DNA from: Bradyrhizobium prioriisuperbiae
Lineage (GTDB): Bacteria; Pseudomonadota; Alphaproteobacteria; Rhizobiales; Xanthobacteraceae
DNA length: 64,000 nt
Direction: 5' to 3'
Assembly (NCBI RefSeq): GCF_032397745.1
Contig: NZ_CP135921.1
Location: 1,860,001-1,924,000 of the forward strand
The stretch's first letter is position 1; each line of letters begins with the position of its first letter. The position numbers and the translations under genes are program-made. This document shows positions 1 through 64,000 of the stretch, piece by piece. The notes beneath the pieces are model-generated. The model was not told where the DNA came from. It did not search any database and was given only the letters and a program-made list of their open reading frames with translations.

Positions 1-274
1 GGGCATAGAAAGCCGCGACTGTGGACGGCGGGTGAGCCGACGTATCGGCATGTTCGATCAGGTAAAGGCCGACCGCAGGCACGTCCGACAACTCGCCGAG
101 GCTCGCCATCAGCGCGAAATACTGTGCCGTGGTCAAAATTCCGTCGCTGGAGAGCGGCAGGTTGAGCGGCAGCTGGGCGCGGTGCACCAACTCAGCCGGG
201 CGGATGCCGATGCTCTCTACCGCGCGCCAGAAACCGGGTGGGATTTTGCAGCGATCTGCGGGCGCCTGTGTCAT
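1..274 (-). CDS. AraC-family transcriptional regulator, N-terminal part (runs off the window)
   Basis: Reading leftward from an ATG at 274 gives about 91 codons that continue past the window edge. The visible part begins MTQAPADRCKIPPGFWRAVE and has the helical pattern of the ligand-sensing N-terminal domain (arabinose-binding-like type) of AraC regulators; the C-terminal double HTH would lie outside. It starts 2 bases after the SDR stop codon (277-279), so the two genes are surely cotranscribed. The regulator probably controls the SDR operon through the direct repeats at 1162-1198. The family call rests on the N-terminal domain only. Confidence 0.65.
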   Translation of the reverse strand, partial: MTQAPADRCKIPPGFWRAVESIGIRPAELVHRAQLPLNLPLSSDGILTTAQYFALMASLGELSDVPAVGLYLIEHADTSAHPPSTVAAFYA

Positions 275-276
275 GG

Positions 277-1107
277 CTAGGCCGCCTGGCTCAGGATAAG
301 GCGGTCAAACATCCGGTCGCTGAGCCAGACCCGCAGCGCGATCAGGAGCTTGGCGAACTTGCCTGCGGCGTAGCGGGTACGCGGACGACGCGCCCTCACC
401 GCTTTGGCAACCACATCTGCGATTAGGCGGGGCGGCGAACCTTTGCCCTCGCCATACGCCTCCCGCGTGCCACGCACGATGGCCTCGACCAGCTTGGCGT
501 AGGGGCCTTGCCCCGACCGCTCGAGCAGGCTGTCGGTTGCGATGTTGCCGAAATTGGTTTCAATGATCCCCGGTTCGATGACAATCACGTTGATGCCAAA
601 GGGCGCCAGTTCGAGGCGGAGGCAATCTGACCATCCTTCGAGCGCATGCTTGCTCGCGTGATACCAGCTGCCCAGCGGCGTGTACATCTTGCCGCCCATC
701 GAGCTGATGTTGACGATACGCCCCGCGCCTTTGGCGCGCATCGCTGGCAGGAGCAGCTGCGTCAGGTGGGCAGCCCCGAACAGGTTGACCTCGAACTGAT
801 AGCGGGCCTCGTCGATGCCGATTTCCTCCATCGGGCCATAAAGCCCAAATCCGGCATTATTGACCAGCACGTCCACACCGCCCGTAGTTTCGGTGATCCG
901 GCTTACCGCCGCCTCAATATCGGCCTCCTTCGATACGTCCATCCGCAGCGGTTCGGCGCCGAGCGCCGCAAGGTCATTCATATTGTCAATGCTGCGCGCT
1001 GCGACGAAGACTTGATAGCCATCAGCGATCAGGCGCTTGGCGATTTCCTTGCCCATCCCCGACGAAGCGCCAGTGACAAGGGCAGTTTTGCGATCTTGGT
1101 TGAACAT
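277..1107 (-). CDS. SDR-family NAD(P)-dependent oxidoreductase
   Basis: A 276-residue classical short-chain dehydrogenase. The N-terminus has the TGASSGMG cofactor loop, followed by the NNAG motif near residue 85 and the YHASK catalytic Tyr-Lys pair. The ORF could be extended upstream to 1161, but the ATG at 1107 is preceded by AGGAG at good spacing and begins directly with the Rossmann fold, so it is preferred. The substrate is unknown; SDRs reduce or oxidise alcohols and ketones. It is the first gene of an operon with an AraC regulator 2 bases downstream and lies at the left of the element's cargo. Confidence 0.85.
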   Translation of the reverse strand: MFNQDRKTALVTGASSGMGKEIAKRLIADGYQVFVAARSIDNMNDLAALGAEPLRMDVSKEADIEAAVSRITETTGGVDVLVNNAGFGLYGPMEEIGIDEARYQFEVNLFGAAHLTQLLLPAMRAKGAGRIVNISSMGGKMYTPLGSWYHASKHALEGWSDCLRLELAPFGINVIVIEPGIIETNFGNIATDSLLERSGQGPYAKLVEAIVRGTREAYGEGKGSPPRLIADVVAKAVRARRPRTRYAAGKFAKLLIALRVWLSDRMFDRLILSQAA

Positions 1108-1161
1108 GGTGTGCTCCTCTTTCGATGCACTGCATTTAGATCGGAGTGGCACACGCCACAT

Positions 1162-1198
1162 TCACGAATGGCGCCAATAAACTCACGAACGGCGCCAA
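1162..1198. promoter_or_regulatory. Direct-repeat operator upstream of the SDR/AraC operon
   Basis: Two 16-base direct repeats, TCACGAATGGCGCCAA at 1162-1177 and TCACGAACGGCGCCAA at 1183-1198, differ at one base and are 21 bp apart centre to centre (two helical turns). They lie 55-91 bp upstream of the SDR start. AraC regulators typically bind such direct repeats on one DNA face, and the operon encodes one. A small palindrome (GTGGC-ACAC-GCCAC, 1146-1159) lies between the repeats and the gene. Function is inferred from spacing and neighbours. Confidence 0.5.
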
Positions 1199-1314
1199 AT
1201 GGCCAGCCGCTTCCGCTTCTTAGCGTCGAAAGCATCGCAGACCCGGCAGCCATCCGCAGCCCACATGCGGTCGTTGTCGCCCGGACCAGCCGGACGGGGC
1301 ATTGTAGGCGGCGG

Positions 1315-1641
1315 TCAGTCGCTCCGGCGGCCGTTGGGGCGGGACCAGATCAGGCTGTAGCCCTCGCCCTCTTCGTCGTCGAAGAGGTTGGCGAAGATCG
1401 GGGCGGTGAAGCTCGGATCGTCGAGCTTGAGGCCCAGATAGTCGCGGCCCTCGTTGGAGCGCTTGGCCCAGGCGGCGCCGATCTCGACCCGGCCGACATA
1501 GACGCGGTGGCTGGGGCTGTTGTCGCCGGAGCGGCTGGTTTCGGGGACGATCCGGACGTTCTTGGCCTGGACCGAGAGGGTGACGATTTCGCCGGTGAAT
1601 TCGTTCGAGCCGGTCTTCTTGAAGGTGCCGATGGTCGCCAT
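1315..1641 (-). CDS. DUF736 domain-containing protein
   Basis: A 108-residue protein beginning MATIGTFKKTGSNEFTGEI, which is the conserved start of the DUF736 family. The family is widespread on integrative elements and plasmids of Rhizobiales and has no established function. The ORF extends 62 codons further upstream, but the ATG at 1641 has AAGGAGA just upstream and starts at the family's usual N-terminus. Its presence is one of the markers that this part of the window is an ICE-like element. Confidence 0.85.
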   Translation of the reverse strand: MATIGTFKKTGSNEFTGEIVTLSVQAKNVRIVPETSRSGDNSPSHRVYVGRVEIGAAWAKRSNEGRDYLGLKLDDPSFTAPIFANLFDDEEGEGYSLIWSRPNGRRSD

Positions 1642-2230
1642 GGTAGTTCTCCTTGATCTCTGTTTCCGAGCCCGCACCATTGCGGCCTCGATGGTGATCG
1701 AGGGGCCGGAGGCGATCGACGGCGCACCCCGAAGGGGCTCGACAGCAAAGGAGGGGCTTTCTTGTCTCGCGAGGAATGACGGGGCAGCCGGCAGGGGAAG
1801 AAAGTTTTGACGCCGCTGTTGCGCCATAGGCGGTCGAGGCTTCAGCCGGCCTTCGGCCAGATCAATCCATCGAAGAGGCCGTTCGGTGCGCTCGGCCTGA
1901 CCGAGTTGACATCAAGGAGAACGTGGCGACTTTCGAGTCACCGTGGAGATCGGCCGGTAGGTTCGACGGCGATGCGGGACCTGTCCTGGCCACCACGGGT
2001 CTCCTGCTTCCGACACGAAGCTCCGGCTGCACGCCCCGTCGCGCGCTTCGTTGGCCGTATGCGTGAGACCTCGCCACCTGGGCCAAGTACCTCAGCGACC
2101 CGCCGCGAAACCCGGTGCTCGGCGATGATCCGGTGAGCCTCGACGCCAAGCCGCCCTCACGCCGTATTCGACGACGAGGACGGCGGGATGCGGAAGCCTG
2201 ATCCAGCCCCGCCCCGTCGACGTGATGGTG
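1642..2230. other. 589-base stretch without a recognisable gene
   Basis: Between the DUF736 gene and the membrane-protein gene no frame gives a convincing protein. One plus-strand frame near 2050-2205 reads protein-like for about 40 codons (contains DLATWAKYLSDPPRNPVLGD) but has a stop just upstream and no start. It may be a relic; I cannot assign it. Confidence 0.4.
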
Positions 2231-2671
2231 TCAGCCCCGCGCCAAACCCTGTCCGGCTGGTCCGGGCGCGGCCATTCCTGTGAAGCGGACGAACGCCGTG
2301 ACGCTGACGGCGATTGCGCCGACGACGGCGAAGATAGTCTGCCAGGTTGGCGAAGGCATCGCCATCTGCGCGATTCCGTGCGTCGCGCTGTAACCGGCGA
2401 CGGTCGCGGGCGCGACGTAGAGCAGGATGATCAGGAGTCGAAGCCACGCCCACGGCACAAAGGCGAGCGCGAGCTGGCCAATGCCAAAGGTTACGCCGCC
2501 CGCGACGAGGCCCACGGCGATTCCACCGAGCGCGCCGGCCCCGGTGTGGAAGGCCCAGATCCCGGCAGTCAGGCCAACGAAAAAGGGCAGCGCGAAGACA
2601 GCAAGGGTGAACAGCAGCCAGCAGAAGAAGCCGATGCCGACGATGACAAGCAGAGGTCCAAAGATGATCAT
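2231..2671 (-). CDS. Small integral membrane protein, unknown function
   Basis: A 146-residue protein with four to five hydrophobic segments, starting MIIFGPLLVIVGIGFFCWLL. The longer ORF begins at 2737, but the ATG at 2671 with CGGAG upstream gives a clean membrane-protein N-terminus. Sequences of this style occur next to DUF736 and DUF2493 genes on Rhizobiales elements. I recognise no functional motif. It probably sits in the inner membrane. Confidence 0.6.
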   Translation of the reverse strand: MIIFGPLLVIVGIGFFCWLLFTLAVFALPFFVGLTAGIWAFHTGAGALGGIAVGLVAGGVTFGIGQLALAFVPWAWLRLLIILLYVAPATVAGYSATHGIAQMAMPSPTWQTIFAVVGAIAVSVTAFVRFTGMAAPGPAGQGLARG

Positions 2672-2784
2672 GGCGGTGTACTCCGTGAGATAAAGGTCTG
2701 ACGGTCGCGCCTTCCACCACCACCACGGCGCGGGCATAAGTATAGCCGCAAATAGGCGGCGGCGGGAGGGGAAATCCCGCCTGG

Positions 2785-3090
2785 CTAAATGTCACTAAAC
2801 TCATTCAAATAAGCTTGCAGGACGTCCCGTTGCAGGTGGAGGGTGCCGCATCTACCTTCGCGAACGATCTCGATGAGGCCGGACAGCTTCAGTTCGTGAG
2901 CATGGTGCGACATCGTCTGGCTGGTGATGTTGTGCAGCGTCACCAGGTCGCTGAACGGGATGTGCCCTCCGTTCGCGGCAATTTGCTTGAGAATCTCCAC
3001 ACGACGCGGCTCCGCGAGCACCTTGGCCACGTGGGCAAACTGCTTTGGGGGCAGCCGGTTCTCTGAATCGTTCGCCTTCTTTGCTGGCAT
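2785..3090 (-). CDS. ArsR-type winged-helix regulator
   Basis: A 101-residue protein with a single winged helix-turn-helix of the ArsR/SmtB class: an AEPRRVEIL helix near residue 27, a recognition helix around TSQTMSHHAHEL, and a wing before LHLQRDVL. I see no clear metal-binding Cys cluster, so it may sense a small molecule or redox state. The start at 3090 (MPAKKAND) has GAGGGA upstream; the ORF could extend to 3198. It is the last gene of a leftward group GST-SDR-ArsR and may control the promoter at 4734-4782. Confidence 0.75.
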   Translation of the reverse strand: MPAKKANDSENRLPPKQFAHVAKVLAEPRRVEILKQIAANGGHIPFSDLVTLHNITSQTMSHHAHELKLSGLIEIVREGRCGTLHLQRDVLQAYLNEFSDI

Positions 3091-3215
3091 TCTTCGTTCG
3101 TCCCTCGCTACGTGTCTGCACACTCGAACATGTCCACCTTTCATTAGACACACTCGGGAGCATTCGCAAAAGCGATGCCCGTCCCCGCTGCACCTCACGT
3201 TTCCGCAGCGGAACG

Positions 3216-4070
3216 CTAGCCGTTGTAGAGCTTCTCAGAGAGCTCCCATAAGGCTCTGGCCAGCTCGTCGTCGCGCCTCGGCTCTACCACTTTCGTAACC
3301 TTGCGGTCCGAGAAATACTCTCCTGTGTGGGACGCGGCCTCGGGACTTGTGGCAAGCCAGATGAGCGTGTCGGCCCCCATCTCCGGGGTTTTCGCGAAAA
3401 TCGGACTCACCACGCTGAACGCCCACTTGATAAACCCGCCGTTGTTCAATCCAAAGCCCGAGTTCACAAAGCCCGGGTTCCAACAGTTGGCGGTGACGCC
3501 TGACCCTTGGAGCCTTCGTGCAAGCTCGCGCGTGAAGAGTATGTTCGCGTACTTTGACTCTCCGTATGCAGGCCAGCCGGCATTATCCGGTTCACGCTTG
3601 GCGATCCGGCCGAGATCGAACTTCCCTATCTTGTGCCCCAGACTCGAGGTCGAGACGACGCGCGCCCCTTTCGTGCTCTTCAGGAGATCGAGGAGCGAAT
3701 AAGTAAGGCCGAAATAGCCCATGTGATTGAGCGCGAACGTCATCTCGAGCCCGTCCTTGCTCAATTGGTATTTGCTGAAGAGCGCCCCCGCGTTGTTCAC
3801 GAGCACGTCGAGCCTCGTGTGGGAGGCGCGGAATTCGGCGGCGACGCGCTTGATATCGGCGATGCTCGACATGTCCGCCACGAGCAAACTGACGTCGTTG
3901 TTCCCCGTCGCCTTCTTCAATTCGGCAACGACGCGGTCGCCTTTTTCCTTGTTCCGCGCAACGAGGACGACCTCCGCCCCCCGCTTCGCGAATTCGCGTG
4001 CGGCTGCTTTGCCAATCCCCTCCGTTGACCCAGTGACAAGAAAGACTTGTCCTTGCAGATCTCTACTCAT
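3216..4070 (-). CDS. SDR-family oxidoreductase (retinol dehydrogenase/WW-oxidoreductase-like)
   Basis: A 284-residue classical SDR with TGSTEGIG at residues 14-21, NNAG near residue 92 and the catalytic YGESK. The overall style (LSKDGLEMTFALNHMGYF, then NPGFVNSGFG) matches the subgroup that includes dehydrogenases annotated as retinol-dehydrogenase-like. GAGGA lies 9 bases upstream of the start. It begins 25 bp after the GST stop, so the two form an operon, with the ArsR gene 125 bp further downstream. The pairing with a GST suggests handling of an electrophile or aldehyde. Confidence 0.85.
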   Translation of the reverse strand: MSRDLQGQVFLVTGSTEGIGKAAAREFAKRGAEVVLVARNKEKGDRVVAELKKATGNNDVSLLVADMSSIADIKRVAAEFRASHTRLDVLVNNAGALFSKYQLSKDGLEMTFALNHMGYFGLTYSLLDLLKSTKGARVVSTSSLGHKIGKFDLGRIAKREPDNAGWPAYGESKYANILFTRELARRLQGSGVTANCWNPGFVNSGFGLNNGGFIKWAFSVVSPIFAKTPEMGADTLIWLATSPEAASHTGEYFSDRKVTKVVEPRRDDELARALWELSEKLYNG

Positions 4071-4095
4071 CGGGTCAATTCCTCGGTGGGTCAGG

Positions 4096-4701
4096 CTAGC
4101 GCTGGTCCAGGAACGAAGGCCCCTCGGCCTTTATCGCTGCCTGGGCGCTGGGACGAGCACCGACGCGATCGCGGTAAGCCAACAGACCGCCAAACGAGGC
4201 CAGATCGATTTTGGCGAGGTCGGACCAGCGCAGGATGGTGAACAGGTATCCATCAGCCAGACTGAACGCTTCACCCGCGAGGAATGCGCGATCCTTAAGG
4301 TGCTCGCCCAGGAAGGTCAGGCGCTTTTGCAACTTCTCCAGGCCGGCGGGATTGGGACCGGGGAGAACCCTCATGAATCCCTCGTAAATCTCGCTGCTGA
4401 TGAATACCAGCCACTCCACGGCCCGGAAATAATCCAGTGAGCCGAACTGAGGAAAGACGGCGGACTCGGCTCTCTTGCTGGCCAGGTATTGCACAATCGC
4501 GACGCCCTCGGTCAGCACCTGGCCCGGCTCGACTTCCAGCGCGGGCACGTAGCCCTTGGGGTTGATGGACAGGAAATCCAGGCCGGTCTCGGTCTTCTTG
4601 GTGCGCGGGTCGACTTTGACCAAGCTGTGGTCGAGGCCTAATTCGATAAGGGCGATATGGGGGGAAAGCGAGCAGGCGCCCGGCGTATAGTAGAGTTTCA
4701 T
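4096..4701 (-). CDS. Glutathione S-transferase (beta-class-like)
   Basis: A 201-residue protein starting MKLYYTPGACSLSPHIALIE, the N-terminal signature of bacterial beta-class GSTs with the Cys/Ser active-site region at residues 8-13. A thioredoxin-like domain (1-80) is followed by an all-helical domain. The longer ORF from 4782 would include promoter sequence; the ATG at 4701 is the family start and a consensus promoter ends about 50 bp upstream. It would conjugate glutathione to electrophiles in the cytoplasm. Confidence 0.88.
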   Translation of the reverse strand: MKLYYTPGACSLSPHIALIELGLDHSLVKVDPRTKKTETGLDFLSINPKGYVPALEVEPGQVLTEGVAIVQYLASKRAESAVFPQFGSLDYFRAVEWLVFISSEIYEGFMRVLPGPNPAGLEKLQKRLTFLGEHLKDRAFLAGEAFSLADGYLFTILRWSDLAKIDLASFGGLLAYRDRVGARPSAQAAIKAEGPSFLDQR

Positions 4702-4733
4702 AGTAGCGGCCTCCTTGGTCGCGAGCCTTTTGA

Positions 4734-4782
4734 TCGATTGATCGATACGTGTCGATATATCGATTACGGCAGAATGTGTCAA
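4734..4782 (-). promoter_or_regulatory. Sigma70-type promoter overlapped by two tandem palindromic operators
   Basis: On the minus strand a TTGACA -35 box (4777-4782) and a TATATC -10 (4754-4759) are separated by 17 bp. TCGATATATCGA, a perfect 12-bp palindrome (4752-4763), covers the -10. A second copy of the same half-sites, TCGAT-N2-ATCGA (4734-4745), lies exactly 18 bp further downstream. Two phased dyads over the -10 and start region are a classic repressor arrangement. The likely repressor is the ArsR-type protein in the same operon, but this is not shown. Confidence 0.7.
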
Positions 4783-4977
4783 TGAGATGTGGTGGTCGGC
4801 GATGCGGTCTCCTTTTTAGGTGGGCTGATCCTGACAGCGAGGGGAACGGTCGCTGGCCCGCGGTACGACGCCTTTGAAGCGAGCCGGATGGGCTGGAAAG
4901 CGAAGCTGGCGAACAAACCCAGCAGCGGCCGCGCATTCATCTCAAAACCGCTCCGCCCACGGGCGGAGAACTGAGTT

Positions 4978-5103
4978 GTGAGTGTCGAGCTTCGAGATCT
5001 ACGATGGACTATTGTGGCAGCCCAACATCGAAACCTTCGCCAAGCGGCCGAAGAGCTGGCGATTCGACAATAAACGCTGAGCCGCAGCCTACGTGACCCT
5101 GAG
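4978..5103 (+). pseudogene. LysR-family HTH fragment with premature stop
   Basis: From a GTG at 4978 the frame reads MSVELRDLRWTIVAAQHRNL, then RQAAEELAIRQ, then a TAA at 5071-5073, then TLSRSLRDPE before similarity is lost. This is the N-terminal HTH of a LysR regulator in which the usual RQST-LSRR turn is interrupted: a TCA serine codon appears to have become TAA. The rest of the gene is absent. The remaining 450-base gap around it (4783-5149) shows nothing else recognisable. Confidence 0.65.
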
Positions 5104-5149
5104 TTTAAACTGGCCCTTCTCGGGCGAGCTTGTGTGGTGATGCACCCCT

Positions 5150-5317
5150 TCATGGTTGGAAGGGGTCGAATTCGTGGATGACGGCGCCGGGATCGCCGTC
5201 ATATTCGGCGGCCAGCATGACGCCGTAGTTGCCAGCGTCAGCATGAAAGATGACGACGCAGGCCATGAGGGTGGTGGCGAGGTTCCACCCGTTGGCGAAT
5301 GCGAGGGCTTGAGACAT
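5150..5317 (-). CDS. Short conserved-type hypothetical protein (55 aa)
   Basis: A 55-residue protein starting MSQALAFANGWNLATTLMAC with a moderately hydrophobic middle and an acidic C-terminus ending EFDPFQP. The ATG at 5317 has AGGAG at ideal spacing, which is the main reason to accept the gene. Small proteins of this style occur in Rhizobiales mobile regions. Function unknown. Confidence 0.55.
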   Translation of the reverse strand: MSQALAFANGWNLATTLMACVVIFHADAGNYGVMLAAEYDGDPGAVIHEFDPFQP

Positions 5318-5373
5318 TGATCCGGCTCCTGTGCTGAGGCGGGGGCCATCCCCGCGCGACAGGCGCCCGATGT

Positions 5374-5478
5374 GTCCGGCCGAGGGCCGCAATCACCGCG
5401 AAGGCGAAGACGCAGCGGCGGCACGCGTTGCGTAAGCCGACCCTTTACGGGTTGATGGCGTCAGGCCCTCGGCCGGAC
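5374..5478. repeat. 15-bp perfect inverted repeat spanning 105 bp
   Basis: GTCCGGCCGAGGGCC at 5374-5388 and its exact reverse complement at 5464-5478 are separated by 75 bp that contain no supported gene. The arms could form a long stem, with a smaller hairpin possible inside. It lies between the 55-aa gene and the 69-aa gene, in a 320-base gap otherwise without features. Confidence 0.6.
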
Positions 5479-5637
5479 CAAGGATCAGCGCTGATAGACG
5501 CGGGGTGGCACCCGCCGGCAGGAGCCGCCACTCAAAGGCCGTCGCAGACAATGCGTGGAACCTCGTTGTCCTCACGGTGCGCTGACCGATCGGCTAGGGT
5601 GTGCTTACGAGTCGACATGATGGTTGAGGCATGCGGC

Positions 5638-5847
5638 ATGGCGGAATTCACGGGACGCGATCTGCACCTGGTGAAGAAGGCGCTCGCCATTGCGGTGCTG
5701 GCGATCGAGCGGCAGCCGGGGCCGTTTCAATCGGCGTCCGATCAGAGCGATATGAAGGCGCTGCTCGACGGCCTGATCGAGAATGATACGGAGTTGGCGC
5801 ACGATGCTCGCGCGGCCCGGATCGCGGTGACGGGTGAACCGGACTGA
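5638..5847 (+). CDS. Small hypothetical protein (69 aa)
   Basis: A 69-residue protein starting MAEFTGRDLHLVKKALAIAV, predicted mostly helical and acidic, without recognised motifs. TTGAGG lies upstream of the ATG at 5638; in-frame ATGs at 5617 and 5620 are alternatives. It is the only plus-strand gene inside the minus-strand maintenance block of the element. Function unknown. Confidence 0.5.
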   Translation: MAEFTGRDLHLVKKALAIAVLAIERQPGPFQSASDQSDMKALLDGLIENDTELAHDARAARIAVTGEPD

Positions 5848-5920
5848 AAGGCGGTCTTGCGAAAAGCCGGTGATCCGCCTTTGCGGTTCGACGTCAATAC
5901 GTATTGAGGAAAGGCGGCGC

Positions 5921-6850
5921 TCATGCGCCGCCGAACTTCCAGACCGGGATGCCGAGCTTCTTCGCCTTGTCGGCAAGGTTGTCCTGGATGCCGGTGCCCG
6001 GGAAGTGCAAGACGCCGATCGGCAGGGTCTCCACCATTGCATCATTGCGCTTGAACGGCGCGGCCTTGGCGTGCTTCGTCCAGTCAGGTTTGAAGGCGAT
6101 CTGCGGGACCTTGCGATTGTCGGCCCATTTGGCGGCAATCAGCTCGGCGCCCTTGGGCGATCCGCCGTGCAGCAGCACCATGTCCGGGTGCTTGGCGTGG
6201 ACCTGATCGAGCTTCGCCCAGACCAGCCGGTGATCGTTGAAGTCGAGCCCGCCGGTGAGTGCGACCTTCGGACCCGGGGGGAGGAGCACCTGGTTCGCCG
6301 CGCGCCTCTTCGCCGCCAGGAAGTCGCGGCTGTCGATCATCGCGGAGGTCAGATTGCGGTGATTGACCTTCGACCCGTTGCGCGGCCGCCAGGTTGAACG
6401 GGTGTGGTGCTCGAATTGGTCGGCGGCCTGGTCGCGCATCAGCTCGAAGGCGTTGCGGCGTTCGATCAGCGTCTGGCCTTCCGCCGTCAGTCGTTCCAGC
6501 TCGACGGACTTGACCTCGCTGCCATCTTGTTCCCGTTGCGCGCGTTGCTGCGCCAGCTCGTTGTCATCGAGTTCGCGTTCGATCCTGTCGATGGCGCGAT
6601 GGAAGACGTTCACCGTCGACCAGAGCAGGTCCTCGAGGTCGGGTTCGAGGCGAGTGTCGGCCAGCGCCACCACGAGAGCGTCGAAGATGTCGGAGATGCT
6701 GCCTACAAGGATGTTCGCTTCGGGAAGCGGCCTGGGGTCGGGTTCGTCGTTGAAGGGACGGTAGCCATAGAGCTGGAGTTCGTGGAGGACCTGGTCGGTC
6801 GGGGATGAGTTGTGGTGCGGCTCGAAATCGTCGTCGTGGTCGGTGGTCAT
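5921..6850 (-). CDS. DUF2493 (SLOG/YspA-type) domain protein of the element
   Basis: A 309-residue protein. The N-terminal half is acidic and helical; the C-terminal part from about residue 190 carries the DUF2493 fold, with KVALTGGLDFNDHRLVWAKL, the HGGSPKGAELIAAKWA loop, and a conserved ending around GIPVWKFG. DUF2493 proteins belong to the SLOG superfamily of nucleotide-ligand binders. On Rhizobiales elements the gene regularly travels with toprim, ParB and DUF932 genes, as here. Start at 6850 chosen for AAGGAAAG upstream; the ORF is open to 6919. Confidence 0.85.
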   Translation of the reverse strand: MTTDHDDDFEPHHNSSPTDQVLHELQLYGYRPFNDEPDPRPLPEANILVGSISDIFDALVVALADTRLEPDLEDLLWSTVNVFHRAIDRIERELDDNELAQQRAQREQDGSEVKSVELERLTAEGQTLIERRNAFELMRDQAADQFEHHTRSTWRPRNGSKVNHRNLTSAMIDSRDFLAAKRRAANQVLLPPGPKVALTGGLDFNDHRLVWAKLDQVHAKHPDMVLLHGGSPKGAELIAAKWADNRKVPQIAFKPDWTKHAKAAPFKRNDAMVETLPIGVLHFPGTGIQDNLADKAKKLGIPVWKFGGA

Positions 6851-6972
6851 CGCGGCTTTCCTTGTCGGATCGGCCGCGCCCATCGCGGCCTTCATGGCGA
6901 CGAAGGCGGCGGGCGGCACGGACTTGCACCCGCAGCGCAGCGGAGGGCCGAAGCCTCGGCGGAAGACCGAAG

Positions 6973-7035
6973 GGGCCGACTATTTTGTCTCGCGATGTAA
7001 AGGCGGCTCCGCCGCCGACGGAAAATAGTCGGCCC
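6973..7035. repeat. 14-bp perfect inverted repeat between DUF2493 and toprim genes
   Basis: GGGCCGACTATTTT (6973-6986) and its exact reverse complement (7022-7035) flank a 35-base loop that itself contains a GGCGG/CCGCC hairpin. It occupies the gap 6851-7176, which has no gene. It could be a terminator or processing structure between the two leftward genes, or a replication/transfer structure of the element. The sequence does not decide between these. Confidence 0.6.
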
Positions 7036-7176
7036 ACAAGGTTGCCGGTCCGGGCCGCTTGCTGCCCGATCGCCCTCTCAGAAGGCCGTGGGCGTGGTCC
7101 TCTCCGACGCTGAGGAAAGCTTGACCGCCGACCCTGTGGCGACGACGCCGGCGAACCGCCTCTCATCCCGTTCCGG

Positions 7177-8229
7177 CTATGCCACCAGTTCCATGAAGCG
7201 GGCGACGTCCTGTGCCGCGATCTGCACCCGGCTTGCGGCCCGAAGCGCGTCGATCCCGAGCAGCCGGAGATCCTCGTTGAAGTCGCCGAGTCGTGGCGAG
7301 ATCACGATCGCCTCGATCCCGGCCTCTTGCGCCCGGTCGATCAATGTCGCCATTGCGCCGTCGCCGGCGGGATCGTCGTCGCGGGCGATGTAGAGTCGTC
7401 GCAGCGTGTCCGGGAACAGGATGGCGGAGAGATGTGCCGCCGAGAGGGCCGCGACCATCGGCAGGGTGGGAAGGACGCATCTGAGCGACAGCATCGTCTC
7501 AATGCCCTCGCCGGCCGCCATCACCTCGCCCGCCACGCCAAATCGAACAGCATGACCGAGAAGGTCGCCAATCGCCCGCCGCGGCGTGTCGATCGGCGCC
7601 TTGCCGAGCATCGCCTCAGTAAAGCCGCCGGGGTCGAGCCAAGTGCGATGGGCGCCGGTCAGATGGCCAGAGAGATCAGTGACGGAGGCGATCATCGCCG
7701 GCCAGGTCTCGGTGGGGCTATGCTCGTTTGGCCGGTAGTAGCAGCGGGCGTGGAAGCGGAGGTTTCCGGTTCCGTGCAAAGCCGTAATGCCGCGATTGCG
7801 GAGATACGTCTCTACGAGAGTCCGAGACATCGGCTGCGACATGGCGAACAGTCGCCGCGCCGCGTCCGGCGATCCAGCCGGGGCGCTCGGTGTGCGCGAT
7901 CGAGGGCGATCCGGCTCCGGCTCGGGATGTGGCATGCTGAGAAACGAGCGTGCCTCATCGGCGACGTCCTTGAAGTCGACGAGGCCGCAGCTTTCGCGGA
8001 TCACATCGAGCAGATCGCCATGCTCGCCGGTGGCGGCGTCGGTCCATTTGCCGGCAGGCCCTTTCACCGACTCCTTGAGCCGGACGAACATCGAGCGGCC
8101 CGGCGTGTTGCGGACATCGCCCACGAGCCAATAGCCGCCCTCCCGTCGGCCGGAGGAGAGGTAATGGCGGCACACCGCCTCGGCTTGCTGCCCAAGGCGT
8201 TGTGCGAGAACACGCACAGTATCGGCCAT
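7177..8229 (-). CDS. Toprim domain primase-like protein of integrative element
   Basis: A 350-residue protein. The N-terminal region (1-100) resembles the zinc-binding/primase-associated DUF7146-type domain; the C-terminal part has a toprim fold: the AAGEGIETMLSL motif with the catalytic glutamate near residue 240, and RRLYIARDDDPAGDGA with the DxD-type acidic motif near residue 285. Such proteins probably synthesise primers during element replication or transfer. It lies 58 bp downstream of parB in the same direction, consistent with one operon. Confidence 0.85.
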   Translation of the reverse strand: MADTVRVLAQRLGQQAEAVCRHYLSSGRREGGYWLVGDVRNTPGRSMFVRLKESVKGPAGKWTDAATGEHGDLLDVIRESCGLVDFKDVADEARSFLSMPHPEPEPDRPRSRTPSAPAGSPDAARRLFAMSQPMSRTLVETYLRNRGITALHGTGNLRFHARCYYRPNEHSPTETWPAMIASVTDLSGHLTGAHRTWLDPGGFTEAMLGKAPIDTPRRAIGDLLGHAVRFGVAGEVMAAGEGIETMLSLRCVLPTLPMVAALSAAHLSAILFPDTLRRLYIARDDDPAGDGAMATLIDRAQEAGIEAIVISPRLGDFNEDLRLLGIDALRAASRVQIAAQDVARFMELVA

Positions 8230-8287
8230 GATGGTCCTCGAAAAGAAAAGGCCCGCCGTCGCCGGCGGGCCTAGTTGCAGTCGGCAG

Positions 8288-10378
8288 CTACTCGGCTGCG
8301 ATCATGGGCTCGCCGGTATCGTCATTCTGGGCGACCAGTTCGTCTTCGTCCTCCGGCAGTTTTTCGCTGGGCTGCTCCGGAGTTTCCTCGGTCGCAGATT
8401 CCGGCGCCTGTTCGACACCAGCGGCGCGGCCCGGCGTACGCAGCGGCTCGGGCAACCAGGCAGTGTCGGCCAGCAGCGCTTCCGCCTCGGTCGCCATGTC
8501 GCCCTTCTTCAGATGCTCGATCCGATCGGCGGCGCGCTGGTCTTTCGCCTGAGCCACCGCCTGCAGGATGCGGGCCTTCGTCACTCGGCCGAGGAAGTTA
8601 TCCACGGTGGGCTTCCAACCGGCCGCCGCCATGTCGAGGTCGACCGCCTGCGCGAGGCGATCGGCGTGGGCGAACGCCCGCGGGCGACGGTTCCAGGGTT
8701 CGTACACGGCGTTCACCGACATGCTGACGATGTGGGCGAACAGGCCGGCCTGGCTGTCGCCGTCCCATTCCTCTAGCGCGCCCCAGAGGTCGGCCGACTC
8801 CTTCGGAAGCGCCTTCGCCCAGCTCTCGTGCCGAGCCCGGATCGCCTCGGCCGATGCGCTGTCGTTCAGCCCCGGCGCCTGCGTGCTGAAGCTGGCGCTC
8901 TTCAGGTCGAGCTCCAGGCAGCTATCCGAGCCGTAGTGGTAGAACGTCTTCAGCGTGAGGACGTGCAGGGCCGCGCGGAAAGCGACGTCGGGCCGTTCGC
9001 CGAGCGCGTGCCGAAGGGCCAGTGTGCGATGCGAGGTCAGCTCGGTCATCAGCCGGTCGGAGATGGGCGACAGACCCTCGTCCTCCTCCGGTTCGGCTAC
9101 AGCCTCGGTCGTCACGATGGCCTCGGCGCCTACGGAGCTGGCGGCGATGGCTCGTTCGTCCTCGTCATCTGCGGACACGTCGGACTCCGGCTCGGCCGCC
9201 AACTCGTCCTCCGGCCGGATATAGCCGCGCTCGACGCGAAGCTGGCCCTCGGCGCCGATGCTTACGAAGGCGCCGGCGCGGGCGACCTCGGCGCTGTCGA
9301 ACACCACGGGCCGGGTCCCGAAGCCCTCCAGCGCGGTTTCCAGCTCCGACAGGCGCTCGTCGACCTCGTCCGGCAATTCGTCGGCGTCCTGGTATTCCTC
9401 GGACAGCCGGTCGAACTCGGCCTGGAGCGCGTCCCGGGTCGCCTCTTCCTCGGCCGTCAGCGCGATGGTCTCGCCCCGAAGCTGGCGCAGACCAAAGGCA
9501 TGGCCGTAGGCGAAATCGGGCGCGACATCGATCCACTTCCAACCCTCGGCGGCCACCGCTTCGGACTCCGCCTTGAGCTTGTCGGCGACCATCTGGTCGA
9601 CGAGCGGGACATCCTGCAGCCAGCCGCCATCGTCGCCCTGGAACAGGTCGCGCAGCACCGTGCCGCCCGCCGCCACATAGGCGTCCACGCCGACGAACTG
9701 TGCCCGCTTGTCAGCGGCCCGGATCGCGCCCTCGGTCAGCATGCGGCGGATGACATAGGGCTGCTTGTCGTAGGAAGCCTTCAAGCGCTCGAACACCTGC
9801 TCCTGGCGCTCATGGTCACCCGAGACGGTGAAGGCCATGAGCTGGTCGAGCGTCATGCCATCCTCGGCATAGACGTCGTGCAATGCCGACGAGACCGACG
9901 CCAGCTTCAGGCGCTGCTTCACCACGTTGACCGAGACGAAGAACGCGGCAGCGATCTCTTCCTCGGACTGGCCCTTCTCGCGCAGCGCCAGGAACGCCCG
10001 GAACTGGTCGAGCGGATGCAGCGGCGCGCGCTGGACGTTCTCGGCGAGCGAGTCCTCCTCGGCGATGCCGCTGTCGCGCACGATGCACGGCACCGGCGCG
10101 GTCTTGGCGAGACGCTTTTGCTTCACGAGCAGCTCCAGCGCCCGGTAGCGCCGGCCGCCGGCCGGGATTTCGAACATGCCGGTCTCGACGCCGGCCTGGT
10201 CGACGACAGCGCGCACACTCAGGCCCTGCAGCAGGCCGCGGCGGGCGATATCGTTGGCCAGCTCCTCGACCGAGACACCGGCCTTCACGCGCCGGACGTT
10301 CGACTGGGAGAGCAGGAGCTTGTTGAAGGGGATGTCGCGCGAGGGCGAGAGGGTGATCTTCTGAACAGTGGTAGCCAT
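8288..10378 (-). CDS. ParB/RepB/Spo0J-family partition-like protein
   Basis: A 696-residue protein, much longer than chromosomal ParB (about 300). It has a ParB N-terminal nuclease-like domain with PAGGRRYRALELL and the ENVQRAPLHPLDQF motif, then an HTH around EEEIAAAFFVSVNVVKQRLK. A long acidic C-terminal extension is rich in Glu and Asp. This large form is typical of Rhizobiales integrative elements and probably binds element DNA rather than acting in chromosome segregation; no parA is seen. Start at 10378 (MATTVQKITLSPSRDIPFNK) chosen for GGAG upstream. Confidence 0.88.
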   Translation of the reverse strand: MATTVQKITLSPSRDIPFNKLLLSQSNVRRVKAGVSVEELANDIARRGLLQGLSVRAVVDQAGVETGMFEIPAGGRRYRALELLVKQKRLAKTAPVPCIVRDSGIAEEDSLAENVQRAPLHPLDQFRAFLALREKGQSEEEIAAAFFVSVNVVKQRLKLASVSSALHDVYAEDGMTLDQLMAFTVSGDHERQEQVFERLKASYDKQPYVIRRMLTEGAIRAADKRAQFVGVDAYVAAGGTVLRDLFQGDDGGWLQDVPLVDQMVADKLKAESEAVAAEGWKWIDVAPDFAYGHAFGLRQLRGETIALTAEEEATRDALQAEFDRLSEEYQDADELPDEVDERLSELETALEGFGTRPVVFDSAEVARAGAFVSIGAEGQLRVERGYIRPEDELAAEPESDVSADDEDERAIAASSVGAEAIVTTEAVAEPEEDEGLSPISDRLMTELTSHRTLALRHALGERPDVAFRAALHVLTLKTFYHYGSDSCLELDLKSASFSTQAPGLNDSASAEAIRARHESWAKALPKESADLWGALEEWDGDSQAGLFAHIVSMSVNAVYEPWNRRPRAFAHADRLAQAVDLDMAAAGWKPTVDNFLGRVTKARILQAVAQAKDQRAADRIEHLKKGDMATEAEALLADTAWLPEPLRTPGRAAGVEQAPESATEETPEQPSEKLPEDEDELVAQNDDTGEPMIAAE

Positions 10379-10551
10379 CGGGATGTACTCCGCGACGAGC
10401 GCCGAAAGCCTCTCTCTCGGCATGCAACTCGTCACGAAGCGCAGCGCCGCCCTCTTCCTCTGAAGGGCAGCGCCGCGAAACCGACGATCAGGAAAGACGG
10501 AAAGGCACGAAGCCGGAGACACGCTTTTCCGCATCTCCAGCTTTCCGGGAG

Positions 10552-11748
10552 TCAGGCTGCCCGGTGGAGCAGCTTCTTGGCCCGCGCCTCCAAGTCGAGC
10601 CGGGCGTCTTGGTGGGTCTTGTCGCGCGCAACGGCCGTGATGCCCTGCACGAAGTCGAACACACTCTCAGGTTTGCGCCCTTCCTCGGCGAGCACCGTTT
10701 CGATGATCTTCGCCGTCTCGGTCTTCGAGAAACCGCGCTTGCGCAGAAACTCGCTGCGGTCATCGTCGGTGCGGGCCACGATCTTTTCCCGCGCCGCCTT
10801 GATGCCGTTGACGAAGGGCATCGGCGAGGAGTTGGCGAACCGCATCAACGCCGGCGCAGCCTCATGCGCGAAGCGCGAGGCGGCATATTTCGAGTGGCGG
10901 ATGGTGATCTCCTCGAAATCCTCGACACCCCAGAGATTGCGGTTCTGGCAGACGGCGCGGAGATAGAAGCTCGCCATGCCGAGGGTCTTTGCGCCCACCT
11001 CGGAATTCCAGCAATAGAAACCGCGGAAGTAGAGATCGGGCGAACCGTCGGGCAGCCGGCCGGCCTCGATCGGATTGAGATCGTCGACCAGGAAGAGGAA
11101 GACGTCTCGATCGGAGGCATAGAGCGTCGTCGTATCCTGCGTGACGTCGACGCGCGGGTTGTAGATGCCGGTTGACCAGTCGAGCACGCCCGGGACTTTC
11201 CAGCGTGTGTCGCCCGTGCCGTTGCCGGCGATCCGCTGCACGGCCGCGACCAGCTCGTGGTCGAAGATGCGGCCGTAGTCAGGGCCGGTCACGGCTCGCA
11301 GCTCGACGCGACCATCTTCGATTTCGAGCGTCTTCACCTGCTCGGCGCGATGGGACGTCAAGCCGTATTGCAGATTGATACCGGCCAGCGGCGCCGGAAG
11401 CTGCCGCAGATAGGCCGCCGGCGCTCCGACCAAGCCGGCGAGTTGACCGAAGCTCCAATGGGTCGGCGCGATTGGCGTATCCGAGCCGGGCAGCATCAGC
11501 GCCAGGCGCTCAGCATCGTCGCGACTCGCCTCCACCCGGATCGCCGCGCTCTCGACGGTTCGGGTCCGGCTACGCTCGGTCCGCCCATGCACGGCGGCAT
11601 AGAGGTCTGACAGGGAAAGATAGCGCTCGTCAGCGGGCCTCGAAAACCATTCGGAGGACACGCGGCCGATCCGCTCGCCGCGGGTCACATCCACCTTGTA
11701 GCCGCCAGCGCGGTCGCGAGCGGCGTCCAGAATCTCCACTTGGGTCAT
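10552..11748 (-). CDS. DUF932 (phage/plasmid-like) domain protein
   Basis: A 398-residue protein with the DUF932 pattern: a leading region through WFSRPADERYLSL, central GPDYGRIFDHELV, and CQNRNLWGVEDFEEITIRHS near residue 285. DUF932 proteins are common on plasmids and ICEs; their function is not established. It is the first gene of the leftward maintenance block (DUF932, ParB, toprim, DUF2493), 173 bp upstream of parB. Confidence 0.85.
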   Translation of the reverse strand: MTQVEILDAARDRAGGYKVDVTRGERIGRVSSEWFSRPADERYLSLSDLYAAVHGRTERSRTRTVESAAIRVEASRDDAERLALMLPGSDTPIAPTHWSFGQLAGLVGAPAAYLRQLPAPLAGINLQYGLTSHRAEQVKTLEIEDGRVELRAVTGPDYGRIFDHELVAAVQRIAGNGTGDTRWKVPGVLDWSTGIYNPRVDVTQDTTTLYASDRDVFLFLVDDLNPIEAGRLPDGSPDLYFRGFYCWNSEVGAKTLGMASFYLRAVCQNRNLWGVEDFEEITIRHSKYAASRFAHEAAPALMRFANSSPMPFVNGIKAAREKIVARTDDDRSEFLRKRGFSKTETAKIIETVLAEEGRKPESVFDFVQGITAVARDKTHQDARLDLEARAKKLLHRAA

Positions 11749-11958
11749 GGCTAGTCTCCATGACGGGCGCCGGAGGCCTCTCCTCCAGCCTTCAACCCGT
11801 CACGGCGAAGCCGGCCGTCCTCTCCCTCTAAAGGGGGCGTTGCGGGGATCCCTCCCCGCAGAAGGGGGTGCGTCGGCGACCGCGGCGGCGACCAGGGGGA
11901 AGGCTTTCCCCTCCAGGCCTTCCAGATCGCGGTCCAACAACTTCCAATTAGCGGACCA

Positions 11959-11987
11959 TTGACTCCCAATCAGCCGGAACCGATAGT
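11959..11987 (+). promoter_or_regulatory. Candidate promoter of the defence operon
   Basis: TTGACT (11959-11964), a 17-bp spacer and GATAGT (11982-11987) form a plausible sigma70-type promoter 26 bp before the first plus-strand ATG at 12014. Immediately to its left (11815-11930) are GC-rich hairpins. No other candidate precedes the run of overlapping plus-strand genes. Confidence 0.45.
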
Positions 11988-12013
11988 TCCAATCTTCCGG
12001 ATTCGGAGATGGC

Positions 12014-13285
12014 ATGTTCGAGCGGTTTGTGGAGCGACGGGCGGAGGAAGCCCTTTCAGATACGCCGGTGGTCCTGATCGTAGGCCCGCGCCGTGCCGGC
12101 AAGACCACGCTCGTCCGAAAAATGGGAGAAGCCGGGCGGACCTATATCACGCTCGACGATCAAACGGTCCTTGAGGCCGCCCAGTCAGATCCCGCCGGCT
12201 TCATTCGCGGCCTCGACCGGGCCATCATCGACGAAATCCAGCGCGCTCCTGACCTCCTGCTGGCCATCAAAAAGACGGTCGACGAGGACTATCGGCCGGG
12301 CCGCTTCCTGCTGACTGGCTCGGCGAACGTCCTGACCTTGCCGCGAGTCGCCGATAGCCTGGCCGGCCGGATGGAAACCATCCAGATGCTGCCGCTCGCA
12401 AGGGCGGAGGTCGAAAGTCGGACGCCGACTTTCCTGGAGCATCTATTCGGAGGAAAGCTCCGGAGCCAGCGGGAGGCGATCCTCGGCGACAACCTTACCC
12501 AGCTTGTCTTGCTCGGCGGCTTCCCCGAAGCGATCAGTCGCGACAGCGAGCGGCGGCGGCAGGATTGGTCAAGATCCTATCTCACGTCGGTGCTGACGCG
12601 CGATCTGCGGGATATCGCTGACGTCGAGAAGCTGACGGAACTTCCGAAATTCGTAAGGCTGCTGGCCGAGCACTCCGGCCAGTTGGTCAACTATTCGCAG
12701 TTCGGCGCCGGCATCAACGTCAGCCACAAGACGGGCCAGCGCTATGTCGGGCTGCTTGAGCAGGTGTTCCTGATCGCCACCGTGCAACCATGGTTCACCA
12801 ATGCCCTGAAGCGCATCGTCAAGACACCGAAGCTGCACTTCCTCGATTCCGGCCTGCTAGCGACTGTGCGCGGTCTTTCCTTCGACAGGGTCAAGGCGGA
12901 TCGCGGCACGTTCGGCGCGCTGCTCGAAAGCTTCGTGTTCGCGGAGGTTCTGAAGCTGATGACGGCCTCGGACCTGCGGCTGACACCGCATCATTTTCGG
13001 GATCGGGACGGGCGCGAGGTGGACATCGTGCTGGAACGTGATGATGGGATGATCGCGGGCATCGAGGTCAAGGCGAGCGCGACGGTCAAAGCCGGTGATT
13101 TCGGCGGCTTGCGGGCCTTGGCCGAGGCGTGCGGAGACCGCTTTGCCTTTGGCGTCGTCCTTTACGACAGCATGGACGTCGTGCCGTTCGGCGACAGGCT
13201 GGCGGCGGCGCCATTGTCGAGTCTCTGGGATGGAAAAGCGCTGCCGAGCAAGGCAAGCAAGGGAGCGCCACATGGGGCTCTATAA
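12014..13285 (+). CDS. AAA-type ATPase with DUF4143 C-terminal domain
   Basis: A 423-residue protein. The P-loop GPRRAGKT is at residues 24-31 and the Walker B IIDE at 71-74, followed by a sensor region (LLTGSAN). The C-terminal DUF4143 part ends in a PD-(D/E)XK-like core, RDGREVDIVLERDDG then IEVKAS near residue 355. Family members are usually lone ATPases of unclear role, some suspected of nucleic-acid functions. Here its last 14 bases overlap hamA (start at 13272), so the two are translationally coupled. That makes it either an accessory Hachiman component or a hitchhiker. Confidence 0.85.
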   Translation: MFERFVERRAEEALSDTPVVLIVGPRRAGKTTLVRKMGEAGRTYITLDDQTVLEAAQSDPAGFIRGLDRAIIDEIQRAPDLLLAIKKTVDEDYRPGRFLLTGSANVLTLPRVADSLAGRMETIQMLPLARAEVESRTPTFLEHLFGGKLRSQREAILGDNLTQLVLLGGFPEAISRDSERRRQDWSRSYLTSVLTRDLRDIADVEKLTELPKFVRLLAEHSGQLVNYSQFGAGINVSHKTGQRYVGLLEQVFLIATVQPWFTNALKRIVKTPKLHFLDSGLLATVRGLSFDRVKADRGTFGALLESFVFAEVLKLMTASDLRLTPHHFRDRDGREVDIVLERDDGMIAGIEVKASATVKAGDFGGLRALAEACGDRFAFGVVLYDSMDVVPFGDRLAAAPLSSLWDGKALPSKASKGAPHGAL

Positions 13286-14054
13286 AAAGTGGTGCGACGG
13301 CACAAAAGAGAAGGACAAGCGGAAGTGCTACTGGACGTATGTCGAGAAGGAAGGTGCCCGCGACGAAATTTGCGATGATCTCGCCGAGACGATCCGCTCG
13401 CATTACGACCGGCTAGAACGCATCGCCGAGGACGTGAAGCGGCTCGGATATGACGTCGCCGCCAAGATTCTCAGCGAGGCGATGCCGCAGACGCCCAAAG
13501 GCCGCTCCGGCGATCTCGGTGAGATTCTCGCGACCGAGCTGGTTGAGGAGGAGATCGGCCTGCGCGTCCCGGTGCGCCGCCTCCGCTACAAGGATGGTCG
13601 CAACATGGCCATGCGTGGCGACGACTTCATCGGAGCCGGATACGATGCGGCTGGCGAGAAGCTCTGGCTCCTGAAAGGCGAAGCCAAGAGCAACAAGGTG
13701 CTCGGCAAGGCCACGGTCACGAGCGCGCGTAAGGTGCTCAATCGCGACAATGGCCGCTGCACGCCCGATTCCTTGTTGTTCGTCGCCAACCGCCTGCTGG
13801 AGAGCAATGACCCGGACGACAATGCGCTGGGCCGCAGTCTCCGTGACGAGGTCGGGCTGAAGTCGCTTCGCGCCGATCGCATCGACCACATGCTCTTCAC
13901 CGTGTCGGGCAACGGCCCTCATGCTTCGCTGAAGGAGGATCTCGACGCCGCAGGGACCAATCGGGACCACTACGTCGTAAACATCCACGTCGAGGATCAC
14001 CAGGACTTCATCGCGGCCATGTATCAGGAGGCTGAAGATCTTGGAGACGATTAA
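13272..14054 (+). CDS. hamA: Hachiman-type defence protein HamA (DUF1837-like nuclease)
   Basis: A 260-residue protein followed by an overlapping DEAD-box helicase gene, the hamAB layout. It has the elements of a PD-(D/E)XK nuclease: GDLGE at residues 80-84, RGDDFIG at 115-121 and KGEAKS at 135-140 (E137, K139). In Hachiman, HamA is a nuclease held in check by HamB and released by DNA damage or phage. Start at 13272 chosen over the upstream ORF start at 13095 because AAGGGAG lies 7 bases before it. The assignment rests on motif layout and context; another nuclease-helicase family is possible. Confidence 0.7.
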   Translation: MGLYKKWCDGTKEKDKRKCYWTYVEKEGARDEICDDLAETIRSHYDRLERIAEDVKRLGYDVAAKILSEAMPQTPKGRSGDLGEILATELVEEEIGLRVPVRRLRYKDGRNMAMRGDDFIGAGYDAAGEKLWLLKGEAKSNKVLGKATVTSARKVLNRDNGRCTPDSLLFVANRLLESNDPDDNALGRSLRDEVGLKSLRADRIDHMLFTVSGNGPHASLKEDLDAAGTNRDHYVVNIHVEDHQDFIAAMYQEAEDLGDD

Positions 14055-17000
14055 CGAACTGACCGCGTTCCTAGCGACCGCGACTGTCGACGGCATCCTC
14101 GGGCGGCTGCTCTATCGTGGTGCAGCCTGGTCGCTGATGCGCAAGGAAGGCGTGTTGCCGCCGAATGCGCCACCCCTCGGCGCAACGATCGAAACGGATC
14201 TTGCCGAACACGGCTTCGCCCTGCTTCGGGGCGCGATGGCCCTGCGTACTCAGGCCGGTGCATCGGAATTAACCGGCAAGGCGTTCGAGCGCGCCGCCAA
14301 CGCCTTTGAAGCCCTTGTACGCAACGGCGCCCCGGAGTCGCCCGATCGCGGTTTCCGGCGCACGATCGCCGCTGCGGCCTACCACTTGGCCGGCTTCTCC
14401 GCCGTCGCCTATTCGCTCTTCAATGAAACGGCGGATGACCTCAATGCTTCGCCGGGCGAAACGGCGATCCGGCACCTGATCCTGCGCGACCTTAGCCAGT
14501 TGCGCGGCTTCGTGCGCGAGTGGTTGGACGATGAGGCGCACGACGACGAGCAGATCGCCGAAACGCTGACGGGCGAAGAGCCCGACATCGACGAGGCCCT
14601 ATCGACAATCCTCAACACGACGATATGCCGGGCGCTAGCTTATTTCGACTTCGCGCTCGAGACGGGCGAGCCCGAGCCGATCGAACGCGCGCGGGAGCTG
14701 CTCGGCACAGCGGTCAGTCTGGCGAACAACGCCGAGAATGTTCCGCTGTGGTGGATATCGAACCTTTGCCGGCACCTGATCGACGACCTCTGGCAGCACT
14801 CGTTGCACCAGAACCTGCCAATCGAACCTCCCGAGGGAACGGAGGAGAAATACCCGGACCTCCGCCGGTTGTTCATCTCGTCGCTCTACGCCCGCAAGAC
14901 CTCCGAGGTGGAGCTATGGCCATCGCAGCGCGAGGCGGCCCAGCGCTCCACGGACGTCAACGACGATCTGGTCGTCGCCCTGCCAACCAGCGCTGGCAAG
15001 ACGCGAGTGGCTGAGATCGCCGCGCTGATGACTTTGTCGTCGGCGCGACGTGTGCTGATTGTTACGCCGTTGCGCGCCCTGTCGGCGCAGACCGAGCGGT
15101 CCTTCCGGAAGACCTTCGCTCCTCTCGGCTTCAGCGTCTCCTCTCTCTACGGCGCTAGCGGCCTTTCGGCCGGTGATGAGGATGCACTGCGCACCCGTGA
15201 GATCATCATCGCGACGCCCGAGAAACTCGACTTTGCACTGAGAAGCGACCCCTCCCTGATCGACGATGTCGGCCTGATCGTCCTGGATGAAGGCCATATG
15301 ATCGGCCCGAGTGAGCGTGAAATCCGCTATGAGACGCTGGTGCAACGCCTGCTTCGGCGCGCCGACGCAGCCGACCGCCGGATCGTCTGTCTCTCCGCCA
15401 TCCTGCCGAGCGGCGATGAGCTGGACGATCTCACCGCCTGGATTCGTTCCGACGAACCGGGGGAGCCTGTGCGTTCCGATTGGCGCCCGACGCGACAACG
15501 GTTTGGGGGGCTCACCTGGCGGGGCAAGGATGCACTGCTCCGGCTCGACCTCGACGACGATGGTCCGTTCCTTGACAAATTCGTCGTGGAGAAAGCCCCA
15601 CGGGGGAAAGAGAAGAAGCCCTATCCCCGCAAGAACTCGCACCTTGCGGTGTTCGCGGCGTGGGAATTCGCGAACCAGGGCAAGCGAACCCTAATCTTCT
15701 CGACTCAGGCGAATTGGGTCGAGAGCTACGGCAAACAGGTGGTGGACCTCTGCAAGCGCGGCTATCTGGAGTCCCTGCTAGATGACGAGGCGTCGATCGC
15801 CCGCGCCCTGGAGGTCGGGACGGAGTGGCTGGGCGAAGACCATCCTGCCGTCGCCTGCCTGAAGCAGGGCGTCGCCATCCACCATGGCCGGCTGCCGAGC
15901 CCGTTTTTGCGGGAGCTGGAAGCTCTCCTGTCCGACGGCGTCCTGAAGGTCATCGTCGCATCGCCGACGCTCTCGCAGGGCCTCAATCTCAACGCCGCCG
16001 TGCTTTTGGTGCCCGCGTTATATCGGGCGGCCGAGAAGATCAAAGGCGAGGAGTTTGCCAACGTCGCCGGTCGCGCAGGGCGAGCCTTCGTGGACGTTGA
16101 AGGCCTCATCGTCCACGTCATGTTCGACAAGATCGATTGGCGAAAGAAGGAATGGGGGAAGCTTGTCGCTTCCACCAAAGCCCGCACACTGAAGAGTGGC
16201 CTCATCCAGATCGTCGCCGAGATCCTTGAGCGCTTGTCTCGCGAGGGAGTCCTGGATCGCGATGATGCGTGGGAATACCTCGCCAATGCCCGCGAAGCCT
16301 GGAGATCGCCCGAAGAAGAAGCCGCAGTCGCCGCGCGACTGGCCGCCGGCGCGGAATACGATGCCGACGGCGACGACGATGAAGGCGGCGGCGATGACAT
16401 GAAGAGACCATCGACGAGGAGCCGCTTTCACAGATCGTTGAGCGCCTCGATGCGACGGTGTTTGGTCTGATCGAAGCACTCGATTCCGATCGCGCCGACC
16501 TGCCGAAGCTCTTGGACGAGGCGCTCAAGGGGTCGCTCTGGGCCCGCCAGATCGCTCGTGAGGATGAGGATGTCGCCCCGCTGCACAAGAAGGTGTTTGA
16601 AGCGCGGGCCGATCTCATTTGGAAGACCACAACCGCACAGGCGCGGCGTGGGCATTTCGCCATGGGCGTCGGGCTTGAAGCGGGTCTCACTATCGACGCC
16701 ATGGCCGATGAGCTGGCCGAACTCCTCGACCGGGCAGATGCGGCGTCACTAAGCGGCGACATCGACGAACTTGTCGATGCGCTCGGCGGCCTCGGCGAGC
16801 GGCTGCTGTTCATGCGGCCCTTCATCCCAGACAAGGCCAACGCGCTGCCGGCGAATTGGAAGGCCATCCTGCGCAGTTGGGTGTCTGGCGAGGACGTTGC
16901 CAAGATCGGACCGCAGAACATGCGGGCCGTTGAGGAGGCCTTCACCTATCGCTTGGTCTGGGCGCTGGAAGCCGTGCGTACCAGGCGGATGTCGCTCGGC

Positions 17001-17543
17001 TGGTCGCCGGAGGTGGTGGCAGGCGGCGCCGCCGCCGCGGTCGAAACTGGTGTCCCGCAATTCATGATGTCGATGCTGATTCGGGCTGGTCTTCCGTCTC
17101 GGCGCGCTGCCATGGCGGCGATCGAGGATGCCAAGCCTGTCTTCGTCACGCCCGCTGAGATGCGGGCCTGGCTCTAGTCTGACGAGATCACGGCCTACAC
17201 GGATGCCGGCGACTGGCCCACTCCCGACACCGCCGCATTGTGGGCGCGCTTCCGGACCGAAGCTCTCAGCGGCGGCATCCAGAAATGGTCGGTCGAACAC
17301 TATAAGCGGCTGCTCGACATCGCCGCCGCCCCGCCTGCCGGCCTCTACAGGATCGTCACCGACGAGGGGGACGGGAGGACGTGGTTGGCAACGCCCGACT
17401 ACCAGCGGGTGGCCGCATTCAAGAAGCCGGCTGTCGATCCCAAGCCCAGCCTTTTCTCAGGCAGGTTGGCCGGCAACACCAGGCTCGTGGAAGCCTTGCG
17501 CGTCGGCCGCGGGAAACTGCGTTGGCCGCAGGCCGATGCGTGA
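14041..17543 (+). pseudogene. hamB: HamB-type DEAD/DEAH helicase, interrupted by a frameshift and an amber codon
   Basis: Starts at a TTG (14041) with a perfect AGGAGG nine bases upstream, overlapping hamA by 14 bases. Residues 1-290 are a helical N-terminal region; PTSAGKT (motif I, 315-321) and DEGH (motif II, 416-419) follow, then NVAGRAGRA (motif VI). Near 16398 the frame is lost in a GAT/GAC-rich linker: inserting one base in GATGACATGAAGAG restores a continuous frame (EETIDEEPLSQIVERLD onward). That frame then meets TAG at 17175-17177 and continues as coding-like sequence (SDEITAYTDAG...) to a TGA at 17541. Intact, it would encode about 1167 residues. The helicase core up to 16470 (809 aa) could still be made. 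Confidence 0.7.
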
Positions 17544-17557
17544 AGGAGACCGTAGCC

Positions 17558-17683
17558 ATGCTCTACGCTGGGTTGGAGATCAAAAACGCGCTGTGTTCGC
17601 GGATGGACAAATGGCAATCCGCCGTGGGCGCGGCGGCATCTCCACTGCCGTCATTCCAACGGAAGGGCAAACCCAAAAGATGA
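17558..17683 (+). CDS. 41-codon leader ORF coupled to the TIR-APAZ gene
   Basis: ATG at 17558 has AAGGAG nine bases upstream and opens a 41-residue basic ORF (MLYAGLEIKNALCSRMDKWQ...). Its TGA (17681-17683) overlaps the ATG of the TIR gene as ATGA. The TIR start itself has only a distant GGAAGGG, so the small ORF may deliver ribosomes to it. No similarity recognised; it may be a translational-coupling leader or a true small protein. Confidence 0.45.
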   Translation: MLYAGLEIKNALCSRMDKWQSAVGAAASPLPSFQRKGKPKR

Positions 17684-19059
17684 AACTGGCTGCGCCGACA
17701 GAACGAGACCTGATCTTCATCTCCAAGGCGACGCCTGGCGACGACCAGTTCGTGTTGTGGCTCGCGCCGCGTCTCGAAGCCGCGGGTTACAAGGTTTTCG
17801 CCGACATTTTCGATCTCGACGCCGGCGACGAATGGCGCGGCAAGCTCACCGCGACCCTTCAGACAAGGGCGATCAAGATGTTGCTGTGCTGCAGCGACGA
17901 AACGCTCGGGAGAAGGGGCGTGCGCGAGGAAATTGCCATAGCCGAGGACCTGACAAAGCAGCTCCAGGATCCCAATTTCATCATCCCCCTCAAGGTACGC
18001 ACATTCCAAAAACTCTTCGGCATCGGCGGCCTTCAGTATGTCGATTTCGAGAGTGGCTGGGCCAAGGGACTGGCGAGCCTGCTCAAGTCGCTTGAAAGGC
18101 AGCAGGTGCCGAAGGCTGGCGGCGGGATCATACAGCCCGAATGGTACGCGCATCTGCGCCGGCGCGCCGTGGAGATCGAGACCGCTCCCGAGGTCCTGAC
18201 ATCCAACTGGCTCCGGATCATTCGGATGCCGGACAAGCTCAATCATCTGGTGCCGCGCAACCGGGCCAATGAGGCTTTGCTGCGCAAGCTCGGCGCGTCC
18301 TTCGAATACCCGATGGCCGAGTTCGGCGACGGTTTCCTGACCTTCGCCAGCCCGCTCGACCTAACAGAACATTTTGAGCGGGTGGGGCCGTTTCGCGCCG
18401 AGCGTGACTTCGATGTTCTCGATCTCCTCGAGAACGGCTCATCGGACGCGGGGATCGAAAGCCGGGATGCCCGATCGATCATGATGAATCTCCTGCGCCA
18501 GGCGTGGGAGAAGCATTGCGCTCGCGAAGGGTTTCTTACCCACACCTTCTCGAGTGGCCTGTCCTTCCATGTCGGCGAGGACAAATTGGGTCTCAAGAAG
18601 CGTGTCTCATGGGGCCGCCAAGGTCAGAGCCGCAACTCGATGCTGCGCGGCGTCGCCCGCAAGAAGATCTGGGAATATGGCGTCAGCGTTATTCCCAGCC
18701 TCTTTCCCTACCCACATATGCGCCTAAAAGGCCGGGTGCTGTTCTCCGACATCGGCGAGCGCAACAAGCCGATTGTCATTCCAGACACGAAAACCCAGTT
18801 TCGCCTGCGGCGTTCGATCTGCTCGGCCTGGCGCAACAAGGCCTGGCACGGGCGTGTGATGGCGTTCATGGAGTTGATGGCCGGCGACAGCCCCTATGTC
18901 GACCTTGCCGTCGGCTCGGGCGGCAGCATCACGCTCGACGCGATGCCGATCCAGTTCACGGCACCCGTCACCGCGCGCCAGACCGACAAGCTCGGCGAGG
19001 ATGCGGAAGAAGCCGATTCCACAACGCTCGGCGGCCACTTCGAGGAGGATGACGCTTGA
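17680..19059 (+). CDS. TIR-APAZ protein of a short-Argonaute (SPARTA-type) system
   Basis: A 459-residue protein. Residues 8-140 are a TIR domain: [20 protein letters not shown], an [16 protein letters not shown] strand-loop, [10 protein letters not shown], and the [11 protein letters not shown] helix carrying the presumed catalytic glutamate (E83 or E84). The rest fits an APAZ domain, which pairs with short Argonautes. In characterised SPARTA systems guide-directed recognition of invader DNA makes the TIR domain hydrolyse NAD+, killing or arresting the cell. Length and order match that family. The ORF is open further upstream, but the ATG at 17680 starts just before the TIR domain. The pAgo gene overlaps its stop codon. 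Confidence 0.85.
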
Positions 19060-20612
19060 TCGAACTTCCCGAAAAGTCCGTTCCGGTCCTCTACATTCCG
19101 GAACCACCGCTCGGATTTGGGCATGGGCAGGCTTCGGATCATCCGAAGGACGGTCTCACGCTTTACGGGCCGGCGTCGATGCCCGATCGTGCGCAGATCA
19201 CGATCGGCGCGATTGGTACAAAACATGGCCTGGACCTCCTGCGCCGCTGGCTCCAGGCGATCGGCAATCCCGTCGCGATTCCGCCTCGCGGCAAGCGCGA
19301 CAAAGAATTCCGGCTGCATCTGTCCGACTTTCCCGGTCTCGAAGAGGCCTTCGGGATCCGCGCCGATCCGGGCGCCATGATTACATGCGAGATCGATCCG
19401 GCGGACATCCGCGCCGCGATTGCGATCGAGAACCATCACGAGGCGGTGGCCGCAACGACCAAGCTGTTCATCGACCCGATCGAGCGTCACGCGAAAAATG
19501 AGGAGCGGACAGTTGACGTCTGGATCTTCGTGGTGCCGGAAATCGTGTTCGAAACCTGCCGGCCGGTTGCGGGTCAGCGCCGCAAGGTCGAGCTCCTAAA
19601 GGGGGAGTTGTCTAGGCGCCAGAAGGGGCGCGCCGACCTTCCGCTGCTGGCGGGAGTCATTGATGACACGCTTGAAGCGGTGTTCGACGACATCCCCGAC
19701 TTCCACCGTCAGATCAAGGCCAAACTTTTGAAGCTGGGCATGACCTCCCAGCTCATTCGCGAGACGACGCTTGCCCCCGAGGAATTCGTGAACAAGGCGG
19801 GATATCCAAAGCGCGGCACTCAGGATTCCGCCACCGTCGCCTGGAACCTGGCGACGGGCCTGTTCTACAAAACGCAGGCTGAACCCCCGTGGAAGATCGC
19901 CGGTATGCGGCCGGGCGTCTGCTACGTCGGCTTGGTCTTCAAACTCCTTCCCAATCATCCCGACAATCACGCTTGCTGTGCGGCTCAGATGTTCCTGAGC
20001 GAAGGGGATGGCGTCGTCTTTCGCGGGGCGAACGGACCCTGGCAGACCGAAAATAGAGAATTTCACCTCAGCGATCTGGCGGCTGGAAAGCTGATCAAGA
20101 CGGTTCTGGACACCTACAAGCAGCGCTTCGGGGTCTATCCGAAAGAGCTGTTCATTCACGGCCGAACCAAGTTCAACGACGCCGAATGGGAGGCCTTCAG
20201 CAAGGCCGCGCCTGATGGCACCAATATCGTGGGTGTGCGTATCCAATCGACCCATGGGGAGACCAAGCTCTTCCGCGACGGTGATTATCCGTGCCTGCGC
20301 GGCACGGCAATCCAGCTCGGCGACAAAGACGCTTATCTGTGGACCACTGGATATGCGCCGCGCATCGACACTTATATTGGCCCTGAAACGCCGAACCCGC
20401 TGTTCGTGACCGTGCTGCGCGCGAGTGGTGAATTTCCGGCCATCGAGACTGTGCTGGCCGACATCCTGGGCCTCACAAAAATCAATTACAACGCCTGCAA
20501 TTTCAGCGACGGGCTGCCGGTCACCATTCGTTTCGCGGACAAGGTTGGCGAAGTGCTGACCATGGGAAGCGCCGCAGGGGCAGAGCGGCAGCCGTTCAAA
20601 TTCTACATCTAA
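19056..20612 (+). CDS. Short prokaryotic Argonaute (MID-PIWI)
   Basis: A 518-residue protein with MID-PIWI features only: no PAZ domain, RHFT-like nucleic-acid-binding middle, and a C-terminal PIWI region including the [16 protein letters not shown] strand-helix, [16 protein letters not shown] and the [19 protein letters not shown] segment. The usual DEDX catalytic tetrad is not apparent, as expected for short pAgos. The start is TTG at 19056, overlapping the TIR-APAZ stop (TTGA), with AGGAGG seven bases upstream. It should form a heterodimer with the TIR-APAZ protein and use small guides. Ends 20 bp before the convergent integrase gene. Confidence 0.88.
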
Positions 20613-20631
20613 TGATGGCGGCGGTTGGAAG

Positions 20632-21990
20632 CTACGCGGCCAGCTGTTGCTTCTCCTCGCCTTCCGCCTCGTCGTCACCGGCTGCCTTGAGAAGGAAGCG
20701 AGCGAGTGCGGCCTTCCGGGAGTCGCGGTCGAGCGCGTAGGCGGTCTGCTTGAATTCTTTGCCGTCGAGCAGGCCTGCGATGTACCCCGCGATTGTGTCG
20801 GCCGCCATGATGAGCGCGGTGTCGAGCGTGTGGATGTAATTGCTCGTGACAGAACCCTTCGCGTGGCCGACCAAAGCGGCGATTGTCATTTCGGTGAATC
20901 CCAGGTCGTTGGCCAGACTCGCGAAGCTGTGCCGCAGAACGTGAGGTGTCACGTCAGAGAGGGGCGAGCCTTTGAATATCTGCTCCCAATGTCGCGGGAG
21001 GCCGCCAAAAGCATTGTCCTCGCCATAGCCCGGGATGACGTATGTGCCGGTGGACGTCTCCCGCCGCTCTTCCATAAGCTCCACGACGGGCAAGCCGACG
21101 GGGCGAACGGACATCCCTTCCTTGCTGGCGATCAGGCGAAGGCAACTTCCCTCGGCGTCCACCTCCGCCCACTGCAATCCGACGATTTCGCTCCGTCGGC
21201 AGCCGGTTAAAGCGATCAGCCTGATAATGTCGATGCTTGGCGCGAACTTGTCGTCCTCCTGGGCCTTTCGAAGCATATCGCCCAACGTCCGGTACTCAGC
21301 TTCGGTCAGGCGGCGCGTGCGGACGGCGTCTTTCGGTTTCCGAACGCCATGAGCGGGGTTGTTGCTGATAATCCCGGACTCGATCGCGTAAGTAAGAATC
21401 CCGCCCAGCAATGAAACGGTTCGCGCGGCGGTTCCGGCTCCTCCCCGCACAATCGCTTTCCCGCGCAGCTTCCCGGTTTTTTCGGACATCCGCGTCTTAC
21501 CAACGATTACGTCGTTCATCATCTTTATGACGTCGGCCTTGGTAAGATCCTTGACGCGACGCGTGCCGACGAGCGGGATGATATGGCGGTTGATGCGACC
21601 GGTATCGGTGGCAATCGTATGCGACTTCTTGGAACGCCCGCCCTTTCCCCGGATAAGGCCGGCGTTCATGTCATTGACGTAGAGCGTACAAAGCTCCCTG
21701 ACCGTGATGGCTTTGTGATCGAGCTGGCGCTCCTCGGCAGGATTGTCTCCCTGCGCCACTCGGCCGAGCTGGACCTTGGCTTCCTGTCTCGCGCTTTCCG
21801 CGGTCCAAACGCCGTGCAAGCCGATCGTGAAGCGACGGGAGCGGCCGAGCGCTCGGTACTGGAGGACGTAGCTGCGCTTTCCCGATGCGAAGACACGCAA
21901 GCCAAAGCCTGGTAGCTCGTCATCCCAGATGACGTAGTCCTTCTCTCGGGACTCGGCTGCATCGACGAGGCGCTTAGTGAGCTTAGCCAT
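20632..21990 (-). CDS. Tyrosine-type site-specific integrase of the element
   Basis: A 452-residue integrase with an N-terminal DUF4102-type arm-binding domain (1-90), a SAM-like core-binding domain (about 95-205) and a catalytic domain. Catalytic residues: R265 (TGCRRSE), K290, H350-x-x-R353 (HVLRHSF), H376 (VGHAKGS) and Y385. The ORF could begin at 22095, but ATG 21990 follows GGGAGAAG and starts at the family N-terminus. It faces away from the tRNA-Arg fragment 180 bp to its right, the usual position for a P4-like integrase. It would excise and insert the element at tRNA-Arg(CCG). Confidence 0.93.
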   Translation of the reverse strand: MAKLTKRLVDAAESREKDYVIWDDELPGFGLRVFASGKRSYVLQYRALGRSRRFTIGLHGVWTAESARQEAKVQLGRVAQGDNPAEERQLDHKAITVRELCTLYVNDMNAGLIRGKGGRSKKSHTIATDTGRINRHIIPLVGTRRVKDLTKADVIKMMNDVIVGKTRMSEKTGKLRGKAIVRGGAGTAARTVSLLGGILTYAIESGIISNNPAHGVRKPKDAVRTRRLTEAEYRTLGDMLRKAQEDDKFAPSIDIIRLIALTGCRRSEIVGLQWAEVDAEGSCLRLIASKEGMSVRPVGLPVVELMEERRETSTGTYVIPGYGEDNAFGGLPRHWEQIFKGSPLSDVTPHVLRHSFASLANDLGFTEMTIAALVGHAKGSVTSNYIHTLDTALIMAADTIAGYIAGLLDGKEFKQTAYALDRDSRKAALARFLLKAAGDDEAEGEEKQQLAA

Positions 21991-22021
21991 GGGACTTCTC
22001 CCGTCCGAACGCTTGATTTCG

Positions 22022-22159
22022 CGTAAGCACCACGTAAGCAGTGGGGCGCAAATCGGAGCGTGTTCTAGGATAAGCCGGGCGAGGCCGAATTTCAAATTGT
22101 TTAGTGATTACAGTAGTATAGAGCATCGGGGCAAACCCTGTCGACAAGCGTCGTAAGCA
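22022..22159 (+). repeat. Three direct repeats of CGTAAGCA between integrase and att site
   Basis: CGTAAGCA occurs at 22022-22029, 22033-22040 and 22152-22159, all in the same orientation, within 140 bp and ending 9 bases left of the tRNA fragment. An 11-bp spacing separates the first two. Position and arrangement suit arm-type integrase sites or excisionase sites. Function inferred. Confidence 0.45.
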
Positions 22160-22168
22160 GGAGTACTT

Positions 22169-22214
22169 CCTCCGAAGGCAAAGGTCACACGTTCGAATCG
22201 TGTCGGGTGCGCCA
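22169..22214 (+). other. Element attachment site: 3' part of tRNA-Arg(CCG)
   Basis: The sequence from CCTCCGAAGGCAAAGG through ACACG-TTCGAAT-CGTGT and CGGGTGCGCCA is the anticodon loop (CTCCGAA, anticodon CCG), right anticodon stem, variable loop, T arm and acceptor 3' end of tRNA-Arg. The bases to the left (GTACTTC) cannot form the left anticodon stem, and no D arm exists, so the gene is cut at the anticodon loop. Tyrosine integrases commonly cross over there. By this geometry the element lies to the left and the intact tRNA gene should lie at its other end, outside the window. Confidence 0.8.
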
Positions 22215-22276
22215 TTCTACGCCAGAGCACGTCACGACGCGTTGGAGCAACCCGCCTCTTGGCGCAGCGGCGGCGG

Positions 22277-22693
22277 CTAGGGACTGGTTTCGCAGCGGTG
22301 CGTCGACCTGCGCTGGATCAGGTCCCATCGGTTGCCACAGAGATCTTCGAAAACCGCGACGACGCCATAAGCTTCTTGCCGTGGCTCCTCGATGAATCGC
22401 ACGCCGGCCGCGATCATGCGCGCATGATCGCGATCGAAATCATCCGTCTCCAGGAACAGGAAGACCCGCCCCCCGGTCTGGTCACCAATGCGTGCCACCT
22501 GAGCCGGACCGTCAGCCCGCGCCAATAGCAGGCCGGAGCCGGCACCGCCCGGTGGGCGCACGACCACCCAACGTTTGCCGCCGCCGAGCGGCGTGTCCTC
22601 GCAGAGATCGAAATCCAGGGCCCCGGTGAAGAAGGCGATCGCCTCGTCATAGTCCGCAACCACGAGGCTGATGAGGGAAAGATGCTGATTCAT
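22277..22693 (-). CDS. VOC-superfamily protein (glyoxalase/bleomycin-resistance-like)
   Basis: A 138-residue single-domain protein with the two beta-alpha-beta-beta-beta modules of the vicinal oxygen chelate fold: HLSLISLVVADYDEAIAFF at the N-terminus, GRVFLFLETDDFD in the middle, and a C-terminal FEDLCGNRWDLIQ carrying the usual metal-ligand position. Substrate unknown. It is the first chromosomal gene beyond the element's right edge. Confidence 0.85.
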   Translation of the reverse strand: MNQHLSLISLVVADYDEAIAFFTGALDFDLCEDTPLGGGKRWVVVRPPGGAGSGLLLARADGPAQVARIGDQTGGRVFLFLETDDFDRDHARMIAAGVRFIEEPRQEAYGVVAVFEDLCGNRWDLIQRRSTHRCETSP

Positions 22694-23330
22694 AGCTCAC
22701 ACCAAGCCGAATGAGACAAGCTGCCCGTCAATCGCGGAGTGTCGCAACTTTACCGACAGGAGCGCGTGGCGGGCTGCCGTATCATAGCGCTACTACGAAG
22801 CAATAGTGCGAATCTTCATCGGCCGTGGCACCCCATTCCGGTATTTCGCTGTTGCCGCAAAATCGGCCGGTTTTTCGATTGACCCAGTCAAGTTGTCGAA
22901 TTGAGTGCACTGTCACTGTAATAGCCTCTTGCACCCGTTCGCCCGATGCTATCCCAAGGTGAAGTAAGATTGCGGGCCGCGCGTCAACCCTTCTGTTGAA
23001 GTCCGCCCGATACCTCCTGGTCACCGCTTTTCTCCAAACGTCGTTAAAGTGCATCCCGGAACACCGCATCGATTTCCGCAGCCCAATGGCGCCGAACACT
23101 CTCGTTTACGGGAATCAGCGGTGACGGCCCGTAACTGAATAGATCCTGACCAACTGCAGCTCAGCGCTACAGCACCCAATCGGGACAAGATGCAATTCGG
23201 CAACATTGCGCGGAAAACCGATCGCGGCAAGCAGGCTCCGATCCAAACTCAGCCGAACGGTGGATGCGCCGAGATTCTTGCTACGCTCTGCTTGCGAAAT
23301 GCAAATTGAAAAAGCAACTGGAGCATAGAA
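22694..23330. other. 637-base gap without a supported gene
   Basis: Open frames here (for example 22782-23099 on the minus strand) have no ribosome binding site or recognisable motif. The right end should contain the promoter of the Omp25-like gene, but I cannot place it confidently. Confidence 0.4.
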
Positions 23331-24224
23331 ATGCGTTTCAAAACTGTGAGGTTGGCGGCTGTTTTGTTCAGCTTTGGTGTCGCGTCGAGCGCTTCGGCCG
23401 CCGACATGGCCGTGAAGGCGCGGCCGACTGCTATCGCCCCCTTGCCGTCGTGGACCGGGTTCTACGCTGGCTTGAACGCCGGTGGTGCGTTCGACCATGG
23501 TTCGCTCGCAACAACGGGAACGCCGGTTTCGTTCAACCCCGCTGGTTTGAACATCGGCGCACCGGCGACGGCGAACGCTCTTGCCGCAGTGCTCGCATCG
23601 AATCCTTCCCGTTCGACCGGCATGTTCATCGGCGGCGGCCAGTTCGGCTATAATTTCCAATTTGCGCCAACCTTCGTCCTGGGTTTTGAGACAGACATCC
23701 AGGCCCTTGCAGGCTCCGGCGGAGACTCCAACTTTTCCACGACCTCGTCCTTTGCACCCTTCGGTTTTCCGGCGAATAGCTATTCATCGTCAGCCTCGTT
23801 CACGCAGCGCCTCGATTATTTAGGGACGGTGCGCGGGCGCATCGGTTATCTCGCCACGCCGAGTCTTCTGACTTACGCCACTGGCGGTCTCGCCTACGGC
23901 GGCGCGCATGTCAGCTCCTCATACAGCATTCAACAGACGTTCCCGGGATGGAACACGAGTCTCGTGCCACCGATTTTCGGCGGGGCAAGCGCGTCAAATA
24001 CCGCTGTCGGCTGGACGGTAGGCGGCGGCCTCGAATGGATGTTCGGGTCTAACTGGAGCGCCAAGTTCGAATACCTCTATTATGACCTTGGCTCGGTTAC
24101 AGCGACGGCTCCGCTCACTCAAAACATCAACGTCAGCACGCCTTGGGCTACCGCGCTTGCACAGACGAGCGCACGCTTCAACGGCTCAATCGCCCGCGTC
24201 GGCGTGAACTATCACTTCAACTGA
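23331..24224 (+). CDS. Omp25/RopB-like outer-membrane beta-barrel protein
   Basis: A 297-residue protein with a Sec signal peptide ending in SSASAADM, the WTGFYAGLNAGGAF motif typical of rhizobial Omp25/RopB porin-like proteins, repeated amphipathic strands, and a C-terminus ending in VGVNYHFN with the terminal aromatic residue needed for barrel insertion. It should sit in the outer membrane; precise role unknown. A CTAG repeat element begins at the base after the stop codon. Confidence 0.88.
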   Translation: MRFKTVRLAAVLFSFGVASSASAADMAVKARPTAIAPLPSWTGFYAGLNAGGAFDHGSLATTGTPVSFNPAGLNIGAPATANALAAVLASNPSRSTGMFIGGGQFGYNFQFAPTFVLGFETDIQALAGSGGDSNFSTTSSFAPFGFPANSYSSSASFTQRLDYLGTVRGRIGYLATPSLLTYATGGLAYGGAHVSSSYSIQQTFPGWNTSLVPPIFGGASASNTAVGWTVGGGLEWMFGSNWSAKFEYLYYDLGSVTATAPLTQNINVSTPWATALAQTSARFNGSIARVGVNYHFN

Positions 24225-24330
24225 CTAGAGCGTTTTCGAGCGAAGTGGATACCGGTTCGCGTGAAGAAAACGCGTCAAAACAAGAATCTAGAGCTCCGTT
24301 CCGATTCCATCGGAACGGAAACAGCTCTAG
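24225..24330. repeat. CTAG-bounded two-hairpin intergenic repeat
   Basis: A 106-bp element starting CTAGAGCGTTTTC and ending CAGCTCTAG. The first hairpin pairs GCGTTTTC with GAAAACGC; the second is bounded by CTAGAGC and GCTCTAG and pairs CCGTTCCGAT with ATCGGAACGG. A linker with CAAAACAAGAAT joins them. I recall this as an abundant intergenic repeat of Bradyrhizobium-group genomes. Its layout matches the twin-hairpin elements at 28257 and 29377. Confidence 0.7.
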
Positions 24331-24476
24331 GCTCATGATCCATCAATTCTTTTGCGACTTGATTGATCGACTGATTCATTGGCGACGCGAGGAGGCGTTG
24401 CCAATGGCTGATTTGTTTTTGCTCTCAGAGGTGTAGATGCGCCGCGCACAGCCGCCAGTCTGTTAAAAAAGGCGCT

Positions 24477-24581
24477 GTTCCCCGACGTATCGGGCGCACC
24501 AAAGGCGGCCTGAACTCAAAACTTCACGCCGTGTGCGATGGCCACGGACGTCCGCTGATCATGTTGCTGAGCGAAGGTCAA
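24477..24581 (+). pseudogene. IS5-family transposase fragment
   Basis: About 34 codons read RRIGRTKGGLNSKLHAVCDG and then HGRPLIMLLSEGQ, a well-conserved central segment of IS5-group transposases. No start, catalytic acidic residues or ends remain. The rest of 24331-24603 shows no gene. Confidence 0.7.
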
Positions 24582-24603
24582 GATCCTCCTGGATAGCTCA
24601 CAA

Positions 24604-24804
24604 TCATAAGGCAATTTCAATACTATACGAGTTCGCAGTTTTATTCTGAATGGTGCGCCACTTCGGTACGAAACTGCGAATGCCAGCGGCCGTCGATTCT
24701 ACGCCCGCAGCAGCGACAAGTGTCCGTAGCAGTTCGGTTTTCATGCCAAGGATGCGAATCTCGCCGCCACTGGCGACCTCAACGCGCTCGGCAACGGCCC
24801 GCAA
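24604..24804 (-). pseudogene. C-terminal fragment of a serine-recombinase-type protein
   Basis: The last 66 codons (LLRTLVAAAGVESTAAGIRS, FVPKWRTIQNKTANSY, ending IEIAL) match my recollection of the C-terminus of large recombinase-family proteins found on Rhizobiales elements. The catalytic N-terminal domain is absent. It sits beside the IS5 fragment, so this gap is a graveyard of mobile DNA. Confidence 0.5.
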
Positions 24805-24856
24805 TGGGTAACCTGCCAGACGGGTGATTCAATTTCATATTGCGGCGCTGAAGCCG

Positions 24857-25237
24857 TTACGGTTTCGACGTCATCACCTTCTGCACGATTGTCCAGGTTC
24901 CGTTGACCTTCAAGCACGACAACAGGTCCGTGACGTGCCGCGGCGGTATCTGCAATTTCAGCTTCAGAAGCGCGAGGTCTCTCTCGACGTCGATGGACAG
25001 GATCTGGTCGTCACGCTCCGCTCCCTGTTGTTTTGGAGCTTTCGTGCTGCGGACGACGGCCAGCCACGTCGCAACCGGCGTCACGCCGATGTCGCCGTCG
25101 TCGGCGATTTTCGTCACGGAGCTCGCGGGATGAAAGATGGATGCAAATTTCCCGGCATCCATGTCATAGGCGGCGTCGAAGTAGGTCTGCGCCAGCGCGC
25201 GCAAAGCGTGAACATCAGTATCCATATTAGCATCCAT
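24857..25237 (-). CDS. NTF2-like (SnoaL/lumazine-binding type) protein
   Basis: A 126-residue protein with the small alpha+beta barrel pattern: an N-terminal helix ALAQTYFDAAYDMDAGKFAS with FHPASSV, then strands ending in VNGTWTIVQKVM. Proteins of this class act as small enzymes or ligand binders; no specific function can be read. Start at 25237 (MDANMDTD) chosen by a GAGG upstream. It is divergent from the LysR gene at 25416, its probable regulator, with a 178-bp shared promoter region. Confidence 0.7.
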   Translation of the reverse strand: MDANMDTDVHALRALAQTYFDAAYDMDAGKFASIFHPASSVTKIADDGDIGVTPVATWLAVVRSTKAPKQQGAERDDQILSIDVERDLALLKLKLQIPPRHVTDLLSCLKVNGTWTIVQKVMTSKP

Positions 25238-25415
25238 GGGCCACCTCGCCGTTACGTCCAACCACTCCCGACACGTGGCAAGCCCGCGCCGAGCACCAGA
25301 TAGGCGAAGCGTGGGAACGTCGCTTCGCGTCATCCCGTCGATCAAGCTAGGACACGGGCACTTATGAGACTAGACATCTTGCGTGAGATAGAGTCATGAG
25401 CAATATTCATGAACC

Positions 25416-26297
25416 ATGGGACACGAACTGAACGAACTCGCTGCATTTGCAATTGTCGCCAGTGAGCGAAGCTTTACACGTGCCGCAGCGAGGCTGGGCG
25501 TCTCCCAGTCCGCCCTGAGCCACACGATCCGCAGACTCGAGCAGCGCCTTGCGCTGCAGCTTCTTGCCCGGACGACCAAGAGTGTCGCGCCAACCGCTGC
25601 GGGCGCAGCTCTTTTGCAAGACCTGTCTCCGGCGCTTGAGCAAATTACGCGTGCGCTTAACAAAGCCCAAAGCGTTCGCCACCGACCTGCGGGACGCCTT
25701 CGACTCATCGTGTCACGATCGGCTGCGGAGATGGTGTTGTTGCCGAGGCTCGCAGCATTCACTGAGGCTTACCCTGACGTCGTTCTTGACGTTGTCACCG
25801 TCACGGGTCCCGTCGACATCGTCGCCGGCGAGTTCGATGCGGGTATTCAACTCGGCGAGTATGTTCAAAAGGATATGATTGCGGTGCGCGTCACGCGGGC
25901 GTTGCGTTTGGCGGTGGTGGGATCGCCCGGCTATTTTGCGTCACGCAGCATTCCTCGCAAGCCCAGGGATCTGAACGATCATCGATGTCTCAACCTGCGT
26001 CTTCCGAGCGGTCCGTATCGGTGGGAGTTCGAGCAGGGACGCAAGGCCATCACAATCGGCGTGACCGGCCCGCTCATCATCGACGATACCGACCTGGTGA
26101 TTCAGGCGGCGCTCACCGGAGCCGGCCTTGGGCTCGCCTATGAAGAGCAGGTGGCGGAGCATGTTGCCGAGCACCGCCTCATTCGCGTGCTGGAGGACTG
26201 GACGCCCCCCATTCCCGGCTTCTTCATGTATTACCCCAGTCGCCGGCATCAGCCGGCCGCGCTGACTGCGCTCGTCAACGCGCTGCGATGCTCTTAA
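25416..26297 (+). CDS. LysR-family transcriptional regulator
   Basis: A 293-residue full-length LysR protein. The N-terminal winged HTH is at 5-65 (SFTRAAARLGVSQSALSHTI); the effector domain from about 90 begins GRLRLIVSRSAAEMVL. Style is that of the AaeR/PgrR-like group (DIVAGEFDAGIQLGEYVQ). Divergent arrangement with the NTF2-like gene suggests that gene as the target. Confidence 0.9.
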   Translation: MGHELNELAAFAIVASERSFTRAAARLGVSQSALSHTIRRLEQRLALQLLARTTKSVAPTAAGAALLQDLSPALEQITRALNKAQSVRHRPAGRLRLIVSRSAAEMVLLPRLAAFTEAYPDVVLDVVTVTGPVDIVAGEFDAGIQLGEYVQKDMIAVRVTRALRLAVVGSPGYFASRSIPRKPRDLNDHRCLNLRLPSGPYRWEFEQGRKAITIGVTGPLIIDDTDLVIQAALTGAGLGLAYEEQVAEHVAEHRLIRVLEDWTPPIPGFFMYYPSRRHQPAALTALVNALRCS

Positions 26298-26487
26298 AAG
26301 AGCCGGAACGTCTACAAGGGACGCGCCAAAGGCCGGAGGCCACGCGTTCGAGGCTGCAGACGCCGACCGCGGTCTTGAAACGTGCGTGCGACGTGGGGTA
26401 AAGTCCTGCCGTGGGGACATGCAGACTCCCCGTCAGACGCCTCGGTCCAAGCTCTGCGCGACACGCGATCCGTCGTGGAGTTTGCGC

Positions 26488-27558
26488 ATGGACACCGAAC
26501 ATCACGCCCCCCTCCGATATACCGTAGCCATCCTTTCGCGCGGAGACGCCGCCGCACGTCGGGATGCGACCCCGCAAAACAGTCGCTTCGTCCGCGTCTT
26601 CGAAGCACTTGCCGCCATCGGCATCGACGCGCGCCCGGCGATCTATGACGAAAGCTTCGCCGACGCGGTCTGCGATCAGCTGCTCGCAGTCGACGGCGTG
26701 CTCGTCTGGGTCGACCCGATCCACCAGGGACGGACGCGCGAGGCCCTCGATCCCCTGCTTCGCGACATAGCCGCGCGAGGCCCATGGGTGAGCGCACATC
26801 CCGACGTCATCCTGAAGATCGGCGTCAAGGACGTGCTCTATCGCACGCGCCATTTGGGCTGGGGCGCCGATGTGCATCGTTACGACAGTGCCGCGGCCTT
26901 CCGCGCCGAATTCCCGTCACGCCTGCTGGCGGACAGCCCGCGCGTGCTGAAACAGAATCGCGGCAATGGAGGCCAGGGTGTCTGGAAGATCGAGGCCTTG
27001 TCGCACGCAGAAACCATGGTCCGGGTGCTCCATGCGCAACGCGGCAGCCGGCCCGAGGATATACCGTTCGACGTCCTCGTCGCCCGCTGCGAACCATATT
27101 TCGGCTGGGGCGGCTGCATCATCGATCAGGCGTTTCAACCCCGCCTGCCCGACGGGATGATCCGCTGCTACATGAGCGGGTCCCACGTCGCGGGGTTCGG
27201 GCATCAACTGATCAAAGCCCTGATCCCGCCGCCGCCGGAAGGCCCGGACTCGCCCGCGGCGCAACCGGGCCCGCGGATCATGCACGGCCCGGACGCCCGG
27301 CAGTTCCAAGCCCTTCGGAGGCTCATGGAGAATGAATGGACGCCGCAGATGATGGCGACACTGGGCCTCGATGAGCCGTCGCTACCGGTCATCTGGGACG
27401 CGGACTTCCTTTACGGAACACGGGATGCGGCCGGCGCGGACACGTACGTTCTGTGCGAAATCAATGCGAGCTCCTGCTTCGCGATCCCGGACGACGCCCC
27501 GGCGGCGATCGCACGAACGGTGAAGCGCCGCCTTCTGCAGATTCCGGCGGCGGGATGA
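26488..27558 (+). CDS. Cj0069-family protein (ATP-grasp-like)
   Basis: A 356-residue protein. RVLKQNRGNGGQGVWKIEAL is an ATP-grasp-like nucleotide-binding strand-loop, and VIWDADFLYGTRDA with CEINASSCFAIPDDA near the C-terminus resembles the metal and ATP site of that fold. The family is named after a Campylobacter protein of unknown function. The ORF is open from 26386, but the ATG at 26488 has GGAG seven bases upstream and begins the conserved domain. It stands alone. Confidence 0.7.
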   Translation: MDTEHHAPLRYTVAILSRGDAAARRDATPQNSRFVRVFEALAAIGIDARPAIYDESFADAVCDQLLAVDGVLVWVDPIHQGRTREALDPLLRDIAARGPWVSAHPDVILKIGVKDVLYRTRHLGWGADVHRYDSAAAFRAEFPSRLLADSPRVLKQNRGNGGQGVWKIEALSHAETMVRVLHAQRGSRPEDIPFDVLVARCEPYFGWGGCIIDQAFQPRLPDGMIRCYMSGSHVAGFGHQLIKALIPPPPEGPDSPAAQPGPRIMHGPDARQFQALRRLMENEWTPQMMATLGLDEPSLPVIWDADFLYGTRDAAGADTYVLCEINASSCFAIPDDAPAAIARTVKRRLLQIPAAG

Positions 27559-27606
27559 TTTTCACGCAAGGGGGACCTTGACGTCGCCGCAGGCGTGAGG
27601 CGGCCC

Positions 27607-27683
27607 GCGCGCAGCACGGCCGGACCAGGCGTTGCCCCCCAAGGGCAAAGATCATAGGTTCGCGCCATGCCGGGCGCGCGCCA
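27607..27683 (+). pseudogene. Possible degenerate tRNA-Arg-like relic
   Basis: These 77 bases align along their length with a tRNA-Arg(CCG) pattern: GGCGTTGCC as left anticodon stem, CCCCAAG in the loop position, GGGCAAAGATCATAGGTTCG and a terminal CGCGCCA. Nineteen of 25 bases match the element's att fragment from the anticodon loop into the T loop. The T stem cannot pair and the loop lacks U33, so it is not a working tRNA. Chance similarity in GC-rich DNA is a real alternative. Confidence 0.25.
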
Positions 27684-27729
27684 TTCCATTAACGTGCAGC
27701 CGCCGCTCGCCAACATCGTTTGAGGTGAT

Positions 27730-28260
27730 ATGGCCGACCCGCGCGACTTTCACATTCCGCAATCGTCCTACAGCAAGGAAGACCTGCTCAAATCCAGCGA
27801 GGGCGGCTATTTCGGCCCCGGCAATGCCCAGCTGCCCGCACCGCCCATGCTGATGATGGACCGCATCGTCGAGATCAGCGTGGACGGCGGCGACTTCGGC
27901 AAGGGCCATGTGGTTGGCGAGCTGGATATCAGGCCAGACCTCTGGTTTTTCGATTGCCTCTTTCTCGGCGACCCGGTGATGCCGGGATGCCTCGGCCTGG
28001 ACGCCATGTGGCAGATCATCGGCTATTGGCTGGGATGGTCGGGCTCATCCGGCAAGGGACGCGCCATCGGCGTCGGCGAGGTCACGTTCCGCGGCGGCAT
28101 CACCCCGGATGTCAAACTGGTGCGCTATGAGATCAGCATGCGCCAGGTCAGGCGCGGCAAACTCGCACTTGGCATTGCCAACGGCCGCGTCTTTGCCGAC
28201 GGCACCTGCGTCTATACCGCCAGGGATATGCGCGTCGGACTGATCGTGGCCACGGGCTAG
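27730..28260 (+). CDS. FabA-like 3-hydroxydecanoyl-ACP dehydratase homologue lacking the catalytic histidine
   Basis: A 176-residue protein aligned along its whole length with FabA: YSKEDLLKSSEGGYFGPG, LPAPPMLMMDRIVEIS, and DPVMPGCLGLDAMWQ with the active-site aspartate (D91). FabA dehydrates and isomerises C10 acyl-ACP to start unsaturated fatty acids. Where FabA has the catalytic His in a Cys-His-Phe motif, this protein has Cys-Leu-Phe (codons TGC CTC TTT; L77). The remaining fold looks intact. No fabB follows; its TAG stop forms the first CTAG of a repeat element. It may be a dead copy or a non-enzymatic paralogue. Confidence 0.85.
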   Translation: MADPRDFHIPQSSYSKEDLLKSSEGGYFGPGNAQLPAPPMLMMDRIVEISVDGGDFGKGHVVGELDIRPDLWFFDCLFLGDPVMPGCLGLDAMWQIIGYWLGWSGSSGKGRAIGVGEVTFRGGITPDVKLVRYEISMRQVRRGKLALGIANGRVFADGTCVYTARDMRVGLIVATG

Positions 28261-28420
28261 TGTCCCGAATTCGAAGTTCGCATCATTTACCGCACCCCTG
28301 AACGAACTTCGAATTCGAAAAGGACACTAGCAACTTTATGATTCTAGTGTGCTTTATGAACGCGAAGCTCCTGAAAGAGCTAGCCGCATAATCACAGGAA
28401 CTTCGCGTTCAGCACACTAG
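28257..28420. repeat. Twin-hairpin CTAG element, copy A
   Basis: Hairpin 1 (28257-28330) runs from CTAGTGTCC to GGACACTAG with an inner stem CGAATTCGAAGTTCG and its complement plus a 4-base bulge. Linker CAACTTTATGATT. Hairpin 2 (28344-28420) runs from CTAGTGTGC to GCACACTAG with a GAACGCGAAG/CTTCGCGTTC stem. The terminal CTAG is duplicated by the IS that follows. Confidence 0.85.
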
Positions 28421-29259
28421 GGTCCAGACTCATTAGATCCACCATACAAGAGCGGCGGCGAGGCAGACAGATGCCAAGTAGTTGCGGGCCAGCTTATCGT
28501 ATCGGGTTGCGATGCGCCTGAAGTCCTTCAGTCTGCTGAAAGCGCTCTCGATACGCCAGCGCAGCTTGTAGAGGCGCTTGTTGAAGCTGAAAGGTTGCTT
28601 CCTGTTGCGGCGGTTTGGGATAACCGGCTTGGTCCCGCGCGCGTGCAATTCCTCGCGCAATTCGGCGCTGTCGTAAGCCTTGTCGCCGAGCATGCACTCC
28701 GGCGGCATCACCCTGTGGATCAGTCGTTCCGCGACCGGGCAGTCATGCGCTTCACCTCCGGTCAGCAGAATGGCGATCAGGCGCCCCTTAGCATCTGCGA
28801 GTGCGTGGATCTTCGTGTTGCGCCCTCCGCGCGAGCGGCCAATAGCCTGATTGTGCTCCCCCTTTTTCCGCCCGCTGCCGAGCGATGTGCTTTGACATGG
28901 GTTGAGTCGATCATTTGCGTGTCCGTGGCGCGGCCCCGGCCGGCAAGCTCTCGGAACAGATTTTCCCAGACCCCACGTCGTGCCCAGCGCACAAAGCGAT
29001 TGTAAATCGTCGTCGGAGGACCATATTCGGGCGGGCAATCGCACCAGCGGCAGCCGCTTCTCAGCACATGAATGATGCCGCTGATGACCCGACGATCATC
29101 CGCGCGCTCTACGCCGCGGACATCCGTCGGAAGGTGAGGTTCAATCCGTCCCCACTGTTCGTCGCTCAACCAAAATAGATTCTTGCGCACGATCCCAAAC
29201 CCTTCCAAAAGCGAATCAGGATCGTATTGTCTCTGCTGAGAAATTAATGAGTTCTAACC
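28421..29259 (-). mobile_element. IS5-family insertion sequence (IS427/IS1031-like)
   Basis: An 839-bp element bounded by imperfect inverted repeats: GGTCCAGACTCATTA on the left and GGTTAGAACTCATTA (read inward from the right end). CTAG flanks both sides (28417-28420 and 29260-29263) as a 4-bp target duplication. The target was the terminal CTAG of twin-hairpin copy A. It appears complete. Confidence 0.88.
28433..29208 (-). CDS. IS5-family transposase, two overlapping frames
   Basis: The first frame starts at 29208 (MEGFGIVRKNLFWLSDEQWG) and runs to 28777, giving the N-terminal domain and the first catalytic Asp (MIDSTHVKAH). The second frame (read to 28433) supplies GRNTKIHALADAKGR, the second Asp (LGDKAYDS) and the Glu region (RWRIESAFSRLKDFRR). 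They join at an A5-G5 run on the coding strand near 28860, a typical slip site for programmed frameshifting in this IS group. Product: DDE transposase of about 257 residues. Confidence 0.85.
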
Positions 29260-29376
29260 CTAGTACCCCCTTTTCTTGGAACGTGAGTCGCGATTCAAGG
29301 TCAGGATGATTCTGCTAGCAAGAGAAGCCCCTTCTTCCGCAGAGGATCGCGTATCACTCAGCTCTGATTCCGGGTA

Positions 29377-29544
29377 CTAGTGTCCCGAATCCGAAGTTCG
29401 CATCACCCAACCGCATCTTCGGAGCGAACTTCGGATTCGATAGGGACACTAGCAAATATATGATTCTAGTGTGGTCTTTGGTTCAGAAGTTCGCTCGAAG
29501 GACTCGCGGCAACGGTGGAGCGAACTTCTGAACCACCACACTAG
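29377..29544. repeat. Twin-hairpin CTAG element, copy B
   Basis: Hairpin 1 (29377-29452) runs CTAGTGTCC to GGACACTAG with stem CGAATCCGAAGTTCG; linker CAAATATATGATT (13 bases, as in copy A); hairpin 2 (29466-29544) runs CTAGTGTGG to CCACACTAG with stem GGTTCAGAAGTTCGCTC. Compared with copy A one stem base pair has changed on both sides (T-A to C-G), so pairing is conserved while sequence drifts. The 113 bp between the IS and this copy shows no gene. Confidence 0.85.
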
Positions 29545-29554
29545 GGCGTGGGCT

Positions 29555-29665
29555 TATTTGTATTGATGCGCGTCTGACGAACGCCAGATAGTTTGGCCGC
29601 GAGTTTATCGTATCCAGCCGCGACGCGCCTGCACCGCTTAACTTGTTGAAGAATCGCTCGACCAC
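29555..29665 (-). pseudogene. IS5-family transposase C-terminal relic
   Basis: The frame from 29665 reads VERFFNKLSGAGASRLDTIN then YLAFVRRASIQI, the C-terminal helix of IS5-group transposases (compare the VERFFNKLK...YLAFV pattern). Upstream catalytic parts are missing. It differs from the complete IS at 28421, so it derives from another element. Confidence 0.65.
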
Positions 29666-29679
29666 AAAGGCAAGTGCTT

Positions 29680-30147
29680 ATGGAAAAACTCAGCTTTCAA
29701 AATCCGCTATTTAATATCTACGCGCTCGCTGCCTGCATCATGATTCTCAAAGCCGTGATGATGTCATGGCTGACCGTTGTTCGAATGATGCAGGTTAACG
29801 GTGGGTTTCGCTCCCCGGAGGACATCAAGAAGACGATCCTCAATCCAAACCCGAGCGCTGAACAACTCGCACCAAATGAACATGTGGATCGCGTACGGCG
29901 AATTCAGCTGAACGATCTTGAAAATCTGCCGTTCTTCCTGATCGCTGGATTTCTCTTCATCTTGACCGAGCCATCAACAACGCTCGCCCGATGGTTGCTG
30001 TACGGCTATGTCGTCTCGCGGCTATTACATTTCGCTGCCTATTTCACAGCAAGAACTCACGATACACGCGCAATGCTCTGGACCGTGGGCTCTTTGATCT
30101 TGATCTTTATGAGTTGCTGGACGCTCCTTGTTGCCTTGCGTTCATGA
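29680..30147 (+). CDS. MAPEG-family membrane protein
   Basis: A 155-residue protein with four transmembrane segments and the MAPEG signature: NEHVDRVRRIQLNDLENLPFF after the first helix, then FTARTHDTRAMLWTVGS. MAPEG proteins are membrane glutathione transferases or peroxidases related to prostaglandin E synthase. ATG at 29680 preferred over the GTG at 29674 because AAAGG is better placed. It starts 15 bp after an IS relic, so its native promoter may have been lost or replaced. Confidence 0.88.
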   Translation: MEKLSFQNPLFNIYALAACIMILKAVMMSWLTVVRMMQVNGGFRSPEDIKKTILNPNPSAEQLAPNEHVDRVRRIQLNDLENLPFFLIAGFLFILTEPSTTLARWLLYGYVVSRLLHFAAYFTARTHDTRAMLWTVGSLILIFMSCWTLLVALRS

Positions 30148-30222
30148 CGGCCGCAGCTTTCGGGCACGGCGGACTCCGGCAAGCTGTCAGTCCCGCAGAT
30201 TTATGAGTTCACGGCCTGCAGG

Positions 30223-30669
30223 TCACAGGACCAGACGAACCGGCCGGGACTTCACCGCCTTGCCCGATCGCCGCAGAACCGCGGCGCCAGCGGCGCGCAG
30301 CATGCGGCGAAAGGTCGGGCATTCCATGTGGCTCGGCGCAGGGCAAGCGGCGGCATGGCGCAGACCGTCGCGCATCGCGATGAGACGGCGAATGGTGTGG
30401 TCCAGTTCATCCGCCTTGGCCGACAGCCGGGCGCGGTCAATCTGGGGACGACCATCCGTGGCAAACATCAGCGCGATCTCCTCCAGCGAAAATCCCGCCG
30501 TGCGCCCCAGCGCAATCAGCGACAGCCGCTCCAGAACGCCTGAAACGAACAGCCGCCGCAGGCCGCGCCGGCCGACCGACACGATCAATCCCTTCTCCTC
30601 ATAGAAACGCAGTGTCGAGGCCGGCACGCCCGAGCGCGCCGCGACCTCGGCGATGTCGAGAATTTTCAG
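30223..30669 (-). CDS. MerR-family transcriptional regulator
   Basis: About 148 residues: an N-terminal MerR HTH (KILDIAEVAARSGVPASTLR, FYEEKGLI), a dimerisation helix near 75-105, and a C-terminal tail with two cysteines seven residues apart (ACPAPSHMEC). It lacks the four-cysteine iron-sulphur motif of SoxR. No ATG begins the domain; the CTG at 30669 is the best-placed initiator, preceded by AAAAAGG, but a start further upstream is possible. Divergent from the DUF2938 gene with a MerR-type promoter between them. Confidence 0.8.
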   Translation of the reverse strand: MKILDIAEVAARSGVPASTLRFYEEKGLIVSVGRRGLRRLFVSGVLERLSLIALGRTAGFSLEEIALMFATDGRPQIDRARLSAKADELDHTIRRLIAMRDGLRHAAACPAPSHMECPTFRRMLRAAGAAVLRRSGKAVKSRPVRLVL

Positions 30670-30685
30670 GCCGCCTTTTTCATGG

Positions 30686-30716
30686 TTGACCTCAAGTTTA
30701 CTTGAACTTGTAGTCT
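30686..30716 (+). promoter_or_regulatory. MerR-type promoter with 19-bp spacer and palindromic operator
   Basis: TTGACC (30686-30691) and TAGTCT (30711-30716) are separated by 19 bp. The spacer contains TCAAGT-TT-ACTTGA (30692-30705), a perfect inverted repeat resembling the core of SoxR boxes. Over-long spacers with a central dyad are the hallmark of MerR-activated promoters. It points toward the DUF2938 gene. Confidence 0.75.
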
Positions 30717-30759
30717 GCCGGTATTCGCTGCGCGGCTCAAGCAAATCCGGAGGTTCGCG

Positions 30760-31254
30760 ATGAAGACCATCCTCATCCATGCCGTCATCATCGGCATCGG
30801 AGCCACGGCCGTGATGGATATCTGGACGCTGACCCAACAACGCGTATTCGGCGTGCCCGTGCTGGACTATGCCATGGTCGGCCGCTGGATCGGCCATCTC
30901 CGGCGCGGCCACGTCCGTCACGACAGCATCGCCACTGCCGCGCCGATTGCCGGCGAAGGGCTCATCGGCTGGACAGCGCACTACGCGATCGGCATCGCCT
31001 TCGCCGGCCTCTTGCTCGGGATATGGGGCGTGAGCTGGGCGCGGACTCCGTCACTCGTGCCCGCGCTGATCGTCGGCCTCGGCACCGTCGCCGCGCCGTT
31101 TCTCATCTTGCAACCGGCCCTCGGCGCGGATTTCGCCGCGTCGCGAACGCCTCGCCCGAATCTCGCGCGGCTCAGGAGCCTCATCACCCACGTCGTTTTC
31201 GGGATCGGCCTGTTTGTCGCGGCGGAGGCATGGTCGCGGCTGAACGGACACTGA
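30760..31254 (+). CDS. DUF2938 membrane protein
   Basis: A 164-residue protein with four hydrophobic segments. [20 protein letters not shown] and the [10 protein letters not shown] segment match the DUF2938 family (function unknown). GGAGG lies 8 bases upstream of the ATG. It sits directly behind the MerR-type promoter, so it is the likely target of the divergent MerR regulator, perhaps in response to a redox-active or electrophilic compound. Confidence 0.85.
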
Positions 31255-31275
31255 GCGCCCGCGCTGCGCGCCGCC

Positions 31276-33331
<2,056 letters not shown>

Positions 33332-33449
33332 GCATAAGGCCCCGGCGTCGCGAATTCAACTGGCCGTCACCGGTCGAGGCGAAATATTGCCGACATCTCA
33401 ATGACATAAATGTTCATGATTTTATTCCGAATGGTTCACCTCGGGCCCC

Positions 33450-34106
33450 ATGCCGTACTCTCTCGTCATTTTTGATCTCGACGGCACGCTCGCCGACAGC
33501 TTTCCCTGGTTCCTCACCGTGGTGAACGGGGTGGCGCGGGACTACGAGTTTCGCCCAATCCGGGACGAAGACATCGAACCGCTGCGCCGGGCGCGTTCGC
33601 GCGATATCCTGCGCCACCTCGAGGTGCCCCGGTGGAAATTGCCAGCGATCGCGCGCCACTTGCGCGCGCTCAAGCGCGAGCAGATCGACACAATCTCCCT
33701 GTTCCCCGGCGTGCCGGCGATGCTTCGCACGCTGCGTGATGCCCGACTGACGCTGGCACTCGTCAGTTCGGACAGCGAGGACAATGCGCGGCGCCAGCTT
33801 GGCGCGCATGCCGCATGCTTCTCATCCTTCGCCTGCGGCGCGTCGCTGTTCGGCAAGGCGGCGAAGTTCAAAACCATCATGCGCCGCACCGGTGTCGCCA
33901 CCGCCCAGGCGATCGCGATCGGCGATGAAGTGCGTGACATCGAGGCGGCCCGTGCCGCCGGCATCAGCTGCGGTGCGGTGACCTGGGGTTATGCGGCATC
34001 GGAAACGCTGGTCGCGATGAAACCGGACCTGCTGTTCGAGAAGGTGGACGATATCGCGGCGCAGCTAACGTCGCGGATCACAACAGGTCCAGCAGTCGGG
34101 GGTTGA
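33450..34106 (+). CDS. HAD-superfamily hydrolase (phosphoglycolate-phosphatase-like)
   Basis: A 218-residue HAD phosphatase. Motif I is FDLDGTLADS with nucleophile D9 and acid/base D11; motif II LVSSDSEDN; the motif III lysine is in GKAAKF; motif IV GDEVRDIEAA. A helical cap lies at residues 18-85. It would dephosphorylate a small phosphometabolite. Upstream, 120 bp separates it from the divergent ygiQ gene. Confidence 0.9.
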   Translation: MPYSLVIFDLDGTLADSFPWFLTVVNGVARDYEFRPIRDEDIEPLRRARSRDILRHLEVPRWKLPAIARHLRALKREQIDTISLFPGVPAMLRTLRDARLTLALVSSDSEDNARRQLGAHAACFSSFACGASLFGKAAKFKTIMRRTGVATAQAIAIGDEVRDIEAARAAGISCGAVTWGYAASETLVAMKPDLLFEKVDDIAAQLTSRITTGPAVGG

Positions 34107-34143
34107 TTGCTCATCTGCACGCTTTGCGCGCGCTGAGAGGCCG

Positions 34144-34161
34144 TTGTGATCTGGATCACAA
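34144..34161. promoter_or_regulatory. CRP/FNR-superfamily palindrome
   Basis: TTGTGATC-TG-GATCACAA is a perfect 8+8 palindrome close to the CRP consensus half-site TGTGA. It lies 38 bp after the HAD gene and 275 bp before the toxin-like gene, in a 329-base gap with no gene. It would bind a CRP/FNR-family regulator; which gene it serves is uncertain because of the distance. Confidence 0.6.
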
Positions 34162-34435
34162 TTCCTGAACATTCTTGTCTGGTAGCCAAGTCGCGTCGCT
34201 CCGATGGATTTTATCCTGGCACGGAGACGAAGGCCGGCTTGTCGCGGAGCCGGTCAAGCCTGGGACACTGACGTCGTATCAGCGCGAAGACACGACATGC
34301 CGATCAGTCACAACTCGCACGCTTTCACGAGTCTGACGCTCTTCAGGGCGGGACGGCGCACGCCCCGGCCTTGGCCATCATCCGCGTTTTGAGTTTTCAA
34401 ATCGCACAAACAACCTCATTTCACTGGAGACGCAA

Positions 34436-35479
34436 ATGTCCAATCAGATCGATTTTCCCACCAAACCCTTTTACATCATGTCCAAGATCGGACGCTCGAA
34501 CTGGGTGCTCACGATCACCCCGCAAGGCGCCGTGGTGCTGCAGGCGCTCACCTCAACCGCGGATCAGATCTGGACCGCAACGCCGGATCCCCGCGGCGGC
34601 GCTTTCCTTCGCCATGTCAGCACCGGCCTGGTGCTCGCCTGCGGCGTCATCAAGATCTTCGGCATGCAGTATCCCGGCGGGCCGTTGAAGGCGGTGAACA
34701 TCAGCTCCGCCGATGCCACGCAGCTCTGGCGCGCCGAGGACCTGGGCGACAACTGGGCCGGAATCAACACGTTCCTGAACTGGGAAGCCAAGATCAATGT
34801 CTACGGCTCCAATGTGCATGGAACGATCGGCGTGTTTCACTGGGATGGCGGCGCCGACAACGAGGAGTGGCGGCTGGTCACCGAGCTCGGCGAGGTCACC
34901 GTCGATTCCGTCGACTATGACATGACCAAGGCGGTCGCTGACCTCGGGATGCCGCCATCGCATTGTGCGGTGACCACCGTCGACAACACCCTGGGCGGCA
35001 AGGACATCACCAGCACCTATTCGCTGGCGCGCACGGTCACCACCCAGCGCTCGATCACGAACTCCCAGTCCGACACCATCGGGCACAAATACACCCAGAC
35101 CTTCAGCATCAAGGGCGGCATCGAGAAGGTGGTCGAAGTCTCGGCATCGGCTTCGTTCGAGGAATCCGACAGCAAGACGATCTCACTGACCGACCAGAAG
35201 ATCAACACGGACACCGTGACCGACACGATCACGACCCAAGTCAGCGTCCCCGCAGGCAAGAAGTACGCGTACCATGTGGTGGTGTATTACGGTAAGGTCA
35301 GCGTGCCTTATACCGCCCACATGACATTCCAGTCGTCGACGCCCGGGGCGAAGCCCGTGAAGCTTACGACGCAAGGCATCTTCACCGGCGTCAACAAGAC
35401 CAACAATGAAATTGTTGTCCGCGACATCACCTCCGCGCAGCCAGACAAACAGAAGCTTGTCGAGAGCGTGCCGGCGTAA
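34436..35479 (+). CDS. Beta-trefoil plus ETX/MTX2 (aerolysin-like) pore-forming protein
   Basis: A 347-residue protein without a signal peptide. Residues 1-155 have ricin-type beta-trefoil character with three similar blocks (NWVLTI, TQLWRAEDLG, NEEWRLV). From about 190 the Ser/Thr-rich amphipathic strands YSLARTVTTQRSITNSQSDT, YTQTFSIKGGIEKVVEVSAS and the VSVPAGKKYAYHVVVYYGKV end are typical of ETX/MTX2 beta-pore toxins. Lectin-like plus pore former suggests a secreted or lysis-released toxin. GGAG upstream of the ATG; a terminator follows. Confidence 0.8.
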   Translation: MSNQIDFPTKPFYIMSKIGRSNWVLTITPQGAVVLQALTSTADQIWTATPDPRGGAFLRHVSTGLVLACGVIKIFGMQYPGGPLKAVNISSADATQLWRAEDLGDNWAGINTFLNWEAKINVYGSNVHGTIGVFHWDGGADNEEWRLVTELGEVTVDSVDYDMTKAVADLGMPPSHCAVTTVDNTLGGKDITSTYSLARTVTTQRSITNSQSDTIGHKYTQTFSIKGGIEKVVEVSASASFEESDSKTISLTDQKINTDTVTDTITTQVSVPAGKKYAYHVVVYYGKVSVPYTAHMTFQSSTPGAKPVKLTTQGIFTGVNKTNNEIVVRDITSAQPDKQKLVESVPA

Positions 35480-35513
35480 GCCGTCTGCGTCACTGATGCA
35501 CCAGCAAAAAGCG

Positions 35514-35543
35514 AGAGCCGCCGGACCAATATCCGGCGGCTCT
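35514..35543. terminator. Bidirectional intrinsic terminator
   Basis: AGAGCCGCCGGA, six loop bases, and the exact complement TCCGGCGGCTCT form a 12-bp stem. For the leftward PanE-like gene the stem is followed by CGCTTTTTG, a proper U tract; for the rightward toxin gene it lies 35 bp after the stop without a U tract. It separates the two convergent genes. Confidence 0.85.
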
Positions 35544-35580
35544 GAATATAGCGGCGTTCGACGCGTGTCGGGTGTGAGTG

Positions 35581-36645
35581 CTACTGCGCGCCGGATCCGC
35601 CGGACACGATCTTCTCGCTCAGCTTCTGATCGACCACCTGCACGGTGCGGTCGATCTCCGCATTGGGCATGTCGAGCTGATGCGAGATCAGTTTCACCAG
35701 CAGGTCGACGCGCTCGATGAAGGGCGCGCCGGCGGCCACCGCGCGGGCCGCGGACGAGGGCTTGAGCAGGCTTTCCGCCGCCTTGGCGTATTTCGCGAAC
35801 GGCACCTGATCCTGCGCGTCCGCGCCCAGCTTCCGGGCGACGGCATCGACATGGTCATAGATCGACTGCGACAGATCGAGATCGCCATGCACCGCATCGC
35901 GGATCGGCCGCGGCTCCTGCGGCGTGATGCAGCGATAGTTGCCGGTCAGCAGCATCGACCATTTCGCGAGCGGCACGAACAGCGAATCGAACACCTTGAG
36001 TTTGACCGGAACGTCCTGGCCATCCAGCGTCACCGCGTCGATGTCGGCTTCGAGCTCGCGCAGCAACCGGGTGTGTTTTTCATCGGCAAAGGCCGACGCC
36101 TTGAAGTTGGTGGGCAGGCCGACATGCAGCACGTTGGCTTCTTCGTCCGGCGGACGGAAGGCCTGCGGATCTGGCGAACACAGCGTCACCAGCCCCGGCG
36201 TGAAGCGCTCCCAGACCTGCGCATTGGTGTAGGCCTCTTCGAGGTCCATCCCTTCGAGCGCCGGAATCCGCTTCAGATAAGGCAAGGGCGGCATGTTCAT
36301 GATCGACAGGCACGGCAGTTTCGCCACCGCGATCTTGACCATCAGAACGCGGATGGTGTGGTTGGTGTATTGCGGCTCCTGCATCGCGAGGCCAACCAGA
36401 TCGTAGCGCGACACGTCGACCTGGTCCGGCGACGTCGCGTCCAGCTTTCCCGGCAGGTCGCGCGAGAAGATGGAGCGGTGCGTCGGTTCGTCGCGCAGCT
36501 TGATGCGGACTTCGGTGCCTTCACGGTTGATCAGTTCGGCCGTCTTCTTGCGGCACACCAGGGTCACGTTGTGACCGGCCATCAGCAGCTTCGTTCCCAG
36601 CAGCGAGCCGTAGGAGGCTCCCAGAATCAGAATATTACGCGCCAT
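35581..36645 (-). CDS. Ketopantoate-reductase-like (ApbA/PanE N-terminal) dehydrogenase
   Basis: A 354-residue protein starting MARNILILGASYGSLLGTKL with the GxxxGxxxG NADP-binding loop of the PanE/ApbA family and the VCRKKTAELIN strand-helix that follows. The C-terminal domain is not the classical KPR one, so ketopantoate may not be the substrate. Start at 36645 has AGAGGA upstream. Convergent with the toxin gene and ended by the terminator at 35514. Confidence 0.75.
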   Translation of the reverse strand: MARNILILGASYGSLLGTKLLMAGHNVTLVCRKKTAELINREGTEVRIKLRDEPTHRSIFSRDLPGKLDATSPDQVDVSRYDLVGLAMQEPQYTNHTIRVLMVKIAVAKLPCLSIMNMPPLPYLKRIPALEGMDLEEAYTNAQVWERFTPGLVTLCSPDPQAFRPPDEEANVLHVGLPTNFKASAFADEKHTRLLRELEADIDAVTLDGQDVPVKLKVFDSLFVPLAKWSMLLTGNYRCITPQEPRPIRDAVHGDLDLSQSIYDHVDAVARKLGADAQDQVPFAKYAKAAESLLKPSSAARAVAAGAPFIERVDLLVKLISHQLDMPNAEIDRTVQVVDQKLSEKIVSGGSGAQ

Positions 36646-36799
36646 GCTTCCTCTTCCAGCGATTGTGTGCAATTTTTCTGCAACTTACCGCCGATCGATG
36701 GGCATTACAATCGCATAGCGATTCTCAGGTTTCGTTCTCTGGGCTCGCAAGATTCTTATGCCGAGCCCATTTCAGGACGGGCGCGCCAAAGAGGTGAGC

Positions 36800-37192
36800 A
36801 TGGTCGCCAGCGACAGCTTTGCCGAGTTCCTGCACGAGCAGCTCGCGCCGCTCGGTCATGTCACGATGCGGCGGATGTTCGGCAAGACCGGCGTGTTCTG
36901 CGATAGCGTCATGCTTGCCATGGTGAGAGATAACACGCTCTACTTTCGTGTCGACGACGACAACAAGGCGGCCTTCAAGGAAGCCGAAGCTTTTCCGCCG
37001 CTCGACTACGCGAAGAAAGCCGGCACCATCGACCTTGCCTTCTGGCGTGCGCCGGAGCGGCTGTTCGACGAACCCGACGAACTCATCAGCTGGGCGCGAC
37101 TGGCGCTGGCGGCGGCACAGCGGGTCGCGGCCAAGCGAGAACGCGTAGCACCGCGAATGTCAAAGCCTCGACGACGAGGGCAAGCGCGCTGA
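36800..37192 (+). CDS. TfoX/Sxy N-terminal-domain protein
   Basis: A 130-residue protein with the TfoX_N pattern: FAEFLHEQLAPLGHVTMRRM, FGKTGVFCDSVMLAMVRDNT, YFRVDDDN, and a central DYAKKAGTIDL. In gammaproteobacteria the related Sxy controls competence; stand-alone TfoX_N proteins in alphaproteobacteria have no established role. The tail is basic. ATG 36800 has AGAGGTG upstream. Confidence 0.85.
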   Translation: MVASDSFAEFLHEQLAPLGHVTMRRMFGKTGVFCDSVMLAMVRDNTLYFRVDDDNKAAFKEAEAFPPLDYAKKAGTIDLAFWRAPERLFDEPDELISWARLALAAAQRVAAKRERVAPRMSKPRRRGQAR

Positions 37193-37330
37193 AGCCGTCC
37201 CACGGCCAGACTCCATGCGAGCCCGATCTGGTGCGACCACGGCGCGATTACTTGCCCAGCCCCATGATCCGCCGCAATTCCATTGTGCTGCCATGCTATC
37301 TATGGTGGCGACCTTGAAACGAGGTTTGTC

Positions 37331-38101
37331 ATGACGTCTGAATCTTCGAGCGGCAAGTTTTATCAATCCTGGGCCGGCCGGCGCGGCGTGCTGCTGATCG
37401 CACTCGCCTTGGCCATCGCCTCGCTGGTTTCGCCGGCGCTTGCCGTCGAGGCTGTGCGCAAGGTGAGTGTGGTCTCCTTCGGACTGTTCGGCGATCAGGG
37501 CGTGTTCCGGCGCGAGGCCACCGGCGCGGCTGAGATCGTCGCCGGCCGTTTCGGCAACGGCCCGGTCAGCGTGAAATACAATTCGAAGACCGGTGGAGCT
37601 GCGACAATCGAGACCCTGGCCACGTCATTGCAAGCGGCGGCCAACGGAATGGACGCCAACAACGACGTCCTGTTCGTGATCCTCACCTCGCACGGCTCCC
37701 CCGATGGCCTTGCGGTCAAGGCGGGACGACTCTCGCAAACACTGACGCCGTCTCGTCTCGCCGGCATGCTGGCGCGCACAGGTGTGCGACACAAGGTGGT
37801 GGTGATCTCGGCCTGCTATTCCGGCGCCTTTATCCCGCGTCTGGCGAACCCTGATGTGCTGGTCATCACCGCGGCCGATGCGGAGCATCCTTCGTTCGGT
37901 TGCGAAGACAGGGCCAAGTGGACCTATTTCGGCGACGCCTTTTTCAACATCGCACTGCGGCGCGCCGGAAACCTGAACGACGCCTTCGCTGTTGCGCGCG
38001 CGCTGGTTCGCAAACGAGAGCAGCGCGAACGCTTCACACCGTCGAATCCCCTGATGGCCGGCGGAGCCAACGTGCAGCCGCTGCTGGTTGCGCGCCCTTG
38101 A
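37331..38101 (+). CDS. Exported C13-family (legumain-like) cysteine peptidase
   Basis: A 256-residue protein with a signal peptide or anchor (hydrophobic 19-38, ending SPALA). The catalytic His lies in LTSHGSPDG (H121) and the catalytic Cys in VVISACYSGAF (C162), the clan CD arrangement of C13 peptidases. DEHPSFG-type sequence follows (ADAEHPSFGCED), as in this family. It would act in the periplasm or at the membrane. Substrate unknown; it stands alone. Start 37331 is chosen because it gives a normal signal peptide. Confidence 0.85.
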   Translation: MTSESSSGKFYQSWAGRRGVLLIALALAIASLVSPALAVEAVRKVSVVSFGLFGDQGVFRREATGAAEIVAGRFGNGPVSVKYNSKTGGAATIETLATSLQAAANGMDANNDVLFVILTSHGSPDGLAVKAGRLSQTLTPSRLAGMLARTGVRHKVVVISACYSGAFIPRLANPDVLVITAADAEHPSFGCEDRAKWTYFGDAFFNIALRRAGNLNDAFAVARALVRKREQRERFTPSNPLMAGGANVQPLLVARP

Positions 38102-38121
38102 GCGGCGGCGCGGCGCCCACC

Positions 38122-39522
38122 TCACATCACCTGCGCCGTGACCACCCCGTAGAGCACGAACACCGCGCCGAGGCCCCAGACCATCGCGGGAATTTGCGCG
38201 CGGCGGCCGAGGGTAACCTCGAGCGCCAGATAACTCAGCGTGCCTAGCGCCATGCCGTTGATGAGGTTGTTGGTCAGCACCGTCACCAGCAGCGTCAGCA
38301 CGATGGGAACGGCGTTGGAGAGCTCCATCATGTCGATGCGGGCGAGGCCCTGCATCATCAGCACGCCGACCAGCACCAGCGCCGGCGCGGTAGCCTGCGG
38401 CGGGATGATGACGAAGACCGGCCAAAAAAACAGCGCCAGACAAAAGAAGCCGGCCACCGTCAGCGAGGTCAGGCCGGTGCGTCCGCCGGCCTGCACGCCG
38501 GTGATGGATTCGATATAGGCGGTGACCACCGACGTGCCGAGCACCGGCCCGACGATGGTGGCGGTGGCGTCGGTGGCGAAAGCCGCGGTGGCGTTCGGGA
38601 TCGATCCATCGCCGCGGCGCAGATTGGCGGCGCCGGTGACGCCGATCAGGGTGCCCAGCGTCGAGAAGAATTCGGCGCACAGGAAATAGAACAGCAACGG
38701 CAGCCCCGTCACGAAATGGGTGAAGAGATAACCGGCATCGAGGGCGGCGAAGGTGCTCGTCGGCCAGCGTGGCCACGACAGGATGGCGGACGGCATCGAC
38801 GTCACCATCTTGCCGTTGCCGGCGGGTACAAAGAAGCCGATCACGGTGAGCAGCGCGATCGACAGGATGAGAGCGCCGGGCACGCGGCGCGCGATCAGCA
38901 CCGGGGTCAGCAGCAGGCCGGCCAGCGTCAAGAGCACCGGCGGGCTGCGCAGCGATCCCATGGCGATATAGGTGGAAGGGTTCTGCACGATGAAGCCCGC
39001 GCCGCGCAGCGCGATGAACACGATCAGGGTGCCGACCGCGGCCTGGATGCCGATCTTCAGGGTTTCCGGAACATCGTTGGCGACGCGCTCGCGCAGCCGG
39101 GAGAGGCTGAGGATCAGGAACAGCACCCCGGTGAACGCGACCATCGCCAACGCTCCCTGCCAGGGCACGCCCATCTGCTTCACCAGCACATAGGTGAAGA
39201 TGACATTGGAGCCCATGGCGGGCGCCACCGCGAGCGGCAGATTGGCGGTGAGCCCCATCATCACCGAGCCGAAGATCGCCGCAAGCGCCGTGGCGCTGAC
39301 GAGATCGGCGCGGTCCATCCCGGCACCGGACATGATCGCCGGGTTGACCGCGATGATATAGGCCATTGCCGCGAAGGTGGTAGCCCCGGCCACCACCTCG
39401 CGACTGATGCTGGTGCCGCGCTCGGTGAGGTGGAAGAAGCTGTCGACCGTGCCTGTCTTTGGCGCGGTCGGATCGGAGGCGAGACCATTGCTTTGAACTG
39501 GTGGTGGCGTCATCTCGTTCAT
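38122..39522 (-). CDS. NCS2/AzgA-type purine permease
   Basis: A 466-residue inner-membrane protein with about 12 to 14 hydrophobic segments and the AzgA-like signatures FFHLTERGTSISREVVAGAT, VNPAIMSGAGMD, and AAFATDATATIVGPVLGTS. Members take up adenine, guanine or hypoxanthine with protons. GGAGGGA lies before the ATG at 39522. It follows the adenine deaminase gene by 22 bp in the same direction, so uptake and deamination are encoded together. Confidence 0.9.
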   Translation of the reverse strand: MNEMTPPPVQSNGLASDPTAPKTGTVDSFFHLTERGTSISREVVAGATTFAAMAYIIAVNPAIMSGAGMDRADLVSATALAAIFGSVMMGLTANLPLAVAPAMGSNVIFTYVLVKQMGVPWQGALAMVAFTGVLFLILSLSRLRERVANDVPETLKIGIQAAVGTLIVFIALRGAGFIVQNPSTYIAMGSLRSPPVLLTLAGLLLTPVLIARRVPGALILSIALLTVIGFFVPAGNGKMVTSMPSAILSWPRWPTSTFAALDAGYLFTHFVTGLPLLFYFLCAEFFSTLGTLIGVTGAANLRRGDGSIPNATAAFATDATATIVGPVLGTSVVTAYIESITGVQAGGRTGLTSLTVAGFFCLALFFWPVFVIIPPQATAPALVLVGVLMMQGLARIDMMELSNAVPIVLTLLVTVLTNNLINGMALGTLSYLALEVTLGRRAQIPAMVWGLGAVFVLYGVVTAQVM

Positions 39523-39544
39523 GCTGTCCCTCCGATCGGTGCCG

Positions 39545-41434
39545 TCACCAGACCACCGGATGCGCCTGGCCGGTCTGCACATTGATGAAGCCGAGCGGCG
39601 CCTGCTCGCAGGGCGCAACCAGCACCCAGCTCCATGGCGCACACGTCAGCGTCGCGAACATCAGGCGTTCCGGAAATCCCGGGAACCAGCGCGGCCGATA
39701 GGTCGGCTCATACATCCAGTCCACCTTGCGCCCCTCCGCATAGAGCGCCTGCATATCGGCATCGAGCGCTTCCGCCGGGCGGCAGCTCATCAGGCCGCCG
39801 ACCTCGAAACGGACGGTCGAGACAAGCTCGCCCTCGCGCACCAGCGCCCAGCCGCCTTGCAGTTCGACCAATGCATTGACGGCCTTGGCCATCGCCGCGT
39901 CGGAGGAGCCGACCACCCAGATGTTGTGCTTGTCATGCGCCACCGAACAGGCGACCGCGGTGTCCGGCGTGCGCGGGCCGCAGCCACGCCAGAACATTTT
40001 CGAGACACGGCCTTCGCCGGAGAAACGATCGACAATGGCGAATTTGGTGATGGCCTGGCTCTCGTCCCGCTGCACCGCGCCGTCACGCACCGGCAGCTCC
40101 AGGGTGTAGAAGTCGGGATTCCAGTGGAACGGGCGGATCACCGCGGCCTTCATGGTGGCGCGGCCGGGCTCGGCGGCGAGCACGAAGTCCTGCGGCTTGA
40201 TTTCGCGATTGATATTGACCGTCCTGGTCGCCCATTCCGGCCATCGGATCTCCGGCACCAGGCCGGTGTAACGGGGGCCCTCCGATACCTGTGCGCCGTC
40301 GGCCCACACTTCGGCGATGGTGAGCTTTTTGACATCCGACAGCAGCACCACATCGCCGAAACGTCCCGGCGACAGACTGCCGACATACGGCGTGAGGCGC
40401 ATGTGGCGTGCCGGATTGATGGTGAGGCATTGGATTGCGATCTCAGGCGAAAGACCCGCTTCGATCGCCACACGCGCATTGTGATCGCTGGCGCCGGTTT
40501 CCAGCGTATGAGTGGCGCTGCGATCGTCGGTGGTGAACGCGATCTGCGACCAGTCCTGCAGGCCCTTCGCCAGCAGCCAGGCGACAATCTCCGCCATGGC
40601 GTAGACGCGCAGTTCGACGAACAGGCCGCGGGTCAGCTTGTCCCAGGTTTCCTCCGGCGTCTGCACTTCATGGTCGGAGGCGAGGCCGGCCGCGGCAAAG
40701 GCGTTGATGGAGGGCAGATCGCGCAGGCCCGAGGCATGGCCTTCGACCACGCCGCGCGCCGCGAACGTGGCCTCGATCATGGCCCAAATCCGCTGGTAGG
40801 AGGGATTGTCCGGATTCCACACCGCGGGCCAGTCCATCACCTCATCAAGGCCGGTGACCATCAGGCTCTGGCTCATGAAGCGCGCCTGCTCCTCGCCGCC
40901 ATACCAGCCGCCGCCCCACTCATAGGCGGTGGGCGGCACCGCCGATCCCGGCTGCGGAAAGATTTTCAGCGGCGATCCCTGCTTGCGCGCCTCGAACCAG
41001 AAATCGAGATTGCGCGCACCGTTGACGTTGGAGAACTCGTGGCTGGCTTCGCAGGTCCAGGTGTTGCCGCGCGGCAGCACCAGCGCCGCTTCCCATTCCG
41101 GTGTCAGATGCGAGCTCTCGATGTGCTTGTGCACTTCGCCGAAACCGGGGACGGCGGCGAGATCCGGCCGGTGCACGCGTTCACGGACTTCGCCGGGATA
41201 GCTGCCCGCCGGCCCGACCCAGGCGATGCGGCGTCCCTTGAACACGATCTCCTGGTCCTCGCTCCAGCTGCGGCTGTGCACATCGAGCAGGCGCCCGACC
41301 CGCAGGGCCCGGTCGGCCGGACGGTGGCCCAGCGCGGTGAGCACCAGATCCTGGCGGATGCGAATCTCGTCGGGCGCGCTGATCAGCAGATCGTCCGGGA
41401 TCCCGCTCCGGGATGATTTGGTTGCGGACGTCAT
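39545..41434 (-). CDS. Adenine deaminase (amidohydrolase superfamily)
   Basis: A 629-residue protein with the amidohydrolase metal motif VPGFGEVHKHIESSHLTP near residue 93 and an adenine deaminase C-terminal domain from about 430. Adenine deaminase converts adenine to hypoxanthine and ammonia. The ORF runs upstream to 41908 through the TetR gene, but the ATG at 41434 lies between the two and is a normal start. Operon: TetR (41452), this gene, then the purine permease. Confidence 0.88.
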   Translation of the reverse strand: MTSATKSSRSGIPDDLLISAPDEIRIRQDLVLTALGHRPADRALRVGRLLDVHSRSWSEDQEIVFKGRRIAWVGPAGSYPGEVRERVHRPDLAAVPGFGEVHKHIESSHLTPEWEAALVLPRGNTWTCEASHEFSNVNGARNLDFWFEARKQGSPLKIFPQPGSAVPPTAYEWGGGWYGGEEQARFMSQSLMVTGLDEVMDWPAVWNPDNPSYQRIWAMIEATFAARGVVEGHASGLRDLPSINAFAAAGLASDHEVQTPEETWDKLTRGLFVELRVYAMAEIVAWLLAKGLQDWSQIAFTTDDRSATHTLETGASDHNARVAIEAGLSPEIAIQCLTINPARHMRLTPYVGSLSPGRFGDVVLLSDVKKLTIAEVWADGAQVSEGPRYTGLVPEIRWPEWATRTVNINREIKPQDFVLAAEPGRATMKAAVIRPFHWNPDFYTLELPVRDGAVQRDESQAITKFAIVDRFSGEGRVSKMFWRGCGPRTPDTAVACSVAHDKHNIWVVGSSDAAMAKAVNALVELQGGWALVREGELVSTVRFEVGGLMSCRPAEALDADMQALYAEGRKVDWMYEPTYRPRWFPGFPERLMFATLTCAPWSWVLVAPCEQAPLGFINVQTGQAHPVVW

Positions 41435-41451
41435 GGTGTTTCTCCCCACTG

Positions 41452-42120
41452 TTATTTCGGCGCTTTCGTGCGCGCCGTTTTCGCCTTCGGCGATCGTCCG
41501 CCGCTGCCACCAGCCAGCCGCGCCGCGGCCGCGTCGCGCCGATGCACATCTTTCAACAGTGTCGTCAGCGCCCATTCCATCGCGTCCGCAATCTCCGTGC
41601 TCGACATGCCGAAATCCTCGCGCAACGCGCTCCAGGCCAGCACGTTGTTGAGATAGGCCGCCAGCGCCTCGGCCTGGCGGGCCTCCTTCGGTTTCAGGTG
41701 CCGGGTCAGCGGCGCCATCGCCACGTGATGGTGCTCGATCAGGCGCTGCCGGAAGCCGGCCCGCACGGTGCGGCCGACCCGGGTCAGTGCAATGGCGCGG
41801 GCGAGATGCGGATGGCGGTCGAAGCTTTTGCACAGCTTGCGGAAAATGCCGGGCAATTGCTCCGGCGAAGTGAACGGAACGTAGCCGAAGACATTGTGCT
41901 CGATCCACTCGCCGGCCGCCGCGAGCAGCTCCGCACGGGTCTTGAAATGCCGGTAGATGGTGCGCTCGGCGACGTTGGCCCGCTTGGCGATCGCCGCCAT
42001 GGAGACGTCGTCGGCCGCCTCGTCCTCCAGAGTTTCGACAAAGGCGGCCACGATGCGCTGGCGCGTCAGCGCAGCGTATTCGTCCCGCAGGTCGGACTTC
42101 TGTCGCTTGGCTGTACTCAT
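41452..42120 (-). CDS. TetR-family regulator of the purine operon
   Basis: A 222-residue protein with an N-terminal TetR HTH (VSMAAIAKRANVAERTIYRH, FKTRAELLAA) and a helical ligand domain; the tail is Lys/Arg-rich. It is the first gene of the leftward operon with adenine deaminase (17 bp downstream) and the purine permease. A palindrome covers its start codon (42119-42136), suggesting autoregulation, possibly relieved by a purine. Confidence 0.88.
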   Translation of the reverse strand: MSTAKRQKSDLRDEYAALTRQRIVAAFVETLEDEAADDVSMAAIAKRANVAERTIYRHFKTRAELLAAAGEWIEHNVFGYVPFTSPEQLPGIFRKLCKSFDRHPHLARAIALTRVGRTVRAGFRQRLIEHHHVAMAPLTRHLKPKEARQAEALAAYLNNVLAWSALREDFGMSSTEIADAMEWALTTLLKDVHRRDAAAARLAGGSGGRSPKAKTARTKAPK

Positions 42121-42136
42121 GTCATAAGTCTGACAT
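42119..42136. promoter_or_regulatory. Palindrome overlapping the TetR start codon
   Basis: ATGTCA-TAAGTC-TGACAT, a 6+6 inverted repeat with a 6-base spacer, begins within the initiator codon of the TetR gene. Candidate TetR operator by position. Confidence 0.5.
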
Positions 42137-42436
42137 TGGTCGGCGAGGGGCGGCAAGACCAGATTTCAGGCAGCGGCGCCGCGAGAGTGGGCGTGCCGGC
42201 GCATGACTCGGCGCATGACATGGGGCTCGGCAACACTTGGCGTCTGCAGCAGTGTCCAGGTGCAGGGACGCAGACGTCGTGGTTGACAGGCCACGGCCCG
42301 GATGTCCCGCGCGGCCCTGGCGTCTCCTCACTGACCCGTGAATTGTATAATTATATCGACCGCATATGCGTAGGGAACCTGAAGTTCCTATCTGGAGTTT
42401 CCACACGGTGGAGACGTCTCGGCATCGCTCAGCACC

Positions 42437-42485
42437 CTGGGACTTGGCCTTTGGGACTCGGCCTTTGGGACTCGGCCTCCGGGAC
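42437..42485. repeat. 14-bp tandem repeat, 3.5 copies
   Basis: Units CTGGGACTTGGCCT, TTGGGACTCGGCCT, TTGGGACTCGGCCT and a half unit CCGGGAC follow each other without gaps in the 406-base gap between the TetR gene and the truncated DUF4118 gene. No coding or promoter role is apparent. Confidence 0.85.
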
Positions 42486-42526
42486 AGTGTGGTCAAGCAT
42501 GCGTCTTTTTCTAAAGGAACATCGCC

Positions 42527-42985
42527 ATGAGCGATCAGAGAATGACGTCGCAGCGCGAGATCAGGCCACTCACCGGCACTGATCCCATTCCGGCGCTGGA
42601 CCTGTTCAAGGCGCCGCTGGTCTTGCGATACCTTGCGGCATTCCTGATGACCGCCCTGGCGACGGTGGTGGCTGTCGCCGTCGACAGCAATGTGACGATC
42701 CCGAACCTCTCGCTGGTGTTCGTGATTCCCGTCATCATTGCCGCTGTTACGTTCGGCTTCGGCTCTTCCTTCTTTTCGGCGATCCTCGGCGCTCTCGCCT
42801 ACAATTTCTTCCTCACCGAGCCGCGCTACACACTTGGCCAAAGCCGGAGCAATGGAACACATACACGGTCGGAACAGGCACAGAGAGAAGAGCGAAGGCG
42901 ATCGTTTGTCTGCGGCTCGCATCACAAAGTTCGACAGCGTCACCAAATTACTAAACCGCTGGTCATTCAGACAACTCCTTCTTAA
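42527..42985 (+). pseudogene. Truncated DUF4118 (KdpD-like membrane domain) gene copy
   Basis: Codons 1-102 nearly match the gene at 44877: MSDQRMTSQREIRPLTGTDP then LFKAPLVLRYLAAFLMTALA and so on through LTEPRYTL. At about 42834 similarity ends abruptly and 50 unrelated codons follow (GQSRSNGTHTRSEQ...). The four transmembrane helices are present but the GAF-like part is missing. This is a 3'-truncated duplicate, created by insertion or recombination. Confidence 0.8.
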
Positions 42986-43090
42986 GTGAAAATCCGGATC
43001 GGCCGCAAACGCATTGCACTCCCGGACGGGATGCTGTCAGCTCACACATCGAAGATGCACACCAGCGACAAACGAGAAAGGGATACGAAA

Positions 43091-44713
43091 ATGACCCTTA
43101 ACGCGACGTCGGCCCAAAACGACAACGCCCACAGCATCTCGGTGGGCAGAAAAGCCTACCTGATCGGCAGCGGCATCGCCTCGCTCGCAGCCGCCGCCTA
43201 CCTCATCAAAGAGGGAGGTTTTGCCGGCACTGACATCACCATCTTCGAGGAATCCGCGGGATATGGCGGCAGCCTGGACGCCAAGGGAAACCCCAGCGAC
43301 GGCTACTCCATGCGCGGCGGCCGCATGTTCGAAGAGAAATTCAACTGCACCTACGATCTGCTGTCCTTCATTCCCGCCATCAGCAATCCCAAAAAATCGG
43401 CCAAGGACGAACTGATGGAATTCCATCAGGAGTTCTTCTGGAACGACAAGGCGCGCCTTGTTGCCAATGGTGCGATTGTCGATGTCGCCGACCTCGGCTT
43501 CAGCGAAAGGGATCGCCTGGATCTGGTCGAACTTTGCGCAACACCCGAGGCGCTACTCGGGACAAAAACCATCGAGCAGTGGTTCAAGCCGGATTTCTTC
43601 AAGAGCAATTTCTGGTTCATCTGGTGCACCACCTTTGCCTTTGAACCCTGGCATAGCGCAGTGGAGTTCAAGCGGTATTGCCTGCGGTTCACCCATTTGT
43701 TCTCGACCATCGACACCATGGCGGGGATCTATCGCACCCAATTCAACCAATATGACGCCATGGTCCGGCCGATCGTGGCATGGCTGACCGGACACGGCGT
43801 CAAGTTCGCGATGAACACGGAGGTGACGGACATCGATGTGGCCATCGATGGAGCCGAGAAGCGCGCGACGCACCTGCGCTATGCGCAAGGTGGCGGGGGA
43901 CATGTCGTCGTACTGGCGACGGACGACCTGGTGTTCGTCACCAACGGCAGCATGACCGCCGACACCTCCTACGGCTCGAACACGGCAGCGCCTGTGCTTC
44001 GCACCGAAAAAGCCGGTAGCTCCTGGAAACTCTGGCAGACGCTGGCCGCCAAGACTCCCGCGTTCGGTCACCCTGCCGCGTTCTGCTCGGATATCGCCAA
44101 ATCGAAATGGGAGTCGTTCACGGTCACCGCGCGGGATTCGACTTTCTTCGGTCTGCTGGAGGTGTTCTCGGGCAGCGAGGCCGGAAAGGGCGGCCTGGTT
44201 ACCATCAAGGATTCGAACTGGCTGCTGACCGTGGTGCTGAACCATCAGCCGCATTATTACGAACAGCCCAAGGACGTCTGGGTCTGGTGGGGCTATGGCC
44301 TGTTTCCCGACCGCGTGGGGAACTTCGTTCACAAGACCATGGTGGAGTGCACCGGCGAGGAGCTCCTGACCGAGCTGCTGTCCCATCTGAGATTTACCGA
44401 GAAGGCGCCCCATATCATCGGCACGTCCAGGATCATCACTGCGATGATGCCATACATTACCAGCCAATTCATGCCGCGCACCGGCAAGGACCGGCCGAAA
44501 GTCATTCCGGACGGATCGAAGAACCTCGCCTTCATCGGTCAATATTGCGAAATCCCCGACGATGTCGTGTTCACGGTCGAATATTCGGTGCGCTCCGCCC
44601 AGATCGCCGTGTTCGGCCTTCTCGATCTGGCGAGACCGGTCTCTCCCTTCTATAAGGGCCAGCACGATCCGCGCATCCTGTTCGACGCCCTCAAAATGCT
44701 GCACCGGAGATAG
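43091..44713 (+). CDS. ohyA: Oleate hydratase
   Basis: A 540-residue flavoprotein with the FAD-binding loop LIGSGIASLAAAAYL near residue 30, GGRMFEEKFNCTYDLLSFIP, and NHQPHYYEQPKDVWVWWGYG, all conserved in fatty-acid double-bond hydratases. It adds water to oleic acid to give 10-hydroxystearate, often a detoxification of free unsaturated fatty acids. Start 43091 (MTLNATS) has AAAGGGA upstream; the ORF is open to 42986. It is bracketed by the truncated and complete DUF4118 copies. Confidence 0.93.
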   Translation: MTLNATSAQNDNAHSISVGRKAYLIGSGIASLAAAAYLIKEGGFAGTDITIFEESAGYGGSLDAKGNPSDGYSMRGGRMFEEKFNCTYDLLSFIPAISNPKKSAKDELMEFHQEFFWNDKARLVANGAIVDVADLGFSERDRLDLVELCATPEALLGTKTIEQWFKPDFFKSNFWFIWCTTFAFEPWHSAVEFKRYCLRFTHLFSTIDTMAGIYRTQFNQYDAMVRPIVAWLTGHGVKFAMNTEVTDIDVAIDGAEKRATHLRYAQGGGGHVVVLATDDLVFVTNGSMTADTSYGSNTAAPVLRTEKAGSSWKLWQTLAAKTPAFGHPAAFCSDIAKSKWESFTVTARDSTFFGLLEVFSGSEAGKGGLVTIKDSNWLLTVVLNHQPHYYEQPKDVWVWWGYGLFPDRVGNFVHKTMVECTGEELLTELLSHLRFTEKAPHIIGTSRIITAMMPYITSQFMPRTGKDRPKVIPDGSKNLAFIGQYCEIPDDVVFTVEYSVRSAQIAVFGLLDLARPVSPFYKGQHDPRILFDALKMLHRR

Positions 44714-44876
44714 CGACGGTCCCTTCGAAAAGCCCCGGTGTCGGCGAGCGGTCTTGGAAACGATCCGGCAAACACAGATGCGAGAGCGGCCGTAATTTCA
44801 GGCCATGCGGCGCCGGAACGCGCTACAATGCCGCGACGGTCTGGTGGCCATGGGCCTTGCTGAAGAGAACATTGCT

Positions 44877-45722
44877 ATGAGCACTCAGAGAGTGACGCCG
44901 CAGCGCGAGATCAGGCCGCTCACCGACACTGATCCCATTCCGGCGCTGGACCTGTTCAAGGCGCCGCTGGTCCTGCGATACCTTGCGGCATTCCTGATGA
45001 CCGCCCTGGCGACGGTGGTGGCGGTCGCCGTCGACAGCAATGTGACGATCCCGAACCTCTCGCTCGTGTTCGTGATTCCCGTCATCATTGCCGCTGTTAC
45101 GTTCGGCTTCGGCTCTTCCTTCTTTTCGGCAATCCTCGGCGCTCTCGCCTACAATTTCTTCCTCACCGAGCCGCGCTACACACTCAATGTCGACGACCCG
45201 GCCAACATATGGGCCATTGCGCTGCTGTTCGTTGTCGGATGCATCGCGAGTCCCGTGGCCTCGATCGCCCGACGCAGGGCCGACGACGCGGCGCGCCTGA
45301 GACAACAAGCTGCAGTGCTCCGGAGTTATAGCCGCGATACCCTGGCGGCCGGTGGTACAAAAGCGATCATCGTCAACACCGCCAACGCTCTTGAAGCCCT
45401 CTTCCACGTCCCCGTTGCCGTCATCACAATGTCAGGGCCTGCCGTGGATCTCGTCGAGCGACGCGGCAATCTTGAGCTGCTCCAGGCAGAACTCGAGGCG
45501 GGGCAATCGACCCTGACCACCGGGAAAGCCTTCCCGGCTGGACTGTACCCGTTCGATACCTCGCGGTTCGATTTCTGGCCTGTGGCAACCTCCATGGGGC
45601 AACAGGCCATCATTGGACTGGCATTTGATCCCGACGAACGGCCGCTTAAACCCGGTGTTCTGGTCGACATTGTCGGGAGCGTTCTTGCCCTTGCTCTCGA
45701 CCGGCAGCATCTCAAAGCTTGA
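44877..45722 (+). CDS. DUF4118 (KdpD-type membrane) protein with GAF-like C-terminus
   Basis: A 281-residue protein: cytoplasmic N-terminus, four transmembrane helices (about 35-125) of the DUF4118 type found in KdpD and other sensor kinases, then a GAF-like region ending VDIVGSVLALALDRQHL. KdpD has this same order before its kinase domain, but here no histidine kinase follows, so it is a kinase-less KdpD middle part. Role unknown. It lies 163 bp after ohyA. Confidence 0.8.
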   Translation: MSTQRVTPQREIRPLTDTDPIPALDLFKAPLVLRYLAAFLMTALATVVAVAVDSNVTIPNLSLVFVIPVIIAAVTFGFGSSFFSAILGALAYNFFLTEPRYTLNVDDPANIWAIALLFVVGCIASPVASIARRRADDAARLRQQAAVLRSYSRDTLAAGGTKAIIVNTANALEALFHVPVAVITMSGPAVDLVERRGNLELLQAELEAGQSTLTTGKAFPAGLYPFDTSRFDFWPVATSMGQQAIIGLAFDPDERPLKPGVLVDIVGSVLALALDRQHLKA

Positions 45723-45891
45723 TCTGACGTGTAACTCGCGGTTCAGGTTCGAGCCGCAAACGGAGATGGGAGACCGGCCATAATTTCAGGCACGGCGCCC
45801 GCGGACCGCGCTACACTGCCGGGATAAAAGAACCGTCCGGGCGGTCCTTTGCAGAGCCGCGGCGCGGACATCAGCCTCAGGGAGAAGACCT

Positions 45892-46674
45892 ATGCAGTTC
45901 CGGGTTTCGCCGACGTCACTCAAGGAGTGCAGTGCCGAGGAGTGGGAGGCGCGGGTTGATCTCGCGGCCGCGCATCGGCTGGCCGTCATGCACGGCTTCA
46001 ACGAGGGCATCTTCAACCACCTGACCTTCGTGGTTCCCGGACATAGCGACCGCTATTACCAGATCCCGTTCGGCATGCACTGGTCCGAGGTGAAGGCGTC
46101 ATCCTTCATGGAGGTCGGCATCGACGACGGCGAGGTCAAACGCGGTGCGGGCGATGTCGAGCGCTCCTGCTATTGCATCCATGCGCCGATCCACAAGGCC
46201 TTGCCGCAGGCCAAGGCGGTATTCCACACCCACATGCCCTATGCCAGCGCGCTGACGCGGCTGGAAGATCCGCGCATCAAGGAGATCGGCCAGACCGAAG
46301 TGGGGATGATGGGCCGGATCGCCTATGACGACGAATACACCGGCCCCGCCTTCGATCCCGAAGAAGGCCGGCGCCTCGCCAAAGTGATCGGCGACAAGAC
46401 CGTGCTGTTCATGGCCAATCACGGCATCAGCACCGTGGGCGAGACCGTGGCCGACGCCTATGACCGGCTCTATTATATCGAGCGCGCGGCGCAGGTGCAG
46501 ATCTATGCGATGTGGACGGGCCAGCCGCTGAAGCAGCTTCCCGCCGCCGTGGTCGAAAAGACCAAGCGGGAGATCGGCGGTAACCGACGCTATGACGGCC
46601 CCTCGCCGGCGCAGCGGCACTTCGATGCCTTGAAGCGTATCCTGGATCGGCAGGAGCCGGATTACGCGTCTTAA
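45892..46674 (+). CDS. Class II aldolase/adducin-family protein
   Basis: A 260-residue protein with the class II aldolase fold: MHGFNEGIFNHLTFVVPG, zinc ligands in HTHMPYASAL (near residue 106) and a further His in MANHGIST. Members cleave or epimerise sugar phosphates, or decarboxylate related acids; many in this group are uncharacterised. The start has AGGGAGAAG upstream. It stands alone between the DUF4118 gene and the SUKH-like gene. Confidence 0.88.
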   Translation: MQFRVSPTSLKECSAEEWEARVDLAAAHRLAVMHGFNEGIFNHLTFVVPGHSDRYYQIPFGMHWSEVKASSFMEVGIDDGEVKRGAGDVERSCYCIHAPIHKALPQAKAVFHTHMPYASALTRLEDPRIKEIGQTEVGMMGRIAYDDEYTGPAFDPEEGRRLAKVIGDKTVLFMANHGISTVGETVADAYDRLYYIERAAQVQIYAMWTGQPLKQLPAAVVEKTKREIGGNRRYDGPSPAQRHFDALKRILDRQEPDYAS

Positions 46675-46717
46675 TGGCCGGCGCACGGCAGCGCTCGTTG
46701 GATTGAGGGGCGAGTTG

Positions 46718-47179
46718 ATGATCGAAGTGCCTGCAAGTGCGCGACCGTTGTTTGTCGCGGCGGGGTGGCGTCCGGGCCGGAGGACTGCTGCGGCCCCCGA
46801 CGTGAGACACGACCATCCTGCTGCGGCCGTCTTGGCCGAACTCGGTGGGTTGCTGGTAGGCCACCTCACATTTCAGCCGCTCCCTCCGGACGATCTTATT
46901 TTCGACGTGTGGGAAAAACTGCTCTCCACACAGTTGGTCGGCGTAGCCGAGACCCGTCATGGCTATGCGGGGCTGTACATGGACAGTTCCGGCCGCTGCT
47001 TTGGCCACACAATTGTGGACGACGGATTCTATTTTGAAGGGGCGTCGTTCGGCGAGGCAATCGAAGGCTTGCTGCTCGGTCGACGTTCCCGGCCGATGCT
47101 TCGCCCGGAGCAAAGCACGGTATGGTGCTATGGGGAGGAAATCAGGGCTGACGATCCGAGAGTGTACAGGTATCGATAG
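46718..47179 (+). CDS. SUKH-3-like (immunity-type) protein
   Basis: A 153-residue protein. The order GWRPGRR near the start, a Pro/Glu-poor helix LAELGGLLVG, a central VGVAETRHGYAGLYMDSSGR and FYFEGASFGEAIEGLLLG resembles SUKH-3 domain proteins, many of which are immunity proteins against polymorphic toxins. No toxin gene is adjacent, so it may be an orphan. ATG 46718 chosen for GAGGGG seven bases upstream. Confidence 0.5.
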   Translation: MIEVPASARPLFVAAGWRPGRRTAAAPDVRHDHPAAAVLAELGGLLVGHLTFQPLPPDDLIFDVWEKLLSTQLVGVAETRHGYAGLYMDSSGRCFGHTIVDDGFYFEGASFGEAIEGLLLGRRSRPMLRPEQSTVWCYGEEIRADDPRVYRYR

Positions 47180-47227
47180 GGAAACGATGACTGCCCGTGT
47201 CGCTCTCTCAGGTGGCCACCCGTCGCC

Positions 47228-48004
47228 TCAGCGACCGGCGCCTCTGGTGCGCGATCTCGTTTTCGCGGCCCCACTCCTGTTCTCTCTCTTGGCCCTGATG
47301 CGCATCTGTCCGCCTTCGACCTGCTCGATGTCGAATGCATTTGTCTTTCGGACAAGGTCGCTCAGTTTGCCGAAGCCATAGGTGCGGACGTCGAAATCCG
47401 ACACCAGGTTCGACAATTGCTTGCCCACGTCGCGCAGGCGAACCCAGCCGTCTTCGCTCTCGAGTTGCGCCACGGCTTTGCTGAGAATCGGGACGGCCGC
47501 GTTCGGCGGTTCCAGTGATGTCGACTTGGAAGCCGGCTCGGGCCCCGACGCCCGCGGCTCCGGCAGCAGGTTTTCGGTGTAAATGAACCTGCGGCAGGCC
47601 TGCCGGAAACTCTCCGGGGTTTTCTGGGCGCCAAAGCCATAGACGTCGGCGCCCTGCTCACGCAGGCGAGAGGCCAGGCGGGTAAAATCGCTGTCCGACG
47701 ACACCAGGCAGAAGCCATCGAAGCGGCCGCTGTGCAGCAGATCCATCGCATCGATCACCAGCGCGATATCGGACGCATTCTTGCCCGTGGTGTAGGCGAA
47801 CTGCTGATAGGGGTCGATCGCAAACCGCTGCAGGATGTCCGCCCACGACTTCAGCCGCTGATTGGAAAAGTCGCCATAGATGCGGCGAACGCTGGCCTCG
47901 CCGAACTTGGCGACCTCCTCGAACAGACCTTCCGCAATCCGCGGCGAGGTATTGTCCGCATCGATGAGAACGGCAAAACGGGGCAGCCGCTGATCACTGG
48001 TCAT
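47228..48004 (-). CDS. NYN-domain (LabA-like) protein with OST-HTH/LOTUS domain
   Basis: A 258-residue protein. The N-terminal NYN PIN-like nuclease fold has FAVLIDADNTSP with the first Asp residues, GKNASDIALVIDAMD, and VSSDSDFTRLASRLRE, giving the four-acid active site. Residues about 175-245 form an OST-HTH/LOTUS-like winged helix (VPILSKAVAQLESEDGWVRL). This pairing suggests an RNA-binding ribonuclease. It is convergent with the SUKH-like gene. Confidence 0.85.
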   Translation of the reverse strand: MTSDQRLPRFAVLIDADNTSPRIAEGLFEEVAKFGEASVRRIYGDFSNQRLKSWADILQRFAIDPYQQFAYTTGKNASDIALVIDAMDLLHSGRFDGFCLVSSDSDFTRLASRLREQGADVYGFGAQKTPESFRQACRRFIYTENLLPEPRASGPEPASKSTSLEPPNAAVPILSKAVAQLESEDGWVRLRDVGKQLSNLVSDFDVRTYGFGKLSDLVRKTNAFDIEQVEGGQMRIRAKRENRSGAAKTRSRTRGAGR

Positions 48005-48133
48005 GTCGTGACAATCCTGCTCACCAAGCGAAAACGTCGCGCCACAGCTAGGCACGAACATCCGTGCTTCACAAGGGCAGGCTTTCGCCGGCCCGGATGG
48101 CGTCGCAGCCGTGGGACTCGCGCGATCCGACCA

Positions 48134-48853
48134 TCAATCCTCGGCCCCCATGAAACCTGCAAGCTTCTCGGCGTCGTAGTTTTCGCCGATCGACATGGCG
48201 CAAATGCGGGACAGGTGTATGTAGGGCAAGCCCGTCTCCTCGTGCCAGGCATTGAACTGGGCCTGCACCTTGGCGAGATCGCGTTTCGATGTCACGGTCT
48301 CGGCGATATCGAGCCCGGCATCACGCAGGCAGATCACCACATCCTTTGATGTGACGAATCCATCCCAGCCGAGAAATCGCAGCAGCATCTGACCGGTGTT
48401 GCCGCCAAGCCTGCTGCCGCGCTTCACCAGCAGTTCAAGCAATCCGATTTGGTCAGAGGACGGCCACTTGGCCAGCATCTTGCCGAAACTGCCGTGCTCC
48501 TTCGCGATATCACGGACGAAGCTGGCGTTGGCCCGCACCGACATGATCTTGGCGCCGTTGCGCACGATGCCGGTGTCCTTCATCAAGGCATCCCAGAACT
48601 CGTCGGGCTGCAGCGAGAGGCGGCCGGGTGCGAAACCAACAAATGCCTCTTCGAATCCCGGCCACTTTGTCTCGATCACACTCCAGGCGAAGCCCGCCGA
48701 GAACACCCGCCGGGTCATCTCGGCGAGAACGCGATCATCGCCAAGCTTGGCAAGTGCCTTCGGATTGGGCGCGGGCGGAAGCAGCAGGCTCAGCGCCTTG
48801 GGGCCGCCTTTGCGTTTTTCGGCACGGGCGCGGATGGTCTTGAACGGCGTCAT
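48134..48853 (-). CDS. DNA-3-methyladenine glycosylase I (Tag-like)
   Basis: A 239-residue protein of the HhH-family Tag type: RRVFSAGFAWSVIETKWPGF resembles the Tag motif in which the enzyme recognises the lesion, and DTGIVRNGAKIMSVRANASF is the conserved segment that follows. The zinc-binding ends of classical Tag are not evident, so it is a divergent member. It would remove alkylated adenine from DNA. AGGGGAA precedes the ATG at 48853. Confidence 0.75.
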   Translation of the reverse strand: MTPFKTIRARAEKRKGGPKALSLLLPPAPNPKALAKLGDDRVLAEMTRRVFSAGFAWSVIETKWPGFEEAFVGFAPGRLSLQPDEFWDALMKDTGIVRNGAKIMSVRANASFVRDIAKEHGSFGKMLAKWPSSDQIGLLELLVKRGSRLGGNTGQMLLRFLGWDGFVTSKDVVICLRDAGLDIAETVTSKRDLAKVQAQFNAWHEETGLPYIHLSRICAMSIGENYDAEKLAGFMGAED

Positions 48854-48891
48854 GATATTCCCCTGTGAAAAATACCGCTCCTCACCTTCGA

Positions 48892-49137
48892 TCAAGCCCG
48901 CCCGGCGTCCCGCGAGCTGACCAGGACAGCAGCGACAGTGACGACAATCAGCGCATCCATCTGGTCATCACAACGCTTAAGCGCCTCGTGCGCCAAATCG
49001 GTGAGGTCGTCGGCTGCGTCAGGTGAGGACGGGCGCCACGGGAACGCAGCCAGTTTTGTTCCTTCCATCTTGGCGCGGACTTCATCGATCAGTGACAGAA
49101 TGCTTATGACGGTCTCGACAGGATTTGATGCCCCCAT
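48892..49137 (-). CDS. Hypothetical protein (81 aa)
   Basis: An 81-residue, mostly helical protein (MGASNPVETVISILSLIDEV...) with a hydrophobic C-terminal segment. GAAAGGG precedes the ATG at 49137. It ends 38 bp before the tag-like gene and probably shares its transcript. Function unknown. The 243 bp to its right (49138-49380) hold the divergent promoter region toward the binding-protein gene. Confidence 0.5.
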   Translation of the reverse strand: MGASNPVETVISILSLIDEVRAKMEGTKLAAFPWRPSSPDAADDLTDLAHEALKRCDDQMDALIVVTVAAVLVSSRDAGRA

Positions 49138-49380
49138 GATGGCCCTTTCCGACTGGTTATCCGGACCACCAAGAATGATGTCCGGCAACATTGCGCGATA
49201 AATCGTCCGACTCCGGCGCCGATTTGATCACACGCACGCTCCGGTTTCATCATCTTCGTCGCACATGCGATTGCGATCATTTGAGCGGAGACCAACCCTC
49301 GCTGGCCTGAAACTTGCCTCGTTGTCTCCGTCATACGCCCGCCGCGATCCACGTGATCGCCGCATGTCGGAGATCATCCC

Positions 49381-50985
49381 ATGCTCATTGCTCGCCTGTC
49401 CGCCGCTTTCGCGCTCACCGCCCTGCTGCTGTCGCAACAACCGGCCATGGCCGAGACGACCCTGCGCATCGCCATGACCGCATCCGACATTCCCACCACC
49501 ACCGGAATGCCGAATAACGGCTTCGAGGGCATGCGTTTTCTCGGTTATCCGATCTTCGAGGGACTGGTGCTGTGGGACCTGACCCGGACCGATCGACTGG
49601 CGACCCTGCGCCCGGGACTCGCGGAGACATGGGAACAGAACCCGGAAGACAACAAGACCTGGATCTTCCATCTGCGCCATGGCGTGAAATTCCATGACGG
49701 CACCGATTTCAACGCCGACGCCGTGATCTGGAATCTCGACCGTTATTTCAACAGCGAGAGCCCGCAATTCGAGCCGCCGGGGTCCGGCATCACGCGGTCG
49801 CGCGTGCCGCTGATGGGCAGCTACAAGAAGATCGACGACTTCACCGTCGCCATCACCACCACGACGCCGGCATCGTATTTCCCCTATATGGCGGTCTATA
49901 TCCTGTTCACCTCGCCGGCGTCGTTCGAGAAGGCCGAGCGCAACTGGGGCAAGGTCGCCACCCTGCCGGCCGCGGGCACCGGCCCGTTCCGCATCACCAA
50001 GCTGGTGCCGCGGCAGGAGGCCGATCTCGCGCGCTTCGACGGCTACTGGGACACCGCCAGGAAGGCGAAAGTCGATACCGTGGTGCTGATGCCGATCCAC
50101 GAAGTGAACTCGCGGCTGGCCGCGCTGCGCTCCGGCCAGGTCGACTGGATCGAAGTGCCGCCGCCCGACGGCATCGCCTCGCTGAAGTCGGCGGGATTCA
50201 CCGTCACCACCGGCTCCTATCCCCATGTCTGGCCGTGGTTCTACAACATCGGCGCGACCGACAGCCCGTTCAAGGACGTCAGGGTGCGCCAGGCCCTGAA
50301 CTATTGCATCGATCGCGACGGCCTGGTGGCGTTCCTCAACGGCACGGCGGAGCCGTCGGTCGGCTGGCTCAAGACCAGCGATCCGAATTTCGGCGCGCCG
50401 GTCAATCGCTATAAGTTCGACCCCGCCAAGGGCAAGGCGCTGCTGGCCGAGGCCGGATACACCGCGGCCAAACCACTCTCGTTCAAGACCATGATTTCGA
50501 GTTCCGGCTCGGGGCAGATGCTGCCGATGCCCATGAACGAATTCCTGCAGCAGAACCTCAAGGAGGCCTGCGGCGTCAATGTGCAGATCGACGTGGTGGA
50601 ATGGCAGGTGCTGCTGACGGCCGCCCGTGCGACGCCGGACAGCCCGAGCCTGCAGGGCGCGATGTCGCTCAATGTCAGCTCGCCCTCGTCCGACGTCGGC
50701 GTCATGGCGCGCTATTTCTCATCGGCCAATTTTTCGCCCAAGGGCTTCAATTTCGAGCAGTGGAAGGATGACGCGTTCGACGATGCGTTGAAGACGCTGG
50801 CCGAAGCCACCGACCCCGCTGCGATCGCCCAGGCCACGCGCAAGGCGCATGAGCGCCTGATCGACAATCCGCCCTGGCTCTACATCTTGCACGACCTCAA
50901 CCCGCGCGCGATGAGCCCGAAGGTCAAAGGCTTTGTCTCCCCGCAATCCTGGTTTGTCGATTTGACCCTTGTCAGCATGCAGTGA
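49381..50985 (+). CDS. ABC transporter solute-binding protein, family 5 (peptide/nickel type)
   Basis: A 534-residue periplasmic protein with a signal peptide ending QQPAMA, then the family 5 landmarks: LRPGLAETWEQNPEDNKTWI, FHLRHGVKFHDGTDFNADAV, and FKDVRVRQALNYCIDRD. These proteins capture peptides and other small organics for an ABC importer. No permease or ATPase of the Dpp/Opp type is next to it, so it may use a distant transporter. It opens the plus-strand catabolic cluster, 59 bp before the amidase. Confidence 0.9.
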   Translation: MLIARLSAAFALTALLLSQQPAMAETTLRIAMTASDIPTTTGMPNNGFEGMRFLGYPIFEGLVLWDLTRTDRLATLRPGLAETWEQNPEDNKTWIFHLRHGVKFHDGTDFNADAVIWNLDRYFNSESPQFEPPGSGITRSRVPLMGSYKKIDDFTVAITTTTPASYFPYMAVYILFTSPASFEKAERNWGKVATLPAAGTGPFRITKLVPRQEADLARFDGYWDTARKAKVDTVVLMPIHEVNSRLAALRSGQVDWIEVPPPDGIASLKSAGFTVTTGSYPHVWPWFYNIGATDSPFKDVRVRQALNYCIDRDGLVAFLNGTAEPSVGWLKTSDPNFGAPVNRYKFDPAKGKALLAEAGYTAAKPLSFKTMISSSGSGQMLPMPMNEFLQQNLKEACGVNVQIDVVEWQVLLTAARATPDSPSLQGAMSLNVSSPSSDVGVMARYFSSANFSPKGFNFEQWKDDAFDDALKTLAEATDPAAIAQATRKAHERLIDNPPWLYILHDLNPRAMSPKVKGFVSPQSWFVDLTLVSMQ

Positions 50986-51044
50986 TCGGCGTGCAATACG
51001 TTTGATATCGATACCAAGAAGAAAAACACGAAAGAGCAAAGCCG

Positions 51045-52451
51045 ATGAATGACGCCAGCCCTGCCGCCACCGATCCGTCCCTGCTTCCGGCCGCCACCCT
51101 CGCGCAAGAGATCGCCGCCAGACGCCTGTCGCCCGTCGATGTGGTCGATGCGCTGCTGGCGCGTATCGAGACGCTCGAACCCAAGCTGCATGCGTTTGTC
51201 GCCGTCTATGGCTCCGGCGCGCGGCTTGCAGCGGAAGCGGCACACAAGGCGATCCGCTCCGGCCATGCCGTCGGACCGCTGCATGGCGTGCCGATCGCGC
51301 TGAAGGATCTGATCGAACTCGAGGGACAGATCACCACCGGCGGCTCCGCCAACTGGCGCACCCGCCGCTCGGCCGTGACGGCGACCATCGCGCGGCGCAT
51401 GATATCGGCCGGCATGATCGTGCTCGGCAAGACCCACACCGTCGAGTTTGCCTATGGCGGCTGGGGCACCAACCAGCACATGGGCACACCCTGGAATCCG
51501 TGGGACATGGCAACGCCCCGCACACCCGGCGGATCGAGCAGCGGCTCTGGTGTCGCGGTCGCGGCGCGCCTGGCGCCATGGGCGATCGGCACCGACACCG
51601 GCGGATCGGTGCGGCTGCCCGCCGCCTATTGCGGGCTGACCGGGCTGAAGGTGACGATCGGGCGCATCAGTACCCATGGCATCCTTCCGCTCAGCACGTC
51701 ATTCGACACGCCCGGACCGATGACGCGGTCGGTCGAGGATGCGGCGCTGCTCTACAATCTGCTGCAAGGGCCCGATCCGCTCGATCCGAACACCCGCGGC
51801 ATTTTGCCGGCCGATCCCCAACCGACGCTGAAGCGCGGCGTGCGCGGGCTCCGCCTGGGACGCATGCCGGCGGCCGAGCGTGAGGGCGTCGCCGCGGACA
51901 TGCTGGCAGCGTATGACCGCTCGCTTGACGTGCTCGCAGGTCTCGGGGCCGAGATCGTCGACATTGTGCTTCCGTTCCGGTTCGTCGATTGCGTCGCCGC
52001 CTACGCCATCGTGCAGGCGGAGGCTTATTTCAATGCCGGCCATCTGGCGCAGGACGTGTCGCTGCAACTCGGTGACGCCGTGCGCAAACGCGTGTTGGCC
52101 GGTGCAAAGGTATCCGCGCAGGATTATCTCGCCAACCGCAGGGTGCAGCAGGATTTCAAGCAGGCGATGAACCATGCGCTTGACGGCATCGATGCCCTGC
52201 TGACGCCGACCACCGAGACTGCTGCCATCCCGCTTGCCGAGGTCGACGAAGATAAAGTGCCATCGCGCTTTACCCGTTTCGGCAATCTACTGGAGATGTG
52301 CGCCCTGGCGCTGCCGAACGGCGCCACGGCAACAGGCTTGCCACTGTCGCTGCAGATCACGTGCCGCGGTTATGACGAAGCCACCGCACTGCGCATCGGT
52401 CACGCCTATCAGCAGGCTACCGATTGGCATCAACGGGCGCCGCCGGTGTGA
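51045..52451 (+). CDS. Amidase-signature-family hydrolase
   Basis: A 468-residue enzyme with the Ser-cisSer-Lys triad: K87 in GVPIALKDLIE, the cis-Ser within GGSSSGSG (164-166), and nucleophile S188 in GTDTGGSVRLPA. The family hydrolyses amides and ureides. Next to a barbiturase-family gene it could be a ureidomalonase (ureidomalonate to malonate and urea) or a 1-carboxybiuret-type hydrolase. The sequence alone does not settle this. Confidence 0.9.
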   Translation: MNDASPAATDPSLLPAATLAQEIAARRLSPVDVVDALLARIETLEPKLHAFVAVYGSGARLAAEAAHKAIRSGHAVGPLHGVPIALKDLIELEGQITTGGSANWRTRRSAVTATIARRMISAGMIVLGKTHTVEFAYGGWGTNQHMGTPWNPWDMATPRTPGGSSSGSGVAVAARLAPWAIGTDTGGSVRLPAAYCGLTGLKVTIGRISTHGILPLSTSFDTPGPMTRSVEDAALLYNLLQGPDPLDPNTRGILPADPQPTLKRGVRGLRLGRMPAAEREGVAADMLAAYDRSLDVLAGLGAEIVDIVLPFRFVDCVAAYAIVQAEAYFNAGHLAQDVSLQLGDAVRKRVLAGAKVSAQDYLANRRVQQDFKQAMNHALDGIDALLTPTTETAAIPLAEVDEDKVPSRFTRFGNLLEMCALALPNGATATGLPLSLQITCRGYDEATALRIGHAYQQATDWHQRAPPV

Positions 52452-52490
52452 CGCACACGATGTGGAAAACTGATCAGCATATTCTGCGTC

Positions 52491-52513
52491 ATCACCGGGC
52501 TTGACCCGGTGAT
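52491..52513. repeat. REP-like palindrome
   Basis: ATCACCGGG-CTTGA-CCCGGTGAT, nine-base arms, followed 75 bp later by a partial inverse (TTCAAGCCCGGCAATGACG). This type of palindrome is scattered through Bradyrhizobium-group intergenic DNA. It fills the 219-base gap between the amidase and ring-opening enzyme genes and could attenuate transcription. Confidence 0.7.
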
Positions 52514-52670
52514 CCAGCTTAAGACCTTCGCTATGATTTGGTGAAGAAAGCTGGATTGTGACAGCGACTTGGCGCAAGCCAGGTCGCTGAGTTCAAGCCC
52601 GGCAATGACGACGTGGGGATGATAAGCTCGCAAAACCCAATCGCATGTTCGATTAAGGAAGAAAATTCAG

Positions 52671-53786
52671 ATGACACGCACGACCTCCATCGACGTCATC
52701 CGAATTCCGACCAAAGGCCCCGGCGATGTCTCGGGGCTGGTGAAGCTGATCGAAACCGGAAAGCTTCAACCATCAGCAATCCTTGCGATCCTCGGCAAGA
52801 CCGAGGGCAATGGCGGGGTGAATGATTTCACCCGGGAATACGCGACAGCTGCGCTCTGCAGCGCGCTTGCGCCTTATCTCAAGCTGCCGCCGCATGACGT
52901 CGAGGCCAGGATTGCCTTCGTCATGTCGGGTGGCACCGAAGGTGTGCTCAGTCCGCATCTCATCGTGTTCACGCGCGCAGTACATGCTGAACACGCTACC
53001 GCCATCACCGGCAAACGCCTGAGCATCGGCATCGCGCAGACCCGCGATTTCCTGCCCGAGGAGATCGGACGCCAGGCGCAGATCGAGGAGACCGCCGACG
53101 CGGTGCGCCGCGCCATGGCGGATGCCGGCATCGACGATGTCCGAGACGTGCACTTTGTGCAGATCAAGTGCCCGCTGCTGACCATGGAGCGGATCGCGGC
53201 GGCTTACACGCGCGGCCGAACCACCGCGACCATCGGCACCTACACATCGATGGCGTATTCGCGCGGCGCCTCCGCGCTTGGCGTGGCGCTGGCGCTTGGC
53301 GAGATCGACAAAGCCGTGCGCGACGACCAGGTCTTGAAGGATTGGGAGCTGTTCTCCTCGGTGGCCTCCACCTCCTCCGGCATCGAGCTGATGCATAATG
53401 TGGTGATCGTGATGGGCAACTCGACGGCTGCGGCAAGCCCCTTCGTCATCGGCCATGCGGTGATGAGCGACGCCATCGATGCGGCCGCGGTGATGGATGC
53501 ACTGGACAGCGTCGGCCTCGGCCGGGAGGCCACCGATCCGGCTGCACAACGGCGGCTGGTGAATGTTTTCGCCAAGGCGGAAGCCGCGCCGGACGGAACG
53601 GTGCGCGGACAACGCCACACCATGCTGGAAGACACCGACATCAGTTCCACCCGCCACGCCCGCGCCGCGGTCGGCGGGCTGATCGCCGGCCTGTCAGGCA
53701 CCAGCGCCGTCTATGTCTCGGGCGGCGCTGAACACCAGGGCCCGCCAGGCGGCGGCCCCGTGGCGGCCATCGCCCGGGTTTCATGA
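52671..53786 (+). CDS. Ring-opening amidohydrolase (barbiturase/cyanuric acid hydrolase family)
   Basis: A 371-residue protein built of three similar domains, each with a Lys and a Ser at conserved spots: K43 (LGKTEGNGG) with SGGTEG at 86-91, K166 (QIKCPLL) with the ASTSSG serines at 232-236, and K302 with [12 protein letters not shown] at 350-361. Members open barbiturate or cyanuric acid rings. The molybdenum hydroxylase genes downstream favour barbiturase; substrate choice cannot be read from sequence. Confidence 0.88.
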
Positions 53787-53804
53787 CGCAACGCAGCAAG
53801 GCAT

Positions 53805-53820
53805 AAGTCGTCAACTGACG
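53805..53820. promoter_or_regulatory. Palindromic operator, copy 1
   Basis: AAGTCGTCAACTGACG contains the dyad CGTCA-AC-TGACG. The same 16 bases occur inverted at 54623-54638, on the other side of the TetR gene. Located 86-101 bp upstream of the chosen TetR start. Confidence 0.7.
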
Positions 53821-53905
53821 TCTTATTTGCTGCAAAACCTTGCGACTTGTCCCAAAATCGGGCACATCGGACCTGTCTTCGCACGCAAGCCAGGGACGAC
53901 CGGCC

Positions 53906-54598
53906 GTGATATCGCCTTCGACGCACCGTCCGAAAAAAGCCGACAGGACAGTGGCCCGCGCTGCCGCGAACGCGCGCGAGTCGGACCGGGTGCGGATGCA
54001 CCCCGAGGATCGCCGCCGCCAGATTCTGGAGCATGCCGCCGAATATTTTGCCGAGCATGGGCTGACCGGGCAAACCCGCGGGCTCGCCGCCGCCTGTGGC
54101 ATTTCCCAGCGCCTGCTCTATCGCTACTTCCCCACCAAGGAAGCCCTGATCGACGAGGTCTATCGCCTGGCGATCCTCGGGCCATTCAAGGCGGTCTGGT
54201 TCGCCGAACTGTCGGACCGTAATATCCCGCTGGAAATAAGGCTGATCCGCTTCTACACGGATTATTTCGCCACCATCTTCTCGCGCAAATGGCTGCGCCT
54301 GTTCATGCACGCGTCGCTGGTCGGCGTCGACATGGCGCCGAACTACACCTCGTCCATGCTGCTGCAATTGTTCGAGATCATGGTGGGCGAGGCAGCTCAT
54401 GAGCAGGGCGTCGCTATTCCCGCCAACAAGAACCTGCAGCATGTGATCGGCTGGACACTGCACGGCGCGCTGTCGCACTACGCGATCCGCCGGCATCTCT
54501 ATGACTTCCCTCAACCTGTCCCCGAAGACCAGGTGGTGGCGATCCAGGTGGCTCAATTTCTCGGCGGCTTTCGCTCAGCCGTGATGGCCGCGGGCTGA
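53906..54598 (+). CDS. TetR-family regulator of the transport/hydroxylase cluster
   Basis: About 230 residues. The HTH follows a long polar N-terminus: RRQILEHAAEYFAEHGLTGQ, GLAAACGISQRLLYRYF. The ligand domain is helical. Start uncertain: TTG 53840, GTG 53906 (with AGGGA upstream, preferred) or ATG 53996. The gene is bracketed by two copies of one palindrome, so it probably represses itself and the ABC transporter genes that begin at 54768. Confidence 0.85.
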   Translation: MISPSTHRPKKADRTVARAAANARESDRVRMHPEDRRRQILEHAAEYFAEHGLTGQTRGLAAACGISQRLLYRYFPTKEALIDEVYRLAILGPFKAVWFAELSDRNIPLEIRLIRFYTDYFATIFSRKWLRLFMHASLVGVDMAPNYTSSMLLQLFEIMVGEAAHEQGVAIPANKNLQHVIGWTLHGALSHYAIRRHLYDFPQPVPEDQVVAIQVAQFLGGFRSAVMAAG

Positions 54599-54622
54599 CG
54601 TCCACGAGCCCCGCGAATAATT

Positions 54623-54638
54623 CGTCAGTTGACGACTT
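54623..54638. promoter_or_regulatory. Palindromic operator, copy 2
   Basis: CGTCAGTTGACGACTT is the exact reverse complement of the 16 bases at 53805-53820. It lies 130 bp upstream of the binding-protein gene, in its promoter region. Confidence 0.7.
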
Positions 54639-54767
54639 GCCGCCTGATGTTAAGCTTTCCTTTGCCGCGAGAATCCAAAAAAACAACTCCCGGCTGCAAA
54701 CCATCGACCTAGAGATGCAACCACCGTAGCGTTGGAACCGCAACAAAAGCGCTGAGGAGTGCAGGTG

Positions 54768-56123
54768 ATGAATTCCAGCAAGACATCCGGACGGGCCGGA
54801 GACCTGATCAAGGGCGGGCTCGGACGACGCGACTTCCTGAAGACGGCGGCTTTGGCCGGCGCGGCAATCGGGATGCCGCATCTCATCAGGCCCGCATCGG
54901 CGGCCGATACACTGACCATGCAGACATGGTCGGCGGCGGTGGATGTGGTGAAGAGCCACCTTTCTGCGTTCGACAAGAAGACCGGCATTCGCGTCGACTA
55001 CGGCAACGTGCCCTGGGCACAGTACCGCGAGACCATGGTGACAAAATTCGCCGGCGGCGCGCCGCTCGACATGCTGTGGGTGTCGGACGCCTGGTTGCCG
55101 GAATGGGCCGAGGCCGGCTGGATTGCGCCGATCGAGGGCTTCGATTTCCTGACCAAATACAACACCGACGTGGTGCAGTTCTGCACCGACTCGATGACCT
55201 ACAAGGGCCACCAGTACGGCCTGACCTATTACACCGACTATATGGGATTCCTGTACGACTCCGAGAAGCTTGCCGCGGCCGGGTTCAACGCGCCACCGAC
55301 AAGCTGGGACGAGGTCGTCACCCAATCGCTGGCGATGAAGCAGAAGGGGATCTCCGAATTCCCGATGATGCTGTCGATGGCGCAGGAAAGCTGGCTGATC
55401 GAATTCATGTCGGCCATCGTGTTCTCGCACAACGGCCGCTTCACCGACGCCGACGGCAAGGCGATCATGCAGCACCCCAAGGACGGGGCGGTAGCTGCCC
55501 TGCAGTGGATTGTCGATGCGGTGCGCAAGCACAAGATCGTTTCGCCGGCCTGCGTGGAAACCGGCGAACTCGCCGGACTGAAGGCACTCTCGGCCGGCAA
55601 CCATGCCTTCGCGCTGCTGCCGAAATACCGGCTGCGGGTGCTGAACGATCCGGCCCAGTCCAAGACCGCCGGCAAGATCAAACAGGCGATGATGCCGATG
55701 GGGCCGAACGGCTCGCACGCGACCGTCGGCTGGATGCGCTTCCACGGCATGACCGCGCAGACCGCCAAGACAAAGGCGCGCGCGGAGCAGACCGCGCGGC
55801 TGATCGAGTGGTTCGGCGGCAAGGCGGACGGCCAGTACACCTTCCAGAAACTGCTGTTCCTGGATGCCGGCGCCGATTTCGGCGTCAAGCCACTCTACCA
55901 GGACGCCGAGGTGCAGGCGGCCTATACGAAGTTCGCCGACTTCAACATCATCCAGCAGCAGCAGACGCTCGCCCGCAAGAAGGACGTGATCGCACCCTGG
56001 TTCGGCGAGTGGAACGAGACCAACGGCGCGGCCTGGCAGGCCGCGGTGCTCGGCAATGTCACGCCGGAGGCCGCACTCGATCAGTCGGCGAAATCCTGGA
56101 CCAAGCTGAAATCGCGCGCATGA
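54768..56123 (+). CDS. ABC transporter solute-binding protein, family 1 (carbohydrate type)
   Basis: A 451-residue protein with a twin-arginine signal (GRRDFLKTAALAG) and cleavage near ASAAD. WSAAVDVVKSHLSAFDKKTG and the LLFLDAGADFG end match family 1 periplasmic binding proteins. Such systems import sugars and other polar solutes. Start ATG 54768 has GAGGAG upstream. Its permeases and ATPase follow, but only after a 1.35-kb IS481 element. Confidence 0.9.
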   Translation: MNSSKTSGRAGDLIKGGLGRRDFLKTAALAGAAIGMPHLIRPASAADTLTMQTWSAAVDVVKSHLSAFDKKTGIRVDYGNVPWAQYRETMVTKFAGGAPLDMLWVSDAWLPEWAEAGWIAPIEGFDFLTKYNTDVVQFCTDSMTYKGHQYGLTYYTDYMGFLYDSEKLAAAGFNAPPTSWDEVVTQSLAMKQKGISEFPMMLSMAQESWLIEFMSAIVFSHNGRFTDADGKAIMQHPKDGAVAALQWIVDAVRKHKIVSPACVETGELAGLKALSAGNHAFALLPKYRLRVLNDPAQSKTAGKIKQAMMPMGPNGSHATVGWMRFHGMTAQTAKTKARAEQTARLIEWFGGKADGQYTFQKLLFLDAGADFGVKPLYQDAEVQAAYTKFADFNIIQQQQTLARKKDVIAPWFGEWNETNGAAWQAAVLGNVTPEAALDQSAKSWTKLKSRA

Positions 56124-56181
56124 CTCAGAGGCTCCGCTGGAGCGGGAGCAGTTGACTACGACGGAACGATGTTTCTCGCGG

Positions 56182-56221
56182 CTCCCTCCCCCCTTGTGGG
56201 GGAGGGCTGGGGAGGGGGGTG
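56182..56221. repeat. GC-rich REP-like palindrome, left of IS481
   Basis: CTCCCTCCCCCCTTGTGGGG followed by GAGGGCTGGGGAGGGGGGTG. An inverted relative lies right of the IS at 57671-57704 (CACCCCCCCTACCCCTCCCC, ACAAGGGGGGAGG). Both match a common intergenic repeat of the group. The IS begins about 9 bases to the right. Confidence 0.7.
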
Positions 56222-56229
56222 TGATTGCT

Positions 56230-57577
56230 GGTCCGACCGGGTCGATTCCTGACATTTTGGACCGGGCTGATGCCTGACAGTATTCGGTCATTGTTTTGCT
56301 GTCGCTGCCGTTTTCTGCTGAACGCGGAACCGGGCGCGCGGGGGAGCAAAGCGGAGGAAACGGTGGTCACGATCGATCACCCCCAGATCCCGGTCGCAGA
56401 AGCGCAGGATGTGGCCGCCGGTGTCGCGTTCGGCGAGACCAACGAGTTCGCCTGCAAGCGCTTCACCGACGAACACGAGCTCGCCGCGCCATTTGATTTC
56501 GCCGGAGGAACGCACACGGCGGACCTCATGATAAGCATCGTACCAGGGGTCATGGAGATGGCTCGGCAGGGCGCGCGACGGCGACTGCCAGAGCTTGGCG
56601 GGCGGCGCTTGATCGAGAGCCTCGTGCGGCCGCTCCTGGTTGAAGTGGTGGCGGAAGACGTCGAACCGGCGCTGCTGCTCGGCAGCCGTTGCCGCCGGCG
56701 GTTTCGAGGTCTCAGCCTTCAGAGTGCGGTGCATGCGCTCGTGCCGGGCGTTGTCCTGCGGACTCGCCGGCGGGATGTAGTGCGGCTCGATGCCGAGCTT
56801 GAGCCACCACACCGAGAGTGCCGAAAGGCCGCCCGCCCCCGTGGATCCGAACGGTGTACCGTTATCGGAGCGGATCGCATCGGGAAGGCCAATGTCCGCG
56901 AAAACGCGTTCCAGCGCGCCTTTAACGCCAGCCCAGGTCGGATCGACGATGCGGACCTCGACAAGAAAGCGGCTCGCAGCATCCGTGATGGTGAGCGGAT
57001 CGCAGCGTGTCCCGTCGCGGGTTCGAAACCAGCCCTTAAAGTCGATCGACCATTCCTCATTGGGGACGCTTGCCGGCGCCACCACCTCGCCCTGTGCAAT
57101 CGCTCGACGTCGGCGACGGCGTGTCTCGACCAAGCCTTCCCGCTTCAGGATGTCGCCGATCGTCGACGCCGCAGGCCAGTCGATCTCGGGCCGCCCGCGC
57201 TCAAGCCATGCCTTGACCTTCTTCGGGCCGAAATGCGGGAACCGTCGCCGTGTCGCGATGAGGCAGTCGGCCAGTTGGCTAGCCGTCGCATGCGGACAGC
57301 TCTCCACCGCGTGGCTTCTCTCCTCGAACCAGTGCGGCTCCCCGCTCGCGCGGCGGCGCTTCCACACGTAGAAGGTCTCCCGGCTGATGCCATACCGCGC
57401 GCACAGCTCCGTCACCGAAAATGCTCCCGTCTCGTACTCCCGAAACAACGCGATACGCTCCTCCATAGGACTGCTCTCCCTGAAAGGCATCGCCTGATCC
57501 TCCATCGAATCAGACGAAGCTTGCCTGTCAGGAATCAACCCGGGTCAAATTGTCAGGACTCAGCCCAGTTTGTACCG
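56230..57577 (-). mobile_element. IS481-family insertion sequence
   Basis: About 1.35 kb; ends approximate. Both ends carry related inverted repeats with GATTCCTGACA-type boxes: GGTCCGACCGGGTCGATTCC at the left and, read inward from the right, GGTACAAACTGGGCTGAGTC, each followed by a second TGCCTGACAG or TTCCTGACAG box. The transposase fills the centre. It splits the ABC operon between the binding protein and the permeases. Confidence 0.85.
56288..57490 (-). CDS. IS481-family transposase
   Basis: A 400-residue DDE transposase: N-terminal HTH (VTELCARYGISRETFYVWKR), rve integrase core with Asp in EEWSIDFKGWF, Asp in DAIRSDNGTPFG and Glu in NARHERMHRTLK, and a C-terminal domain with VFVGEALAGELVGL. 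ATG 57490 (MPFRESSPMEERI) has GGAGGA eight bases upstream and is the family start. Reading frame intact. Confidence 0.92.
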   Translation of the reverse strand: MPFRESSPMEERIALFREYETGAFSVTELCARYGISRETFYVWKRRRASGEPHWFEERSHAVESCPHATASQLADCLIATRRRFPHFGPKKVKAWLERGRPEIDWPAASTIGDILKREGLVETRRRRRRAIAQGEVVAPASVPNEEWSIDFKGWFRTRDGTRCDPLTITDAASRFLVEVRIVDPTWAGVKGALERVFADIGLPDAIRSDNGTPFGSTGAGGLSALSVWWLKLGIEPHYIPPASPQDNARHERMHRTLKAETSKPPAATAAEQQRRFDVFRHHFNQERPHEALDQAPPAKLWQSPSRALPSHLHDPWYDAYHEVRRVRSSGEIKWRGELVFVGEALAGELVGLAERDTGGHILRFCDRDLGVIDRDHRFLRFAPPRARFRVQQKTAATAKQ

Positions 57578-57670
57578 CTACGGACCGGAATGATGATTGG
57601 CATTTTCGACCGGCATGACCTCCGACAGTTTGAGTTGAGCACACCAATCTCTCCCGCTGCGGTTTGCCGC

Positions 57671-57704
57671 CACCCCCCCTACCCCTCCCCACAAGGGGGG
57701 AGGA
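57671..57704. repeat. GC-rich REP-like palindrome, right of IS481
   Basis: Inverted counterpart of the repeat at 56182-56221. It lies between the IS and the first permease gene. Confidence 0.65.
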
Positions 57705-57770
57705 AACGACTTAACCGAAGCGCTGGAGCAAAGTCGCTGAGGAGCCCCTGCGATTAGTACGAACGTGAAA

Positions 57771-58697
57771 ATGCCTGAATTAGACAGCGCGACGGCAGCC
57801 GGGATCTCCCGGTCCGCCCGGTCCCGCTTCGGTTATGAAGAACGCAGCGCGCTGCTGTTCCTGCTGCCGGCCATGACGGTGCTGATGGCGGTGGCGGTGT
57901 TTCCGATCCTCTATTCGCTTTATCTCAGCTTCTTCGACATCAAGCTGACGCGGCCGAACCGCGCGCCGTTCGTCTGGTTCGACAATTATGTCGAGCTGCT
58001 CGAAAAACCGTTGTTCTGGACCTCGGTGGGACACACCGTCACCTTCACGGTGATGTCTGTGACCGCGGTGACCTGCGTGGCGCTGCTGGTCGCGCTGCTG
58101 CTGAACGAAGACTTTCGCGGACGGCGCATCCTGAGTGCCGTGCTGCTGATCCCGTGGGCGATTCCCTATATCGCCGACGCCCTGATGTGGAAGTGGATCT
58201 ACGATTCCGGCTATGGCGCGCTCAACGGCCTGCTCTACCAGCTCGGCTTCATCGAAAAATACAAGGTCTGGCTCGGCGACCAGCACAAGACCATGTGGCT
58301 GATCGCCAACGCCTTTGTCTGGAAGGAAGTGCCGCTGGCCGCGATCCTGCTGCTGGTGACGCTGAAATCGATTCCCGAAGACCTCTACCGCGCCGCCAAG
58401 GTGGACGGCGCCACGATGTGGCGGCGCTTCGTCCATATCACCCTGCCGTCGATGCGGCCGGGCTTCATGCTGGTGCTGATCTACGAAACCATGATCGCGA
58501 TCCGGCATTTCGACCTGTTCTTCGTGCTGACGGAGGGTGGCCCCGGCAATGCCTCCCACACCTTGTCGTGGCACATCTATGTCGAAACCTTTCGCAATCT
58601 CTCATTCGGCGCCGGCGCCGCGATGTCCTACATCCTGGCGCTGGTCACCTTTGCACTGGCCTATCTGATCATCCGCAGCCTCGGGGGAAGCCGCTGA
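57771..58697 (+). CDS. ABC transporter permease (MalF/UgpA type)
   Basis: A 308-residue inner-membrane protein with six transmembrane helices and the EAA-type coupling loop EDLYRAAKVDGATMWRRFVH near residue 205. First of two permeases. Start ATG 57771 or GTG 57765; neither has a strong ribosome binding site. With the IS481 element just upstream, expression may depend on read-through or a promoter at the IS edge. Confidence 0.9.
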   Translation: MPELDSATAAGISRSARSRFGYEERSALLFLLPAMTVLMAVAVFPILYSLYLSFFDIKLTRPNRAPFVWFDNYVELLEKPLFWTSVGHTVTFTVMSVTAVTCVALLVALLLNEDFRGRRILSAVLLIPWAIPYIADALMWKWIYDSGYGALNGLLYQLGFIEKYKVWLGDQHKTMWLIANAFVWKEVPLAAILLLVTLKSIPEDLYRAAKVDGATMWRRFVHITLPSMRPGFMLVLIYETMIAIRHFDLFFVLTEGGPGNASHTLSWHIYVETFRNLSFGAGAAMSYILALVTFALAYLIIRSLGGSR

Positions 58698-58698
58698 G

Positions 58699-59670
58699 AT
58701 GAGCCGAACCGTGCAGACGCCCTCCATTGCATCACCCGCTCAGCCGGATTATCGCCGCCGCGCGCGGCTTGCGCGCCTCGCGCATCGCGGCGTGATCCTG
58801 CTGGGATCGATGCTGCTGCTTGTCTATGTGCTTGGTCCCGTGGCGTGGCTGGTGTCCTCCTCGATCCAGACCGAGAAGGAAATCGTCTCGGTGCCGCCGC
58901 ACTGGATTCCCGACGAACCGACGGCACGCAATTTCCGCGCGATCTTCTCCGCAGGCGAGGAGAAAGTGACCTATGAGACCCGCAAGCAGGTCGACGCCTC
59001 GTCCGGCGGCTACATTCCGCCAAACGCCAAGAACCTGCTGCCGGCAATGGGCAACAGTTTCCTGGTCGCCACCATCGTGGTGATCCTGAACCTGCTGTTC
59101 GGCACGCCCGCGGCCTATGCCATGTCCAAGATCCGCTACTGGGGCCGCAACGGCTCGATCTACTTCATCCTGCTCACCCGCGTGGTGCCGGACATCGCGC
59201 TGGTGGTGCCGTTCTTTTTCGTGATCCGCAAACTCGGCCTGCTCGACAGCATCGGCTCGCTGGTCATCACGTATCTGGCGATCACCCTGCCCTTCACCGT
59301 GTTCATCCTGCTGCAATATTTCGACGGCCTGCCCGACGAACTGGACAAGGCAGCGCGCGTCGACGGCTGCTCGCGGCTGCAGGCATTGACCAAGGTGTTC
59401 CTGCCGCTGGCCTTGCCGTCGCTGGTCGCCGTGATCCTGTTTGCTTTTCTCACCAGCTGGAACGAATTCCTGTTCGCGCTGATGTTCACCCAGACCATCA
59501 AGTCGCAGACCGTGCCGATCATGGTTGCGGCCTTCACCTCCGATTTCACCATCAGTTTCTCGTTTATCAACGCCGCCGGCGTGGTGGCGATCGTGCCGCC
59601 GGTGATCGTCGCCATCGTGTTCGAGCGCTACATCGTGTCCGGCCTGACCGCCGGCGCCATCAAAGGCTGA
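58699..59670 (+). CDS. ABC transporter permease (MalG/UgpE type)
   Basis: A 323-residue inner-membrane protein with six helices and the EAA loop DELDKAARVDGCSRLQALTK near residue 215. An unusual periplasmic insertion (EEKVTYETRKQVDASSGGYI) follows the first helix. It starts one base after the previous permease stops, so the two are coupled. Partner of the MalF-type permease in one importer. Confidence 0.9.
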   Translation: MSRTVQTPSIASPAQPDYRRRARLARLAHRGVILLGSMLLLVYVLGPVAWLVSSSIQTEKEIVSVPPHWIPDEPTARNFRAIFSAGEEKVTYETRKQVDASSGGYIPPNAKNLLPAMGNSFLVATIVVILNLLFGTPAAYAMSKIRYWGRNGSIYFILLTRVVPDIALVVPFFFVIRKLGLLDSIGSLVITYLAITLPFTVFILLQYFDGLPDELDKAARVDGCSRLQALTKVFLPLALPSLVAVILFAFLTSWNEFLFALMFTQTIKSQTVPIMVAAFTSDFTISFSFINAAGVVAIVPPVIVAIVFERYIVSGLTAGAIKG

Positions 59671-59681
59671 GAGACCATCCG

Positions 59682-60779
59682 ATGGCCAGCATCACCTTCA
59701 CCAATGTCAACAAGCGTTATGCCGGCGGCACCATGGCCGTCGACAACCTCAACCTCGCGATTGCGGACAAGGAGTTCATCGTGCTGCTCGGCCCGTCCGG
59801 CTGTGGCAAATCGACCACGCTGAACATGATCGCGGGCCTTGAAGAGGTGAGCGACGGCGAACTGCGTTTCGACCAGGACATCGTCAACGACATGCCGCCG
59901 CATCGCCGCGACGTCGCCATGGTGTTTCAAAGTTACGCGCTGTATCCCCACAAATCAGTCTACGAGAACATCGCCTTCAGCCTGCGCATGCGCAATTACA
60001 AAACCAACGAGATCGATCGCCGCGTCCGCGATGCCGCGGCACGGCTGGAGATCTCGCACCTCTTGGAGCGGCGTCCCAGTCAATTGTCCGGCGGCCAGCG
60101 CCAGCGCGTGGCGCTGGGACGCGCCATGGTGCGCCAGCCGGCGATCTTCCTGATGGACGAACCGCTGTCGAATCTCGACGCGGCGCTGCGCATCTCCATG
60201 CGCGCGGAAATCAAGGAATTGCACCGGACCATGGCGACCACCTTCGTTTATGTCACCCACGACCAGGCGGAGGCGCTGACCCTGGCCGACCGCATTGTGG
60301 TGATGAGCAACGGCGTGGTGCAGCAGGTCGGAACGCCCGACGATATCTATGAAAAGCCGGCCAACACCTTCGTGGCGTCGTTCCTCGGCAGCCCGCCGAT
60401 CAACTATCTCAGCGGGCGCATCGTCAGCAACGCCGGCGAGACGTTGTTTCAAGCCGGCGACCTGCGCCTGACCTTGCCGCCTGCAGCCGCAGAACGGCTG
60501 GCCGCGCACACTGACCGTCCCGTCCGCATCGGCATCCGCGCCGAGGATGTGGACGAGCGCGCGGAGCCGCGCTCCGGAGCCGTCCTGCGCGGTCCCGTGA
60601 CCTCCGTGCTGCCGGTGGGATCGGACCGATTCCTTGGCCTGCGTGTCGAAGGCACGGAAATGTTCTTTCGCGTGAGCAAGGACATCCGCCATGTGGAGGG
60701 CGAAACCATCGCGCTGACGGCCAACGTCAACCGCCTGCACATTTTCGACGCCGACACCGGCGCCAACCTGATCTGGTGA
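59682..60779 (+). CDS. ABC transporter ATP-binding protein (UgpC/MalK type)
   Basis: A 365-residue ATPase: Walker A GPSGCGKST (37-45), Q-loop near 83, signature LSGGQ (135-139), Walker B IFLMDE (155-160), and a C-terminal TOBE domain with RIGIRAEDVDE. It energises the importer formed with the two permeases. The start is 11 bp after the second permease. Its stop overlaps the next start. Confidence 0.93.
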   Translation: MASITFTNVNKRYAGGTMAVDNLNLAIADKEFIVLLGPSGCGKSTTLNMIAGLEEVSDGELRFDQDIVNDMPPHRRDVAMVFQSYALYPHKSVYENIAFSLRMRNYKTNEIDRRVRDAAARLEISHLLERRPSQLSGGQRQRVALGRAMVRQPAIFLMDEPLSNLDAALRISMRAEIKELHRTMATTFVYVTHDQAEALTLADRIVVMSNGVVQQVGTPDDIYEKPANTFVASFLGSPPINYLSGRIVSNAGETLFQAGDLRLTLPPAAAERLAAHTDRPVRIGIRAEDVDERAEPRSGAVLRGPVTSVLPVGSDRFLGLRVEGTEMFFRVSKDIRHVEGETIALTANVNRLHIFDADTGANLIW

Positions 60780-61663
60780 ATGGCGTGAAGCCGGCGCCAT
60801 TCGACTATCATCGACCGCAAACTGTCCCCGACGCGCTGGTGCTATTGAACCGGTTCGGCGACGAAGCGAAACTGCTCGCGGGCGGCCAGAGCCTCGTGCC
60901 GATGCTGAACCTGCGCGTAGCCCGCTCGCCCCATCTGATCGACATCAACGATCTCTCCGAGATCGAGGCCATCGGGATTTCGCCCGACACCATCGAGATC
61001 GGCAGCCTGGCGCGCCATCATCGTCTGGCAACCGATCCGCGGATCGCGGAGGCTTGCCCGATCCTCTCCGCCGCCGCCGCAACCATCGGTCATTATGCCA
61101 TCCGCCAGCGCGGCACCCTCGGCGGCAGCCTGTCCCATGCCGATCCGGCGGCGCAGCTGCCGCTGATCGCCACGCTGCTCAATGCCTCGATCCGGATCGG
61201 CAACCACGCCGGCGATCGCGACGTCGCGGCGCGGGACTTCTTCGTCTCCAGCCTGATCACCGCGCTCGATCCCAGCGACATGGTCACGGCGGTGCGATTT
61301 CCGACGCTCGCCCCGTCCTGCGGCTGGGGCCTTGAGATCTTTTCCCAGCGCCACGGCGATTTCGCCATCGTCTCCGCTGCCGCAACGCTGCAACTGGCGG
61401 CCGACGGAACAGTCGCGCGCGTGGCGCTGGCCCTCGGCGGGGTTGCCACGACACCCATCAGCATGGATGCGATCACCGCGGGTTTTGCCGGCCACCTCCC
61501 CGAGGCCGCCTGGTGCGCCGATGTCGGCGCCGCGGTTGGCGCGAGCATCACACCCGAGGACGATTCACGCATCCCGGCAACCTATCGCAAGGAATTGGCC
61601 GGTACCCTGACGGCGCGCGCGCTGATGACTGCGGCGCAGCGCGCCCGAAGGACGAGTCCATGA
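60776..61663 (+). CDS. Molybdenum hydroxylase FAD-binding subunit (CoxM/XdhB type)
   Basis: A 295-residue protein with the FAD-binding landmarks of the family: LLAGGQSLVPMLNLRVARSP near residue 35 and IRQRGTLGGSLSHADPAAQL near 105. It passes electrons from the iron-sulphur subunit to FAD. GTG start at 60776 overlaps the ATPase stop (GTGA), and its own stop overlaps the next start (ATGA): transport and oxidation genes are one transcription-translation unit. Confidence 0.92.
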   Translation: MNGVKPAPFDYHRPQTVPDALVLLNRFGDEAKLLAGGQSLVPMLNLRVARSPHLIDINDLSEIEAIGISPDTIEIGSLARHHRLATDPRIAEACPILSAAAATIGHYAIRQRGTLGGSLSHADPAAQLPLIATLLNASIRIGNHAGDRDVAARDFFVSSLITALDPSDMVTAVRFPTLAPSCGWGLEIFSQRHGDFAIVSAAATLQLAADGTVARVALALGGVATTPISMDAITAGFAGHLPEAAWCADVGAAVGASITPEDDSRIPATYRKELAGTLTARALMTAAQRARRTSP

Positions 61664-62145
61664 CCAAACGGATCCCGATCACGCTGACGGCCAACGGCAG
61701 CGAACACGAGGTGACGGTGACGCCACGCCGGCTGCTGTCGGATGTGCTGCGCGACGATCTCGGCCTGACCGGAACTCATGTCGGCTGCGAACACGGGGTC
61801 TGCGGCGCCTGCACGGTGCTGATCGACGGCCGGCCGGCGCGCGCCTGCCTGACATTCGCGATCCAGATGGAGGGGCACGCCATCACCACCATCGAGGCGG
61901 TGGCGCGGGACGGCGTCTACAGCCCGTTGCAGCAGGCGATGCACGAAGAGCACGGCCTGCAATGCGGCTTCTGCACGCCGGGCATCATCATCACCTTCGA
62001 GGCCTATCTGCGCGATAATCCGGATCCCAGCGACGCGGAGATCCGCGAAGTGCTGTCAGGCAATCTCTGCCGCTGCACCGGCTACCAGAACATTGTCGCC
62101 GCCGTGCGCAAGGCCGCCGCCGCCATTCGCAGCGGCCACCCATGA
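61660..62145 (+). CDS. Molybdenum hydroxylase 2Fe-2S subunit (CoxS/XdhA type)
   Basis: A 161-residue protein with both clusters complete: Cys 43, 48, 51 and 63 (plant-ferredoxin type, CEHGVCGACTVLIDG) and Cys 102, 105, 137 and 139 (CGFC...CRC). Electrons move from the molybdenum subunit through these clusters to the FAD subunit. ATGA overlaps on both sides. The upstream ORF extension to 61513 is a frame shadow. Confidence 0.95.
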   Translation: MTKRIPITLTANGSEHEVTVTPRRLLSDVLRDDLGLTGTHVGCEHGVCGACTVLIDGRPARACLTFAIQMEGHAITTIEAVARDGVYSPLQQAMHEEHGLQCGFCTPGIIITFEAYLRDNPDPSDAEIREVLSGNLCRCTGYQNIVAAVRKAAAAIRSGHP

Positions 62146-64000
62146 GCGCCGCAAGCGACGGCTTCACCCAGATCGGCCGGGCGATTCCCCGTAAGGAGGA
62201 CCGGCGCTTCCTGACCGGCGACGGACGCTACCTCGACGACATCGTCATCGCCCACGCCCTGCACGCGACCTTCGTGCGCTCGCCGCATGCACACGCCCGA
62301 ATCCTTGCGATCGACACAGCCGCTGCGGCCGCCATGCCGGGCGTGGTGACCGTCGTCACTGGACACGACCTCGCACAATGGACGACGCCACTGCAGATGG
62401 CACCGCCGATCGAGGGCTTGCGGCCGACCGAAATGGCGACCCTGCCGATCGACAAGGTGCGTTTCCAGGGCGACCTCGTCGCCTGCGTGGTGGCGCGGGA
62501 CCGGTATCTCGCCGAGGATGCCGCCGAGATGGTCGAGGTCAGCTACGAGGCGCTCGCGGCCGTCACCGATGTCACCGCGGCGCTTGCACAGAAGGCGCCA
62601 CTGGTCGACGACAGCCTGCCAAGCAACCTTCTGGCGCAACAGAGCTTCAGCCAGGGTGATGTGGCGGCGCGCCAACGCGAGGCCTGCGTGGTGATCGAGG
62701 CCAGTTTTTCCCAGCCGCGCCAGACCCACATGCCGATCGAGACCCGGGGATGCGCGGCGGTGTGGGACGACGGGCGGCAGCATCTGACGTTTCACATCGG
62801 CAACCAGGCGCCGCATCCGCTGCGCACGCAACTCGCGCGCCGGCTGTCGCTGTCGGAATCCCAGGTCACCGTGATCTCGCCCGATGTCGGCGGTGGCTTC
62901 GGCCAGAAGATCGCGCTCTATCGCGAGGAACTCACTGTTGCCGCGCTGGCGCGCCACCTGAAGCGGCCGGTGCGCTGGCGCGAGGACCGTTTGGAAAACC
63001 TGCAAGCCGCCTGTCATGCCCGGGAGGAACGGTGCCTCACCCGCGCGGCGGTGGATGCCGATGGTCGCATCCTCGGCCTGGAGCTCGAGATCAGCGAGGA
63101 TTTCGGCGCCTACAGCTTCTTCCCCGGCAACTACATCGCCCGTGTCGTGGCGCTGATCCTGACCGGGCCGTACCGGGTCAGCGACTATAGCTATGACATC
63201 AAGGTGGCGCTGACCAACAAGTGCGGCGTCGGGCCGATGCGCGCGCCGATGGCGATGGCGAGCTGGGTGATGGACGGAACACTCGACGCGGTCGCCCGCC
63301 ATCTCGGCCTTGATCCGCTCGCCGTGCGGCGCGCGAACATGCTGCAGCCGCAGGACTTCCCCCACACCACCGCCACCGGCGAAGTGCTGGAGGATATCAC
63401 GCCCTCGCAGACCCTCGAGGCCGTGGCCACGACGATCGGTTACGATGATTTTCGCGCGCGCCAGGCCGCGGCCCGCACTGCAGGGCGCCATCTCGGACTG
63501 GGCCTGTGCGTGGTGGTCGAACCCACCACCTACGGCTCACGCTTCTACAAAGGCGCGGGCATCGCCGGCTCCGGCCATGAATCGGCATGGGTCCGTATCG
63601 AGCCGAGCGGCGCCGTCAATGCCTCGGTCGGCCTGATGGGAACGGGGCAAGGCTATGAGACCGCGCTGGCCCAGGCGGTGGCGGAGGGACTTGGCGTCGA
63701 CACGGCGCAGGTCCGCATCGCCCTCGGCAACACCGATGTCGCCCCCTATGGCATGGGCAGCCGCGGCGCGCGTGGCGCCACCGCGGGCGGCGGCGCGCTG
63801 TATCTGTGTGCGCGCAAGGCGCAGGATCATGTCCTGCGGATCGCCGCGCACATGCTCAGCCTCAACAGCCCCGACGATCTGCGCCTGTTCGATGCCCGGG
63901 TGCAGCGGCTGATCGCCGGCACCTGGACCGACAGCGGCGTGGCACTGGCGGATGTCTCCCGCCTCGCCTATCTCGATCCGATGGCGCTGCCCCAGGGCAC
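62142..64000 (+). CDS. Molybdenum hydroxylase molybdopterin-binding subunit (CoxL/XdhC-like large subunit), partial
   Basis: About 619 codons are visible, running off the window. The start is MSAASDGFTQIGRAIPRKED, followed by RRFLTGDGRYLDDI, the usual N-terminus of the aldehyde oxidase/xanthine dehydrogenase a/b hammerhead domain. VGGGFGQKIALYREE and VGPMRAPMAMASWVMDG are Mo-cofactor contact segments, and GTGQGYETALAQ follows. It hydroxylates a C-H bond of a heterocycle or aldehyde. Beside a barbiturase-family gene, uracil/thymine is a plausible substrate. Confidence 0.92.
   Translation, partial: MSAASDGFTQIGRAIPRKEDRRFLTGDGRYLDDIVIAHALHATFVRSPHAHARILAIDTAAAAAMPGVVTVVTGHDLAQWTTPLQMAPPIEGLRPTEMATLPIDKVRFQGDLVACVVARDRYLAEDAAEMVEVSYEALAAVTDVTAALAQKAPLVDDSLPSNLLAQQSFSQGDVAARQREACVVIEASFSQPRQTHMPIETRGCAAVWDDGRQHLTFHIGNQAPHPLRTQLARRLSLSESQVTVISPDVGGGFGQKIALYREELTVAALARHLKRPVRWREDRLENLQAACHAREERCLTRAAVDADGRILGLELEISEDFGAYSFFPGNYIARVVALILTGPYRVSDYSYDIKVALTNKCGVGPMRAPMAMASWVMDGTLDAVARHLGLDPLAVRRANMLQPQDFPHTTATGEVLEDITPSQTLEAVATTIGYDDFRARQAAARTAGRHLGLGLCVVVEPTTYGSRFYKGAGIAGSGHESAWVRIEPSGAVNASVGLMGTGQGYETALAQAVAEGLGVDTAQVRIALGNTDVAPYGMGSRGARGATAGGGALYLCARKAQDHVLRIAAHMLSLNSPDDLRLFDARVQRLIAGTWTDSGVALADVSRLAYLDPMALPQG

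Follow-up and report, generated by a model that had tools for sequence, protein, structure and literature searches.

Does the pair of adjoining genes for a TIR-APAZ protein and a short Argonaute (pAgo), which a preliminary description of this DNA had assigned to the SPARTA type, indeed belong to that type, is it equipped to work, and how did it come to occupy its present place? We addressed these questions in a 64,000-nucleotide stretch of the Bradyrhizobium prioriisuperbiae genome (hereafter the window). The explanation that we put forward, and that we consider very likely to be correct as a whole, is that the locus encodes an NAD(P)+-hydrolysing SPARTA system which was moved by recombination into a Hachiman operon.

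An intact TIR-APAZ and short pAgo gene pair of the SPARTA type

The TIR-APAZ gene (17680..19059, + strand) encodes 459 aa, with a TIR domain at residues ~9-140, containing E84, and an APAZ region after residue ~160, borders that were set by analogy with PMC11156904. The 518-aa pAgo gene (19056..20612, + strand) starts with a TTG codon that lies on the stop codon of its partner, in a shared TTGA at 19056-19059. Both frames are open over their full length, which confirms the gene lengths, overlap and reading frames first reported, and the overlap is found at the same place in all nine of the closest relatives found (L098-L106). In the TIR-APAZ protein, the Pfam model TIR_2 matches residues 12-135 (2.9e-18), the PADLOC family Aga_TIR-PNTD1-PNTD2 residues 4-457 (1.5e-151) and the solved SPARTA chain 8qlo_A residues 9-450 (1.3e-44). 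Since the last two matches extend almost to the C terminus, they include the APAZ region that had been predicted within residues 150-459. An AlphaFold model of this protein has a mean pLDDT of 83.3 and a pTM of 0.60. As for the pAgo, its residues 11-518 align with positions 4-493 of the 493 in PADLOC profile pAgo_I (2.3e-206), and nearly its whole chain aligns with five solved SPARTA pAgo chains (2.1e-117 to 4.6e-109). Judged from their scores, the PADLOC matches of the pair are far beyond chance. The length of the pAgo and its profile and chain alignments indicate that it is composed of MID and PIWI only, without PAZ; the Pfam Piwi model gives no match to it, and none was found among 50,697 phage records.

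The solved chains and the phylogeny agree on the type. Scores of the five SPARTA pAgo chains are 369-396 bits; no other listed chain exceeds 153 bits. In a tree rooted at the midpoint, from which five of 13 distant loci were left out as their frame did not read cleanly, and which carries a long-branch warning for L047, 9om4_B and others, the pAgo belongs to a 40-row group that includes the solved SPARTA chains 8fex_B and 8qlo_B and is separated, with 100/100 support, from 10 other short pAgos, as befits its proposed placement in the short clade. A different type of short pAgo, for instance SPARSA or SPARDA, has next to no chance of being the right assignment: other solved short pAgos are matched too, more weakly (9om4_B with 153 bits, 9jsb_A with 141, down to 8in8_C with 62), but the bit scores, the adjoining TIR-APAZ partner and the tree all place the pAgo with SPARTA.

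Active-site residues were transferred by alignment to the 8fex chains, with positions as named in PMC11156904; this transfer is imperfect, three of the 14 residues checked from that source (35, 362 and 484) differing in letter from the 8fex chains. The catalytic TIR glutamate E77, altered in the catalytic mutant E77A of SPARTA (PMC10474274), aligns without gaps to E84, the glutamate in VREEI that had been presumed to be catalytic. The guide 5'-phosphate pocket is kept (H207, K211 and N468 correspond to H217, K221 and N479). Three of the four PIWI catalytic residues are absent in a comparison made through 8fex_B, not directly with an active Argonaute: V284, Y328 and R362 at the first DEDX positions correspond to V294, F336 and R370. 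The fourth DEDX position holds D495; 8fex_B also has D there, though the protein in PMC11156904 has N. Identity, intactness, TIR glutamate, guide pocket and a dead PIWI site are thus all legible in the sequence.

Contact residues, whose positions were taken from PMC11156904 and PMC10474274, are less well kept. The MID-MID contacts Q35 and Y37 of one solved SPARTA align to M42 and A46 in a badly aligned stretch and are not recognisable, 8fex_B itself having N35, while the bridging-helix residue L159 and the dimer-contact residue A502, reported to be important in solved SPARTA, are replaced by R161 and P513, and Y105 and Y148, also reported to be important, by F109 and F165. In other respects the pair is like the solved systems (PDB 8qlo, 8fex and others), with a TIR-APAZ protein beside a short pAgo of comparable size (459/518 versus 452/507 aa), a near end-to-end alignment, and the TIR glutamate, guide pocket and inactive PIWI in common, although sequence similarity is only moderate and the TIR starts with FISK instead of FISH. 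The pair is a further example of the already known SPARTA kind, ordinary for its type.

The TIR glutamate is kept in the absence of an REase domain

Relatives that have the same TIR-APAZ-pAgo core (for example in Rhizobium, Mesorhizobium and Erythrobacter; pAgo 54-61% identical) but bear an N-terminal REase-like domain have lost the TIR catalytic glutamate, whereas the window has neither that domain nor that loss. We scored the E84 position in 80 loci of the named-genome scan (the best 80 of 450), in 15 loci with pAgos ~36-48% identical (L080-L094) and in the window, five of these 96 not being scorable (L105, L112, L124, L134 and L149) and some rows being near-copies; 14 loci (L066-L079) were excluded because several duplicate the contigs of named loci (L066 is L103). 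Of the scored loci, the 57 that lack an REase domain (the window among them) all keep the glutamate, and all 34 that have such a domain have lost it. A tblastn search with two REase queries gave no REase extension on the window TIR-APAZ. An open frame at 17128-17679 was examined as a possible REase domain and rejected: it consists of the end of hamB and the stub described below in other frames, 17128-17544 matches no PADLOC family, and the REase queries give no match.

This contrast implies that the window TIR is probably the working effector. The loss in all 34 loci means that a TIR of this family can persist without the glutamate, and the window TIR might be a scaffold only, with another effector, as appears to be so in the REase-bearing relatives; this is very improbable here, with E84 present, no REase extension and no PADLOC family in 17128-17544. 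The contrast also speaks against a suggestion in PMC10810196 that both effectors may be in use where an APAZ protein has REase and TIR domains. Our literature search, which most subscription papers lay outside, found no account of the lost glutamate in REase-TIR-APAZ proteins.

The pair probably lies on the second of two tandem islands

The pAgo stop codon is followed, after 19 nt, by the gene for the tyrosine integrase of the island (20632..22095, - strand; Pfam Phage_integrase 2.1e-16, Arm-DNA-bind_3 3.2e-15), the direct neighbor that the preliminary description had noticed. Beyond it lies the right attachment site (22169..22214, + strand), which is the last 46 nt of tRNA-Arg(CCG). In genome coordinates (G000), exact 46-nt repeats begin at G000:1817212, 1827364 and 1882169, and the intact tRNA-Arg(CCG) is found at G000:1817181-1817257, ~65 kb to the left and outside the window. 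The claim of a tRNA-integrated element therefore holds as regards the integrase and the direct repeats of the tRNA 3' end, but a tRNA gene inside the window had to be rejected, since ARAGORN finds none and the last 46 nt of the tRNA alone are present. From the three repeats and the right-end integrase, we infer that two elements lie in tandem at one tRNA-Arg gene, an arrangement missed at first, and that the island is the second of them; it would span 54.8 kb (G000:1827410-1882214), of which positions 1..22214 fall in the window. Examined for an empty site, sister genomes G001 and G002 have one match each to the tRNA end, inside an intact tRNA-Arg; their right flanks did not align beyond the tRNA, and a left flank aligned only in part, in G002.

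A recombination junction in an apparently broken Hachiman operon

Hachiman is composed of a HamA nuclease and a HamB helicase. Directly upstream of the pair lies such an operon, in which hamA (13272..14054, + strand) is open and encodes 260 aa (Pfam HamA 9.9e-26, PADLOC HamA1 1.4e-112). The hamB gene (14041..17543, + strand) is broken: frame 1 stops at 16470, at codon 810, whereas three relatives (L208, L209 and L210) have 1167-1170 stop-free codons, and the coding sequence goes on in frame 3 from ~16400, meets a TAG at 17175-17177 and ends at 17543. PADLOC HamB1 (PDLC00174) is matched in three pieces, at profile positions 2-776, 799-1043 and 1065-1162. A programmed frameshift was set aside, given the additional nonsense codon further on. 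HamA and the hamB pieces are 95-97% identical to those of G049.

Of the third operon gene, which in L208-L210 encodes 233-235 aa and lies 14-15 nt after hamB, there remains a frameshifted 5' stub (17558..17683, + strand). Read in the TIR frame, the stub gives a peptide (WVGDQKRA...) that can be aligned with residues 5-36 of the third gene in those relatives, and its 41-codon open frame ends in an ATGA that overlaps the TIR-APAZ start. Given this overlap and the GAAGGAGA run that precedes its ATG, the stub could couple translation to TIR-APAZ. By gene order, the SPARTA pair is the last member of a Hachiman operon with a broken hamB, absent from the preliminary description; hamA is complete as in other Hachiman systems, but here most of the third gene has been replaced by SPARTA.

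By blastn, the homology of L208, L209 and L210 stops at 17607, 17657 and 17591, respectively, that is, Hachiman-island homology ends by 17657, within the third operon gene. SPARTA-side homology begins at 17670 for L098 and at 17701 for L099 and L100, and in Mesorhizobium it extends across the integrase as far as the tRNA end. The ends of these matches set the limits of the junction between the Hachiman island on the left and the SPARTA island on the right (17657..17670). Because homology switches here, and because SPARTA follows an Hma operon in seven of the nine closest relatives found, the island is, on alignment evidence, a recombinant mosaic, whose junction had likewise gone unnoticed.

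In the best 80 of 450 loci of the named-genome scan, a TIR-APAZ sequence precedes the pAgo in 80 of 80, with four of these loci cut by contig ends, L105 without TIR and L171 in two pieces. The closest Hma-linked systems, in a proteobacterial MAG (L098), Mesorhizobium sp. B4-1-3 (L099), Brucella pecoris (L100) and Xanthobacter autotrophicus AM3 (L103), share the TTGA overlap and have pAgos 94-98% identical to ours. Several other families are represented among such pairs, which, along with the integrase and attachment repeats, supports the mobility that had been proposed. L099 has the integrase and the tRNA end in common with the window as well (84.9% over 17701-22214). These systems are preceded by hmaB-hmaC instead of a broken Hachiman operon, and in six of the nine closest relatives (L099-L103 and L106; genes being longest-open-frame guesses) there are 0 nt between the hmaC stop and the TIR start. 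Hma-linked SPARTA also occurs in an Acidobacteria MAG and in G176. Hachiman-SPARTA as a conserved pairing was rejected, as HamAB lies directly upstream on the same strand in none of 95 related loci (four cut at a contig end); in L161, HamAB is convergent, on the other side of SPARTA. Conversely, within the stretches taken, SPARTA was found in none of the six Hachiman loci examined (16 genomes with a match, own included) and in none of the 12 Hma loci examined (13 genomes matched; L224 with only 0.8 kb downstream). Within the same limits as above, the literature search found no account of an Hma or Hachiman system with SPARTA joined to it.

Transcription and present state of the pair

Since the + strand has no terminator-like site separating TIR-APAZ from hamB and the pair is last in the operon, it is probably co-transcribed with the Hachiman genes. 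A consensus promoter scan of 12800-20700 gave no site, not even before hamA, and is hence uninformative on transcription. Through polarity, the break in hamB could reduce expression of the two genes behind it. The pair could even be unexpressed despite being intact, carried along on an island in decay, since the genes ahead of it are failing (hamB is frameshifted and also interrupted by a nonsense codon, and ~40 codons are left of the third gene), and the 0-nt hmaC-TIR spacing suggests that in those six relatives the pair depends on its upstream operon. We regard this as unlikely: both genes are without lesion, the stub could couple translation, no terminator-like site intervenes, and dN/dS is low for TIR-APAZ and pAgo (0.037-0.105 versus five relatives), although these pairwise values mostly reflect history before the join and so do not settle the present state.

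It is no more probable that the hamB lesions are assembly errors and that a complete Hachiman-SPARTA operon forms a two-layer defence. A frameshift is the kind of error that sequencing can produce, and dN/dS of 0.031-0.049 for hamA and all hamB pieces against G049 implies that any decay is very recent. However, one lesion is an in-frame stop codon and a third lies in the stub. All three fall within ~16400-17600, and we noticed no interrupted frame in hamA, in either gene of the pair or in the integrase gene. The truncation of the third gene, moreover, does not depend on the reads.

Proposed mechanism and implications

We thus favor a SPARTA system that recombination brought into a Hachiman operon, and the functional status first ascribed to it is a reading of its sequence. 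By analogy with solved relatives, the short pAgo and TIR-APAZ would associate as a heterodimer and take up a short RNA guide with a 5'-phosphate; pairing of the guide with invading plasmid or phage DNA would lead complexes to assemble, TIR domains to pair and NAD(P)+ to be hydrolysed, and the cell would arrest or die before the invader spreads, protection likewise being expected from those relatives. The pair is therefore best described as probably an NAD(P)+-depleting abortive-infection module. Its joining to Hachiman would have come about when two kinds of tRNA-Arg island recombined, their integrases being related; the first kind bore Hachiman and its third gene, the second Hma and SPARTA.

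More speculatively, and with the odds rather against it, SPARTA of this lineage may be an add-on at the 3' end of defence operons that switches host operon by recombination: built into Hma operons, it would here have replaced most of the Hachiman third gene, as an alarm produced each time the front-line system is transcribed and outliving that system when it is broken. The kept and lost glutamates of its relatives offer a natural contrast through which replacement of the effector within SPARTA can be tested. In the family group of the host, short pAgos are no rarity: 54 of 391 genomes have a match of any type (E 1e-10), and the pair adds a SPARTA member to them. With its junction narrowed to ~13 nt, the locus illustrates how a pAgo alarm passes from one defence operon to another, unrelated one on islands whose integrases are related.

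The SPARTA gene pair

The TIR-APAZ gene (17680-19059, + strand, 459 aa) and the short pAgo gene (19056-20612, + strand, 518 aa) form a SPARTA defence system, another example of a known system type. This identification, made in the preliminary description, is upheld by Pfam, PADLOC, solved chains and phylogeny alike. Pfam TIR_2 matches residues 12-135 of TIR-APAZ (2.9e-18), and the APAZ match expected within residues 150-459 was found with both the PADLOC TIR-APAZ model (residues 4-457, 1.5e-151) and solved SPARTA TIR-APAZ chains (residues 9-450, 1.3e-44). An AlphaFold model of TIR-APAZ, built from an input alignment of 28 sequences, has a mean pLDDT of 83.3 and a pTM of 0.60. The pAgo matches PADLOC pAgo_I over residues 11-518 (2.3e-206) and scores 369-396 bits against five solved SPARTA pAgo chains, versus at most 153 bits for all other chains listed. 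In a maximum-likelihood tree of 50 pAgos, which is midpoint rooted, carries a long-branch warning and omits five of 13 distant loci whose frame was not cleanly readable, it falls in the short clade, in a 40-row SPARTA group with the solved chains 8fex_B and 8qlo_B, which splits at 100/100 from the ten remaining short pAgos, of which two are solved chains and eight are genome loci. The pAgo starts with a TTG inside the end of the TIR-APAZ gene, and this start is supported by the four-base TTGA overlap, which every one of the nine closest relatives found (L098-L106) shares. A sister genome of the same genus (G001, locus L005) has another short pAgo, at 29% identity.

Positions named in PMC11156904 were transferred by alignment through the 8fex chains, imperfectly since three of 14 letters checked (35, 362 and 484) differ between paper and chains. 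Catalytic Glu77 of the solved SPARTA corresponds to E84, the TIR glutamate picked out in the preliminary description. Guide 5'-phosphate pocket residues His207, Lys211 and Asn468 correspond to H217, K221 and N479 of the window pAgo, in which V294, F336 and R370 are substitutes at the first three positions of the catalytic tetrad. The window differs from the solved system at the TIR-site Tyr105 (F109), guide-pocket Tyr148 (F165), bridging-helix Leu159 (R161; position from PMC10474274) and Ala502 (P513), while contact residues 35 and 37 are unrecognizable, position 35 also differing between paper and 8fex. The dN/dS of the two genes is 0.037-0.105 (against L098, L099, L100, L103 and L104), and both are, at the sequence level, under constraint. 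The sequence thus shows what the pair is, that it is intact, and that its catalytic Glu is conserved along with the three residues examined in the guide pocket. In solved SPARTA systems, as described in PMC10474274 and PMC11156904, guide RNA is bound, target ssDNA leads to a tetramer, and NAD(P)+ hydrolysis by the TIR domains follows. The window complex would similarly load guide RNA and assemble on a target, its TIR domains would deplete NAD(P)+, and protection would result.

TIR glutamate and a second effector domain

Some TIR-APAZ relatives carry an extra N-terminal REase-like domain. We surveyed the glutamate in 96 loci (the best 80 of 450 from a named-genome scan, 15 more distant loci and the window), leaving unscored five that are cut or deleted at the site. 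The glutamate is kept in all 57 scored loci without the REase-like domain, window included, whereas it is lost in all 34 scored loci with the domain (24 Asp, 5 Leu, 3 Asn and 2 Val). The latter all fall in the range L137 to L177 and include L145, L139 and L173. A quick tree of the pAgos puts them in one 35-row group that includes a single unlabelled row, L149, cut by a contig edge; as the rows are related, the loss represents one or a few events, not 34. The 34 aligned REase domains display a GxDxxxDGR ... QAK pattern in at least 95% of rows, which we take to resemble the PD-(D/E)XK nuclease motif.

REase-TIR-APAZ proteins were set out in 2009 (PMC2743648), and a 2023 paper suggests that they perform two functions simultaneously (PMC10810196). 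Our survey instead suggests that in these relatives the nuclease took over from the TIR (NADase) as effector. The contrast serves as a control for the window TIR which, having no accompanying nuclease and its Glu kept, is probably the active component.

Other architectures occur. In Rhodovarius lipocyclicus (L105, around 8015), the pAgo is 94% identical to that of the window, the first ~130 TIR-APAZ codons (the TIR domain) are gone, and APAZ and pAgo are left. In locus L091 (293-3703, genome G736), TIR-APAZ and pAgo share one 1136-codon open frame, with ~185-190 extra N-terminal residues, which makes this a single-chain SPARTA; one TIR-APAZ protein doubling as a short pAgo had already been recorded (PMC6299218).

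A junction with a Hachiman operon

Directly upstream of the SPARTA pair lie hamA (13272-14054, + strand; Pfam HamA, 9.9e-26) and a broken hamB (ending at 17543, + strand), which PADLOC matches in three pieces. Frame 1 of hamB ends at 16470, frame 3 resumes from ~16400, and there is a TAG at 17175-17177; hamB of genomes G049, G265 and G220 runs stop-free for 1167-1170 codons. Across 13272-17543, the hamA nuclease gene is open and the frame 1 stop of hamB falls at codon 810. With dN/dS of 0.031-0.049 against G049 for hamA and all hamB pieces, the damage is either recent or partly an assembly error.

In the Hachiman islands of those three genomes (L208, L209 and L210, respectively), a third gene of 233-235 codons begins 14-15 nt past hamB, and an integrase related to that of the window lies further downstream. 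The L208 copy (6253-6954) has no Pfam or PADLOC match; the gene looks, to us, CoiA-like. The window keeps its first ~40 codons, frameshifted, with the TIR-frame peptide WVGDQKRAVFADGQ... aligning to residues 5-36. Nucleotide homology to L208, L209 and L210 stops at 17607, 17657 and 17591; the SPARTA islands begin to match at 17670 (L098) or 17701 (L099 and L100, from Mesorhizobium sp. B4-1-3 and Brucella pecoris). On the right side, the window is 84.9% identical to L099 along 4527 aligned columns that span SPARTA, the integrase and the tRNA end, compared with 70-72% to the Hachiman islands in the integrase part. With Hachiman-island homology on the left and SPARTA-island homology on the right, the window island is, by these alignments, a recombinant of two kinds of island. 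The stub, frameshifted as it is, closes with an ATGA that overlaps the TIR-APAZ start codon and, by accident or selection, would allow translational coupling. The + strand from hamB to TIR-APAZ holds no terminator-like site; a promoter scan of the hamA-to-pAgo region returned no site anywhere and is hence uninformative on transcription.

Neighbours of SPARTA elsewhere

Seven of the nine closest loci found (L098-L103 and L106) have SPARTA directly after hmaC of the Hma operon, a candidate system with helicase, methylase and ATPase genes according to PMC8565338. The distance from hmaC stop to TIR-APAZ start is 0 nt in six of these and 112 nt in L098; in L104, the upstream frame is short and unrelated. 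The same order occurs in genome G176 (L081), and an Acidobacteria MAG (L114, 1845-8999) has HmaB-HmaC-TIR-APAZ-pAgo with an HmaC only 37% identical, so the pairing is old or arose more than once. Elsewhere, the neighbour upstream of SPARTA is a type IIG restriction enzyme in L085, AbiEii in L086 and L087, GajB in L075 (which shares its contig with L123), and in L127 a reverse transcriptase defence gene. With genes called as longest open frames, a same-strand frame lies at most 60 nt upstream in 17 of 90 scorable loci, one of them (L171) being the pair's own broken TIR frame, so most pairs lack tight coupling. In the 12 Hma and six Hachiman loci examined from whole-genome searches, SPARTA was seen in none.

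The island and its mobility

The chromosome holds three copies of the tRNA-Arg(CCG) 3' end: one belongs to the intact gene (1817181-1817257), one is an exact 49-nt repeat whose last base is 1827409, and the third, an exact repeat of 46 nt, stops at 1882214 (window 22214). These repeats delimit two tandem elements. The first (10.15 kb, 1817243-1827409, L062:7243-17409) has its own integrase and encodes a protein in which a MobA-type relaxase is fused with RepB primase domains; the second (54.8 kb) carries SPARTA and its integrase at its right end. Each of the two sister genomes examined for an empty site (G001 and G002) has one intact tRNA-Arg of this kind, but the right flank does not align past the tRNA and the left flank aligns only partly, in G002, so that no empty site emerged from the comparison. 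A ParB-like gene and its adjoining gene (8995-11919) have DNA-similar stretches in L086, L087, L104, L105, L208, L209 and L212, and these stretches are, on nucleotide similarity, a backbone common to several defence islands. Relatives of the pAgo, distant short pAgos included, occur in 102 of 72,556 plasmid records (83 covering at least 80% of its length) and in none of 50,697 phage records searched.

A literature search, with most subscription papers outside its reach, returned no report of such an operon join or of the glutamate/second-effector contrast. Beyond identification, the worth of this locus lies in the sharp join, on related islands, of two defence operons, and in the contrast that ties the TIR glutamate to the lack of any second effector domain.
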